A DNA stretch of 64,000 bases from Lineus longissimus (taxonomy: Eukaryota > Nemertea > Pilidiophora > Heteronemertea > Lineidae), in NCBI RefSeq assembly GCF_910592395.1, contig NC_088310.1, positions 15,447,501-15,511,500 on the forward strand, in the 5' to 3' direction. The position numbers and the translations under genes are program-made. Below the pieces are notes generated by a model. It did no database searches. It saw only the letters and a list, made by a program, of their open reading frames with translations, and was not told the origin of the DNA. Below, piece by piece: positions 1 to 64,000 of this stretch. Position 1 is the stretch's first letter, and each line of letters begins with the position of its first letter.

Positions 1-3000
1 TCCCTGTTTGACAGCATGCCACGCATGTGCTATTATCCGGTCGTCTGCTTCTTCGATGGGTAGGTTATTTAGTTGTTCCAAAATGCTGATGTTACCGTTG
101 TGTGACTGCCTGCAGGGTAAATCTTCTTCTTTTCTCAAAATGTGGCAAGCGACCACTTGCACATCTGGAAGCAATGTTTTTGCTCTGTCTAAAACACGTT
201 CGTGTAGAAGTGCTTCAAGCTTGTCCTTGTTTGACTTTGAGGGCCAGAAGGTTTCCATTTTTACAGGCATTTTTGTTTCGGAAGCTACATCAGCAAGCTC
301 GATTGGTGTTGCATGCTGCCGTCTCTGCCTTTCCCCATCTTTTATGGACACATCGCTGTCATTTTAGGAATCAAGGACTAAATCTAGTCGCCATGCGTAG
401 TAAGTTGATGATCTGATGTACCGTATCTGCCCCTCACAAAAATCTCCAAATGTCCTTTTTGGCTTGCCCTTCCAAACGATTCCCATCACGTCAACTATGG
501 CTGTTGTATGATCTCCATCGTCAAAGTTCCTATTCTCTCGATTCTCTGGCAATCGTTTTTCGAGTTCTTGCATCAGAGTGCTTTTGGCAGATTTCTTCAT
601 CACTTGTCCTGATCAAATAGGTAGGAATCTGGTGAGACATCATATTTGAGTAGCTCTTCCATCGACACTCCCCTTGAAACCGCTACCTCTATGGAACGTT
701 GGTAGTGAGCGTCCTTGTCTTTCCTAATATTTGCTTCATCCTGTGCTGTTGGTGCGGTTTTAAAGGTCTTTATATTTCTCCGATGAATTGTGCTGGAGAG
801 CTTAACCGTTTTCTTTGTAAATCTCTCATCTCTAAGATTCGCGTACGCCTCAGAACCAATGTTGTCAACGTTCAGAATTTCTAGGCGAACCTCATCTGTG
901 GCGATGGCTTTTGTCATGATGTTGTGAAGCCGCCCATCAAGCCTATCTGTCGAAAATGGGTTACCTTGTTTGAGCAAGATTTGAAAGAATGACTGCACAT
1001 TTTTCTCCGAGGAGACAGTATCAGCAATGTTTAGCTCATGGTTCAGCATGTCCCCGACAAATGAGCATGTTCCAGCTAACTCTCTATGAAGATAAGAAAT
1101 CGACAACAACTCGTGGTAAATAAGCTCCCATTTGGCTACAAACGACTTTCTTTTCGTATCTCCAATGATTCCGCCAGCATCTTTCTGCGACCGGTTTATG
1201 GTTTGCTCTAGTGCCATGTCCATGCCGACGGAACGAAATTTGCCGGAAAGCCGTTTTACGACGAACCCTCCGTTACAAAATGCCCTGTAGACCTCAGGTG
1301 CCTGGTCAGGTAACTGCCTCATGTCCTCCATGTACAGCGAGCACCAACGAAGGTAATTGATAGAGTCAAAAGCAGCGAATAATGGGAGCAGAGTTTGGAC
1401 TGATGCTAGATGCAGCTCCCAGTTCCCCTCTCGATCTGCTCGTATGAGATTTTGGACCCCTTCATACAACTCTCCAAACGTGTTCCAATAGCGAAATGTC
1501 TCATCTTTCTCTGAGGCTTGTTCAAGGAACCGCTGATACTTTGAAAACATGCTTGAGCCACCTTTATTGCTGAAGGCCATCAGAAGTTTCTTACTTTCTT
1601 CTACCTTATTGGTCTCTAAACAATGTTTCAAGTCCTGGAGCGCGCGCAGTGTGCCCTGGTGATTGGCGATTCCCTTCACATTCATATATTCTTTGATCTT
1701 CAGACGTGTCAAAGCTTCATTCAAGAGCTGGAAACCCTTCATGGATCGGTTATAATGCTTCCCTGACATCACCGACTCGACAACATTCACTCCGAAAACT
1801 CCGCTTTCAACAAAGATTTCCTCTGTTCCACTGTTTTTCAGATACTTGCCAATACACCCCAACGCTACCTTGGCCATGTGGAAGGTCCCTCAGCAGATAA
1901 CTATATTGCCAAACTCGGTTGGTCGAAGAAGCTGAATTTCTCTTGCAATCCTATAGACTCCTTCATCACAAGCAACGGCCATCTTTGATTGTTTCAGATG
2001 TTTAAGAATGGCTTGCATATTCTTCATTGCAGTGTATACCGTATCATGTTGGGTCACCGGGTACCGAAGGACTGGTAAAAATCCAACCTTGGTCTTTGGC
2101 GTCGAATCATCGGACCACAGAGCATTCGTGCCTGTCCAAGATGGTGTGCACTGGTTTCCTGGGATGATATCTATCACGTTCTGCTCCTCGTCGATGTTGA
2201 TGCGGGCAAGGGACCAAGCAAAATCCTTATGAGCAGCGGTGGAGATCATTGGTTCATTCACGTACAAATCCGTAGCTACGCTGTAATTATCGGGAAGATT
2301 CGGTTTCTTGGCTGGCTTGTCGAAAACTTTCAGCTGCTGACACTTAAGTTCTGACTTGAATGCTCTTTCATCCTGCGCTATGCCGACCTCCGAAGGTCGC
2401 GGTTTGCTCTGCCGGACACCTTGATCTTCCTGAAAAAGGACTGTCACGGTATCGTGACAACCACCTTTCCCCGAAAGAGTTGCCTCTTCATGGTCGAAGT
2501 TATCGAATGCCGCAGTGGTAAATATCTCTGGATGAAAATTGCTGGGAAGAAGAGCATCTTCTTCATCACTGCCAGCTAGGTAGTTCGCTAATCCTGTCTG
2601 TAGGCGCATTGCATCATCATAGCTGGAGCATAGGCCGTACCTATTAAAGGATTTCATCAGTGTTTTACTTTTGCACGTTTCATGTAATGCCTGACTGTTC
2701 ATGATATGTAAAGGTGTTCGTTTCTTACCGTTGTGTAATACGTAAAACATAATCTGGCAAAGCGACTTCATTCGGGTAACCTTGCTGTTAAACGGACACT
2801 CCTCTTCTTGGTCTGTCGTGTCCATTCTAACTCGCGCCTCGTTATCTTGGAAGTCCTTTGCATTGAAATTGAACAGTGTAGCGAAAAACGTAAGAAGAGG
2901 AGAAGAGATTGCCTGGGAACGCCATGCATGTTCCAGGTCAGTACTATCGCAGAACCTGTCATCAAGATCAAAATCAAACTTAAGTAGCGCAGATCTAATC

Positions 3001-3575
3001 TTGGTTGCACACTGAACAATAGGGTCAATGCTTCGGACTTTCTCTGCAAGTTTAGGGGTGGAGAACACCTTCGCGCTAAACACTAATAGAGATTGGGTAG
3101 CTTTGCCAGACTTCGAAAACACAATGTCACTTCCAAATACATCACTTAGCTGCTTTTGAACTTGTTTATTGGTCACCTGACACATGTGATCCAGTTTCTC
3201 ATTTATTCGGTCTCTTATGGTGCTTAGTTCATACCCCAATCCTTCCTCAAAACCGTCCTTAACCTCCAGCAGTATTTCATTCCACTTTTGGTCAGTGTGG
3301 TCGTTATCTTTGTTCTCCTCTGACTTGTCGGCCAGGCGTTCATATAAACGTACGTAGTGTTTCATGCAGGATTTGTGATAGAATATGTCTGCGGCAAAAA
3401 TTGCTTCCGCATCCTGCAAGTCGCATATTCGTAAATAAACGTTATCTTGCAAAAGGGCGGCACATTTCAGAAATTTTTCAGCGCAGTCCCTTTCCGAAAT
3501 ACGCGATTTGCGGATTTCCCCTCCATGCTTGATCTTTCCACATATAATGCAATTTCTGTTGCGGTCTTTGTCTTC
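1..3575 (-). pseudogene. Uncharacterised zinc-finger repeat-family protein, main body, broken and cut by window edge
   Basis: One conserved reading frame runs leftwards from about 3575 (just after a TAG at 3576-3578) and leaves the window at base 1. It begins with CIICGK, followed by YHKSC, a second CxxC...HxxxC zinc-finger-like unit. The middle holds acidic linkers and a long region ending FVESGVFG...GKHYNRS, which I recall from large uncharacterised protein families in cnidarian and mollusc genomes. Near the left edge the frame reads EEADDRIIAH, a stretch that in those families precedes a PIN/FEN-like acidic core; that core lies outside the window. Breaks seen: an in-frame TGA at 1890-1892, a frame change at about 600 (a 4-base ATGA overlap), and an in-frame TAA at 364-366. 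Homology continues on both sides of each, so this is a decayed gene rather than several genes. Function is unknown; transposon-linked origin is inference. Confidence 0.6.
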
Positions 3576-3620
3576 CTAGCTCTTTGATGCTCTCGGAGTT
3601 AAACCACCGCGTTTGGAGTA

Positions 3621-3884
3621 TCACACTGTGGTGTCTGATTCTGAATCATTGGACAGTGTAGATTTGGCTGGTGATTTCTTCATTGTATAGCGTTTGTAGC
3701 AGTCATTGTTCATGTGGCGTTTCGAGACAATATCATCCCTTTCAGTAGCTGTTTCACGTATCCTTTTGCATCCATTCGAAGTGCCCGATAACTTGACTGT
3801 CGAACCTTTTTGGCAGAGAATGCAGCTCCTCTGGTCAAAAGGTATCGGCTCCCTTTCCGAAAAGGATAACTCAAGTGTTTTCAT
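3621..3884 (-). pseudogene. N-terminal zinc-finger exon of the same uncharacterised family
   Basis: An 87-codon ORF begins MKTLELSFSE and contains CILCQK followed by HMNNDCYKRY, a CxxC...HxxxxC arrangement that parallels the CIICGK/YHKSC unit at the start of the main body 46 bases downstream. Tandem finger-like units at the N terminus fit the family. The ORF ends in a Ser/Asp-rich tail at a stop before the main body opens, so it is either a separate exon joined by an intron I cannot place, or part of the same broken gene. No clear splice donor was found. Confidence 0.45.
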
Positions 3885-3899
3885 CGTTAAAATTTAAAG

Positions 3900-6800
3900 C
3901 GCCTGAAATGCAAGAATAAAGGTAGTTTTACATAATTGTATTTTCATACATAATTACATAGTACTTAGATTGAGTACGCATTGATACTTGTAGGAAGCTG
4001 GCCTTTCATTTGCTTTTGAAAAGAGGCCCTACCGATAATATTAATTTCATCTTAAGGTAGCTTTCAGGAGTTAGAAGTGTGTTCATGCGCCTTACTACCC
4101 CTAGCCGTAGTTCCTAAAAAATTGTGGATTCCCTGTTGCTCACGTTATCTATCACTGAACGAACACCTGCACGAGTTGGGACATGCCGTGAAGACTTCCT
4201 GAAACCTCTAGCACCGTTCAATAGATTGGTGTATTTCATAAACGCATTTTCGTCATAATGGCTGCGTAGGCGTTCACTGCATTGGGAGTGCATCGGCCAG
4301 GTGATCAGCTGTTTCACAGTCAAGTTTTTGGTGCATTTTCCGTGTTTTCGACAAAAATCAAAATAGTTCGAAAGTAAGCTGACTAAACTATATATTTTTT
4401 TGCATTTTTCTCGAGCCTGAGCTATTGCCTTTTATGCGAAAAACGACTATACTTACGGCTTTTATTCCACGAAAAATTGTCCTTTTTGCATTGAAAAACA
4501 GCAAATACTGTTTTCGCGCTTCTTTTCCCTTTGAAATTTTTGATGGGTCCTCTCCTTTTTTCAAAAATCATTGTTGGCGCCCAAAGTTACGTCACATCAT
4601 AATGACGTAACATTACGTCACATGATCTCATGTCAGATGATGCCACAGTTTCAAAAATTGCAATGGAGGAAACATACCACTAAAATTTCCACTTTCAAAA
4701 TGAAATCACTGAAATCAACTATTTCATATTGATGAGAAAAACAAATGACATAAAATTATAATCATAATTTAGTTTTAAAGCTCCGATGATTGTTAAACAA
4801 TCTGTGACTTACATGTATGAGTTTTTACTTGGCGCTAATAATCGTATAAAGGGCTTACCCAATGATTTTAAAGTCTGTACTGAAGTAGATGACGTAACTT
4901 CTCTTTCTTTTTGAGTTAGCGAAAAATGCGCTTGATTGAAAGCGAGTCTGTTACAGTACAGTTACCATGGCAACATAATTTTGCCTACTTTACTTTGATA
5001 GCTCATTTCCCTATGAAGTAAAATAGGCAAAAGTATATGTCTTTTATGATAAAAACAACTATCAAAATCCAACTATATGCCACAGAAGTGGAATTTTTGG
5101 TGACTTTTTGGTTTGACCTTGACCATTCACAATGACCTTGACCTTTAACGAGACTCTCATTAGCATATTTGAATAGAGGGAACCCAACAACATATATATC
5201 GACGTTTTGTTTTCATATTTAGCCCCAGGCGTTCGGGAGATAGACCAAAATAAATATCTTGGGAAAGACTCCAAAAACGTCACCATGGCAACAACAGGCG
5301 CCATTTGCAAAAATGTGACCATGGCAACGAAGTTCTACCCTCGTAAAATTGAATACCCTGATACTCTACTTTAATAATTTGAAGAGTTTTTTCGGGCCTC
5401 TCTTGGTCACACAAAACCCCCCTCAACGCCAGGACTATCATAGCCAGTGGATGACACTACTGGCTACAATACAATAGAACCTAGTTCGATCCGGTGGAGA
5501 ACCATGTTTATCCAATTTCTGTGGATTATGTGGATTCTGGATGAACCGGCGTGGGTTTTTTTCCGCTCCAGCCGGTCAACATTTCTGTTTCGCTTTTGGC
5601 TTTATTTGCTTCATTAGTTTATATAGTACCTCTCGAAGACTAATCTATTGTGGCTTTATTTGTGACATTTGCTTCATTATTTTATGTAGTGTCACAACAG
5701 CCGCCGAAGATTAACCAAACCTATTAGGCCTGACCATTTGACCATCGACTAGAAAGACCGACGCTATGGTAAAACTAGTCATGTGTCTGACACGTCAGAG
5801 GAGGCACCGCAGCTTGGTGTTGACACCGTATTACCCGATATTGAATCTCGTACAATGTCCTGTTCTAAAGCGGGACATTTAAGAATTGGAGGGCCCTAGG
5901 GTGTCGCTGTAATTGGACCCTGTTGCATGCATCCCGACCTTTTGTCAAAATAAATCCATACTCAACGGTGTTCATGGTTTGCCACAAGATAAAGCCATGA
6001 TTTGGGTTTTTTCTTAGGCTTGTTTGAAGTGCACTCGCCTGACTACATATCCCCTTTAGAATGAAGTGTCTTCTTAAAATAAACAAATAGAGAAGCTTGG
6101 GGAGACATTGCATCCCGGCGGGGCGACATTCGGCATGTTATCCTCAGTGGCGGGCAACATTTATATAATATCCTACCTATCTTGCTCGGGACCTCCATTC
6201 TTCATCGGATTAATTCTAAAATAGCGGTTACCCGTATAATTGATCACTGTGGGCAATTACTGCGTTTCGTCGATACAAGAATGCAGAATCCCCCGATCAA
6301 TAAGTGGTCATGGGGAAAAGCGCACAGATCCATATCGCCAGCTGATGCTGACGGGGAAAGATATTACCGCTTGCTCCGTACTAGCACTTGTGTGTTGAAA
6401 TCATCTCCGTAACGTTTGTGAAAATGAGGGAGATAAGGATTACCAGTCTTGTGAGTTGTTTTTTCTCTAGAATCCTCGGAGTGAATAACGGGTTTTTAAC
6501 ATTCTAAAATCGCGAATAATTTCATAATTAGTTTATTTTCTATCGTGTTACCATCAATGTAAACGAGTTTCTTCCAATGAGAAGGTTTCACATGTGGCCT
6601 GGGAACAAAATCTACGTATAGGTTATTGGGACTACGGGAACGGTTGATTGCAACATTCCATATCTTTCTAAACCATGAACGTTATCAACAGTTGGTGATT
6701 TATATTTTAACAATAGATTCGGATCTTCACTTCTTCTGCAGAAAGCCTTCAGCCCCTCTCTTTCAGTAGCTGTGTTTTTGATCAGTGTCTGAGCATGACG

Positions 6801-7500
6801 CATTCTGTTTGCTGGGACCGGTCATCTAAGACCTCGACACAAACCACTCTCATCCCGATCAAAGAATTATGGAAAATGGACTGGAAAGGGCGCTTCAAGG
6901 ACATTGACATTCACGCAGACAAGGTATGTAATCTAACTACTGTCCAATGGCTGCATGATCGGGCAAAATACATATCTCGATATTCATTCACGGCGTTTTA
7001 TTCACCCAACCTATAGCTCAATATCGGGTGATCCAACAAAAGTGCACTAAACTTTGGGGCACGTACCCAGCTCTGTCGCCGCCTGTTCACAGTAGCAAAG
7101 GAGTGCTAAGTGTTTTCAACGTGCTACCTCGATCTAAGGATTATGCCAATTATTTAGTGATGCACTTTATGCAAAGACATGTATGCGGTGCAATTCAAAA
7201 TGGCTGCACCCTAGACCCTGGATTCTCGCTTACATCATTTGTTTCGTCACCGCCAGAATCTGGGGGTGACGTAGCATGTTTGATATATGACCCGTCTATT
7301 CGGGCACTACGTGCCAGCACTGTTTCAACATGACCAAAACCGTTTGTAGCCGACCAAATAATTGTGAAATTGAGCAATTACCTCAGGGAGTATAAAGGTA
7401 AAGAGGCCTTATGCTTAAATATAAAAATAAATTATCAAAAGGGAGGGCCGCATAATTTTCTTGTAGAGGCAATTATTATTTTATATCAGCATTAGGGGTG
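3900..7500. other. Gene-free stretch
   Basis: I see no coding region with conserved motifs here. Short ORFs on both strands (5062-5322, 5865-6113, 6182-6412, 7028-7333) have no recognisable features and no splice context. The stretch is AT-rich and contains scattered repeat-like text, including duplicated ACCATGGCAAC units near 5281-5330 and clustered TGACCTTGACC motifs near 5113-5145. Confidence 0.6.
5113..5145 (-). promoter_or_regulatory. Clustered AGGTCA half-sites
   Basis: TGACCTTGACC occurs at 5113-5123 and again as TGACCTTGACCTT at 5133-5145, giving several AGGTCA-type half-sites on the minus strand within 33 bases. AGGTCA is the established nuclear-receptor half-site. No gene lies close by, so a regulatory role is only a possibility, and similar motifs elsewhere in the window sit in tandem repeats. 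Confidence 0.2.
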
Positions 7501-7505
7501 TATAA

Positions 7506-7600
7506 AAAACAAAGACCTAAGACCCAAGACCCAAGACCCAAGACCTAAGACCCAAGACCTTTGAAAATCTGAAAATCTCTAAAACAAAGACCTAAGACCT
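7506..7600. repeat. AAGACCYAAGACC-type short tandem repeat
   Basis: Seven-base units (AAGACCC/AAGACCT) repeat from about 7516 to 7560 and again near 7584-7600. Similar text recurs at 45131-45310, so this is a dispersed low-complexity family. It runs directly into the 100-bp repeat that borders the LINE. Confidence 0.7.
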
Positions 7601-7700
7601 AAAAAAGGAAGACCCCGTCAGGTAAAAAAGGAAGACCCTTGCAAAAACTCGTAGAAGGCATTGAAATATTTCCTTCAAATTTCATAGGCATGTTGTACTA
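7601..7700. repeat. 100-bp direct repeat, left copy, abutting LINE 3' tail
   Basis: The 100 bases ending GGCATGTTGTACTA at 7700 match 13115-13214 with about six mismatches and no length change by eye. The LINE tail (minus-strand CAGAAACAGAAACAGAT) starts exactly at 7701. The placement is that expected of a very long target-site duplication, but two independent copies of a dispersed repeat would look similar. Confidence 0.75.
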
Positions 7701-7844
7701 ATCTGTTTCTGTTTCTGTTTCCGCTAACAGAGGAGTAATGGCGCTGGCTGCTGCTCGGGCCCTCCCCCCTCTATGATGCCTCTCAAAGTTCCTGCGGTTA
7801 GGATGCCTAGCTCACATTGGTTAAATAACCACTTGTCCCGTCCT

Positions 7845-9157
7845 CTATTGTGTATCCTCCGTCTGTCTCCAAACGTCCATCCTCTCTCGACGAGTCGCTC
7901 TTGTCGACCAGTAGGTGGTGGCTTCAACTATCTCTTCCCCAATGAGGAGCGATTCCACGGTGGTGATGACGTCCGCCCGTGTCCGCGTTAGTTCGCCAAA
8001 GGTTTCTGCCATCCCTGCGAGCTTGTCGGCCCTCTCGTTATACTTGATTCCAGCGTGACCTGGGATGTAGGTTACCGTTATCGCAGCAGAGATGGTGTCC
8101 AGGCAGTCCTTCCATTCGAGTTGTACCTGGCCCTTTTCCACGCGGCTGACCAGGCTCAGGGAGTCAGTGAGGATCGCAACCTACTCACCAGGAGTAGAGT
8201 TGCGCTTCAGCCATACGAGAGCGTCACCGAATGCCTCACACTCCGATCGATAGCTGCTGGAACGTCCCTCCCTGGCAGTGGACCACTCGAAGTGCAGCTT
8301 ATTGTCCCTCCAGACAGATCCAGCCCAGGCAGTGGTGTTGCCCCTCATGGAGCCGTCTGTGGCAATGATGGTCGTGAAGCCTTCCTGCTCTAGCCATGCC
8401 CTGACAAGACTGTGGTTGCAGTCACAAGTACTGTCGCGCCAGCTCCTGTCACCAATCTTCATCACGCTGAGGTTTTTGCCTCTGTAGCCTGTCCAGTTGA
8501 TGATATATACGTTCTCGATAGGGCATACATCCTCTGTGATTTCCCTGCCCTTGATGACCCAGGATTTTACAGTTTTAAGCCTCTGCGGGACGCGGATGTC
8601 TTCTCCGTCTTCAAGCTGTCTCCGTAGCGGATGGGTTCCAGGGGCTATTGCTCGCAGGAACTCCCTTGCTGTTTGAGTTTTTTGCTGCATCGTGATGTTG
8701 GGTCGGCCCACCCAGAACCGGAGGCTCGCACAGGCAGTTGGCTTGGCTGCCCCGGTCACGGTTCTCAAAGCGTCATTTTGTACTTGTTGCAGTCTCTGGA
8801 GTGCTGATTTGGCTGTTGGGCTGGCTATGTGTAAGCCATACAGCATTTGACTCTCAACAGTTGCCCGCATGAGGTTTGCAAGGCTGTTCTGCTTGACATT
8901 TTGTCTTGCTGCATACTTCAGGAGTGGTAATGTCTTTGCTGCTTTCTCACCCAATCGGTCCAGGTGTTTGACCATGGTCAGCTTTTGGTCAATTGCTATG
9001 CCCAGGGCCACCATAACCTCCACTAGGGGGACAGCACCCCCATTGAATGGAGGGTGTAGTTGCTTCGGTTGACGTCTGCGCGGGTAACCAGCATCCATTG
9101 ACTCTTCTATCCTTGGATTGATTGGTGGTTGTCAACGGTCCATCGGTGGAGGACGTT
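7845..9157 (-). pseudogene. LINE ORF2: RT thumb and RNase H
   Basis: Directly past the insertion the frame resumes with NVLHRWTVDN, the segment expected just after RT motif C. It then shifts frame before VALGIAIDQKLTM and the RT thumb/connection (LMRATVESQMLYG). RNase H follows: IIATDGSM carries the first catalytic Asp, SYRSECEAF the Glu, and, in a new frame, VTYIPGHAGIKYNERADKLA carries the HxG...N.RAD motif with the last Asp. RNase H would remove RNA from the cDNA hybrid. Several frame changes make the gene inactive. Confidence 0.8.
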
Positions 9158-9159
9158 TA

Positions 9160-10037
9160 TGGCAAGCCGTTCGTCCAATAATTAAGAAAACCTAGTTTTA
9201 TTGAAAAAAACCTGGTTTTCTTCCTAAAAAACTTAGTTTCATGTTTTCTTCCATGAAACTAGGTTTTTTAAAAAGGAAAACCAGGTTTTCTTCCTGAATA
9301 GTGTGTTTTCAACAAGAAAACTAGGTTTTCTTCCATAAAACTAGTTTTCTTAAAAATAACTTATTCTTTTAGATAAAGTGTAGGTTCCATGATTTCTCTT
9401 CAAAACCAAGTTTCGAAAAAAGAAAAGAAAACATGTTTTCATCCAGCCATTTGACTAATAATTAAAACAACCTAGTTTTTTTTATAAAAACCTGGTTTTC
9501 TTCCCAAAAAAACTAGTTTCGTTGAAGAAAACATGTTTTTTTCCATGAAACTTGGTTTTTTAAGAAGAAAACCTAGTTTCGAAAGAAGAAAACCTGGTTT
9601 CGAAACAACCTAGTCTTTTTTTACCTCAGCACTTGTGTGGCTCCTTTGGGGCTCCCCTGCCATGCTTGGGCCAGTCTGGGACGAGGTAAAAAGACTAGGT
9701 TTTGAAAATAACCTGGTCTTTTTCATTAAAAACTTGGTTTTGAAAAAGAAATGCATATAACCTTGTTTTATTCCACAAAACATAGTTTTCTTCCATGAAA
9801 CTAGGTTTTCTTGGAAGAAGCATAGGTTGATTTTAAAAACCAAGTTATCTTGTTAAAAAACCGGGTTTTTTAAAAGAAAACTAGGTTTTTTTAATCAACT
9901 TATGCTTCTTTCAAGAAAACCTAATTTTATGGAAGAAAACATGGTTTTCTTCAATGAAACTAAGTTTTTTTAAGAAGAAAACCAGGCTTTTTTCAATAAA
10001 ACTAGGTTTTCTTAATTATTGGACGAACGGCTTGCCA
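9160..10037. mobile_element. 878-bp fold-back element inserted in the LINE, TA-flanked
   Basis: The ends are TGGCAAGCCGTTCGTCCAAT and its reverse complement, in near-perfect terminal inverted repeats more than 60 bp long (one mismatch in the first 63 by eye). TA lies on both sides (9158-9159, 10038-10039). Between the ends, AAACCTAGTTTTC and AAACCTGGTTTTCTTCC variants alternate in both orientations, so much of the element can pair with itself. The centre (about 9606-9700) is a hairpin with TTTTTACCTC/GAGGTAAAAA arms. There is no ORF, so it is non-autonomous. The TA duplication suggests a Tc1/mariner-like source, which is inference. Confidence 0.85.
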
Positions 10038-10039
10038 TA

Positions 10040-10557
10040 CGCGTTGCTCGCAACTTGTTGTCTGGCTACTGCCTCGGCTGGGTTGCTTCCTAGGGTTGCC
10101 ACGATGATGTCATCTACGTATGAGAATGGGTCGGTCTGCTCAGCCATGAGTGCGTCTATACATGTCGTGTGTGTATACATTGAAGAGTACCGGGGACAAT
10201 GGGGATCCCTGAGGTAGTCCAGAACTAACTTCAAACAGGGATGATGCCCAGCTGCCATATCGCATCTGACTTCTTCTGGCTTTGAGTATCACAATGATCC
10301 AGCGTATCATGTGTTCCGCGATGACTAGCTTCTTGAGTTTTCTTGCTAAGATATCAACATCCACTCGGTTGTAAGCGTATTCGAGGTCATAGGTAGCGAC
10401 GGCTCCGACCTGTCCCCTCTGCAGGCCTTGCGCTAGAATGTGGTTGACTGCTTCGATGTTGGCCGTGGTTGATCTTTGAGGGCGGGCGCCCCAAACTGCA
10501 TCGGCTAGGAGTCCTTCATTCTCAAGTTGGCTGGAGAGCCTAGCTGCTGCTATCTTC
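10040..10557 (-). pseudogene. LINE ORF2: reverse transcriptase core
   Basis: In a frame different from the upstream segment the sequence reads EKIAAARLSSQLE, then YDLEYAYNRVD (RT motif A with its Asp), GLPQGSPLSPVLFNVY (motif B) and, after a further frame change, YVDD (motif C catalytic Asp pair). All core RT motifs are therefore present but lie in separate frames. The reading is interrupted at 10037 by the fold-back element, whose terminal repeat supplies the last few residues before an artificial stop. Confidence 0.8.
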
Positions 10558-12115
10558 TCACACTTTGACCCATACGTTGGACATGGTGATGATCCGGTAG
10601 CCTTTCAGAATTGTGTGGTCTTTCCCAGGTTTTGGGAGTACCGTCAGTTTGCAGTCCTTCCACGTGGCGGGTATAGTTCCTGATCTTAGTGAGTTGTTGA
10701 CTTCCTCGACTAGGGCTTGTTTTTCATCAGAGCTGAGTTTTTTAAGGTCAGAGTACTTCACCCCGTCTGGCCCGGGGGCTGTGTTCTTTAAGACTTGTCT
10801 TAGGGTGTTCTCCAGTTCCACTGCCGTCACTTCAGGCTCAGGGCATTGGATGTTGGACTCCTTGATGTTGTTATTCAGAGTTTCCCAGGTGTGTTTGGTT
10901 GAGTCTGCACTGCCTGCCTGTAACTGACCCATGTATCTGCGCAAAAAGGCTTCTCCTTTTTCCCCGTTAGTGGACAACAGCTGGCCGCGTTCATCTTTGA
11001 TCTGCTGTGGGCTGGGTGCACCCTTGTTGACCGAGCTACTCATTGCTTTGGCTAGTTCCCAGAACGTGTTCGTGACCGTGAGATCATTGGGGTCACAATC
11101 CTCGCAAAAGTTATCCCATGTCTTTTTTTTCGCTTGGCTAGCCCGTTTGTGGTAGTCCTCGGATGCTGAGATAAACTTGTCCCTTTTCTGTGCTACTTCT
11201 ACTTGACCGGCACCCTCCTTCTTGGCCTTGGTGTATGCTTTGCTCGCCTCTATCTTTTGGGTCCATGCTTCCTCCGTTTCCTCATTCATCCATGATGGCC
11301 CTCCTTCCTTTGCTCGTTCTTGCCTCCGCAAGTTTTCTTCCTTCCTCAGGTGGCGCACTCTGGTCCTTGTGTCGTCCACAACCTTTGACTTGGATGCATG
11401 GTACTTGAAGCGGGGCCCATGTTGCTTCAGTGTAGGTCCCCTCGTCTTCATCAGCTTGACCAACGTGGGGCGATGATTACTGCCCATAAAGGGCAGCAAC
11501 TTCCATCTTATGCCTGTCATCAGGCCAATAGAGGTCATCGTGATGTTCACGCATGAGTCTGAGTCCCCAGCCCTTTCTGCACAGCGGGTTGGTCCGTCGC
11601 TGTTGATGATGGTGCCATCCAATTGGGGGAGAGCCTCAATAAGGGACTTGCCGTCAATGTTGGTGCCGGTATCGCCCCATGCCGGTCCTCTTGCGTTCAA
11701 GTCACCACTGATGATGACTCTTGGGCCAAGTTGGAGCAAGGGGTTGAGCAGGCTGCACCAGTCATCAGGGGATTTCATTGAATCACATGGTATGTACACG
11801 TTGACAAGGATGTGCTTCTTGTCATTGACTAGGATGCTGATGGCTTGAGATTCAGCCTTTGATTGTGACCTAGGTGTCCCTATCTCGCATGTGTCCAAGC
11901 TTCTCCTGGCAATGATGGCGAGACCGCACTTAGCCCTGCCACCCTCCGCCGACGCCTTGAAGTACACTACATGTGTCTTGTCATCAAATTCTGGTTTCTG
12001 GCGAGGTTTGGTTTCCTGGATCATTATGATGTCATTCCTGGCAGCCAGTTGGTCTATGGTGGTGCGCCGTTGGTTTAAACTTCTTGCATTCCAGGAGATG
12101 ATTTGTACTGCTTTC
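10558..12115 (-). pseudogene. LINE ORF2: APE endonuclease and N-terminal reverse transcriptase
   Basis: The frame is open well upstream of the first Met at 12024. It reads IISWNARSLN and then IIMIQETK, the N- and E-containing catalytic motifs of AP-endonuclease-like LINE nucleases, so the Met is not the true start. ISGDLNARGPAWGD and GSNHRPTLV follow, giving the D-x-N and S-D/N-H motifs; the usual SDH is SNH here, which may weaken activity. After a charged linker comes the RT entry motif TAPGPDGVKYSDLKKL and then LTVLPKPGKD. The frame ends at 10558, where the homologous sequence continues in another frame. The product would nick target DNA and prime reverse transcription. Confidence 0.8.
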
Positions 12116-12269
12116 CTGGCCCTTTGCTCAGCCTTGGAGTCTCTTTTTGCCTTGCCGCTTCTTTTGCCACGGTTGGTCTTTCTTCTTGGTTGGGTTGCTG
12201 ATTGGTCTCGTCGTCTACTCTTCCTTCTTCGTCTCCTACGTTCCTTTCTTTTCCTTTAGTGTTCATGAG

Positions 12270-13114
12270 GTCTGAAGCTGCACTCTTTACGTTGCGCTTT
12301 ATAACAGATGTCGCACGCCGGTGGTTTTACGTCCATGTGAACAGTGATGGCTCAGTCACTGCTCGAGACGGGCCGGGGAAAACCTAACTGGCCTGGTGCT
12401 GCCAAGCTAAAGCGGGCGGTATTTCCCATGGGGTAAAGACCCCTCCCACTGTCATACCCTTAGCATGGTCCACCCCCGAGACGGCCATTAGGGGCAGTAA
12501 TAACCCGATAACCCGATCTACAAGGTAGCGCTGCTTCTCACGTGTAGCCAGGGCGGGCAGCTCACGCCCTTGATAGGTGTTAGTTGGCCAGTGGGAGGAA
12601 GAACCCCTCATGTACTTTCATCTGCCGTTGGATGCTAACTGCCAACACTATTTGACCCATAGCTGGGGGTTGGATTGGTGAGTGCCAGGGCGTGTCCACC
12701 CGCCGGTGGGCCTGCACACTGCAGCTCAGGGGCTCCAACCTGCTCCGAGACCCCACGTAGTTAAGCCTGGGGCCGCGAGGTGCCCAGTTACCGTGAGTTA
12801 CCAGCGAGGAGGTATTACGTGAGTCTGGGTGTGGAGAAGCTATGTACTGGCAGGGAAGACTTACGCACTCGGCTTCCTTTTCGCACCTGCTAGCCAGCGG
12901 CAGGAGCTGTAGGCTGTAAGCGAGAGGCATGTAAAGCAAGGACTAACTACGCTCTACAACATCAGGCAACAGGGAACTACAAACTACTGCACTAGACGCA
13001 TCACACTCACCCTGTGGCACGCCACCAACACACACAATCCAACTCTCCTGAGAAAATCAAAGAAATCGATCAAACCGTTACTTGCCTACAGGGCGTGACG
13101 AAAAATTCTGAGGT
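12270..13114 (-). other. LINE 5' region, no clear ORF1
   Basis: The stretch upstream of the endonuclease has fairly GC-rich sequence and three short minus-strand ORFs (12580-12939, 12384-12611, 12075-12266). The last is rich in Lys, Glu and Gln and overlaps the endonuclease frame. None shows the zinc knuckles or coiled coil expected of an ORF1 protein. I read it as 5' UTR or decayed ORF1. Confidence 0.45.
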
Positions 13115-13214
13115 AAAAAAGGAAGACCCCATCAGGTAAAAAAGGAAGACCCTTGGAAAAAATCATAGAAGGCATTGAAATATTTCCTTTAAATTTCCTA
13201 GGCATGTTGTACTA
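13115..13214. repeat. 100-bp direct repeat, right copy, at LINE 5' end
   Basis: This matches 7601-7700 base for base apart from about six substitutions. It ends with the same GGCATGTTGTACTA, so the two copies lie in the same orientation on either side of the LINE. Confidence 0.75.
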
Positions 13215-13630
13215 GGTCTTACAATAACAAAACGTGCGGCCCATGTTGACGGCGGACCGACGGCACGACGGACGGACGGACAGACAAAATCTGAATAGCT
13301 ATTCTACCAGTTCGCTGACTTTGTCAGCTGAGCTAAAAATGTTCTTGCTTGCTGATGATACACACTTAAGAAATGATTACATAGATACCAATGAATTTGA
13401 CAAATGGTTATGGTGGTTCAGTCTGAGGATGGGAGCATTAACTGCTTTAGCATCATCAACTCTGACTACTTTAGGATATTGTCAGGATAGACAAATATTT
13501 CAAATAATATAAATGGAAAACAATCAGGAGACCCTAACACTAGTAACACATGTGCCCCTGTAACACAAGCGACAGCCAGTGAAAAGCATGAGATAGCAAG
13601 ATCAGGGACAAATTAGCATGGGCAAGAGAG
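13215..13630. repeat. GGAC-rich microsatellite and short gene-free stretch
   Basis: ACGGACGGACGGACAG near 13268-13286 resembles the GGAC tracts at 21990-22056 and 52850-52880. The rest of the stretch to the Harbinger copy has no recognisable coding content. Confidence 0.5.
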
Positions 13631-13632
13631 TA

Positions 13633-14358
13633 AAGGTCTGTGTACACTAGTAAAATATTAGCAACATTTTTACAACATTTCGAGTTGCAACAAAGGTTAC
13701 AAAAATGTTGCGTAGTGTGTACAGAGCAAAACAAATTGTTGCAAAAAATAAATGCAATGCAATTCATTGTTGCATGTTGTAAAAATGTTGCAAACTCTTC
13801 AGCCAATCAGAAATAGGATTTGCGTCATGTGGTCTACCTGAGGTCATGTGACTTGAACAAGCGGCTGGTATAGCAACTCTCAAGTGAGTGTCTTGCTTCG
13901 TAATGGGTGGTGAAACCTTTACAAGAAGTTCTTCGAATGCAGTTTCATCCATTCGCAGGAAGTTTTTGTATGATGGCTTGTCAGTCAGCCGCAACTCCTT
14001 TAACAGGCAGTGATATGCCCCATGATCCACCCTCATTTTGATCCAGGGCCTGGTCCATACTCTCTTTGGTTTATTTCGCCGCCTCTTCCGCCTCTCAACA
14101 ATGACAGCTAAAATTGCTGCAGAAGCACTCAAAACACATCTTCTCTCCTTGGAATCATCCATTTTCCCTCCAAAATACCTATTTTCCCTTTGTTCCCACT
14201 TAAAAGTTTGCAACAATTTACCAACATGTTGTAAAAATGTTGCTAATTTGTTGCTATTTGGTTGCTAGTGTACACAGGGCCTTGAAGGGCTTGTTGCCAA
14301 AATGTTGTAAAATTGCTGGGAAAATGTTACTAATATTTTACTAGTGTACACCCTGCTT
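13633..14358 (-). mobile_element. Truncated PIF/Harbinger element with a doubled right terminus
   Basis: The left end reads AAGGTCTGTGTACACTAG after TA at 13631-13632. A matching inverted terminus ends at about 14283 (reverse complement AAGGCCCTGTGTACACTAG) and a second ends at 14358 (reverse complement AAGCAGGGTGTACACTAG), followed by TA. AACATTTTTACAACAT motifs repeat inside both ends. The element encodes only the first part of a transposase, so it could move only with help from elsewhere. Confidence 0.7.
13764..14216 (-). pseudogene. HARBI1-like transposase, N-terminal fragment
   Basis: After an internal Met at about 14162 the protein is Arg/Lys-rich (ERRKRRRNKPKRVW), then WIKMRVDHGAYHCLLKEL and FLRMDETAFEELL, the typical N-terminal helical region of PIF/Harbinger nucleases before the DDE core. 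It then runs out of homology near AIPAAC and into the element's left terminal repeat. The whole catalytic domain is missing, probably by internal deletion. It differs from the Harbinger transposase at 60-61.7 kb, so two lineages are present. Confidence 0.65.
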
Positions 14359-14512
14359 TAGGTAAAAGGTTTCAAGAATTCAAGCGGTTAAAGAGGGATA
14401 GGACAACATTGCAAAAAACAGAACCTGAACCAGAACCAGAGTATAAAAGGTCTGAAAGGACACCAAATACAACGTTTACGACCTCTCAGACTTCTTCTGG
14501 TGAGAAAGGTAT

Positions 14513-14740
14513 TGTGGCGGGCCGGTTTTAGGCCGGCATTATTCTGCCGCACCCTGTAGCTGCGCACTCTCTGGGAAATCCCTGTACAAGCTTGTGCGAC
14601 TGAGCATGCGCAGGAGGAAGGAGCTAGCGAAGAACGGAGAAATACCGACCTGTGTTGTGTAGCGTTGTTATAAGAATTGCAGAGTAATAAACGAGGATTT
14701 ATCTAAGGGAGTATATGTGTTAAATTACTCAAGGGGCTAG
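14513..14740 (+). repeat. Possible solo LTR
   Basis: The stretch starts TGTGGCGGGCCGG, carries a polyadenylation-like TAATAAA at about 14684 and precedes unrelated sequence. TG starts of this type are common in gypsy LTRs, but no matching partner, target duplication or internal region is visible here, so the call is weak. Confidence 0.25.
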
Positions 14741-15600
14741 TTTAGTCCCGCAAAAGTATTAATTGGGTCTATGTAGCTGGGGTAGGGATCGCCCTTTGCA
14801 TTATTATTTACTTCTACATGTACCCTATGCTTAAGAAAGGGTTGCTTAAGAAACTTAAAACCTGTAGTTAAACCTGAAAGGCAAGAAAAGGCTGAGAGAC
14901 TTAAACATGAAAATAAAACCAACCTTTGTTTCATGGAGTCATTATTCAAACACACTAATCTTAGTTTCAAGTGAAAAATCTAAAACAACTGATCTTCCTC
15001 TGGAATTAATAAGTTTATCATTATCATCAGTGATTTCAAATTTGAGATGATTTTGTAAATTTGTTCACAACTTTATTACAATTCAGTTCGTCTCTCTGGT
15101 TCTTTATCTGGTCACGATCTTCTGCTGGTACAATGCAAAAGATATCAGAAGGTTTATTGTAGTATGGTGTCTTACTTTGGTCAACCAAAGTAGCTCTTAA
15201 AATAAGTTCTGTTCTGTATAAGTTAAGTGGTTTGTTGGATTAGTATTTTCCTTTCTTGGTGAACGTTGCTTGTTAAAAGCCAAACCACTTATTCACCACT
15301 GTGAGTATGTCTTCCCTAACCTCTTTTATGAAAGTGCTTATCTGGACACCTTGTGTGTTTTTCTTAATCTTGATTTGTTCATTTTTGTATCAAATGTTTC
15401 TTCCAGTGAGAAATATTTGTCCTCTGGAAGTTCAATGATAAGGTAATTATTGTTATCACAGTTGATGTCAACATGGCTAATTCCAGCACCCTTAATAAAC
15501 CCTTACCATACTTCACATAACTCACTGAAACTAAAATGTCGTGAGCATTGAAATCTGCATTCAATAATGATTTCTTTTGTTGTGGTAGATTCATTTTCCA
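14737..15600 (-). pseudogene. Possible Polinton-associated ORF remnants
   Basis: Downstream of the PolB relic on the same strand are two short ORFs (15379-15594, 14737-14970) and, between frame changes, a readable stretch HVDINCDNNNYLIIELPED. They are too broken to name. Their place next to PolB suggests other genes of the same element. Confidence 0.3.
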
Positions 15601-15899
15601 AATACCGTTCGCAAACTTTCATGACTTTCTTTTCAAGTATATCTGTTTAAAGTCCAGGAGCAAATAATGTCCTAAATTCATCCATGCACCATTTCCTCTT
15701 GTTTAAGGGCTGCCTTTCTATATTTGAAAGTCGACGAGTGATGAGAAAATGGTGATATCCCTTGGTAGAAAATCACCTGTGCACCAAGAATTGAAAAAGG
15801 ATATCGATTTCAAAGTAATAGATTTTATGTTTAGGTAATACTCAAATGTGGCTTCATTACATTCTTATTCTCTTATTATGAAGTCCATTTCTATTTACT

Positions 15900-17370
15900 T
15901 TATTTACAGTGAAAGGCCTAACTCATTTGAAGTTTGAATCACTGTAACCAATGCATTTTTCATTATCCTTCCCGAATAATAGCGTAGACATTCCATCTTT
16001 TAAGATGAATATCTTGTCATCAAAAGGGCTCAGGCTTTTCTTTTTAACCTCCTCCAAATACATCTGATGCTTTTCTGATCTCAAATAGCGCATTATGTGA
16101 TTAGACGAGTTATTGTTTTCAAGACAGTCAATGTAGTCATCGAATGAGATATCTATCCGAACAACGTTTTTGGCAATTCCCTTCAGTTTCTTTGCTTCTG
16201 AATCGTTTGTTCTGTAAGCATACATCTTACTTCTTATGGTAATAAATTCTATCATCTCTACTCCTCCTAGCTCATCCTTAAAGTAACCTGGCACCTACTT
16301 CTTGCTAGTGCCGTAGAGTGGGTGATCCTTGGGATAGCTGCTGAACTCGAAGTGATCCTTTGACACTTTAAGTTCTCCGGTTAAGTCATCAGTTTTGATC
16401 TTCAGAACGAATGAATCAGTATCCAAATACAGTAGTTCCAGGATATCTTCTCACCAAAGTATGGTTTAAGAACCTCAAAGTAGAATTCATGCATGAAAAA
16501 CTTAGACAATTCCAAGACTGCAGCACCAATGTAAATTGGTTTGTTGAACCTCATGGATGTTCTCTCCATCATAATCGTAGATTTCTTTTCGTCGAACATG
16601 CAAATTTAGGAAAACCTAGGATTGGCCATGAAGCTCTTGGCTCTTTCTCTGTCTGGCACCAATTCAATTTCCATCCTGTTCCTTATGTTCTCACAAGTAT
16701 TACCATAGAAAGAATTGTTCATCAGTTTAAAGTAGACTTTCTCGAAATCCACAGTAGAATCCATCCTTCTTTTAGTGTTAAAATCAATGTATGACACCAA
16801 CCACTTTGACTGCTTGAAACGGATCACAGAATAAATCTTCTTCAATACCATACCTTGCTTTAAGTAAAACTGTAGAATTCTGTAATGCACTATGTAGTTA
16901 ATTTTATCCTTTTGTGTCAGTATCAACTTTTCTACATTAGATCTTTTCTCTCACCCAGTAACTCTCTCTGGTAAGGACTTAATTCATCATCATCGATTTT
17001 AAAAGAGAGATTCAGGACAGAATGGGAAGTCCTTTAAATTTGAACTTGGTATTTTCGGGATAAGCCAAGTCGACCACTAAGAAATAGCCTACTTCACTGT
17101 GCTTAGGAATTCCTAATATCTGTTCTTTAGTAATTGATTCCAGGATCTTCTCTTCAATCATTTCAAAACTACTGTAAGGCTGAGGTTCCATCATAGCCCA
17201 ACCATAAAGGTTATTTGCATCGATGTAGACCAACTTGTGGTGATCATCGGCCTTAACATGTCTTGTTCCCATTATGCCTGAAATGCCTCCTCTTATTTCC
17301 TTTTCAACAGTAAGTAAGATGTTGTAGCCTGTACGAAGTTTGACATTTAATTCAGTGTAATTCAAACCAG
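15900..17370 (-). pseudogene. Protein-primed family B DNA polymerase of Polinton/Maverick type, broken
   Basis: Four ORF pieces on the minus strand are collinear with the C-terminal half of PolB. The first (17012-17365) has YIDANNLYGWAM, which holds the motif A Asp. The second (16606-16926) has KLMNNSFYGN, motif B. The third (16402-16599) has NKPIYIGAAVLELSK and then changes frame. In the new frame motif C reads LDTDSF, near 16430. The fourth (15923-16294) has YFKDELG and ends DDKIFILKDG, the thumb region. An in-frame TAG separates the third and fourth pieces. The exonuclease half is not visible. Such polymerases replicate Polinton/adintovirus-like elements by protein priming; this copy cannot be active. 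Confidence 0.8.
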
Positions 17371-17399
17371 CTTGCCTAGTTCAAGGAAACCTATAGCGA

Positions 17400-19590
17400 A
17401 ATGTTTATAAAAATGGGGAGTCTTGAATGGCCCTGTTAAAACCTAAGGCGGGAATAAGCTTCCATTGATTAAAGCTAGCTGTTTCGAGTTCCCCGAGGTA
17501 GTTTTTTATGTGAACCGGGAATCTGGGTAACATTGCTTAACGTTGGATAACATTACTGACTCCAGCCAATGCACTGCATAAGAGGTAATCACCAATTTAG
17601 TTAGTGTAAAGTGGTACAATAATAGCCCCAGTATAATTATCGACAGCTGCTGATTTTACACATTGATCAGGGTGTTGTAGTAAAGACGCACTGCATTAAG
17701 GCACGCACAGGCTATATTTGTACTGAGGATATAATTGTACCATCTTACCTTAGAAAATCACAAAAGGAAATAAGGCGAACATGGTTACGGCAAGATTAGT
17801 CTACCTGCACCAAATAATAATGGACTCAACTTAAGTCTGATAAGTACTCATTAAAGAACAGAGTTCCCTTTGTAACCTATGCTGATATTGAATCAATAAG
17901 CATACCTGAAAGTACAGCAAATCTCGAACAAGACACTACCAACATGACCAAGAAACTGTTCAAACAGATTGCGTTTGCGTTTGCCTTTCGCCGATCCGAC
18001 TTTCAACACTCCAACAGCTACTTTAGGCAACGCTGATGGCATACACTACAACATTAAGCCTAAAAACACTAAAATACCTCAGACCTGAATTTCCCAAAAA
18101 AACGTCTAAACCAATCACCAAAGCATTAATCTAAAAATCCGACATAGTCAATCTCAAATATTCCTGACTTTTCCACGTCCGGCGGGAGCTAACGCTCCAA
18201 AAAACAACAAAAAACAAACATCACGTAAACACACCTAAGTCAGATATTTTACTAAAAATCCTACACCTATCACACTGCCAACCTACAGAACACATTACCC
18301 TCGCAATCCACCTCTGCATACAGAAGATCACATCACTCTATACGGCTTACTGGACTTTGCGCAATATTTCGCCAAAAAAGTATTCTACGCAACGGTCCCT
18401 AGGTGACTTTTCCTGTTCATAATACACAGCCAGTCCATCCTAGATCGTGGTTACATGGGGAGTAATCGTTGTAAAATTAGGCCAAACGCAAAGACAGTTA
18501 ACCCGGGTATCACAATGTTTACGATGCCAACAAGCCGTGTAAGTCATTATCGGCATTTTTTTCATTGAACATTTGCGGGTACAGCGTCACAGGGAGCAGC
18601 ATTGAACGGTAAACAGGTTCACATCATATTCAGACAACGGCTTGTAATGGCCATACAGGAAACGATTTGTATCAAAAACCGACGATCACAACTATTCGCT
18701 TGCTGAGAGTATACATTACGCGCATACATTACATTCAGACATTTGAGCTTCCAAGCTTTGAAAAATAACAGGTCATGTGCGAATTTGGCATGTAATTTTG
18801 GTAATTTACGTGAGTACATTTTCAACCCCGAAAAGTGTGAAGTGAAGTGAACCTTTTATTGACGCATCTCTTTCGTTGGAGCACCAACTCCCCCTAGTGG
18901 GTTGGATGTGGCAGTTATTAATTCGCTGGCGGTTATTAACCGCAAGGACGCCGTTCCCACCGTTGGTATAAAGCTATGGGTGTGGTTAGCAACCAAAAGC
19001 CATACCATACTGAGTTTGCCTATGGTCACGCACCTGTCTTAGTTTGAGATCATTGCGTGGTTGAATACCAGTTGAATGGTATTTTCCATTTTTCTTAAAT
19101 TGAGAATAAGGTGTGCTTATAATGAAGAAAATGATGAAGTTTCAGTTCAATTGGCTTACTTATGTGGTTTTGAGGCTCCATGCAACCAGTCGTGGTGAAA
19201 AAGCTGACTCGCGGGTAAAAAGTCGTCAAAATCCCCCCTAACTTCAGACCCATGCATAACGAAAATTTCATGGTTTGACAGGCTAGGATAGGTCTATTTG
19301 GCTTTGAAAGCGTTCCTGCCGGATTATGTGTCGGAAAAAGTAATGAGCATGTAGAAGGTGAGGTTTTAAAGGGAAAACGGCTTAAAACTTTATTACAGGT
19401 ACGTGGCCTCCAGAAAAAGCTTACCAAAACGGCTTGAATTACCATTCTAAATTATTCCAAACATATAAAAAGACGATATATAGCAGCGCTATGTGACCCT
19501 GGAAGCTCCCTTGTGTCCCTCACTCTTATAAGATCCTCCCTGTAAAGCTTGCATTTGTCGGTTCGAGTACTGCGAGCAAACGAAGCGAGG
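17400..19590. other. Gene-free stretch
   Basis: Short ORFs on the minus strand (18619-18825, 19095-19445, 19452-19643) have no recognisable motifs or splice context. I see no tRNA, TIR or LTR signature. Confidence 0.55.
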
Positions 19591-19595
19591 AAAAA

Positions 19596-19736
19596 ATGGC
19601 GGCTGAAAACGTTCACCGTCTGCCTAATTTTAGCGCTCCTCATTGGTGGATCGTTTTACCAATTGCTCTTTCTCAGATTGTGCCAATCTTGACACTAGAT
19701 GCGCTGATTTCGTTCCTTACAACACCTCTAGAACTA
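19596..19736 (+). CDS. Possible first coding exon of a small membrane protein
   Basis: AAAAAATGG gives a strong start context for MAAENVHRLPNF, followed by a hydrophobic stretch (WWIVLPIALSQIVPILTL) that could span a membrane, and the frame meets GTAAGT at 19737, a consensus splice donor. A possible 35-base second exon at 19855-19889 lies between TTTGCAG and GTAAGT. No further exon could be traced and no family is recognised. It lies upstream of the KY-like exon on the same strand, but no frame link was found. Confidence 0.3.
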
Positions 19737-21314
19737 GTAAGTTGCTATCATCTTGAAAAAAGGTACCGCGGATGTAGGTCAGGAAAGAATCTTTCTTATT
19801 GCTGCTAGGCTATTGCATCACCACAAACCCTGCGATGTTCCGCGTTGCGTTTGCAGTTCTCCGTACAATCATCTTCAAATCAACTAGTAAGTGTCAATTT
19901 TTATCTATAAAAATCATATTTTGTTATTCATTAACAAAATAAAACATTTTATTAGAGAAAGTAGCACTAATTCGACCTGAATAAGATTTACAGTATGAAC
20001 TGGCGACACAGTTTATGACGTAGGATTGTCAAAACCCTGAATCTCAGGATGCTGACATCCAAGATGGTGGCAATTGATCAATTCCAGTGACTGAATGTTT
20101 TTATTTCGGCACTGGGGCGAGTTCGAGATTGCGCGCATCTGATTGTTCCGGCTTTATAACTATTTTTTTTTACTACATTTAATTCAGAAAAACTGATAGG
20201 TAGTTATTTTTACTACTTTTTTACTACTCAAACAAGAGCAACACAAAGCGTGGCAAATCCCACCGAACGAGTCGCGAATAGTGTATAGTAATTTTCATTG
20301 TTGTCTGATAATACTTTTGGAAGAAAGGGAATATATGACTGCTTATGGTGGAGTAATGAAGAGAATTGGAGATTTGAAAATGGGTAGTGGTTTAGTTCTA
20401 GAGGGTACAATTTGATGTAATTGGCTGAGGTGTGGTATATTTTAATGAATAATCAAGAATGAGAAAGATGAAGAATATTTATATATAAGCAATAGTACTT
20501 TATTATGTAATGAAGTCAATATGTTGTCATTTCGATGGCATGGCAGATTTGGTAAATATAGTTTACTGACCTCAAAGTGTTAAGGAGATGACAGTACTTA
20601 TTCCCGAAATTTGGCAGAAGGAGATAGAATAAAGTGAGGAGAAGGAAATTGGATTCTAAGAATTAAGTAAGGAGAAGGAAATCGGATTCTAAGAATTAAA
20701 CATGGTTAAATATTAGTTGTGACATTATTTCAAATGTACACTTTATTCTCTGTCCGGCATGCACCACGTGGAGGTATTGCCGCCCCGATGTAATTTCTTT
20801 TTAGCTTCAAGATTGGATATACCAAAATGGGACAAGTCAACATGGATTATCATAGTGTGTTGCCTTCAAATACGAAGTACAATGTTTCGTGCTTAATTGC
20901 CATGCACGAAATTACATCGGTTGGATGAATAGCACAAATGTAATGGAGATTTAATCAAAAAATGAGATTTCCCAATAATTTCTGCTGTGACTGTGATGAA
21001 GTGAACACACATTTTAATTATTAGTGAATAAATGGAATAGTTGTTCATCAAATGACCTTGCATAGAAAATTTGTGATATTCACCCGCATGCCATCACCTA
21101 CATGTACACCAAAAATGGGAAAAATTACCTACCTTTGTATTGTAGTCAAGCAGGGCTACTTTCACATATTAATGATGAAAAGGAGTACTCTAAACGAAAC
21201 TAATAACCTGATCTGTTATACTTTAGTAATGCAGCATGACAATTCTGCTTCGCAACAAATGTGACAATTAATACGTCACCCTATCAAAAGAAAAAGAAAA
21301 AAGAAACACCTCTT

Positions 21315-21975
21315 TGGAAAGAAACACCACCACGCGACACACCTTTGGCCCCCAATATATCAACCCATCAAATATGATCCGAATATCTGCCACCGTTTAG
21401 GAGATATGGACCAGAAGGGTTTTCAGGGGGAAGGTCATACTCCAAGGTCAAAGGACAGGGTGATGATTCTACCAGGGGACACACCTTTGGCCCCAAATAC
21501 ATTAACCCACCTAATATCTGTCACCGTTTAGGAGATATGGACCGGAAGGGATTTCAGGGGTCAAGGTCATTACTCCAAGGTCAAAGGGCGACGATTTCAC
21601 CACGCGACAAACCCCTGACCTGCAATACATGAACCTACCAAATAAGATCCCGCTTACTGCTACCATTTAGGAAATATGGGCCGGAAGAAATTTCAGGGGT
21701 GAAGGTCATTACTCCAAGGTCAAAGGTCACAGGACAACAATTCTGCCAGCCGGCACACCTTTGGCCCACAACACATCAACCCACCAAATATGATCTGGAT
21801 ATTTGCCACCGTTTAGGAGATATGGACCAGAAGGGATTTCAGGAGTCAAGTCATTACTCCAAGGTCAAAGGTCACAGGGCTATGAATCCACCATGCGACA
21901 TACCTTTGGCCCCCAATACATCAACCCCTCAAATATGACCTGGATATCTACCACCATTTAGAAGATATGGTCTGG
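21315..21975 (+). repeat. Tandem array, about 145-bp unit, carrying AGGTCA motifs
   Basis: About five diverged copies. The best conserved unit parts are ATTACTCCAAGGTCAAAGGT and GATATGGACCAGAAGGG. AAGGTCAAAGGTCA is a direct repeat of AGGTCA spaced by one base, the classical DR1 nuclear-receptor site, intact in at least the copies near 21715 and 21860. Confidence 0.8.
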
Positions 21976-22064
21976 AGGAGATTTGCTGACGGACCGACGG
22001 AAGGACGGACGGACGGCCAGGCGGCCCGACAGATGGATGGACGGAAGGACGGACGGTAATGCTA

Positions 22065-22098
22065 TATCCCACCGAACATATGTTCGTTCGGTGGGATA
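22065..22098. repeat. Terminal hairpin, 13-bp arms
   Basis: TATCCCACCGAAC (22065-22077) pairs perfectly with GTTCGGTGGGATA (22086-22098) across an 8-base loop, at the right end of the tandem-repeat element. A terminal hairpin of this kind is reminiscent of Helitron ends, though the CTRR end is not evident. Confidence 0.75.
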
Positions 22099-22263
22099 AT
22101 TAGTTAACAATTTACTACTTAATTTTAAGAGTGTACCGAAAGAAAGGCTATATTTCTGGTTTTTTGAAGTAATCTGTCTTTGATGTATCTCTTTATGATT
22201 ATCATGTATATACCGCGTTCATCAATTAAGTGTCCGCTAAAGCAGATCCACATTTACTTGCAG

Positions 22264-22499
22264 GCTCCAATCAAGCTGAAATTTGATCTACTGGGCCTGG
22301 TCTACTATTTAGTTTCACCATATGACGACAACATCGAGAAAGTAAGGAGCATATTCCGATGGGTGACACGCAACGTGACCTATGATGTCGAAGGCTTCTT
22401 TAGCGGCAAGGCAGCCCCAGATGAATCGTACCTGAAAGTTCTTAGTACATCAAAAGCCACATGTAAGGGATATTGTAAGCTATTTTCGGAGATGTGTAG
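22264..22499 (+). CDS. KY/hillarin-like transglutaminase-like protein, internal exon with catalytic Cys
   Basis: The exon is bounded by TTGCAG at 22258-22263 and GTAAGT from 22500. It reads APIKLKFDLLGLVYYL, then EKVRSIFRWVTRNVTYD and SKATCKGYCKLFSEMC. This is the first half of the transglutaminase-like core; the Cys in ATCKGY is the expected nucleophile. It ends in phase 2 and joins exactly to the exon at 42889, restoring an AGG Arg codon and the family order. KY proteins are muscle/cytoskeletal peptidase-like proteins that bind filamin in vertebrates; hillarin is the fly relative. Exons upstream (N terminus) were not found in the window. The intron that follows is 20.4 kb and filled with transposons. 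Confidence 0.85.
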
Positions 22500-22760
22500 G
22501 TAAGTGGAAAAAAGCTACAGATTGTTGATTAAAAATATTGCCATTTTAGGCATGTTAAAGCTGAACTGCATGCACAAAACCAGAGCGTCCCATGCGGCAA
22601 TAGTAAGAAATTCAAATGATGGAAAGGTCCTTCTGAATACGGCCTGAAACATGATAGACCTCCAATGCTTCGATGCGCTCGATTTCACAAACCAGCAAGC
22701 CACAGGACGATGCGGACAGTCTCGGAGAATAATGGAAGAGAAAAAAAATCAAAATATTCA
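22500..22760. other. Start of the 20.4-kb KY intron
   Basis: No coding content is seen. The intron runs to 42888 and contains all elements listed between these points. Confidence 0.7.
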
Positions 22761-22828
22761 CCAGGGATTCGAACCCGGGAACTCGGGCTCAGAATACGAG
22801 CGCTCTTACTGTCTGAGCTAGGGGGCTT
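22761..22828 (-). repeat. tRNA-like sequence, probably a SINE head or tRNA pseudogene
   Basis: On the minus strand, TAGCTCAGACAGTAAGAGC forms a D-arm (box A-like) and GGGTTCGAATCCC a T-loop (box B), with an anticodon-type hairpin between. The acceptor ends do not pair and the anticodon loop has an odd base after the anticodon, so it is not a working tRNA. A and B boxes for RNA polymerase III are present, as in tRNA-derived SINEs. Confidence 0.55.
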
Positions 22829-22899
22829 TCTTGTGAATTGCTGCCAGCAAATATATCTTATATGAATGGCGATTATGCTTTATTTTTGAGAGATGAACC

Positions 22900-24120
22900 A
22901 GAAATTTTCTCAAGTATGTGTGTTGGGGCGAGTGACGGTGTAATGTTTTTGAGTGTTTCTATTTTTGAGTGTTTCCCCTCATTGTTTGGGAACGCTAAAA
23001 GATAGATTGGCAAGTTTTTCTGTGTTTCCCCCTATTGAAAAGTCATGGTCTCTCTAGCTGCCTATTGTTTGGAAACACTGACACATGGGAAACAACCACA
23101 GATGTTACACCGGCTGTGCGGAATCTGGGTCACCTCGTCATAGTTACATTATGAGCTAAAAATAGCCGGAGAGAGAGGAGAAAAAAGTTATGGCGGACTT
23201 TCATGGGACTAGCGTTTGCTCCTTCAATTAGTGATTTTTTTAGACCTTTATTCGATTCGGTTCACGGATTTATGATATTCTTCAGGAGGATTAACCCTTA
23301 GAGAAACCGCATTGTGTTGTTTTAGAAGTCATCTTCATGTGTTTTCTTAGTGATCGTCGTTTATAATCAGTATCATTTCGAGTTTTTGCGGGACCGCCGC
23401 CTGCCTATGTTCGTGATGCGTTGCATTGAACCTTGACCTTTTCGCGAGCCGATGCACGTGTTGATTTATTTATTTTCGAGCTAGCTCGGCGCGTCTCCGG
23501 CTTTTTATATGTCCGTTTATGTATAAACTTTGTCTTATATCATGTTTGTCGTTGATCATTAGAAGTTGTCTTTGAGTAACCGCATCGTTCGCGGTTCCGT
23601 GATTAAATTAGTTTGCTTTGTACATTTATTACCTTACGGAACGCTACCGCCGCCATAATCGTTATGTTCGCGTAGTGCTCGTTATTCGTTGAATTCGTGA
23701 TTCTATCAATTCGTGGATTGGAACTTGTGTATATACTCTAGACTCGATCTTGTAAGGACAGACAATACAACCCTAGTAAACCCACCCACTCCACGCGGTA
23801 CTGAATAGGCGTTACTTTTCTTTTTGTGTAGAGGGGCCACGCGACTCCTAGGACCAAAATCAATGTGTCAGATCAACCCTGCAGGTAACCACCACTTTTG
23901 GTCAAGTCCAACTCTCTGTGATGTCATGCAGGTCAGAGTGGTAACCTGAAATTGTAGGCCAATTGTCATGGACGAGTCTTCCGAATTCTTCACAATACTA
24001 TTGCATTATGAAATTGATGAGGTTTATAGGCCTAGCTGACGTTTACTGGGTCATCTTCATAAGCCGTTACTGTCATGTCATTTTTGGCCTGTACACTCTG
24101 GCTTGCTGTAGGCCTACATG
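22900..24120. other. Gene-free stretch
   Basis: No motif-bearing ORF. TGTTACACCGGCTG at about 23094 could begin an LTR, but no matching copy or end was found. Confidence 0.45.
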
Positions 24121-24127
24121 TGCTGTC

Positions 24128-24620
24128 ATGGATGTACCACCGCTAAGAAAGCGTCGACGTAGCTACGGTATCAGTGAAAAAATTCGGTATCTAACCGATT
24201 GTGAAGAGGCCTTGGCGAACGGGACAGTCGCCAGTAGTGATGAATTTGCAAATCATCACAGAATTCCGCCCTTCACCTTTCGGAAATGGGACCGAGAGGA
24301 GCTAGATGCCGTACTGTTCGAGAAAAATGGTAAAATTCGTAAAATACGAATGTCGGAACATGGCCTGAAGTAGAAACTAATCTCCATGAGTGCTTCGTAG
24401 GTGAAAGGCAAAAGCGTCTGGTTGTGTCTGTCTCGGACCTCCAAGTAGAAGCACTTGATCTTTTCCAAACGTGGTGGGACAACTTGGCAGAAGTCAGACA
24501 GAATGAAATTGTCCGTTCTAGATCTTCCGGCATGACTTCCACGCCTCAGCTGGTTGGATGACCGATTTCATGAAGAGAAAGAACATTTCTTTTCTAATAA
24601 AAACACTTCTACGATAGTAG
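24128..24620 (+). pseudogene. pogo/Tigger-like transposase, N-terminal DNA-binding part only
   Basis: Starting MDVPPLRKRRRSYGISEKIR, the first frame gives a Psq-type helix-turn-helix region (KIRKIRMSEHG) and stops at 24371-24373. The next frame reads WPEVETNLHECFVGERQ and VSVSDLQVEALDLF, and a third reads HASAGWMTDFMKRKNIS. Together these match the two helix-turn-helix halves of CENP-B/pogo N termini. Two frame changes separate them and no DDE catalytic domain follows. Once a cut-and-paste transposase, now inert. Confidence 0.65.
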
Positions 24621-25890
24621 TAGGTATAATGTCCCTTTCAACGCCCGAAATACGAGGCCCAAAGTCCTAGGGTCCCGGGGCCTTGAAAGGTCCATCATTG
24701 ACGCCTGCGACAAATGCCCTCCCGCGATATTGTGCTTGAAGAATTTTTTCCGCGCTTCGTGTAAGCGCTCAACAATTCGGCGCTATCCGTCTGCGCTGTC
24801 CACGGGAGTGCATTCGTCGTGTAGCAGAGTACAAGCAGCCCGATGCCGCAACGAGCACAGATTAATATGCACTCTTATTCGCGCTCCTCCTGAGGTTTTA
24901 CGGGCTGCTGTCAAAAGCCGAGCGGAGCGAAGAATGTGGATCAATTAGGGTCTCCACCATCGGGGAAATCTGTTCAGGAAGTAGCCTACTTAAGCATTCT
25001 GTTGCTATAACTGGGATGTTATCAGTGTCTAGGCAATCCCTGTCATTGACTATGCATAGAGACTGCTCATCCTACCTAAAATTATGACGCGAATTGCCTC
25101 GACTCGTCGCCACATTTTAGGGGTCCCGTCTCCTCAATGTCCGTTTAGCTCCAAAGCAACGAGGTCTGTACATGTCCTCTTCGTCTCGCATGGTGGCCGG
25201 GTGGATATTTTGACATGCACATGAAGAAAGAACAACTCATATACGACGTATTTGTGATATGGAAGAAAAAATTTTATTTCTAATTTCCAAGTACACATTT
25301 TCAAATCTAGAAGAGATATAGGGACAGAGCAATATTGAACATGACACATTGAAGAGCATCATGCATGTTCGTTTTCACTTTTTATTTCGTTGCTCCTTCT
25401 CTGGAGTGGGAACTCTTAGTGGCAATCTCTAACATGATCTTATAAACAACTGAGAAAAAGGGAATTTTAGCAGCGAACATTTTCTTAATTTCAAAACTTG
25501 TCTTCACTTAGCGGTCTCCTTGTGGTTTGTCTATCAATACAATTCAATTCAATTTATTTCAACTGATTTTTAGGCCACATTTTTTTACAGCATGAAAATA
25601 TAGACACATACAGCGGGATAATACAATAGAAAGACACGATGATACTTATGTACATAGTAATAAACATACACTAACGCCTCTGCTCTTTTACTTTTTGCAG
25701 ATACGTGGCCGATAAATTTCGTAAAATTTCATATTGTTTTGTAGACACGATATTGATAAACTAGAAATATATAACGCAATTGGGGCAAATTGCGAATGTA
25801 TGCCCCCGCTCTGGTGTGTTCGGTGTGTTAATATGTTCATTGCGCGCGTTATTTAGCCTACAAATATGAAATTGTGGCTATAAGCGCACC
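24620..25890. other. Gene-free stretch
   Basis: No recognisable coding region, TIR or tRNA. A short AATTCAATTCAATTTATTTCAA tract near 25540 is the only simple repeat noted. Confidence 0.5.
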
Positions 25891-25895
25891 TCGAA

Positions 25896-25916
25896 TATAA
25901 GCGCAGTGCGCTTATA
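25896..25916. repeat. 10-bp perfect palindrome
   Basis: TATAAGCGCA and TGCGCTTATA flank a single G. TAAGCGCA recurs on both sides (25880-25925), so the palindrome is part of a small cluster of related words. Confidence 0.7.
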
Positions 25917-26214
25917 AGCGCATAAAAACGATAATATCCTCTCTGTGGCTGTTTATGAAATTTTGTGGAGGCTCTCAAATAACATCCACAATAATATGGC
26001 TGTTGACTGGGCTAGTTGGTCTGACAATAGACATGCACGTGAACAGCAGAGGTTGGTTTTCCCATTTACTCACTACAGAGGTGAAGCGTGGTCTATACTA
26101 TTTTCGCCGTTGTCATCTCCTTGATCTTTTAAGTTTTTGCCGTTTCCAAGGCGATTGCCTGCTAGCAATTTACACAGAAGATCAGTGGGCAAGCTGTTGA
26201 CCCTGTTACTGGAA

Positions 26215-26530
26215 CAGCATCAATTATGCGATCGCCTGGAATCAGTCACAGAATATCTGGTACTCAGGAAGTTAAAGACTAGTCACTGCCGGGTAGCTAG
26301 TGCAATCTGCTAGAATCAGTCACAGAATATCCATTGCTTACATGCTAATGAATAACAACTGTCAGGCTATTTATCCCTTCTCCTGGTGTCAGTCACAGAA
26401 TATCCAATGCTCGGATATCAATGAATAGGAATTGCCTAGCTATTTATCTCATCTCCTGATGTCTGTCACAGAATATCCAATGCTCGGATATCAATGAATA
26501 GCAACTGCGTGGCTATTTATCTCATCTCAG
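26215..26530 (+). repeat. Tandem array, about 75-bp unit
   Basis: GTCACAGAATATCCAATGCT and TCAATGAATAG recur about four times at roughly 75-base spacing, each followed by TATTTATCTCATCTC. The last two copies are nearly identical and the first two more diverged. Confidence 0.8.
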
Positions 26531-26534
26531 CAAA

Positions 26535-27780
26535 AATCTACGATGAAGGCTGGAGGCCATTTTGGATTCTGGAATGCGCCAAAAATCGATAGAGAAACTC
26601 CCCTACTGAAGACCATTACACAACAAAAGTTTGAAGTGTGTCAAACCTCTAGTTCTTCAGTTAACAATCGAAATACCAAAATCTAAGTTGGCTGCTGGCA
26701 GCCATATTGGATTTTGGAACACGCCCAAAATTGATGGAGAGCATCCCCTGAATGACCATTGCACCACAAAAGTTTGAAGTGTGTCAAACCTCTAGTTCTT
26801 CAGTTAACAATCGGAATACCAAAATCTAAGTTGGCTGCTGGCAGCCATATTGAATTTTGGGTCAGGCCCAAAATCGACAGGGAACCTCCCCTACACAACC
26901 TCATCACACCACATAAGTTTCAGGTCTGTCACTCACTTGGTTCTTGAGTTACAGGTCGGAATGCGAAAAACCAAGTCGGGCCTGGCAGCCATCTTGGAAT
27001 TCAGATCGGGCCCAAAATGGATAGGGAACCTCCCCCACACTAGGTAATAACACCACATAAGTTTCAGGTCTGTCACTCACTCGGTTCTTAATTTACGGGG
27101 CGGAATACAAATCACCAAGTCGGGGACCTGGTGGCCATCTTTAATTTCGGGTCTGGCCCAAAATCGATAGGAAACCTCCCCTACCATAGACCATTACACC
27201 ACAAAAGTTTGAAGACTGTTGGACCTCTGGTTCTCCAGTAAACGAGCGGAATGCGAAAATCTAAGATGGTGGCTGGCGACCATCTTTGATTTCGGGTCGG
27301 GCCCAAAATCGATAGGGAACCTCCCCTACCATAGACCATTACGCCACAAAAGTTTGAAGACTGTTGGGCCTCCGGTTCTTTAGTAAACGAGCGGAATGCG
27401 AAAATCTAAGATGGTGGCTGGCGGCCATCTTTGATTTCGGGTCCGGCCCAAAATCGATAGGGAACCTTCCCTACCATAGACCATCACACCACAAAAGTTT
27501 GAAGACTGTTGGACCTCTGGTTCTCTAGTAAACGAGCGGAATGCGAAAATCTAAGATGGCGGCTGGCGGCCATATTGGATTTTGGAACGCGCCAAAAAAC
27601 AATAGGGATCCTTTGACACACTAGGCCTACACCCCCTAAAAATTTCAAGTCAGCCGAGCAAGGGGTTCTTGAGTTATAGTCTGGAATTCAGTGCGGTGGA
27701 CGCGGACGCGGCGGCGGCGTTCGCGGCGGCGGCCGGAAACCACCTAAGAACATAATGCCCCCACTTTAGCGGGGGTATAA
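26535..27780 (+). repeat. Tandem array, about 145-bp unit, GC-rich tail and short terminal hairpin
   Basis: About eight units share CCCAAAATCGATAGGGAACC, ACCACAAAAGTTTGAAG and GGCTGGCGGCCAT. The array ends in a GCGGAC/GGCGGC-rich tract (27692-27738) and then GCCCCCACTTTAGCGGGGGT (27758-27777), a small hairpin. The same order (tandem units, GC-rich tract, hairpin) occurs at 20.3-22.1 kb. Confidence 0.75.
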
Positions 27781-27891
27781 TTAAGTTACAGAGAATCTGA
27801 AATGACATGATTTCATCAGAGATAATCTGCATGGGCTGTAATAGCAAGTCAGACAAAAGTAATGATGTAACTTTATAAGAATTTTGAATTC

Positions 27892-28131
27892 TTAAAAAGT
27901 CAAATCTTTACTGAGATTGACATAACCATCTTTATAATAGCGTAAATCAACAATCGATATATCTAACCACGGATTATAGCATACATGTCCATAGATGTGG
28001 TTTTTAATCAGATATCTGTTTGTATCGAGTAAACATGTATAATTTATTGGAAAATCTGTAATATTTATACTATTTGAACTTCTAGGTAAAAAATTCAATC
28101 CAGTCAGAATCACATTACCAGACATTGACAA
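27892..28131 (-). CDS. Small ORF of unknown function at the 3' side of the AT-rich cassette
   Basis: 79 codons with hydrophobic and aromatic residues alternating (NVILTGLNFLP, VDLRYYKDGYVNL), suggesting a beta-rich fold. No family recognised. It lies on the same strand and in the same AT-rich block as the three ORFs upstream, which is the only reason to link it to them. It may be a chance ORF. Confidence 0.3.
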   Translation of the reverse strand: MSMSGNVILTGLNFLPRSSNSINITDFPINYTCLLDTNRYLIKNHIYGHVCYNPWLDISIVDLRYYKDGYVNLSKDLTF

Positions 28132-28189
28132 GCATAGTACACCAAACTGTTCATTTTATTTAAACAGAAAACACTTTATGCCACTATCA

Positions 28190-28355
28190 GCTGCTGCAAT
28201 CTATAGTTAAAAAGTGGAACAAGACATAACTGTAGGAATGCTTGACAAAGGAAACTGGGTTGTCTCTGAATCCTGCTTGAATTTAGGTTAATGTAAGACT
28301 GCACTGTATGGTGCTGCCATCTATTGTTAAAAAGTGGAATAAGGCATAACTGAGC
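28190..28355 (-). repeat. Diverged tandem duplication, about 130-bp unit
   Basis: GTTAAAAAGTGGAA followed by AARRCATAACTG occurs at about 28207 and again at about 28328, each with CTATNGTTAAAAAG before and a CTTGACA/CCTGACA stretch after. Confidence 0.6.
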
Positions 28356-28519
28356 GAACACCTGACAATCAGAAATATTCTATTTCTTTTGAACTCACAC
28401 ATCCTGTTTGACTTGAGAACTAGGTTGACGACTTTCAACAAGCTGGCATGTCTGGGTCATATTTGTACATAATGAACGGATACACATATCAGATAAATTT
28501 CAGTTTTATCAACAATGTG

Positions 28520-28810
28520 TTAAACCAGATCAAATCCATAATATTTTTTACCATCAACTTTACCTGTCGATCGGATATACTTGTGCTCAGGATTGTTTTC
28601 GATCTCTTTTTTAATAATGGAGGTTGTGAATGTTTTGATCTGATTTGCATCGCTGTCTTCTAATGTAAGAATCAAAGCTTCTCCGGTTTTTGTTGAAATG
28701 TTTTGTTTTTGAATCATTCTATACCATGCGTTCAACGGAACTTCTCTCCATTTAAGAAACAATGATGATTTTTTCATTTGTGAATTTAGTTCTTCGTTTG
28801 ACGGAAACAT
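28520..28810 (-). CDS. AT-rich cassette ORF C, small uncharacterised protein
   Basis: 96 codons from MFPSNEELNSQMKKSS. The core FLKWREVPLNAWYRM and GEALILTLEDSDANQIKTF, ending KYYGFDLV, looks like a single compact beta-rich domain, and I recall similar short proteins from invertebrate genomes without an assigned function. The frame is intact, unlike its neighbours. It lies on the same strand as ORFs A and B, about 1.1 kb downstream of B, with two hairpins and a simple repeat between. Confidence 0.5.
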   Translation of the reverse strand: MFPSNEELNSQMKKSSLFLKWREVPLNAWYRMIQKQNISTKTGEALILTLEDSDANQIKTFTTSIIKKEIENNPEHKYIRSTGKVDGKKYYGFDLV

Positions 28811-28849
28811 ATTTATTTTATATAAAAAGAATTTTAATTAAATACGTTT

Positions 28850-29035
28850 TTGTACTTTTGTGCTTTTTGAGATTTTTGTGATTTCGTGATTTTGTGAACT
28901 TTGTGAACTTTTGTTAATTTTGTGATTTTTGTAACTTTTGTAACTTTTGTGACTTTGTGACTTTTGTGAACTTTGTGAACTTTTGTGAACTCTTGTGACT
29001 TTTGTGAACTTTGTGACTTTTGTAACATGACTAGA
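28850..29035. repeat. TTTTGTGACTTTTGTAAC-type simple repeat
   Basis: Units of 8-9 bases (TTTTGTGAC, TTTGTGAAC, TTTTGTAAC) run without interruption. The minus-strand ORF across it is only a low-complexity Lys/Val/Thr translation. Confidence 0.85.
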
Positions 29036-29368
29036 ATTTGACTAGGATTTGACTTGGATATTTTTGACTAGGATTTGATGAGAGTTTGACTAGGATTAGA
29101 CTTGGATATTTTTTACTAGGATTTGACCAGAATGAGCTAGAATCCCCACTTTTATACTACTCTTACGGGCGTTCATAGCCGCGCCAGAGGTTCGCTTCAT
29201 TTGATTGTAATTTCAACTTTGTACTTTAACACCATAGCATGCTTCTTCTCATACGAAATGAAAGTTATGAGATTCTTCATTGATGTAAGGAGATATCATC
29301 TCACTTACTAGACATGTCGACTTTCTCTCTCTTCACATATATCCATCACAGGGGTATTTACACATTTT

Positions 29369-29405
29369 AATTGATTCTATGTAGGCACAATACATAGAAT
29401 CAATT
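29369..29405. repeat. Perfect hairpin 1, 15-bp arms
   Basis: AATTGATTCTATGTA (29369-29383) pairs with TACATAGAATCAATT (29391-29405) across the 7-base loop GGCACAA. There is no mismatch. Confidence 0.9.
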
Positions 29406-29465
29406 TATTGCATAATATCCCTGTATGAATATAGTGTTGTAATCCATGTGAAACAGAACACAACG

Positions 29466-29500
29466 TTTATTCCTATGTAGGTGCCATACATAGGAATAAA
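29466..29500. repeat. Perfect hairpin 2, 14-bp arms, related to hairpin 1
   Basis: TTTATTCCTATGTA (29466-29479) pairs with TACATAGGAATAAA (29487-29500) across the 7-base loop GGTGCCA. The apical CTATGTA/TACATAG is shared with hairpin 1, while the lower stem differs on both sides with pairing kept. Confidence 0.9.
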
Positions 29501-29706
29501 GACGTATTATCTTGCACACCATCACACAACCAACACTCCATTTTAAGTTCATTATAATTATGTTGTTCAAAATCAACCAAAACTCGTCACATGGTTTAAT
29601 CCAAATATTTAAAATATTTCTGTCAACTTGTTCTCAGAGGTTCTAAGTTGCTTTTGTTTCAAACCTTTTTTAATCATTAGGTACTATCACTCCACACTTT
29701 CTAGTA

Positions 29707-29876
29707 AGTGTAGAGTATAAGGAAAGTGCATGCTAGATTATTCGGTTTTGTATTGGAGATATGGCAACTGTTATTGGGAAAAACACTTGTGTTTGTTTTT
29801 CCCTTATTGATAGGTTTTGGCCTTTTTTGCTACAATAGTCTTAGATATCGTAGATTGCATTATCCTTATACTGATA
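29707..29876. mobile_element. About 170-bp inverted-end repeat, copy 1
   Basis: It starts AGTGTAGAGTATAAGGAAAG and ends in a rough inverse, GCATTATCCTTATACT. The interior shares GGTTTTGTA, GGGAAAAACACT, TTTTGGCCTT and TACAATAGTC with copy 2 at 32617. Size and ends fit a MITE. It lies downstream of ORF B of the cassette. Confidence 0.7.
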
Positions 29877-29944
29877 CTATGGTACCAATGGTTATCCTTC
29901 TATTTTAAAAAGTAACCTAATTCTATCAAATAAATGAATCCTTG

Positions 29945-30826
29945 AATCTTTTTTTCTTCAAAACATTAAGTGTTAAACGTTTCAATCTTTCAATTTGTCC
30001 CACTCTTTCATTGTCTGATTCAAACACCTTTTCCTTTTCTTCTTCTAATTTCTCTTCTACTTCTTTTATTTAATTTTTTAACACTTCTTTGTCTTCTTCT
30101 TTGTCTACATCATATTCTTCTAGTTCTTTTTCTAATCCTTTTATTTGTCTTTGTTGTTCATATTTCTGTATTTGTAGTTCAATTATCTGCATGTTTTTTT
30201 CTGCTTTTATTCTAGCAATATTTTGACTTTGATTTTTTATCCTGTTAATTTCTCTAATATCTTAATCACTAAAACCGAATGCCCTAAATTCTTCTTCATT
30301 TGCATCTAACAACTTTTCTCTGGGTCTATCTATTTATCTTTCAGCATAGAATTCACCATTATTTTTTTTAGTTAGAGGTATTGTGATATAAGTTTTGCCA
30401 GGAGTTTGATATTGCATTTTCTTTTTGGGTTGGTGCCAACTTTTTGACTTCATTTTGGGATGGATAGTATAATAGATCATCCCCTTTTATACGTAAATAT
30501 GGCACTAAATTATTCAGGTCTTCACTGACATATTTCCATGTTGTTCCTTCTAATACTTTTACAAGTTTATCCTTATTAGCTATGTATTGTGAATCTTAGT
30601 TCTCCAGTTCTGGTACAGTACTTTTTACTAATCCAGGTGTGTCATTAAATGAAGTCTCTTTAGTTAAATTGCTTCTATTACTTACACCAGTGATGTAGCT
30701 TGTATCACTAATATCAACACGATTACTATTTAAAATATTAGTATCATGACTTTCATCATGAATATTAGATTCTGGAGACATGTACTGTTCCTTCATTTCA
30801 AACTCATCTACTCCACCCTCTGCCAT
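29945..30826 (-). pseudogene. AT-rich cassette ORF B: acidic N-terminus plus long coiled coil
   Basis: A single frame, interrupted by stops and one frame change, can be followed from MAEGGVDEFEMKEQYMSPES. After a stop at 30596 it continues through VLEGTTWKYVSEDL, shifts frame near 30380 and reads DRPREKLLDANEEEFRAFGF. A Glu/Lys/Gln-rich helix of about 90 residues follows (KAEKNMQIIELQIQKYEQQR), clearly coiled-coil in character. I noted four in-frame stops, all TAA. The plus-strand Leu-rich ORF at 29970-30215 is its shadow. Function unknown; a structural or scaffold role is a guess. Confidence 0.55.
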
Positions 30827-30890
30827 ATTTATAATTTCTGAAATTATATAATCAGAAATTATATAATCAGAAATTATCTAGTCAAAAAGT

Positions 30891-32388
30891 TATGTAATTA
30901 AAAAATGTATGTAATCATAAAAAGTAAACAATGCTCCAAGACTACCGAGCAGTGTGTACTTAATTACATTATGTGTGTCATAATCCTGTTTAATAGTAAC
31001 ATGAGTAACAGTATCCTTCTTAATAGGAACATTAGTACTAGTACTAGTATCAGTTTATCTATTTTCTCCTACAGGGGTCTTAAAAGGATGATCCTTAACT
31101 TTCTCAACATTAGTCTTAACCTTTATTTTCTTAACACTAGTTACACCATTAGTGGTGGTGCTACTATTTTCTTTTTATTAATATCGTTAATACCAAGGTT
31201 AGCATTACTTCGAGCTATATAGATGTTATTATTGTAGTTATCTATCGTACCTACATTTAGAACCATGTCTGACCCTATGATGTACAGGCCAGGTCCTATT
31301 ACAAAATCTAGTCTTGTATGTGTTTGGGTAACAGCATTTTGATACCTTCGAATTGAGGTCGGAATATCAGGGTGTTTATTCATCGAATCCCTTAGCAGCT
31401 TCTTAAACTCCCTCTAAGCATCTAATTCTGTCCCGGGTATTCCAACTATCGGTGTTCTAGTATCTCCCTGTGATCCCAAAAGACAGTAAACACATATGTC
31501 CTGATAGAGTCATTCAACCTCTGTATTCCAGGATTACTTAAACCTTTAGAGATTTTTAATCATAAACATCTGATATGTTTGAGTAAAATTCTGATTTTGA
31601 GAATTAAACACATGCCTGTGTTTATTATGGTGATCTTTAATCCACCAAAGATCCCAATTTAGGTTATTCATACCACTTTTCCAATCTTCATAGAACATTG
31701 GTGGTGTTTTATTTTCATAAACCTGGTGTAAAAGGAAATTAATTTGATCATTAATAAGATAAAACCCTGGATCCTTTATCACAGGAACTTAAGAGTGGTT
31801 CACTACAACCCTGCCAACCACCATGTACATTGAGTACCGAGAAGTAATACTAATCCTTTAAACCAAACTCACTCAATAGCTCTTTAAGTTTCTTACGATT
31901 AATGTTGTTATTACCTTCATTGTAAATACCTTGACCTGGTGTTGGTATCTCTAGATTTTTAAATATCTTTAACATTTGATAGTAAGTATAAAAACCTGTA
32001 AATTGATCACTGTGATTCAAATGGTCGTCTCTTGAAATACCACAACCAGTGGTAGCAAACCATACAGCTATGTTAAACTGATTCTGGTAATTCAATAGCA
32101 GTTTCTTCTGCATCCTTAAACAATCTCCCCTGTTTTTCAATCTTAAAAGTCCGGGAACTATGTTGGGTTCCTTAAGTCTAAAGAAGTTATTAGTATTAAC
32201 ACTTATTTGTAAGTTAAAGAAATCATATGTGAAATTAGTGTCTTGCTTCTTAGGAACAGGGTAGTACTTAAAATATCTTGTTTTACCACTGAAGATGTCG
32301 GTTCTTGCGTTCTTTTATTTTCGCCACCTTCGGAGCTAAGCCGTTCTCTAGGACTAGAGACGTAACTAAAAGTCTTATGCCTCTTCAT
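30891..32388 (-). pseudogene. AT-rich cassette ORF A: about 460-residue uncharacterised protein with C-terminal membrane segment
   Basis: Pieces in order: a basic N terminus MKRHKTFSYVSSPRERLSSE, then after a frame change a stretch ending MQKKLLLNYQNQFNIAVWFA and ATTGCGISRDDHLNHSDQF, then PGFYLINDQINFLLHQ, a piece with NPGIQRLNDSIRTYVFT, then TQTHTRLDFVIGPGLYIIGS followed by NYNNNIYIARSNANLGIND, a Lys/Thr-rich linker, and a hydrophobic C-terminal helix TLLGSLGALFTFYDYI. The pieces lie in one order on one strand, so this is one gene with several frame changes and at least three in-frame stops (TAA and TAG). I recall similar proteins as unnamed repeats in cnidarian and mollusc genomes. Role unknown; a membrane-anchored element or virus-like protein is possible. 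Confidence 0.55.
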
Positions 32389-32616
32389 CCTTGTATTTAT
32401 TGAATTTGAAAACCAGTGTAAATTTTAGTTCGTAAAAATCACAACAGATCGCGCTTGCATAGGTTGCTCTTTGAATCTAGTCCAAAGGTTAGATTTGTTC
32501 TTTAAGGATAAAATTAACCTATTCACTCGAGTTAGTCTCACGGACTGCATGAATTAGCTGTGTTGTTCTTTGTGCACCAGATCATGAAGACTTTACCGAC
32601 TTTACAGGTTGTAGTC

Positions 32617-32767
32617 AGTGTAGAGTATAAGGAAAATGCATGATAGATTATTTCGGTTTTGTAATGGAAATAAGGAAACTTTAATGGGGAAAAACACTAA
32701 TTGATAGATTTTGGCCTTATTTTCTACAATAGTCGTAGATATCGTAGATCGCACTTTCCTTCTACTA
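32617..32767. mobile_element. About 150-bp inverted-end repeat, copy 2
   Basis: A direct-orientation partner of 29707-29876, starting with the same AGTGTAGAGTATAAGGAAA and ending GCACTTTCCTTCTACT. It lies 229 bases upstream of the start of ORF A, so copies 1 and 2 bracket ORFs A and B. Confidence 0.7.
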
Positions 32768-32799
32768 AAAGGACATGACTTCTTGATTGTATAAAGTGA

Positions 32800-34328
32800 C
32801 TCACAACAATCCCCTGTCATTGTCGTCCAATTGTCCTGAATAGGAAATTACGCATGTATTTCCTAGGAACCACTTCATTCGGATCTCATGAAACAGATCC
32901 TGCCTGAGGACACCGTTCATGGGGGCAATTGTCACAATGGCTGCTTATAATTCAAGCAGCCTAGTTTTGGGTGAAATCATGAACAATGTTGATGTCATAA
33001 AACACCACATAAAGTCGCTGCTTCGCTTCTGCATAGGACTTGGCTAAAAGGAGGGAGTCTTTGGAATGCAAATGGAGGATAAAACACCTTTGTAAAGAAA
33101 GAGTCCAGCTCCAAAGGGGCATTTTCACTTGACGGGGGGGGGGGGGGGGGTACAGGGGGTTATTTAACTGGGGGAGCAATTGACCGGGTGGGGGGGGGGG
33201 GGGTATTCCTAGAACCCCTCTGGATACTAGCATCATGAAAGCTTTTAAATGCCAACTACCATGATTGGGAAAGTCCCCAAAGTCTGCTCAATTATTGACG
33301 ACAATGAAGGTCAACATGTACAAGTAGAACTTGGACAATTAGCTGAAATTGAACAGAGTGACAAGGAAGATGATTTACACTTTTTAGATGAAGAGCCAGA
33401 TTATCGAGAATAAACAAAATTGTTCTTTGCGTCATCAGATAAAATGTATCCATATCCCGGTGAAAGGAATGGCAAGTTGCCATTGAAATAATGCATCTGC
33501 CTTCCCTTTATTTACACAGCAACATTTCATCCGTGGTAAGCATTCAACGGTTGCAATGCACTACTAATTTCTAAGGGCAGCTTTGGCGTTTTGAGTGCAG
33601 CAGGATTTTAGGCGAACTTTGACAGTCAACTATCTAGCCCAATGTTCTGAAGCTTTGACAACACATGTACAATGTTACATGTTTCAACATTATTCGCAAA
33701 CCCAGGTGACCTCCAGGACTGACATAACTGAGTATCCTGAAACGCGCAGGTCGCTTAATAGTTCAGGTCATCAATGTCTATTGTTGGAGTAATGGACATC
33801 ATCGCTATTGTTACAGTAAAAATTGACAACTTAGCTGGACTTAAACATTTTTTGAATCGCGTTGGCTTTGACGGCGGGGTCAACGTGAGTCTACTGTATA
33901 TGTACGATAATGTCTCGAGATAAATAACTCGGGCGATCGAGATATCATCTCGGGCGATCGGGTAACGAAATCGAGGCCATTCAACATTCATACCAAGACT
34001 ACAACTTAAAGGGGGAGTACAGGCAGGAGATAGGAGATAAAATTGTTCGTCTTTGTGTGACTTTTGTATACATCTAGGGTCCAGGTTGTGTTCGATTCAA
34101 CAAAATCATTGTATTACTGATACAAGTGCGAATAGTTTCGATGTTCTCTGAGATCGGAGCATCACCGATCAGTGATTTTGTGTAACTTTATCTGTCCTTC
34201 TTGGCTCCTGTCTATTTTCTCTCCCTTTAAGTACATTTCACATTTGGGGAAGCAAAAAACTACAAAACAATGATACGTAGAAATGTGCTCAGCTATCAAA
34301 GATTCGATTATAATGTAGAACATGCCTG
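32800..34328. other. Gene-free stretch with G-tracts
   Basis: Poly-G runs lie at about 33135-33150 and 33190-33203. Two copies of CTCGGGCGATCG lie near 33928 and 33948. No coding motif is seen. Confidence 0.55.
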
Positions 34329-35024
34329 TGTTGGGTGTGGCTAATGTCTTCGACGCTTACCGCAGCCCGCGAGGAATTGATTTTTAGTTATTGTCGTTAG
34401 ATTTGGAATGGGACAACTTGTAGAGATTTTTTGCCTTTATTCTCATATTATAACAGTCATTTGTATAAGTTAAGGTCCCTCTACTTGAGGTGAGTGTCAA
34501 AGGAGTCGCCTGTGGCAGAATCACAGTGCGTTTGTGTTAAATAAAGTTAATGTTTGTAGAAGTAATTCAATATTTGCTGCAGCCAACTTCTGCTGCCATT
34601 GTGTAGTGTAAATGCAGACTGTGCTTTCGCTATTTGGGGGTGTGGTTGCGCCCACCATTCTTGCTATCTAAGACATGATTTAAACGTTGTCAGGACACCA
34701 ACATTATGTAAGACTATCAGTCTCAATCAATCAGATGTTTATGGACCAGTTGTGATGATTTGTAAGTTGATTTTGGTCAGTTTGGTGGAGCTTTAGTTTA
34801 ATCATGTAACGCCAGGTTGCAGCACCTGCTGAGACGTCTTGTAAGACAGTCACAACCTGTCTTCTCCACTTCGGAGACTAGTATCAGTTTAACTTTGTCT
34901 GACAAAGTTCGTGTTATTTCATTTCAGTTTACGTTCAATTTTGAGGTCAATAAAGCTTTCAGCCTATTCAGAACCACACTGGTTATTGGTTCATTGATCG
35001 GGAACGTGGATGGAGACCGTAACA
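34329..35024 (+). repeat. BEL/Pao 5' LTR
   Basis: TGTTGGGTGTGGCT to GACCGTAACA, TG...CA ends. Internal AATAAAG motifs occur at about 34541 and 34948. It aligns along its length with 41763-42460. Confidence 0.85.
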
Positions 35025-35273
35025 GTAAACTCAATGAGGACTTCAGGGATTCAAGCAAAAAATCAGTAAGTCGTGCAGATTGTCAGCGGACGGTGTCTGT
35101 AGATTTCACTTCCTACAGACCGAGTCAGAGGTTCATTGTGAATGAACATGAGAGACTAAGTGGACTCTTGATTGAATTTATCTTGTGGTATGGTTCTGTT
35201 CTAGTACCGTACAGTTCAATCCAGTTTCAAATTTAAGATACAAGGTCAGGACTCTTTGAGATTCTAAGTAAGC

Positions 35274-36089
35274 ATGGAATCGGAAAGGTCCGCAACGCAG
35301 GACAATGTGTCAGTGGCCACACGGGCCAAGGTCAAGTCCGCATACGCAAGAAGGGAGACTCAGCTCACTAGGCTCGAAACCATTTCTGCTAAACAGGAGC
35401 CAATGCTCATTACTAGTGAAACTAGCATAGAGGACATGAGACCTCAGCATTCGGAGTGGTTGGGGGAATTCGAACAGTACATCATATGGCACAAGGATAT
35501 TCTGGGGATGTTATCGGCGAAAGACAAGGAGGCTTTCGAAGAAAACTTAGAGGATGAAATGAAACACTTCGAGGATTTCAAGGAAAGGTTGGATCGGTGG
35601 TTCTTGGAAAACGACGCCCCACGTACGTGTAGGCCTATCTCCGGAGGGAGGACAGGATCTAGAAAATCTGGTGGTTTGGTTCGGTCAGGATTTTCGTATC
35701 GGTCTAGCAGGAGTAGTGTCTCAATGGCAAAGGCAGAGGAAAATCAGAAAAAGGCCGAGTTACTGGCCAGGGCTCATGCACTACGGGAAAAGAAGCAGCT
35801 CAAGGAGGAGAAACTCAGGCTCAAACTCAAGGAAGAGGAGTTTCAGATAAGAACCGAGATCAAAGTGGCAGATGCTAGAGTGGCAGTCTTAGAGGAGTTG
35901 GAAAGAAGTGAACAACAGGACGAGGATATACTGAGAGACATCGTCAATTTGGGGGTATTTGAAGAATCTGCACCCGAGAAGCAGGTAGCATCAACCCCTA
36001 AGGCCAAGGGTGTTACAATTAATTTGGGGATGCCAGAGTTTGTCCTTGGTGCTATAAGGGGGCAGCTTCAGAGTGAAACAGAGAAGTAG
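35274..36089 (+). CDS. BEL/Pao gag, N-terminal part
   Basis: 271 codons starting MESERSATQDNVSVATRAKV about 250 bases after the 5' LTR. It has an N-terminal helical region, an RSGFSYRSSRSSVS patch and a long Lys/Glu/Arg coiled coil (EEKLRLKLKEEEFQIRTEIK), the layout of BEL/Pao gag before the DUF1759-type region. A stop at 36087-36089 separates it from the downstream gag ORF, whose homology follows within 170 bases, so the stop probably breaks one gag-pol frame. Confidence 0.75.
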   Translation: MESERSATQDNVSVATRAKVKSAYARRETQLTRLETISAKQEPMLITSETSIEDMRPQHSEWLGEFEQYIIWHKDILGMLSAKDKEAFEENLEDEMKHFEDFKERLDRWFLENDAPRTCRPISGGRTGSRKSGGLVRSGFSYRSSRSSVSMAKAEENQKKAELLARAHALREKKQLKEEKLRLKLKEEEFQIRTEIKVADARVAVLEELERSEQQDEDILRDIVNLGVFEESAPEKQVASTPKAKGVTINLGMPEFVLGAIRGQLQSETEK

Positions 36090-36258
36090 CAAGTCAAGGA
36101 TGACAGTAAGCAGATGGAGACGGTGCAGCCTCATGGAATGGAGGACACTATGCATAGTACTAGTTTTAATGTAGGTCGTCAAATGCAGATCGATTGCAAG
36201 CCAAGACTGCAGGACAGTGAAAGGAATCACAATCCTATAACAGTGCAGGATAGGGATA

Positions 36259-37155
36259 ATGCAGGGCAGTGGTAATATAAGTGACAATGCTTCAGTGCAG
36301 ATGGACTCTGTTGTTAAAGAGTTAAGGAAACCTGCCTCGGACCTTAAGAAATTCTCGGGTGATGTGCTTGATTATCGCCGTTTCTTACGCCAATTTAATG
36401 CACGAGTGGTGAGCAATAACACAACTAACGATAAACGACTGAACTATCTGGAAGAGTTCACGGATGGAGAGTCAAATAAGATAGTTTCAGGCTACAGCTG
36501 TTTGGAGGCAGATGTTGGATATCCAGCGGCTCTATCAGAACTTGAGAGGAGGTATGATGACAAGGAGTTGGTAGCAAATGCTTACATCAGACGTGCCCTT
36601 GAATGGCCCATAATTAAAGCAGACAATCCAAGTGGACTTGATGCCTATGCTATATTTTTAGTCGAGTGTCAGAACGCAGTCAAGGCGATAGATGCATTAC
36701 GAATCCTGGAGTATTCAGAAAACTTAAAGAGACTTGTTAGCAAGTTAGCATGGCTTCATGACAAATGGAGAAGCATAGCCCAGGAAACACGAGATAAGGG
36801 TGCCGTTGTGAAGTTTGATCATCTGGTAAAAATGGTGCAGAAGGAGGCCAAAAAGGCTATGGATCCACTGTATGGCAGGCAGGCAATGAAGGGGCCAAAT
36901 CTGCAATCGGGAGGTAAAGACCAGAAGCCAGTTGTCAAAGGAAATGCTAGTAAAACTCCATCAACGTTTCAGCGTGAGAAGCCCAACTCGAATGGTAGTA
37001 CCGGTTGTGCCGGTGTAACAGTAACAAATGCCCCCCTGGAAAAAGTGTCCGGCCCTATTTTATTCTGCAATATGGTTCTAAAGATCCTGACCGTCAATAG
37101 CTCAGAGATTGAAGCGCATAATAGAATCCTTTGTTTCCCGGGCATTCTATCCTAG
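36259..37155 (+). CDS. BEL/Pao gag, DUF1759-like region
   Basis: 298 codons including LKKFSGDVLDYRRFLRQFNA, NDKRLNYLEEF and SGYSCLEADVGYPAALSELE, the signature order of the DUF1759 gag region of BEL/Pao elements (particle-forming protein). The C-terminal 60 residues depart from the family near 37020, and the zinc knuckles that should follow are out of frame. Confidence 0.8.
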   Translation: MQGSGNISDNASVQMDSVVKELRKPASDLKKFSGDVLDYRRFLRQFNARVVSNNTTNDKRLNYLEEFTDGESNKIVSGYSCLEADVGYPAALSELERRYDDKELVANAYIRRALEWPIIKADNPSGLDAYAIFLVECQNAVKAIDALRILEYSENLKRLVSKLAWLHDKWRSIAQETRDKGAVVKFDHLVKMVQKEAKKAMDPLYGRQAMKGPNLQSGGKDQKPVVKGNASKTPSTFQREKPNSNGSTGCAGVTVTNAPLEKVSGPILFCNMVLKILTVNSSEIEAHNRILCFPGILS

Positions 37156-37189
37156 GACATTTAAATTTCTACACCGGTAATAATAGTGA

Positions 37190-38245
37190 TAGTCAGCAAG
37201 GAAAACCTGGAGGAGACTTTGCGTTTGTGGGTTCTGTAAGGATGGCCATGTGGGTTCTGTAAGGATGGACATACTATGGAGCACTGCAGTAAATTAAAGG
37301 CCAAGTCACTGAATGATAGGAGGGACTTTGTCAAATCGAAAGGGCGTTGTTTTAGGTGCCTCAAGCCTGGGCACCGAGCCAAATTTTGTCGTAACCGGGC
37401 TAAGTGCTCGAATTGAAGTGGAACACACCCTACACTGCTTCATAGAGAGACTGATCCACTTTTGGAGTCGACCGAAAAGAAGGCATGCGCGTCAACTATC
37501 ACAAGTGAAACTGGTGCCAGCGCAACAAGTGGTAGTGCAGACAACCTACAGTGGTGAATGGGAGCAGGAGCGGAGAGTGCGGGACAGTGTACAATGGCAA
37601 TAATTCCTGTCAAGATAAAGAATTCGGATGGCAGCATATTTACAGAGACTTATGCCTTTCTTGATTCAGGTAGTAATGTCAGTTTCTGCACAGATAAGTT
37701 AGCCTTTCAGCTGGGAGTCAAGGTGAAACGTACCACAATGAAATTAGAGACAATGGGAGCTACCCAGAACTTTGTAACGCACCAGATCTCGGGGCTTGAG
37801 ATAACCAGTCTTGATTGTGATATCAGCCGTTGGGGAAAGTGTTTACTAAATCAAAGATGCCTGTCACAAGCGATCTCATTCCAACTCAAAAGGACATTAA
37901 GAGATTCGAACACTTAAAGGACATTAGTTTGCCGGTGATCAGTGCAGGGATTGGCCTGCTGATTGGGAATAATGTGCCAGACGTGTACACACCACTACAG
38001 CTGAAGACAGGACCAAGGGGCACACCTCATGCAGCGAGGACAGCTATTGGCTGGGTTGTTTGGAATTTAGTCCGAGAGAACAAGTTGGAGGAAAAGAAAT
38101 GGGAGCAACATCGTTCAGCGAACAGAGCAGAAGTGTCTGCCATCGAAGAAGCTGAAAGTTTACAAAGACTCGAAACCATGGTCAGATCAGCGATCAACAT
38201 GGACTTTCCAGAACGTGGTGTAGATAGCAAGTGGGAGCCATTTAT
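37190..38245 (+). pseudogene. BEL/Pao zinc knuckles and aspartic protease, broken
   Basis: Two CCHC-type knuckles are readable (CGFCKDGH...; FRCLKPGHRAKFC in the next frame). A 23-bp tandem duplication at 37226-37268 lies within the first and shifts the frame. A stop follows. A further frame (37558-37917) carries AFLDSGSNVSF, the protease D-S-G active site. A later frame (37830-38264) carries GLLIGNNVPD and TAIGWVVWN, the region between protease and RT. Homology ends at about 38245. Confidence 0.75.
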
Positions 38246-39178
38246 TATAAAATCGCTGTTTTAATCGCGTCAGACTGGCCAACTGCCGAAGACGTTTTGT
38301 AAAATCCGCACTAAGTCACGTGACCTCATTACGTCACAACATGAACAAGTCAGACCGTCGAATATTTTCCTATTCGCTCTAGGAAGAAGCTATATCCACA
38401 GTAGTTCGCGTACGCTCAGGAAAATGAGGTATAAAAATAGTTTTAGGAATACCATTATCATGACGTCAGCGATGGAATTTCCTGGTTGGACTTAGGAAAT
38501 TTATGATGAAATGACTAGGACTGTGGACTTGGGGGGAGGGGCGGTACCTTCCCATACTTCGTTACTTCGAGATTTTTTCCAAATGTGCTGGACGACCCCA
38601 ACGGCAGATGAATTTGGAGTTGGTTCTGGAAGTTATGTTCCGGCGGAGCATCAGGAGGAGAAGATGAACCACCGGCTGGTGACCTCTTGACTCAAACTTC
38701 ATGGTGACGGCCCGGTTCTTTGATAGGGTCAGGCCAGCGGAAAACCCCAACACCTTCAGTTTTGCTGGTGTTGCCGCAAAACATTGCAGCACAATGCCAC
38801 CCGACAACTCTTTTCTTCTTCTTCTCCATAATCTTCAGTTTTTACTGTGTATATATTGTGTAAGGACAGGATGGAATGTCAATGGTCAATGGCAGTTGTA
38901 AATAAACGAATGAGATTTTTTTTTTCGCGGGAATGTAAACCACCGCGACCACGAAAATGTTCATGTTGTGACGTCATCAGCGAAAACGTCGCCGGCGTAG
39001 CGCGATTTCAACGGCATCGAAGCGAGCCGTCCGGGCAGGATTAAAACCATCAATTTGTAGAAAATGTGCATTTCGATTCGAAAACCTTACCGATTTATGA
39101 GAAAGTGACGTAGTCATTTGTCAAAAACAGCTAAAACATTATATCGTGAAATTTGACACGAGTTACCCTTTAAGATCA
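38246..39178. mobile_element. 0.9-kb non-coding insert replacing the BEL reverse-transcriptase core
   Basis: BEL homology stops at about 38245 and resumes at about 39179 in the RT C-terminal region, with the RT catalytic domain absent. The insert has no coding motif. ACGTCACAACATGAAC near 38333 is inverted as GTTCATGTTGTGACGT near 38959, suggesting a non-autonomous inverted-repeat element. Whether it caused the deletion or landed in an already deleted copy is unclear. Confidence 0.6.
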
Positions 39179-39180
39179 GA

Positions 39181-39880
39181 TTGAAGGAGAAGTCAGTTTA
39201 TACAAGAAGAGGAATCCTGTCAGTCGTCAGCAGCATTTTTGACCCCTTAGGATTAGCAGGACTATTTGTCTCACCAGCTAGGATCCTGTTGCAGAGGCTG
39301 TGCAGCGAAAAGATAGGTTGTGATGACAATATCGGTGACAAGGAAGTGAAACAGTGGGTGCACTGGTTGGTGGATATCCTGCAGTTGGAAAAAATAGCTG
39401 TACCGCGAAGTGTCAAACCACAAGAGTTTACATCCATCGTATCTATCCAGCTACATGCATTCGCCGATGCATCAGACAGTGGTTATGGGATTGTAGCATA
39501 CAAACGCCTTGAAGATGACTAGGGACGGATCCGCTGTACTCTTTTTTTTGGCAAGGCTCGAGTCGCTCCACTTAAGAAAGTCATAATGCCGAGGATGGAG
39601 CTGACAGCAGCCAAGGTTGCAGTAAAGTTTGTCACCATGATTACTGCAGCTATGGATTTGAAGTTCGATGAAACATTCTATTGGACAGACAGCATGTCAG
39701 TACCAAGATACATTGCCAATACGACAATACGATTTCATATGTTTGTTGCGAACAGGGTCACAACTATTCAAGAAGGTTCTACTCTAGACCAGTGACGCTA
39801 GGTACCCACTCAGTACAATCCGGCCGATGCTGCATCTCGTGGGATTCAAGTCAGCGATCAAGAGGCTACAGAGCAATGGT
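39181..39880 (+). pseudogene. BEL/Pao RT C-terminus and RNase H, broken
   Basis: VYTRRGILSVVSSIFDPLGL is the conserved BEL segment after the RT palm. LHAFADASDSGYG holds the RNase H first Asp. A TAG follows at 39520-39522, and MPRMELTAAKVAV (Glu) and FYWTDSMSVPRYI (Asp) follow in another frame. At least one stop and two frame changes are present. Confidence 0.75.
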
Positions 39881-39975
39881 TATCAGGACATAAGTTTCTA
39901 TGGGAGCGGGAGTCACAGTGGCCTAAGTCAGAGTTCTTAAAGGAGCTGTCACCAGAAGACCTGGATGTCAAGAAG

Positions 39976-41328
39976 GTGCATGCTACACTCAGAGATTCAG
40001 CAGAGGACGAGTTGACACCGCTCAGTTTCACAGAGTTACGGGCTGCGAAGTCAGCCATTGTCAAGTACTTGCAGGAGAAACATTTGCCAGATAACGGAAA
40101 ACACCTGGGATCAGTACAGAAACGTGATCGTTTCGTAGATGATGGGTCGGCTACGACAAGCAAGGATCCCAACGGCAGCCCAGTGTTATTGCCAAAGGAT
40201 TCGCCAGTGAGAAGACTCATCATCAGGGATGCACATCAGAGAGTCGGACATCTTGGTTCTAACAGTACGTTAAACTTACTGAGACGGAGATATTGGATAC
40301 CTAGGGCAAGCCTTCTTATACGAAGCATCATCAGCAAATGTACTATATGTCGCAAGTACAGAGCGGAACTGTTAGTTCAGAAAATGGCAGACCTTCCATT
40401 GCAGCGACTTGAAATGGATCAGCCAGCTTTCACACAGTCAGGTGTGGATTATTTTGGTCCTTTTATAATAAAGAGAGGAAGGAACACTACACTCAAGAGA
40501 TACGGTGTTATTTTTACGTGCCTTTCAACCCGGGCAGTTCATCTGGAAGTTGCCCAAGGACTCACAACAGACTCTTGCATTAACGCTGTTAGAAGATTTG
40601 CCGCAAGGAGAGCTGTCCAGAGATTGAGATCATACAACGGTACAAACCTAGTTGGAGCCCGTAAAGAATTGAGAGAAGAAATGTCCAAGTGGAATCATTC
40701 CCAGATTGGCTCTGCATTACGTCGGAAAGGCATAGAATGGGATTTCAACTGCCCTACAGCATCCGATCAGGGAGGAGCCTGGGAACGACTCATTAGATCA
40801 GTCCGTAAAATACTCTCTGGAGTTGCCAAGGAACAAGATATACATCTTGACGATGAAGGATTGCAGACCCTCTTCTGTGAGGTGAAGTATATTTTGAAAA
40901 ATAGGCCGATCACTCGAGTATCTAACGATGCAGTGGATGCATCAGCTTTAACGCCGAATCACCTACTCAGATTTCATTCAGACAAGGCACCACAACAAGG
41001 GTTATTTGTAAGGGAGGACAACTTTGTCAAGAGGAAATGGCGTCAGATTCAGCACATCGCTGATGTGTTCTGGCGACGTTGGAGTAAGGAGTATCTCGTC
41101 GGACTCCAGGAACGGCAGAAATGGAGAAAGGAGCAGCGATCGGTCCAGGTAGAAGACGTTGTGTGTTTCGCAGACACCATCATGCAGCGGAACCAGTGGC
41201 CATTGGGTCATGTGAGAGACGTCGTCGAGGATAGCGATGGGTTTGTGAGAGTCGCTAGCGTCCTAACCGGGACTACCATCTTGAAACGTCCGATTACTAA
41301 ACTATGTCTCATTCTTGAAGCGGAATAA
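39976..41328 (+). CDS. BEL/Pao integrase, uninterrupted but lacking one catalytic Asp
   Basis: 450 codons with no stop. The H2C2 zinc domain is HQRVGHLGSNSTLNLLRRRY...CTICRKYR. The core begins SGVDYFGPF (first Asp). The second catalytic site reads RSYNGTN where the family has SDNGTN, so the Asp is Tyr (codon 40633-40635). The third is GGAWERLIRSVRKIL (Glu). The C-terminal region ends WPLGHVRDV and a beta-rich tail. Integrase would insert element cDNA; this one should be catalytically dead. The true frame extends upstream of the first Met as part of pol. Confidence 0.85.
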   Translation: MHATLRDSAEDELTPLSFTELRAAKSAIVKYLQEKHLPDNGKHLGSVQKRDRFVDDGSATTSKDPNGSPVLLPKDSPVRRLIIRDAHQRVGHLGSNSTLNLLRRRYWIPRASLLIRSIISKCTICRKYRAELLVQKMADLPLQRLEMDQPAFTQSGVDYFGPFIIKRGRNTTLKRYGVIFTCLSTRAVHLEVAQGLTTDSCINAVRRFAARRAVQRLRSYNGTNLVGARKELREEMSKWNHSQIGSALRRKGIEWDFNCPTASDQGGAWERLIRSVRKILSGVAKEQDIHLDDEGLQTLFCEVKYILKNRPITRVSNDAVDASALTPNHLLRFHSDKAPQQGLFVREDNFVKRKWRQIQHIADVFWRRWSKEYLVGLQERQKWRKEQRSVQVEDVVCFADTIMQRNQWPLGHVRDVVEDSDGFVRVASVLTGTTILKRPITKLCLILEAE

Positions 41329-41762
41329 GCTTGTAAACCGTTTACAAGCAGACTGACTTGTGCCTGTATGACTGTGTTTGTGTTCGATTTGATCAAAGAT
41401 GTATAAGCGCGCCATATATATTTTTGATGTGATACAGTAAAGACTTACTAGTAGTATATTCAGTGACTGACCGCCGTGGTCCACATATTGCCTTTATGGA
41501 CAATTTTCATATTCAGCGAACTTGGATTAATGTTTAGATACATTTTTGTGTTAAAGGAGACTTTCTTGGATCATGTGTGTACCACATAAGGTTAATTTGA
41601 ATTTTCGCACAGATACATAGATCATTTCAGGACTTTTGATCTTTTTAGGACTTTGATTGAAGCATAATTCCGTGAACTATTTTGAGCTATATGCTGTGAC
41701 TAACAGGAAGGATTTAGTTTTGATAATTGTTCTGTCTAAGACTCGCAATTAGGGAGCCGGTC

Positions 41763-42460
41763 TGTTGGGTGTGGCTCATGTCTTCGGCGCTTACTGCGGC
41801 CCGCGAGGAATCGATTTTAGTTATTGTCGTTGGATTTGGAATGGGACAATTTTCAGAGAGTTCTTGCCTTTATTCTCATATTATAACAGTTATTTGTACA
41901 ATTTAAGGTCCCTCTACTTGAGGTGAGTGTCAAAGGAGTCGCCTGTGGCAGAATCACAGTGCGTTTGTGTTATATAAAGTTAATGTTTGTAGAAGTAATT
42001 CAATATTTGCTGCGGCCGACTTTTGCCGCCATTGTGTAGTGTAAATGTACACCATTTGCTTTCGCTATCTTGGGTTGTGGTTGCGCCCCCCATTCTTGCT
42101 ATCTAAGGCATGATTTAAACATTGTCAGGACACCAACATTATGTAAGACTATCTGCCTCAATCTATCAGATGTTTATGGACCAGTTGTGATGATTTGTAA
42201 GGTGATTTTGGTCAGTTTCGTAAAGCTTTAGTTTAATCATGTAACGCCAGGTGGCAGCACCTGCTGAAAACGTCTCGTAAGACAGTCACAACCTGTGTTC
42301 ACCACTTTGGAGACTAGTACCAGTTTAATTTTGTCTGTCAATGTTCGTGTTATTTCATTTCAGTTTAAGTTCAATTTTGAGGTTAATAAAGCGTTCAGCA
42401 TATTCGGAACCACACTGGTTATTGGTTCATTGATTGGAAACGTAGATGGATACCGTTACA
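41763..42460 (+). repeat. BEL/Pao 3' LTR
   Basis: It aligns along its length to 34329-35024, with the same TGTTGGGTGTGGC start and an ACA end, and many point differences by eye. The KY-like exon begins 429 bases downstream. Confidence 0.85.
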
Positions 42461-42888
42461 AGTTACGTTCGACTACCTAACAAACTTATTGTGGCTCTAT
42501 TTTGAGAAAACAAATCACGACAACTTGAATATAGTTTGGGTTTGGGTGGGGGGGGGGGGGCAAGGTGATTCAACTAGCCAACGGGTTTTTACATCTTCAC
42601 CATCCGGGTTAACCACCGAGGTTTTGCATCTCATCAAGATATATACCCTTGCTATATGCAAAGGTAGTATAAGACCATGAGGTTCTGGATGGGATTAAAA
42701 TAGTGCTACAGCATTTTGAACCACTAATTTTGTGGGTTTTCAAAGGGGATTTGAACAGGCAAAATCCTTGTTACTTTTATTCATTGCGAGGAACTGCCTG
42801 GTAAATTATTACTTTGTGAAAAAGTCATTCTACTTTAAACTATCAAAAGTAATTAAAAAAATGTGATTATTACATTATTCTTTTCCAG
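42461..42888. other. Intron remainder before the last KY exon
   Basis: Contains a G-tract at about 42546-42560. A pyrimidine-containing acceptor (TTCTTTTCCAG) lies immediately before 42889. Confidence 0.7.
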
Positions 42889-44254
42889 GGTTGCAAGTAT
42901 ATCATGTACCTGTGTACAAGGCTACGTGAAAGGATATGACTATCTCCCCGGTGATACGTTCGTTGGACGACCAGCCAACCATCTGTGGAACTTGGTAAAT
43001 CTGGACATAACTCGGGAATGGATGCCAGTAGATTGTTCCTGGGGTGCAGGGTACATTAAAGAAGGAACAAAGAGCTTTATACATGAGTTTAGAGACCATT
43101 ACTTCTTGACGCCGCCATCTTGCTTCATTCGAGACCACTTTCCCTTGGATCAACAATGGCAGCTATTACCTCGCCCGATCCGATTAACTAGATTCGAACG
43201 CGAGCCTCACGTGAAGCAAGCGTATTTTAGGCACAACGTTGAGCTGCTGCACCCACGTAGTGGAGGCATGATCACCACACAAGGCTCTGCAAGAATCCTC
43301 CTAAGGATTCAAGAGAAAATGACCTTGGCTTATGATCTTCATCGCAAGGACGACATTAAGTCCGGCAAGAAATGCATCCACAGCTGCAATGGGAAGGTTC
43401 TGTTGCAGTCCTACGACAAATTTTATGAGTTTCTCGTCTTCATGGATGAAGAAGATGACTATATATTTAGGATTTACACGATGAATGTCGTTAGTAGCGC
43501 CGGTTTATTGTCTTTTTGTCTGCGAGTATGTGAGGCTGTGACGTATGCCCCGCCACACAAAAATATATCTGCACAACTCTGGGGACCTACCGATCACTTC
43601 ATTAAATGTACGCTGTCGTGCTTAACTGACCCGATTCACGATGGTCTTCCTAGTTTCTATAAAGCATACGACGGGGAATTCTCCCTTGAGATGGCCTTTC
43701 GTAAACAACTCCGTGTGCTACATAAGCTGGAATATTACACAATCGACGGAACATTGATGGAGATATCGCGAAGGGTTATGCACAACTATACTCCCAGAGG
43801 TACCATGGTGTTTATTGCTAATTTACCGTGGTCAGGCTGGTATAAATTAACCTTATATGCACAGGAGTTTCCCCCATCTTTAGGCCTACAGTCATTTGGC
43901 CTCCCACCAGTTTTCTACTGCTGTATCCTTGCCAATGGAAAGTGTGATCCGAACTTCTCATTCCCTCGTCTCTGTCCAAGGTGGGATACAGGGTGTACCC
44001 TGATAACGCCCCAATCCGGCAACATTAAGACACTGGACCGCAATAAACTGAGGGTGAGAATCCCAGACGCATCGAAGGTAATCGGTTTCCATAGTCAATG
44101 CGCTGTTCCATTCCGGCAGAAAGAATTGAAGACGTGGGAAGCTGATTTCAGATTGCTGTCAATAGGTGGAGGCATATTCAAGCTGTCTGCGAAGTTTCAT
44201 GATGACACTAATATCCCATATGAGGCTCTTTTGTTATTTGAAGTTGTACCATGA
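42889..44254 (+). CDS. KY/hillarin-like protein, large 3'-terminal coding exon with catalytic His and Asp
   Basis: After TTTTCCAG the frame continues VASISCTCVQGYVKGYDY, then NHLWNLV (catalytic His) and MPVDCSWGAGYI (catalytic Asp), completing the Cys-His-Asp triad begun at 22264. About 400 further residues follow, with repeated beta-rich segments and CPRWDTGCTLITPQSG, resembling the KY-specific Ig-like C-terminal domains. The stop is TGA at 44252-44254. There are no stops or frame breaks across 454 codons, in contrast to all neighbouring elements, which argues that the gene is under selection. No convincing AATAAA was found close downstream. Confidence 0.85.
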
Positions 44255-46290
44255 TCCTTTTAAGCATGGCAGCACGCATACTGAACGTCTAGCGGTATTA
44301 CCTCCACGCGTTGTCTGGAAAAGAGGGCAATGTCAATGCATTCAGGGTAAAGATGGTAAGCGCGTGAACTCAGATGTGGCAAACTATAAACAGCAGAAAA
44401 GTGATTTAATGTCTCACAAGCAAGTACGGAGGATGTCGCCAGCTGAACCTATGAGTATAGGCCCTGGTCTGGACATACCCCGGCGCAGCGACAGTAGTGT
44501 GGTGAGGCAGTCCTACCTTACAATGTACATGTACTTGAATATTATCGCTGCTTTTTGGAGGATGGGTTCTGGGTTGACCGGCGCTGACCCGCCCTACTTC
44601 AAGAGGGACGGGAATCGGCCTCGATTGGTGCCCTGAAAAGAGAGCTTGAGATAGTCTGACCATCCTCCAAACAGCTATCCTGAAAAACAGCTCCACATTC
44701 GGACATTACATGGTAAATACATCACAGAGCCGGGGCTTCCGTCTGCGCAGTAGGCCAAATTGAATTTTGGCTGGGAAGACCATGCACCGTGTTTCGAGGG
44801 CGCAAGCTAACGTAAATTCAACCTTCATTCGTCAGCGTCGGCGGACTAGCTTCTGGGATGCATCTTTCTGAGGTTAATCCTTTGTCCATTACTAATACAA
44901 CATACATTTTTTGATTTGTAGAGACCCATGAAAGATGTTTAGAACACTTCTGATGGATTTTATTTGATACATATCACCACTATTTGGCGCCACCATTAGC
45001 ACCACACTGGTCCCTGAAATGGTGTAAAAGTGGTCCAAAATAGACCTGATGTGTGTAAAGTTCCCCTGTATAGATTGGTGGAGTATTATTTATTTCGTCG
45101 TAAGGTAACTACCGAGCGTATATAAAACTAAGACCTCAGACCCAAAAGCAAGCAATTAAGATCCCCGAAGTAAAACACTAAGACCAAGGTAAAAAGTAAA
45201 AAACTAAGATCCCCAAAGTAAAATAAAAAGATCAAGGTAAAAAAATTATATCCCGGAGAAGTAAAAAACTACGAAGACCCAGGTAAAAAACTAAGATCGC
45301 AAAGTCACAAGCTAAGGCCTAAAGGGATTTTCCTTTCCTATATGATCAGTGTCTGCGATGATAAGGTATTTACAGTGCTTTTACTCTGACCCTTGTACAA
45401 TGTACAGCTTAGTCCAGTTTTATCATCCCGAACTTAAGCGCCTTTTACTCGTTACTTATGACCGAGCTTATGAGGTGCATACAATTTTAATCGTCATTTT
45501 AAACGTCATCCTGGAAACCCTGGTATTCCGGTTAAAACCCTGGTATTCCAGGATGACGTTTTATAGTATTCGAACCGAAAAATCCAGCTAAGTAACATTA
45601 CATTATACGATATGATAACACTCAATTAACAACAAAAAGAAAGACTAGGATTTCACATCTACTAAACCGGAAATTACACATATAGTTCCATTGTTAGATG
45701 TAAAAAATAGTCAAAAAGGCCACTGGATCCTGTCAGTGATAAATTCCGAGAGTGGTTACGAGCAGAGGGACTAATTTGGCCATCTTCAGGTGACTGATAT
45801 GCACAGTAAGGGCCCTGGGTCACTTCCGATTCAACACTAAATATATTCCTCGTACAAGCGTCAATCATTTCGACATTCTGTGAGATGTGGGAGAACCCTA
45901 GTGGCGACTTTGTGTAACTTTATCTTGCCTGCCTAGCTGCTACCTATATTGTCACTTTGAGACTGGCTGAATGACTACAAGATAATTTGTTGATTTAGCA
46001 TTACCCCTAATATTCTTTGGTCCTTTCATGCATCAGGTCAATGCTGTAGAAATTGCATCGGCCAGCAAATAACAAGATGAAAGGATAACAGGGCAGTACT
46101 TACTTTGTATGTTACAAACATAGCTAGACCATTGAGCTGTCCTGTGGGTCAGGGTTAGGGTTCCCAATTGGTACATACATGTACTGTCTGTTAAAAGTTT
46201 CTTGCCATGGCAAAATGTTAACATCATTTGATTTGGTGGAATACCACAACAATAAAAACTGCCCTTTTGATATTGATATCTACGAAAGCT
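44255..46290. other. Downstream of KY gene: gene-free, with a short repeat and a hairpin
   Basis: No further gene seen. 45131-45310 is a degenerate tandem stretch of AAACTAAGATCCCC/GTAAAA words related to 7506-7600. AAACGTCATCCTGGAA (45501-45516) is inverted at 45546-45561 around a 29-base loop that itself contains ACCCTGGTATTCC twice. Confidence 0.55.
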
Positions 46291-46299
46291 CAGAAGGCT

Positions 46300-47525
46300 C
46301 ATTCAATATTCAAAATTCAAAATTCAAATATCCAACAAATATTGTAGTTTGAATTTTGAACTGTGCTCTTCTTTGACTTCAAAGTTCAAAATTCCAAATT
46401 CCAAATACTGAAGTTTGAATTTTGAAGTCAACCAATTGTGCGACTTCAAAATTCAAAAATTTCAAATATTGAATTTACGTAGTTCTTTCAATGAAAATTC
46501 ACCATCCTTTACAAAAAACACGACTGACTTTTCACCACTGTACACAGTTATCTTGGTTTCTGCCATTTTATGCTGCTGATGAGGCTCAGAGTAACACCCC
46601 TATACTCCACCTAGTGGTACCGTCCTAAAAGAAAGTAAATGCCCACAGTTTAATATCACAGAGATAGAACAAAATAATTGAATGCGGTATTCAGCAGAGA
46701 ATGGTATATCTTGTTGGTCATGTATCTGATATATTTGGACCCAGCTAATCCTGTCTCTTCATTATGTAACAGTCAATTTTAAAAATGTCCAAAAGTCACT
46801 TTTTTAAAATTTCATTTTCGTTCTTTTTCACAATGTATGGGCGAACTACGATGCAACAAAGGTTTTTTTTGCTTTCATAACTAGAAAATTCCTGCTAAGT
46901 TCTTTCATTTTGAAGATTAGTTTTAGCTCGCTACAGGTGATAATTATTTTTCCAGACATCTGGTGACCTTTGAGAACACCCCTCATAGTCAGCAATGCAG
47001 TCAGGCAGGGTCTTTATGACCAACTCAGCTCATACATGAAGAATTGGGGGTCTTTACCAAAGGTTATGGAAGAGATTAAAAAATAACATAAAGATTCTAA
47101 GCAAAAATGTGTATTTGTCAAGACTATCGAACTGACTCTTTGGAATCGAAAGTGCCAAAAAATGATGGTCATAAAGCACAGTTCATAAGCTCATTTTCAT
47201 GTTTGAAAAGGTACATGAAATTAAAAAAAGTGATTTTGGGACCTTTTTAAAAATGTTTGTTAAATAATGAAGGGATGGAATTAGGTGCATCCAAATACAA
47301 CAGATATATGACTAACCAGATATACCATACTCTGCTGAAAACCGCACTCAAATATCTTATTTTATCTCTGTGATATTTTTAAAAGACGGTGGACATTTAC
47401 TTTCTGGAAGGACTGTACCTCATGGTATCAATATTCTACAATTTTGAATTTTGAATTTAGAAGTTGCACAATTGGTTGACTTCAAAAATCAAATTTCAAT
47501 ATTTGAAATTCTCGAATTTAGAATT
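46300..47525. mobile_element. 1.2-kb fold-back element with long inverted arms
   Basis: The left part (about 46300-46830) is matched in inverse order by the right part (about 47210-47525): GTCAACCAATTGTGC versus GCACAATTGGTTGAC, AGAAAGTAAATG versus CATTTACTTTCT, and TATCACAGAGATA versus TATCTCTGTGATA. The outer ends are ATTCAAAATTCAAA-type repeats. The central 380 bp is unpaired and has no ORF. It is non-autonomous; superfamily not assigned. Confidence 0.75.
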
Positions 47526-48134
47526 TTCGGGCTAATTCTCTTACCACGGTGACGTCATTTTTTGCTCATGAACATAACGTTAGGCGGCAATTTTGCAATG
47601 ATTGGGCACGGTTCGGAAAATGCTTGGTTTCTATATTTTCCTGCAAACCACTGCTCAAAGCCGCGTGACACAGATTAAGAATAACCTTCGCTTATTTGTC
47701 GAACCCATTGTTGAAGATTATCTTTGTAAAAATCGTAAAAATCTGTTATCAAAGACTTATTTTCGGGAAAGTTTTATGAAACGTGACAGAACCACTGCTG
47801 AAACTCGCGGCTGAACAGCGAGTCACGTGAGGTAAGCAAAGCGTTGGAAACAAAAGTTTATTTCGGGCCCAAAGAAATCACTGCTATATGTTTGTTCAAC
47901 CGTTGAACTGACTGGATATGCGCGGAATTAGTCGATTTAGAGTCAATTTATCATGTAATATATCAAGTAATACATCATTTATATGAATAGATATGCTCTT
48001 TGTGAAATTGGTGTTTTTTAAGCCCTCTTTTCCGCTGATTTTCATTTCCGGGTTCGCTGTGTTTGTATGCATGTTCAACGTGAGTAATGCACAGTGTATA
48101 GTGCAGACTTGTTTGCTGTGCACAGTACCTACAC

Positions 48135-48350
48135 AGTCACCCGGACAGCAAAGTATGTGGGCCCCGTATGGGTATTTGTATGGGCAATACGGGTCCCATA
48201 TACCATGTGGGTTACGTATAGGCAAATATAGGCACATTTTGCATGTGGGTTTCATATGGGGACCAAGTGGGCAGATGTGGGCTCACCGTCAATGTCATGT
48301 GGCACACGCACGTGGGGCCCACATGGGATATTACATGGGCAACCTGGGCT
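48135..48350 (+). repeat. Degenerate GTGGGCCCATATGGG-type array
   Basis: Words such as GTGGGCCCC, TATGGG, CATGTGGG and CATATGGGG recur every 10-15 bases for over 200 bp with changing spacing. The ORFs on both strands across it are Gly/Pro/Tyr/His-rich translations of the repeat and are not taken as genes. Confidence 0.65.
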
Positions 48351-48359
48351 GATTGTTCA

Positions 48360-50580
48360 AGTCAACTATATGTTACATTAATTACATTGTGATTATTATG
48401 CTCAAAATCAATTGATGAAAATAAAGTTTAGGGTAATATTAAGCAAATAAGTGCAAAGGAAGTGTAAGTTAATTGACTAATTCTGGTTACTATACTAGAC
48501 ACAAAATGAATTTAAGTGCGGGTCCATGATACCACCATGCAGAGGGTGACAAGGTGGGGGTCAAAAGTTTTTAATGAGATTTGGCATGCAAGACCCATTC
48601 ACTAAGATAACAATCCACAGCAATTATGAGCTCAGCCAAGTAACTGGTTGCTGAGCTAGGGGTGGGCCTATTTTTTGGGTCACGTTAAGCCATTTTTGGT
48701 CAATTTTAGGCCATTTCTGAGGGCGACTTTGGACATGCGTACCAGGACGAAAGAGCAATTCTGGACAATACCCTTTTGTGTGGTAGTAGTACATGGTCTG
48801 TTGTGTTCACCCAAGAGAAATCATAAAGCCATGGCCTCTGCCCAGGCTACTATAGGCCTAGAAAGATTATGTAATAGGTCATGGTTGCGGAAGAGGTCAA
48901 TTCAGACCAATGGTTCTCGGCCATTGCAGGGCTCTGGATGTTGCAATATGCCTCGTGTTGAAGGTAATTACATCACCTTTCAAAATCCAAAAGAAAAATC
49001 CAGGGAAGTCCATGGGTTTGGTCAGGGTGTCCCAATAAAAAAGTGAGATTTTTAGCAAAAGAGGAGATTTTTCACTCATTCTGAAGTGGCGCCGCCTATT
49101 GTGTATTTATGGAAATAGTCTCTTCATTGCCCAAATTGGTCCTTGACCACAATTATTTCCTTTGCGATGCTGTATGATGTTATGAAAAAGACATTTTGGG
49201 TCACCATTGCAATGCATGGGCGGGGGGGGGGGGGGGCGGGGGGCACTCAGTGATCTGAAGAGATTCCACTTCCCAGGGTGGTCGTGTACCTAAGCCTCCT
49301 CTTCGAAATTTCAATCCTCGGTTGGCGGATGAGGGACACTTTTCATAAATAATCCACTCCCAACGATGCCTGTAGCCAAGCTAACTTTTCAAACAAAATC
49401 TAAATCAATATCAATATCGTTGTATATAGGGGACATCCCCTCCTAATTCATGGTTGGTCTACTTGGACCAACTATTTCTTTAGCGTTACATCCAGAAAAG
49501 TAAGGATTTTTACCTGCATGATCAGGCAACAAAGCCAAAGGTCAGGACAGACCTCTGCAGACAGCGAATTCTATCTAATCACACATGAACGAGAAAAGTG
49601 AACAAGCAGTCCACCAGAAATAATAAAAATTAGTACTACAATGTATAATGTACTATGACTTCTTTTCACTATGTATGACTATTTACAACATGAACACATA
49701 CAAACATACAATGGCCAGCCCCCCCCCCCCCCACAGTTGAGTTTTAAAGCAGCTGATCTTTGACCTGGTAAATACACAATACATTGTATCTCAAAAACAA
49801 GAGCAGCCGTAATGACACCAAATGTCATCCTGGGTATACATTTGTACCTAGTGTACACATGTACTAAGGATAAAAACGGGGCAACAATAAGGATCCTCAA
49901 ATTTGACCGGATACCAGGACCAAGTTTCTGATTTCTGTAGCATTTCTGAAGTTAGGCTGGTATGGCACTGAAAGCAGCCACTCACAAAAGTTCGGTCTGA
50001 ATCTAAGCACCTAGTACCATAATAATATTGTACATGCAGGGTGTCCCAGAGAGTGCGCCAAAGGGCCCATTGGCTGTGATAACCATCCAGACTACAAGGC
50101 TAACAAGTTGAAAGGTCAACAAGAAACTCTATTGCCCCGTCTAAATATTGGATAATACCGTATCACTAGAGCTATCAGATTGGTACAAAAATAGCTTTTA
50201 GTCTCAGTATGAACATGGATTGATAATATCAAATACAGTCCAACTGGTGTCTCATCTGCTGCACATGTTCCAGGGTATACCAAAAATCCAGTCGTCTTAT
50301 TCAAAAACATGATGCATTCTACATGGAGGCCATGAAAAGAACTTCTCATTTCTCTTAAACATACAACGTACAGGTCAGCAATCCTCTTTTCAAAGAGAGG
50401 AATTGGAACAGATGCTTATGTCTAGGTCACCATTCATTTCATGCTTCAGTAGCAATATTCTAGGTTACAAGATAAAAACTGGCCCGGAGGTCAATGTTTG
50501 ACTAGATTATTTGAAAAATTGGAAATTGGGAAGTTTTTTCCAGGGTCACTATGCAGATTCAATGATCACCAAGATCCAAC
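48360..50580. other. Gene-free stretch
   Basis: G- and C-tracts occur at about 49220-49242 and 49721-49732. Short ORFs (48675-49046, 49679-49900, 50116-50349) carry no motif. Confidence 0.5.
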
Positions 50581-50583
50581 GTA

Positions 50584-53500
50584 TTAGAAACCTGCCTCCT
50601 GAGCAACTTTGTTTCTGAGTCTGCGGCGCACCACAGCAGCAGATACAGCAGCAACTTCCTCCTCAGTTGATTCTTCAACAACTGGCCCACCAGGGAGATG
50701 TCCACATTTCTGCTTTGTGGACAACCTACTGAAATAGCTCATCACCTGCTGTGATGTTAGCCAGTGCTCTTTGCTGAATGTAGCCTTCAGACGTGTGGCA
50801 ACATTTGAGGGATTCTCCTTGATACCGGTGTTGACACCTTTCATGAACTCTTTCTCCAGGAATTCCCGCACCTCTGGGGCATTGCGCCGTGCAGTCCGTT
50901 GGCCACGCTGAGCCCATCCTATTTTAACGAGGCTGCTTCCAGACTCAACGGTGCCCGACACTTCAATAGCACCACTGGAAACAGAAGGCTTTGCAAAGGC
51001 ATCGACTTTTTCAGTCCACTTCCTCTTGACTTTATCGATTTTTGTTTCCTTCAGTGGGAGGGCATCATGAGTACCGCAAGCCATGTGCATGGTGAGTGCC
51101 TCCTGGCTAGGGAACATCCTACCGCAACCATCTTCCGGGCATGGCACTTGCACCAACTGTGAGGAACTGTGGGCACTAAGACTTCCTGTGATTTGATCTG
51201 GTAGAGTGTAATCACCTATGACTACACCAGATGATCCCTGTCTGGTCTTCTTCAGTACAACATTGTGGCTATGGCATTGGCCAACCCCGACACCATACGC
51301 TGTCCAAACCCGAATGCCTTCTTCCTCAAATTGAAAGTTTGTGTACGACGTTATTCCTTGCCAAGTGCCCTTTTCTTTGGCTGCTCCGGGCTTTAGGGTT
51401 GCAACGGCAACATAGCAACCGCGTACTCCACCATACGTCTCAAGAGCATTCTTCATATCCAGGGCAGTCTGGACATCATGCCCCTCATTCACATATCGCT
51501 GCATGTGAGCCTTCATTGGGGCAATTTTTCTATCACATATATCTTTGCCCGATTGGGCCTCGCTAAAGTCATATCGTTTTATGAAAATCCCCTTGGCTTT
51601 AGACAGTAATGGCAGAGACAATAGCAGGGAAGCGTTGTGGTAACAACCCGCATTGTCAGACCGAAGGAACAGCTCTGTCACTTGTGGCAATTCGACTTGA
51701 AGCTTTGCGATGCAGGCCTCAATCAACGAGTAGACACTGAACCAATCCTGCTTGCATTGATCGAGCACGTGGACAAAGCAGTGTATCTGGAAAAAAACAA
51801 GAATTACAAAACTTAATGAAATGGCCAGGGCCATTGTGCTCACCTCATGTGGAGGAAAGATGGATAAAGAGCATGGTATTGTGTCATGTAGTGTTAAGTT
51901 TGATGTAGGTCCAAGCAATTACAATTTCCCCAAAATGGCCAATTTACAGTACATTCGACCTCTGTGACCATGAAAAGTAGGTCAAATCAAAGAAGACCCG
52001 GGTGACACATTGAATGGTTGTTAGAATTAGATGTACCTATGATATAAAATTGGTGCCAATCGAGCAAGTCATTACTAGGTATAATGGCATTTTGAAGAAT
52101 TTAGGATTTGGCCCCCTCCCTGGAGGCCAAACGGCAAATCAGATCGCACCAAACTTTGGTACCTGAGATCACCTGACCAAGGGGTACATGTGTACTTAAT
52201 TTGTGATCAATAGTCATTGCAGTTAAGAAACGTGCCATAGTTACGGCCTGACGGCGAATTTATGCCATTTGACCTCTGTGACCTTGACAAGAAGGTCATA
52301 TTAAAAACTTGTGTGACATATACTGTATGGTGGTTAGATGTACCCATGATATCAAATTGGTGGCAATCGAGCAAGAAGTTAAAGAATAATCACATTTTTA
52401 AGGTTTTTGGATTTTGCCCCCTGGTGGTCAAGTGGTGAATCATATTGGACCAAACTTTGGTCCCTGAGATCACCTGACTAAGGGGTAAATGTGTACTGAA
52501 TTTGGTATCAATAGTCATTGCAGTTTAGAAACGTGCCATCGTTACATCCTAACGGCCAATTTACACCATTTGACCTCTGTGACCTTGAAAAGGAGGTCAA
52601 ATCAAAAACCCGGAGGATATATGATGCACCTTTGCTAGAAGTACCTACCATATTTTTTTCAAAATTTCCCGACTACTATTAAGGGAGATATTGCATATTT
52701 TCACTTTTAACGTTTGGCCCCCTGGTGGCCAAACCATGAAACGAATCGGATTGAAACTTAGTCTCCAAGGTGTCATTACATAAGGGTACATGTGTACCAA
52801 GTTTCAACTCAATAGCTCTAACAGTTACGAAACGTGCCCTGCTAACGGACGACGGACGACGACGACGACGGACGACGGACGCCACGGTATGGGATAAGCT
52901 CACCTCTGCTAAGAGGTGAGCTAAAAATGAGACGGTGTACGTATTGGACACTACATAAGGAGGAATTCGTCTAGGGTGAGATACATGTATTGGCATGTAT
53001 CACTTAAATTTGCTGTCACTTAGGGAAGAACATCAAACATCCATCAACAATTAGTATTGATGACAGGACATTATTCCTGTGAAACAAATGAACTATACTG
53101 CCCATGGCATTATAGTATCAATTGAAATAGGTGATCCTCTCCCAGCACACAGACTGTTTAGTTTTTGAGTTCTTCAGTCCAAATCACTCTGTGCATAGGC
53201 TACCACTTCTTTAAAAAGTTACACCAGCCTCTTTTCACTCATTCAACTGGAAGGTCCTTCAGTCACGCAGATTGGAGAACAGTGTCACACCGAAACATTC
53301 ATACATGGAGGACCTCTGCAACTAACCTGGTACTCGTTTTCCATTGTCTTTGTCACCAACGCAGACACATGCCAGGAGATGCCTTTCTTAGCAAACCAGT
53401 CTTGCTGGGCCTCGCGGAACTTCATCGGTAGGAATTTCATTGCCCAGTCCATGGTCATCAAGCATTGGTTTGGCAGCAGCTCATCAAGAATTTTGGTCTT

Positions 53501-55278
53501 GGCCCTCTCCTGGTTCTTGGCCCTCAGCAAATGTGCCTTCAGTTGAATGATCTTCTCCTTTGCCGCTTCAAAGTAAAAAAAGAAGCTCTTCCCTCTGTTT
53601 CTCATATCTGAAAACAAGACCGCATGATACGTTAGCACAAGCATAAGCATGGGGTGGCATAAGTCACTGAGGCAGTGTTTACTTCGAGCCTGAAATTTGG
53701 GATAGGGTCTTGACATTCAATTGAGTTCTACACCACAGTAACAATATACAGATTTAGACACACCATCAGGCAGCAAATTGTTGGAACTGACAAATCACTG
53801 TTTGATGCCTGGAGAAAGTCCATGACCACACACTTATTCTCAGAGGTGTGTGCTACTGAATCAAACTTGATGTAAGGCAAGTAGTTGTATGATGGTTCAG
53901 GAAACAATCAAGAAAACAGCCAGAAGATCATGATGGCATTGAATGTCATTCATCAACACAAACCCTAGGCATACAGAACATGCTTGCATAAGAAAATATC
54001 CATACCTGTATGACACGTCTGAATCGCTGAAGGCTGACTCGATGGTATCAAATATATACGATATCTCGTCACATCGTTGACATGACAAATCATGTTTGTG
54101 GCTGCAAGGTGTTGTACCATCCCCCAAGGCATACATGATACAGTGGTCAGGGCACTGGCTGGCTTTGCTGACATGAAGTTTGAAATCCGTCTTTAGGTAA
54201 ACCCTCGCAGACTGAATCTTGACATTCAAGTCCTCTATTGTTGCATGTGGATAACCTGAAATTAATGTGAAAAAAAAGTTAATTTGATAAGCAGGTTGCA
54301 TGTGAAATTCTTTTGAGTTCACTATGAATATAATAGTGCTTGACTGATGCATGTGGGCCTATCTTTTCTTTTAGCAGATTGAGAAAAACAAAGAGTACAA
54401 GTGAAACAGAATGGGCATAGTCGGCTTGGCCGAATGGGCATAGCTGGCTTGGCAATGTGTTACAATCAGTTTTAGGCAGCCTATGTGACTGAATAATGCA
54501 GAAGACTCAACCATATCAGTGTTTTCATTTTTTATACATACCACAGTCTCCAAGGACTTCCAAAACTTTGAGTAGGGTATCGAATGCTTGAGATCCTTCT
54601 GCGGCAATGTTGTCTAATCCAGCCAGGGACTTTTTTTGAGATGCAGCGCACACCTGAATGAAAGACAATTTTATTTTACAACCAATATGTAAACAAGTGA
54701 GGAAAAAGACATGAAAGAAGTGTCATTATACATGTCATATATTCAATAATACTACTAGGATGTACTTCTCCTCTTTTTCAATCAATAGACGGTCCAACTT
54801 TTCCCATACTTTCTCACGGAATACCCTTGGATTTCAACTTGTTTTGGGCAGACAAACACAATTTCCAAATCCACAGCAGAAGAACTCAAAATAAATCTTT
54901 GCCAAGGAGTTGCATTTGCTGTTACCTTTGGAAGCCGAACTCCAAATACCTGTAATTGGCATTCTTACCTGAATTATTGAGAAGAGTGAGCTTCTTTTCA
55001 GTGGTTGAAAACCAATTTCCTCGCAGTATGCTAGGTACAACTGAATGAGTCTTGACACGATGGTAGTCCTCACAACATTTTGTATCTCCAGTTTCTCCCC
55101 ATGGCTCAGCTTCATAGTACGAGTTCCATACGCTACATCTTGAAGAAATTCTGGCCTAGAGATGAAGTGAAGGAAGTGATCCACCTTCACCTCATCCATA
55201 TGGGATCGGGTGACTGGCTCCATATGCACAGGTTGGGCTTGACCAACTTCAGTAGCGTGTTTTCTTGCCTTGTCAATT
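50584..55278 (-). CDS. Unnamed multi-exon gene: RNase H-fold-like D/D/D domain plus C2H2 finger
   Basis: Five exons on the minus strand with GT/AG borders: 55278-54969, 54653-54542, 54255-54006, 53607-53328, 51786-50584. Four exon joins keep frame; one in-frame break lies within exon 4 at a run of seven T (plus 53575-53581). The 5' start is missing, as exon 1 opens in mid-codon. Landmarks: SRLIQLYLAYCEEIGF; VCAASQKKSLAGLDNI; YLKTDFKLHVSKASQCPDHC with a Cys/His cluster CSHKHDLSCQRC; MTMDWAMKFLPMKFREAQQD; ELFLRSDNAGCYHN; YDFSEAQSGKDICDRK; and a C-terminal finger CPEDGCGRMF...H. The MDWA, SDNAGCYH and KDICDR acidic residues are spaced as in an RNase H-like/DDE fold, which is inference. Similar unnamed proteins recur in cnidarian and mollusc genomes. 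A domesticated or active transposase is the leading idea. Confidence 0.65.
51835..52925. repeat. Intronic tandem-repeat element, about 300-bp unit, with CTCACCTC/GAGGTGAG ends
   Basis: This lies in the intron before the last exon of the unnamed gene. About three units share GACCAAACTTTGGT, GATCACCTGACTAAGGGGTA, CATTGCAGTTNAGAAACGTGCCAT and TTTGACCTCTGTGACCTTGA. It ends in a GACGGACGACG tract and CTCACCTCTGCTAAGAGGTGAG, a hairpin. GCTCACCTC near 51838 is the inverse of the right end. The build matches the arrays at 20.3-22.1 and 26.5-27.8 kb. Confidence 0.7.
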
Positions 55279-55299
55279 CTATAGATGCAAAAAGGTAAG

Positions 55300-56280
55300 A
55301 CAATGAGCAGGTCACTCAAGTTCAAGTGCATGTACATGTACATGTAAGATGTAACCTGGTTCCAACAACTGGAAATACCAGGGTCATTCTATTGTGATAG
55401 TTGTCCTTTCTCATACCTCTCATTCCACACATGACCCTGCTCATCAACCAACAGAACTTATTGATGCAGCATAGCCTGAGGGGTTCAGTTGATAGAGTGG
55501 TGGGGACTGGCGGTAATGATGCTCAATTTTGTCGTCAATGAGGATGGGATACACCAACAGGGCTTGCCTACTACTACATGCCAATCCTTTGAACTGCGTG
55601 CAACAGCTAATGAAATCTTGAAACTAACCAGCAACTGTGCTTTAGTGCGATTTGTAGCAAGGATGGATAGGATTTGTCTTTTGGTAAACCATGTTTCCGC
55701 CTCATTGTAGCACGCAATGCGATGGATTTTGTGGGTAGGCCTAGCAGGCACCCTGATGATCTTAACGTATGGAATGGAGCATGGAGATGATGTTGACATC
55801 CCTGACCCTGATACCACTACTGATGATGATGATGATGATTACATCATGCTGAAACTGCGACATCCTTTGCTAGACACCACCGCATTGCACCGCAGACATT
55901 TCGACGTTGGATCGTTGGATAAGCACACATGATGACTTGTTTGCCCTCAGAGATAAATCAACTCCAGACCATAGAAGACGGAGGAGACAACGGCAACACG
56001 GCACTGATGCACAAGGTAGTGTTTCTACAAGCATTATATTCCTCACTAAATGAATTTCCTTCTCTGTTGGCCTGTACCGACCGGAATAAGTCTGCTTCTG
56101 TGTCATGGACGGAAGAATAAGTCGCATTATACATCAAAGCGACTGACCCTGACCATGCCATTAACAATATCAGTATGATTGTTCCTGGGACCCTTATTCC
56201 TAGGACTAACATTTCGTTCATACCTGTGGTCATCACCAATCAATATTTCCTGAGATGTTAAATGTGTTAGCTTTTTTATT
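55300..56280. other. Gene-free stretch between the unnamed gene and the pogo relic
   Basis: The plus-strand ORF 55717-55932 has an Asp-rich tail (DPDTTTDDDDDD) and the minus-strand ORF 55485-55817 overlaps it. Neither shows motifs beyond composition. The missing 5' exon of the unnamed gene should lie here or beyond but was not recognised. Confidence 0.4.
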
Positions 56281-56284
56281 TCAG

Positions 56285-57726
56285 CATACTCGCCCGAAAT
56301 GGAAAATAATTTGAACACCTGGTTCCTTGAGCGCCGAAGACTTGGTTTCCCTGTTTCCGGTGAGGATATTAAAGGGCAAGCTGGAAGAGAATTTCGGCAG
56401 TGGTGGGCAGAGCCTCCGAACGAAAGAAAGGCCAAAAGACAAGAATAGATACCCCTGCAATACCTTTTCCATGCATCTGCACATTGGCTTAGCAACTTTA
56501 TGGAAAGGTGAGCTTTATTCCTCTGTTGCATGGATCGGCCTTAACGTACGGAATGGATTGTATTCGGTGAATTTTAATAATATGCAAATTCCATTTAAGG
56601 AAAAAAATCAGCTATCGAAGGAAGACCAAAGATTCAAGGGGGTTACCCGACAACGCCCAGGCTTTGGTTGCCGACTACCGGGGAGAGTTTGCCGACCTCA
56701 TCAGAGACGCTGATTTTGATGTCATCATGAACATCATCATGAACATTTGATATGGTGCCAAGATCAACAATGGAAGCGACTGGGTATCAGAATGTTGACA
56801 TTAGATCATCCCAAGGCAACCCGAAACTTGGATGCACGGTGACTCTAGTAGTTACGACAGATGGACGAAAAGGACGAGCCGAGGTGTACTTCAGAGGCTT
56901 GGCACCAGATGGTGACGTCATTTGGCAGCTTCAGGCGGATGCTCCAGACAATGTGTGAGTGAGTATTGGCACAGAATACAAGTCCGTGGTTGTAGTACAG
57001 GACATGTACCAGACGTCATCAGTGTTGTCATTGACGATCAGACATTCTAGTTAATGGTAGTATTTTTTAGGAAAAATCAGAACTTCCACGACTAAAATTG
57101 TTGTAGGTTTGTCATGGATGCAACCAAAACATTGTGCGTGTCTGACTGTTCAGAAAAGTAATGTAAATGTTCATACCTGTTGTTTGCTCTTCCAGGTAAC
57201 TGGTAGTCCACAGGGTTGGGCCCGACATCAATCGCTAATCGAGTGGTTGCAGGCCCTGATTGTACCATTTGTAGCAGGGGCTACGTTCCTGTTACTTTTA
57301 GACAGGTATCTGGCGCATCGAAATCAGCAGTTTCGTGATGCAATCACCGCAGAGAATGGGACAGACACTTTTATCCCAGGACAATGCACTTCGCTGCTGC
57401 AGCCCTTGGACTTGACCGTAAACAGGAGCTTCAAGCGTCACCTGAGGACCATTTGGAAAGTGTGGAAAATCAGCCACATCGATGATCAAGGACAGTGTGA
57501 GCGGATGACCAGGCGGGAAGTGGTCAGGATGATCAGCCTCGGCTGGGAAAGGGTCACACAACAGACGATTATGAACGGTTGGAGAGCCAGTGGCCTAGTT
57601 CCTGAAGACAATGACGAAGTCGGGGAGGGGGTAGAGATGGTAAATGGTGAGCTTGAGCAGTTTGTTGAGGGGATTGAGTTTTCGGAAGGAGAAGAGGATG
57701 ATGATGTTATTGATGATGACGTGTAA
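56285..57726 (+). pseudogene. pogo-family transposase (CENP-B HTH plus DDE), spliced, partly deleted
   Basis: Exon a (56285-56507, TTTCAG before, GTGAGC after) carries MENNLNTWFLERRR, VSGEDIKGQA and HASAHWLSNFMER, the CENP-B-type second helix-turn-helix, with one in-frame TAG (56446-56448). Exon b (about 56612 to about 56954) reads RRKTKDSRGLPDNAQ and DLIRDADFDVIMNI. It then jumps frame into FDMVPRSTMEATG and CTVTLVVTTDGRKGRAEVYF, so the segment that should hold the first catalytic Asp (DETP-like) is lost, and ATCATGAAC is duplicated there. Exon c (57196-57726) has LLLLDRYLAHRNQQF (second Asp) and TSLLQPLDLTVNRSFK (third Asp), ending in an acidic tail. Non-functional; separate from the pogo fragment at 24.1 kb. 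Confidence 0.75.
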
Positions 57727-58163
57727 ACCCCGTTTGGATAATAAAATTGATTGGTAAATTGATAAGTAAATCTGTGATCTTCTTTAATTTATTCGTTGAC
57801 AACAAGACTTCTTTATTGGGACATTCTGCAGACCCATGAAGCTGGCTTTAGCATAGACCCTATATTAGACATTTCTGGTCAACCAACACTATAGGCATAA
57901 ATGAGGACGCTAGTTGTATTGTATTCATTCATTCACTACAGGACTACCCCATGTCAATGTTCATGTCTTTTATCCACTTATGTGGAAGGCAACGGCATTG
58001 CCCACGAAAAGGGAGTCAATTATCAGCTGTGGCTGTTCTTTCTTATGTTCGCCTGCCACCAGTCAAATCGGCATATTCATTTGGACTTAGTCATTTTACG
58101 ATTCAGCTGCGCTCGGTTAAGTGGGAGAAGACAGTATGTTTCATTTCCGAATTGGCAGCCACA
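57727..58163. other. Gap between pogo relic and Harbinger pair
   Basis: AATAAAATTG at about 57739 could be a polyadenylation signal for the pogo relic. No terminal inverted repeat matching the right side of the Harbinger pair was found here. Confidence 0.4.
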
Positions 58164-60077
58164 ATGTCTGCAGGGAAGAGAGCCCGCGTAGCAAACTTCA
58201 CCAGCAAGGAAGATTTGGTAGAGTTGAATTATATGGTTAATTCAAGCAAACTAAATGACACTGTGTCGTGTGAAAAAAAACAGTGTGGAATGAAATCACT
58301 CGTCGAGTAAATGCCATTTCTGATGTAGTTAGGAAAACCGATACTTTTCGTAAAAAATGGGATGATCTAAAACTAAAAGCCAAACGGAAGGCAAACAGGC
58401 TCCGAGGGAACAGGAACGAGACGGGAAACTTGCCGCTGTCATGAGATGAAGACCAAGGATCTGAAGCATTAACTGAAAAGGAGGAATGGATCATTGGCCG
58501 GTTTGGCGATGACCTTGTTTACGGAATTGAAGGTGGAATCGACACCGACAAACGTTTGTCTGATCCCCGACCTTCAAAGAAGGTATGTTCATCACGATTT
58601 TCACAGCATTTAATTGTTTGCATTTTCTATTCTACATTTAGCTTATCGTTATCGGTAGGCCTACCTTTTGAAGTCATCTACATATAGCTGTGAAATTCTA
58701 CAGGGCCTAAATGGCTTTAGGTTGTGGCATTCCCCTTGCTGTTAGATAATATCAATGGATCCTCTTTGACAACATACAAAGTAGCAGGTTTAGCGGGCGC
58801 GAAAATGCCGCCAGCGGATGAAAAACGTGTTTCATTGACCGAAAAATAAATCCGCAAAAGTGGTACCTACCCCCTCCCACCCCGAACTTTTTGCTACCCA
58901 CTCCCATTGAGTAGCCAAATTAAAAGAATAGGCCTATTGAATTTTGCATGGCAAAAATATCGATCATACATCTGAAAGTGTCCGGTTTTTTCAGGTTGCC
59001 TATGGAATTGGGCCGCATTCGCCAAGGTTTTTCGAGAGTGATGTTCCTGAAAGTGCATTCCCAGATCCGACCCCACCATCTTCTCCAACTTTCCTCCAAG
59101 ATGAAGAGGTTCGCTTTGGGAACCAAAAAGGATCCCCACCACTTCCGTCGAAAGGCAGAAGAAAGACATCAACTGCGACTTACAGCCCAAGATCGCTGAC
59201 CCCGCCAACATCACCAACTACCTTTAGCTTCAAGACCAATCAGGCCCGAACTCCTGCAACTGCCAAAAAGTCACTTTTCCAAGGCAGAGGAACCGGGATG
59301 TCAGCAAGGTCGCGTCCGTCACCGCCAAAACCACCTAAGTCATCAACGCGTCTGCCAACTGACCGGAAACATGATGATCAGCAGAAAGACACGTTCTCCT
59401 TCGACTACACTACTCCGAGATTCTTTGTCAGGTAGGCATTATTCTTGAGATATGACCAAGTCTCATTGCTAAAAAGACTCATCAACTCTCATAGATTAAT
59501 TAATATATTTATCACTGTTACCCTAAATCCGATAAGACCGTCGTGGAAAAATCACACTCCGAATTCAGTTGAAAATTTGTCGCTGCCTCTTATAATTTCT
59601 TATTAAACGTAGAAACTGTTTTGTCAAGTGTGGCATTTGGCATAGGCGGCTCTCATTGGATCTCAGGTAATGGAATAGAAAAAAATGAACAAACATGTCA
59701 CTAAGAAGACCTTGATTATTGCCATTAGAAGAAAGCAGCAAACAACAATTTGTCTATTAAAGAGATATATATTTTCGAGCCCCTCGAAGACTCGCAAAAG
59801 TGCACCGGCTGCAACTAAATCCACGCTGACTCCTAACCGTCAGCAGACCCCGTTAAAGAAATCTTCATGCGGAAATGATTTGCTGGATGTGGAAAAAGAA
59901 CGCCTGGAAATAGAACGAGAACGTCTTCAGCTAGAAATTAGAAGGACAGCAGCAACTGAAAGGATTGCACGACTGCTAGAACTGTTAACACTGCAAGATG
60001 ACTCCAAATCGAAGAAATGTTCAGCATTATCAAGCGTGGAAAAACAGAGTCTCTTTGAAACTTTCGGTTTAAAGTAA
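58164..60077 (+). pseudogene. Harbinger Myb/SANT-like DNA-binding protein, three exons, broken
   Basis: Exons 58164-58582, 58995-59431 and 59780-60077 join in frame with GT/AG borders. Exon 1: MSAGKRARVANFTSKEDLVE, then after an A8 run the frame shifts into VWNEITRRVNAISDVVRKTD and FRKKWDDLKLKAKRK, the Myb/SANT-like trihelix that helps Harbinger transposase reach DNA. One TGA follows (about 58445). Exon 2 is Ser/Pro/Thr-rich (PPKPPKSSTRLP). Exon 3 is a Glu/Arg coiled coil (VEKERLEIERERLQLEIRR), as is usual at the end of these proteins. It is convergent with the transposase gene, ends 147 bases apart. Confidence 0.75.
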
Positions 60078-60223
60078 TAACACACAAGTGTATTGCTGGC
60101 TATGTTTTCATAGCAATTGAAATACGAGTATAATTGATTATTTGATGAAAATTACTGGTAGGCCTATTGTAAAAAATGGTAAATGCTTGTCAAGCTAACC
60201 TCATCTTTTTTTCTCTCTTTGAT

Positions 60224-61668
60224 TTAGTTCCTTCTTTGACCGTCTCGGTCGTCTTCATCGCCAAGTGGTTCATCATCGTCTAGGTTTTGCGCATCTTCAT
60301 CATTCACCGGTTCGTCAGGAGGAACAGGGACGCCATGCTCCTCACATATGTTGTGTAACACGGCTGTCGCAACAATAACTTTGCAGCACTTGTCGGGTTT
60401 TAGAGTAAGTGCCCCACCTGAAACATAGGATATTTGTCTGTTAGAAAAACGTAATAAATACCGGATAGTCGGATGAATTGTAAACTTTGTACTATTGAAA
60501 CTATTGTAAGGACGAGCTAGTCTTGATTTAGAGGGTGGAAAATAAACGAAGTGAATGAAGTAAGTGTCTCTCCTCGTCCAGTTTATGCTGCTAACAGTAC
60601 CGTTAGCACCGTTAGAGTAGATCATAATGACATTTTGAATTAGATAAATGTTCATGGTGTCCATGGGGATCTGAAGTGTTTTGAGCCCAAATCATTTTCC
60701 TTGACAGTTTTCAGAGATCAGGCGTAGCCTGAGCTGAAGTGGTGGTTGAAGTTTAACATTGTGGACATTGTGGGTAAGGATTAATGTAGATGTGTGAACT
60801 TACCATCCTTACTCAAGCAAAGCCATCTTGTCTTCCACCTGCCAAACGTTGCTTCAATCCTCTGTCATGCTCTTTGATGGTGCCGGTTGTAACTAAGTTC
60901 GGAGTTGGTCTCTGGTCTATGAATAGGAGTTAACAGCCAAGGGCGCAACGGATAAGCTTTGTCACCAAGTAAGAAACCGTCGGTTACAGCTCCTCGTTGT
61001 AGCTTCCGATTTAATTCACAGTTCGACAAGATGAATGCATCGTGCTTACTGCCAGGCCAAGACGAAACGATGCTAGTGAACTTCAAGTCGTTGGTACAGA
61101 TCCCTTGAACGTTGATTGCATGAAAGCCCTTACGACAAACATATGCCGGCTCGTTGATAGATGGACTTTTGATTTGAACTAAGCTGCCGTCTACCACGCC
61201 TACAACATTTGGTATCCTGTGCCGGTCTGTGTAGAATCCATCCTTTATCCTATCTAGCGAGGCCTCATCGAATGGAAACTTAATGAAAATACTTGCTTTG
61301 TTAGCTAGCGCGTCAGTAACACGCGTCACAATTCTAGACAAAGTTGGCTGGCTCAGATGCACGGTATCACCGTCAACTAACTGAAAGCTGCCCGTTGCAT
61401 AATACCGAATGGCACTAAGAACTTGCAATGAGGCGGGGACAGCGTGTGAACGGTTCGTGGGGTGTGCGACATCGTCATACAATAGGTCAACAACTTGCAT
61501 CAGCACATGTCTTGGCATCCTATATCGCTTAAGCAAGTCCACATCGTCATATTTGTCAAATGGATGGATTCGGTCACGAAAGATCCGTTCTCGACGTAGT
61601 GCCCGACGATTCTCTTCTTTGAGTGCGAAAAACGCGGCCGCCATAGCATCACATGTCTTGTACAGCAC
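60224..61668 (-). pseudogene. PIF/Harbinger transposase (HARBI1-like), two exons, one stop
   Basis: Exon 1 (61668-60804) begins at Met 61668 or 61644. It has LKRYRMPRHVLMQVVDLL and VHLSQPTLSRIVTRVTDAL (helix-turn-helix), then VVGVVDGSLVQIKSP (first catalytic Asp) and SSWPGSKHDAFILSN (second Asp). A lone TGA at 60865-60867 precedes RIEATFGRWKTRW (catalytic Glu), in the same frame, and GTAAGT follows. Exon 2 (60417-60224) reads KPDKCCKVIVATAVLHNICE and an acidic tail (NLDDDEPLGDEDD). All three catalytic residues are kept; the single stop is the only break seen. With the Myb-like gene this is a full-length Harbinger gene set. Confidence 0.8.
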
Positions 61669-61669
61669 G

Positions 61670-62025
61670 CTCAGCTATCAGATGACTATTGAACACATCC
61701 GCACGACTTACGCATGCTGTCGAGCTCACGTAGTTAAGTAAGACTTTACACACGTTGCGTAAAGTTACGCAGGCTTTGTGAATAGCGCGATAAATATTAC
61801 GGTCGACCGTAGAGAGACATAAGTGACACTTAACCGCTAAGAGCCTTTGGTGAATAAGGTCCCTGATTAATGACTTTACAATGACTTAACAATGACTTGA
61901 CAATGGCGAGTGGTTGGGTGATCTGAGGCAAAGGCTTAGGCCTACTGAGGCATGATTGTTGGTGTGTGCTTTTGGAGTACTCAGAAAGACTGCAAGGAAA
62001 GCAGTTGGTTATGTTTGCCTTGTGA
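61670..62025. other. Gene-free stretch right of the Harbinger pair
   Basis: Includes a small repeat TGACTTTACAATGACTTAACAATGACTTGACAATG (about 61870-61904) with 11-base periodicity. No left partner for a terminal repeat was found, so the Harbinger boundaries remain undefined. Confidence 0.4.
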
Positions 62026-62029
62026 TTTG

Positions 62030-62213
62030 AATTGATTGGAGCTCCAGAATCCCTTTTCGGGGAAGCTGTTTATCGAATACGGACTTTTCGGTTCGGAAAT
62101 TATGATCGCCTGGCGTTGGTGCCGAATTGGAGCTCCAGAATCCCTTTTCGGGGAAGCTGTTTATTGAATCCAGACTTTTCGGTTCGGGAATTATGATCGC
62201 CTGGCGTTGGTGT
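62030..62213 (+). repeat. Tandem duplication, about 94-bp unit
   Basis: GAATTGATTGGAGCTCCAGAATCCC... to CGCCTGGCGTTGG is followed at once by a second copy with few changes. Both carry CTTTTCGGGGAAGCTGTTTA and CTTTTCGGTTCGG. Confidence 0.85.
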
Positions 62214-62264
62214 TGAATGTGTCGAATGGAGTCGTCGCTGCAGCTGTGAAACGCACACATATAC

Positions 62265-62700
62265 GTATTCGAATCGGAACGCCTAAATTCCGTATTCTTA
62301 TTGGGAACGGATAGCCTAATTCCGTATTCTCATAATTGCCTCTTAACCCTTTACACCTCTGTGTCGCCATATCTGAGCCCTTAATCTGAACTGGACATTT
62401 TCTCAGTCATACTTGGAATTCATCTTTGGGACTGGACCTTTTTCTCAGTTACCCTGTGAACATTGCCGTGTGAACTTTGCCCTTGTGAACTGAAGGGACT
62501 GAACTGAACATTGCTACATTTTGCTACACGAACTCTCATAACTAATATATGCTTTATTTCAGCAGCTGGCTATGTAAATATTGTACATAATTTTCTCTTA
62601 TAATAAACTCTTTGTTATTTTGATATAGGTGTTCAGCTGTTTTTACAGAGAGGTACCAGTGCCTTAAAAGCCGCAACGTCACAGCCTCCTCACCACATTA
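62265..62700 (+). repeat. Possible LTR end of a gypsy-type element
   Basis: ATTCCGTATTCT repeats, a TATAATAAACTC polyadenylation-like signal at about 62598 and position directly before a gypsy pol fragment suggest LTR sequence. No second copy or defined ends are visible, so the call is weak. Confidence 0.3.
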
Positions 62701-62719
62701 CACATTCACCTATGCCATC

Positions 62720-63410
62720 CTTCCATGTACCAGATGAGACAAGTTTTCAATCGCTATCTCTTTGCCTTAGATATTGACAAAGCCATCGAACGTACAACAG
62801 ACAGTTGCCACGTCTGCCCGCCTCTTCTCAACACCCCACATACTGTGATTGAGCAGACCACCAGACACCATCGGCGCATCATTCGCCAGCGATATCATAA
62901 AAAAAAATCGTCAGGTCACCCTCATTCTGAGGGAATGCATCACATCATTCACCAAAGCATCACTCATCGACAATGCACGACATGACACCATCAGAGACGC
63001 CCTTATTTGCAAGACATGTGACATTCTTCCCCTAGACGGCCCCCCTGCAGTGATACGCGCGGATCTAGGCCCGGGATACAGACCATTAGTTGACGATCGA
63101 GGTCGGCCGTCCGAAAAACCTGAACAAAAATCCAGTCGCACAAAAGCAATTCAGGAACTGGAAAAGGAACTCCTAAAATTCGACCCAATAGTGGAACCAT
63201 GTCCGAAAAAACGCTTACACTGCCGGTGGCTAATCTTAACAGCCGCATTTGATCACGCGGATTATCTTCGAGCAAGATATGGTCACAATGTGACCAATTC
63301 ACTAACAAGCAAATAAACTTGTCTGATCACGATCTCATTATGAAACAGCACAGTGAGCGTGTAACAAACCATGTCTACAGCGAAAAGGCCAAAGCACCGT
63401 CTGTAACGGC
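62720..63410 (+). pseudogene. Ty3/gypsy-like integrase fragment
   Basis: The first frame has FNRYLFALDIDKAIERTTDS then CHVC (end of the H2C2 finger) and TVIEQTT. After a frame change: TIGASFASDIIKKNRQVTLI (first Asp), DALICKTCDILPLDGPPAVI followed by RADLGPGYRPL (second Asp), and KAIQELEKELLKFDP (Glu). A last piece (63319 on) reads DHDLIMKQHSERV and YSEKAKAP. All three catalytic positions are seen, but at least two frame changes and loss of gag, protease and RT make this a relic. Confidence 0.7.
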
Positions 63411-63756
63411 CAATTTACATGTTTTGGAACTTGAGTCTTTTTTACCACAGTTTAAATTTTTCCCACCATGTTTAACTTTTCTTTTCCTGGTACCAAGTTT
63501 TGATTAACCTATTATTGCTGTGACCTAGGTTACTTGAGCCCTTGTTTTGGTAAGGAAGAACCCTTCCTGACCGCCTTCTCTGGTTTTAGTTTCTTCCTTT
63601 TTATGCCCCTGCCAATGCGTAAAGGATTGCGTAGACATTATGTTTTACCCATGTCCGTCAGCCGTCAGGCATCTGTAAACTTTTCGTTTCCGCTCATTTT
63701 AAGCAGAACGCTTTTAGCGGTAACCACGAAACTTTTTTTTGTGGGTTGACCTTTAC
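63411..63756. other. Gene-free stretch
   Basis: T-rich, with short ORFs lacking motifs; probably the tail of the gypsy relic. Confidence 0.4.
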
Positions 63757-64000
63757 TAAAGGAAGGTTCCTTTCGAAAATGGGCTCGTTCTGATTCTCCT
63801 TATGGCCTCCAGGGCGGCGTGCTTGAAATTGGTTTCCGTCAATTTCGAGGAGAACTGTTTGTCTGACCAAATTTATTTTTGGTATGTACGTTGGGGGTGA
63901 CTAGAGGAAGGTTCCTTTCGAAAACAGGCTCGTCCCAATACTCAATATGGCCACCAGTGCGGCGTGCTTGAAATCGGTTTCCGTCAATTTCGAGGAGAAC
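63757..64000 (+). repeat. Tandem repeat, about 145-bp period, cut by window edge
   Basis: AGGAAGGTTCCTTTCGAAAA and GGCGTGCTTGAAATTGGTTT with TCAATTTCGAGGAGAAC occur at 63759-63856 and again at 63905-64000. The second copy ends at the window edge, so the array may continue. Confidence 0.8.

Follow-up and report, generated by a model that had tools for sequence, protein, structure and literature searches.

The window analysed in this study comprises 64,000 nucleotides of the genome of the nemertean Lineus longissimus (NC_088310.1, positions 15,447,501 to 15,511,500). Between positions 27892 and 32767 it harbors a cassette that is distinguished from its surroundings by its composition, with a GC fraction of 0.29-0.37 across 28001-33000 compared to 0.38-0.47 in the 3 kb to each side, as already remarked in a first-pass annotation of the same DNA. 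The annotation had described three minus-strand coding remnants termed A, B and C, whose positions are borne out by our analysis, where A and C have database relatives and B matches other copies in the host genome. The assumed location in a host intron is consistent with two Pfam matches on the plus strand, Transglut_core at 22168-22503 and Ig-like_KY at 42857-44254, which, as we infer, would be parts of one gene, and the cassette thus probably resides inside an intron of a kyphoscoliosis-peptidase-like animal gene.

Gene A (30891-32388, minus strand) is decayed and its coding text is split over two frames with stops, which are recovered by database protein P0003 in a tblastn search as two separate alignments (32266-31796 and 31785-31147, E 1e-125). 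Its family comprises proteins of about 440-540 residues, with eight database relatives of 302-542 residues, five of which show a C-terminal hydrophobic stretch in their hydropathy. The AlphaFold model of the family has a pLDDT of 34, too low for the model to be used. Scans of viral_contigs and genome_contigs with A and a search of phage records yielded no match. Gene B (29883-30826, minus strand) is represented by its N-terminal part only. Its longest open piece of 76 residues is no longer than expected by chance (median of 75 in 1000 mononucleotide shuffles) and no relatives were found in the protein database at E <= 0.1. Despite this chance-like length we consider B to be real, since its pieces find counterparts in the translated DNA of 11 among the 20 other copies fetched for A-B. 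The window lacks the hydrophobic C-terminal part that B has in other copies, and a query with this part finds positions 29883-30000 only. The matches of the Pro/Glu-rich C-terminal part of B from copy L026 to Trypan_PARP (0.00046) and TonB_N (0.0014) are far below the cut-off and were put down to composition.

Gene C (28520-28810, minus strand) is an uninterrupted open reading frame of 96 residues with relatives in two database proteins (P0001 at 68% and P0002 at 71% over 68% of C) and at a related locus of the host, L034 (48%, E 4e-27). Its repetitive leader, composed of units of 9-48 bp (28838-29134, minus strand), is also found at the latter locus, since positions 28716-29092 of the window align as DNA at 68% (E 5e-26) to 8918-9297 of L034, a stretch that holds the leader and the beginning of the C homologue. 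A fourth open reading frame of 87 residues is located at 27892-28155 on the minus strand. Both C and the fourth frame exceed the 95th percentile of the longest open run in 1000 mononucleotide shuffles (74 and 62 residues, respectively), a control that is lenient in both cases as the intervals were picked for being open. The AlphaFold model of C, with a pLDDT of 47, is likewise too poor to be used, and scanning viral_contigs with C gave no match. Profile and sequence searches, the former proposed as a check in the annotation, returned no match at E <= 0.001 in the libraries searched, which were Pfam, PHROG, NCBIfam and PDB for C and for the pieces and relatives of A, and Pfam and PHROGs for the window pieces of B; the same holds for the fourth frame in Pfam, PHROGs and NCBIfam. 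The nearest matches in these searches, one of C to a protein A chain (0.011) and one to FlhF (0.012, far below the cut-off), were regarded as chance-like. The region also contains a hairpin with 14-bp arms and a 7-nt loop (29466-29500) and a related one with 15-bp arms and a 7-nt loop (29369-29405), neither assigned to a strand. Three perfect hairpins of at least 11 bp occur in the region, compared to 0.05 on average over 20 mononucleotide shuffles. Hairpins resembling the pair were absent from eight loci checked and from viral_contigs when scanned with one strict pattern, one of two DNA patterns that gave no match in this collection.

The A-B DNA is a dispersed repeat of the host genome with at least 75 matches, 40 of 374 candidates having been scored. 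Half of the 20 fetched copies (eight if three near-identical duplicates are counted as one) have a major capsid gene downstream of A in the same orientation, L009 has one on the strand opposite to A, and no capsid gene is present within the 10 kb stretch of nine copies. The scan for Capsid_N in A-B copies covered two pieces, with a match above the cut-off in L010 (PF16903, 5e-6) and one below it in L026 (0.0042). The C12 copy, which spans about 18.6 kb including a LINE-like insertion, continues past the capsid gene with an A32-type ATPase (Pox_A32, PF04665, 4.5e-11 in L029), an integrase end piece that has no rve match, a chromodomain just behind it (PF00385, 2.1e-7) and pieces of a polymerase. 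The latter match decayed pieces of a family-B DNA polymerase within the window (15923-17380, minus strand), which represent a distinct fragment from this family of elements and show 55-87% to the pieces of L029 and 31-49% to the polymerase of L034, with a further match in L031. These pieces are accompanied by remnants of the neighbours of the polymerase (13336-15293, no strand assigned), whose order matches that of L029. The reported absence of integrase and polymerase motifs holds within 27892-32767, the polymerase remnants being located outside of it in the same window. Three of the window pieces have no Pfam polymerase match, and a fragilysinNterm match of one piece (0.0025) is below the cut-off and was taken as chance. 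Relative to A, the polymerase is encoded on the opposite strand in the C12 copy, whereas both share a strand in the window, and the window fragments therefore do not constitute one colinear element. Among the DNA_pol_B_2 matches listed (91 of 520 candidates scored), none was located within 20 kb of the listed A-B places when compared by eye.

The identity of these genes is further illuminated by L034, a related locus where a C homologue, a polymerase, an A homologue (423 residues, E 3e-47, with about 31% identity to the A family), an rve integrase (PF00665, 2.6e-11) and a capsid gene (Capsid_N, 1.5e-5, above the cut-off) reside on one strand within 10 kb. The polymerase, an open reading frame of 1348 residues, scores 99.3 bits to DNA_pol_B_2; its Pfam scan at E <= 0.1 listed only Endonuclease_7 and missed even the polymerase domain, which makes it indecisive as to the OTU-like domain of adintovirus polymerases that it likewise did not list. 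Across the relatives, an adenovirus-like cysteine protease had no match among the pieces scanned, which cover part of the open reading frames, a 210-residue frame near a capsid gene, considered as penton candidate, had none in Pfam or PDB, and scanning viral_contigs with MCP queries revealed no relative. A Capsid_N capsid, an A32-type ATPase, an rve integrase and a family-B polymerase together make up the set of Maverick/Polinton elements, and the presence of A and C homologues beside polymerase, integrase and capsid genes in L034 identifies both as genes of this type. We are thus highly confident that the cassette consists of clustered, decayed fragments of virus-like elements of the Maverick/Polinton type. 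The proposal of a decaying, virus-derived mobile element is thereby supported, whereas its description as a type devoid of named core genes is not supported, since its relatives carry a capsid, a Pox_A32 ATPase, rve and chromodomain matches and DNA_pol_B_2.

Whether A, B and C belong together, as initially assumed, has received a divided answer: at the level of the family A and C share L034, but neither C nor the fourth frame was found in the 24 stretches around A-B copies. This absence, together with the match of C and its leader to L034 as DNA, in a locus whose A homologue is so distant, slightly favors an origin of C and the fourth frame from a different Maverick-type family resembling L034, which would merely adjoin A-B at this place. 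Conversely, the sequence that precedes the polymerase in the A-B family is represented by a single decayed copy (L031), so that a C gene may yet exist there, and the fourth frame has no match in L034.

The direct repeat reported just upstream of A and just downstream of B was recovered at 32609-32766 and 29699-29872 (78% over 175 columns, E 1e-39). The first of these, on the minus strand, has its outer border at about 32766, from where it reads inward AGTAGAAGG, and the homology between copies stops at this sharp border in six of the 20 fetched copies (L009, L014, L015, L016, L021 and L026) and in both copies of the window. The repeat is thus, as judged from these alignments, the left end of the element, and A and B are situated just inside of it. 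Both window copies and four of the six others start with AGT, the exceptions being L009 and L015. Of the comparison of outer borders envisaged in the annotation, the conserved left end has emerged; a right end, which would complete an inverted-repeat pair and allow target duplications to be recognised, was searched for in the C12 copy and not found. Since the second repeat abuts the truncated B at a distance of about 10 bp, a second left end with its leader (29558-29872, minus strand) follows B in the same orientation, and the picture of a single cassette bracketed by a repeat is not supported. The leader part is found in L026 (3744-3874, 83%) and L011 (4242-4293, 92%). With A broken, B truncated at the start of the second left end and the remainder missing, the copy in the window is dead. 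The simplest reading of an end abutting a truncated gene is that a second element inserted into B and afterwards largely disappeared, and a similar junction on C19 (L032), where a tm146 remnant precedes a like-oriented left end, resembles this case. However, no other part of the window yielded the rest of B, and tandem concatemers or recombination between copies would yield the same junction, which leaves nested insertion at about even chances. It is very improbable that A and B, with or without C, form a small non-autonomous element located beside Mavericks by chance, with the 160-bp repeats as paired long terminal direct repeats: directly oriented repeats do stand at either side of A-B in the window and nine copies lack a capsid gene in their stretch, but other copies carry the repeat only on the side of A (E <= 1e-4), B in several of them passes the site of the second repeat to reach the capsid gene, and L034 contains A between polymerase and integrase. 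The first two of these observations also led us to reject a MITE or LTR.

Collectively, the assignment to Maverick/Polinton-type elements places a formerly unknown element and implies that a Maverick-type virus family has left a fossil record dispersed through the genome. In light of its hallmark genes, the live element would have relied on a protein-primed polymerase for its replication, on the ATPase for packaging into an icosahedral capsid and on its own integrase for insertion. A may act in the particle or its assembly as a tail-anchored membrane protein, B as a coiled-coil, membrane-active minor virion protein and C as a small replication protein resembling those that bind single-stranded DNA. 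A and C are two conserved genes of the lineage that are undescribed in the libraries searched; that A is a widely conserved, tail-anchored core gene of the Maverick/Polinton lineage and C, with its repeat-rich leader, a second such gene serving replication, is a tentative proposal that we regard as rather unlikely. The retention of A from L034-type to A-B-type elements at about 31% identity would, if this reading is true, point to a membrane step, be it an inner virion membrane, entry or egress. Maverick particles are thought of as bare icosahedra, and the role of A would bear on whether they carry or cross a membrane.

Comparison with known systems extends to adenoviruses, whose minor core proteins pVI and pX are presumably of the same sort as B, a likeness drawn from appearance: the C-terminal part of B similarly contains hydrophobic stretches and a basic tail, although it has no sequence match to either. 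Adintoviruses and meldviruses (Buck et al. 2024, PMC11071296) are alike in their animal host and the possession of polymerase and capsid genes, and the succession of integrase and chromodomain in the C12 copy parallels that of adintoviruses (PMC11071296). From Polintons/Mavericks the present elements differ in genes A and C with their lack of library matches. Shared are the family-B polymerase, which is found in relatives (L034 and, by similarity, the C12 copy) outside of 27892-32767 and is presumably protein-primed, the rve integrase of L034, a predicted double-jelly-roll capsid matched by Capsid_N in L010 and L034, the FtsK/A32-type packaging ATPase of L029 and an AGT-type left end, whose start comes near the motif (AGT)2 given for Maverick ends in PMC8097293.

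The segment at 27892-32767 displays the properties that the first-pass annotation had ascribed to it, namely a base composition richer in A and T than its flanks, coding remnants in one direction and a direct repeat with one copy preceding A and the other following B. Its GC content of 29-37% compares with 38-47% in the adjoining kilobases, the remnants A (32388-30891), B (30826 to about 29883) and C (28810-28520) and a fourth short ORF (27892-28155) all reside on the minus strand, and the two repeat copies (29699-29872 and 32609-32766) share 78% identity. The decay of A is reflected in shifts of its reading frame and in stops that interrupt the coding text. On the plus strand, pieces with Pfam matches to Transglut_core (22168-22503) and Ig-like_KY (42857-44254) look like exons of a single kyphoscoliosis-peptidase-like gene, which would place the cassette in an intron of that gene. 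Two perfect and related hairpins with 7-nt loops at 29369-29405 (15-bp arms) and 29466-29500 (14-bp arms) are 97 bp apart and exceed the expectation from 20 mononucleotide shuffles. To the left of the cassette (26316-27612), an array with a 73-bp unit is followed by another with 7.5 copies of a 145-bp unit, both satellite-like, and judged from their ORFs, the regions 8181-12255, 35268-41328 and 60865-61674 presumably contain further mobile elements (LINE, BEL/Pao-like, Harbinger-like).

A DNA search with A-B of the host genome (391 Mb in 30 contigs), in which 40 of 374 first-look candidates were scored, revealed at least 75 matches with identities of up to 93% excluding the window itself. Among 20 stretches of 10 kb sampled around such copies, ten contain a capsid gene downstream of A on the same strand (L010, L011, L012, L015, L020 and L022-L026), corresponding to eight independent cases since L022-L024 are near-identical duplicates; one (L009) carries this gene on the strand opposite to A, and nine are without it within their 10 kb. 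The Pfam scan encompassed two capsid pieces, with Capsid_N matched above the cut-off in L010 (5e-6) and below it in L026 (0.0042), and the remaining capsid loci were called by similarity to L010. Pieces of B were found in 11 of the 20 stretches and a piece of its C-terminal part in two more (L010, L015). The C-terminal part of B, which is missing from the window, occurs in L026, L015 and L020 and in L026 contains several hydrophobic stretches. In stretch L028 (C14:4270500-4280499), a segment of at least 4.3 kb with A recurs at 4.7-kb spacing with 99.95% identity, which could stem either from recent duplication at this locus or from duplication in the assembly.

When copies are compared, the outer edge of the repeat forms a sharp limit to the homology upstream of A in 6 of the 20 copies as well as in the two window copies; in four more (L010, L017, L018, L020) the inner part of the repeat alone is matched. 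This edge begins with AGT in the two window copies and in four of the six bordered copies (AGTATAAGG or close) and departs from it in L009 and L015. In vertebrate Mavericks, the commonest termini are (AGT)2//(ACT)2 or (AG)3//(CT)3, with 6-bp duplications (PMC8097293). We interpret the repeat as the element's left end. Since B in other copies extends through the site where the window carries the second repeat, B of the window is truncated, and a second left end together with its leader follows it directly. A comparable junction is found on contig C19 (L032). A nested insertion would be the simplest cause of the junction in the window; tandem copying or recombination may possibly have produced it. 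Left ends lie beside the remnant of another element in the same orientation at this L032 site (321-696) and in the opposite one in L011 (3722-4293).

The organization beyond the capsid gene is illustrated by a copy on contig C12, which was tracked beyond 10 kb via L026 and the separate stretches L029 and L031. Downstream of its capsid gene follow ORFs of 80, 210 and 146 residues, an A32-type ATPase (4.5e-11), an integrase end piece, for which the Pfam scan gave no rve match, a chromodomain (2.1e-7), several unassigned ORFs and finally polymerase pieces that look as if split by a LINE. These polymerase pieces are similar to the decayed one at 15923-17380 in the window, whose own pieces gave no Pfam polymerase match, and at 13336-15293 neighbours of this polymerase are recognizable in the same order as in the C12 copy. 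By this comparison, the window holds two separate fragments of one family, one from the left end and one from the polymerase side, and their strands show that they do not form one colinear insertion. The right end of the C12 copy was searched for and not found, and thus no inverted repeats or target duplications were demonstrated for the A-B family.

At least 85 polymerase-domain matches were detected in the host genome (91 of 520 candidates scored), and one 10-kb stretch at each of two such loci served as control sample. In the first (L033), an integrase with chromodomain is present, and A and C were not found in its 10 kb. The second (L034) contains on a single strand a C homologue (48% identity, 4e-27), a 174-aa ORF, an uninterrupted polymerase of 1348 aa, an uninterrupted A homologue of 423 aa (31% identity, 3e-47), an rve integrase (2.6e-11) and a capsid gene clipped at the stretch edge (Capsid_N, 1.5e-5). 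A repeat-rich leader precedes C in both L034 and the window, with a DNA alignment of 68% (E 5e-26). C was detected in one of the two polymerase loci sampled and not in any of the 24 stretches examined around copies of A-B, and the apparent co-occurrence of A and C is based on the single locus L034. Within the polymerase of this locus (3760-7803), there is an Endonuclease_7 match (5.5e-7). Polymerases at C3:15937434 and nine other loci share an identical Pfam score of 93.1 bits, and their open frames span 1323-1352 aa. This pattern suggests that a different family of Maverick type has been active recently.

Among 5.8 billion proteins, the readable stretch of A has eight relatives (49-66% identity, 302-542 aa, six of at least 405 aa) and C has two (68-71% identity), and no relative of B was found at E <= 0.1. 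A and C are genuine protein families. Among their relatives scanned, none has a Pfam, PHROG or NCBIfam match at E <= 0.001; the best PDB chain for the A family is at E 0.87. A hydrophobic stretch of 19 residues constitutes the C-terminal end of all five A relatives examined and of the L034 homologue. Gene neighbourhood, domain matches, left border and decay are direct observations. In the proposed mechanism, the element would have replicated through protein priming, and its genome would have been packaged and integrated. A would act as tail-anchored membrane protein, B might be a membrane-active minor virion protein and C a candidate ssDNA-binding-like protein.

The relatives in the host genome resemble Maverick/Polinton elements in that four of the hallmarks of these elements, a DNA_pol_B_2 polymerase, an rve integrase, a Capsid_N capsid gene and an A32-type ATPase, are encountered among them, but not all four in one stretch, and protease and penton were not identified in the relatives examined. 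A or C may correspond to a gene that bears a name (PW, PZ, PM) in other Mavericks. The integrase and chromodomain of the C12 copy fit adintoviruses, whose definition includes an integrase with chromodomain (PMC11071296). The Endonuclease_7 match in the L034 polymerase resembles the homing-endonuclease domains that are reported within polinton polymerases (PMC11071308).
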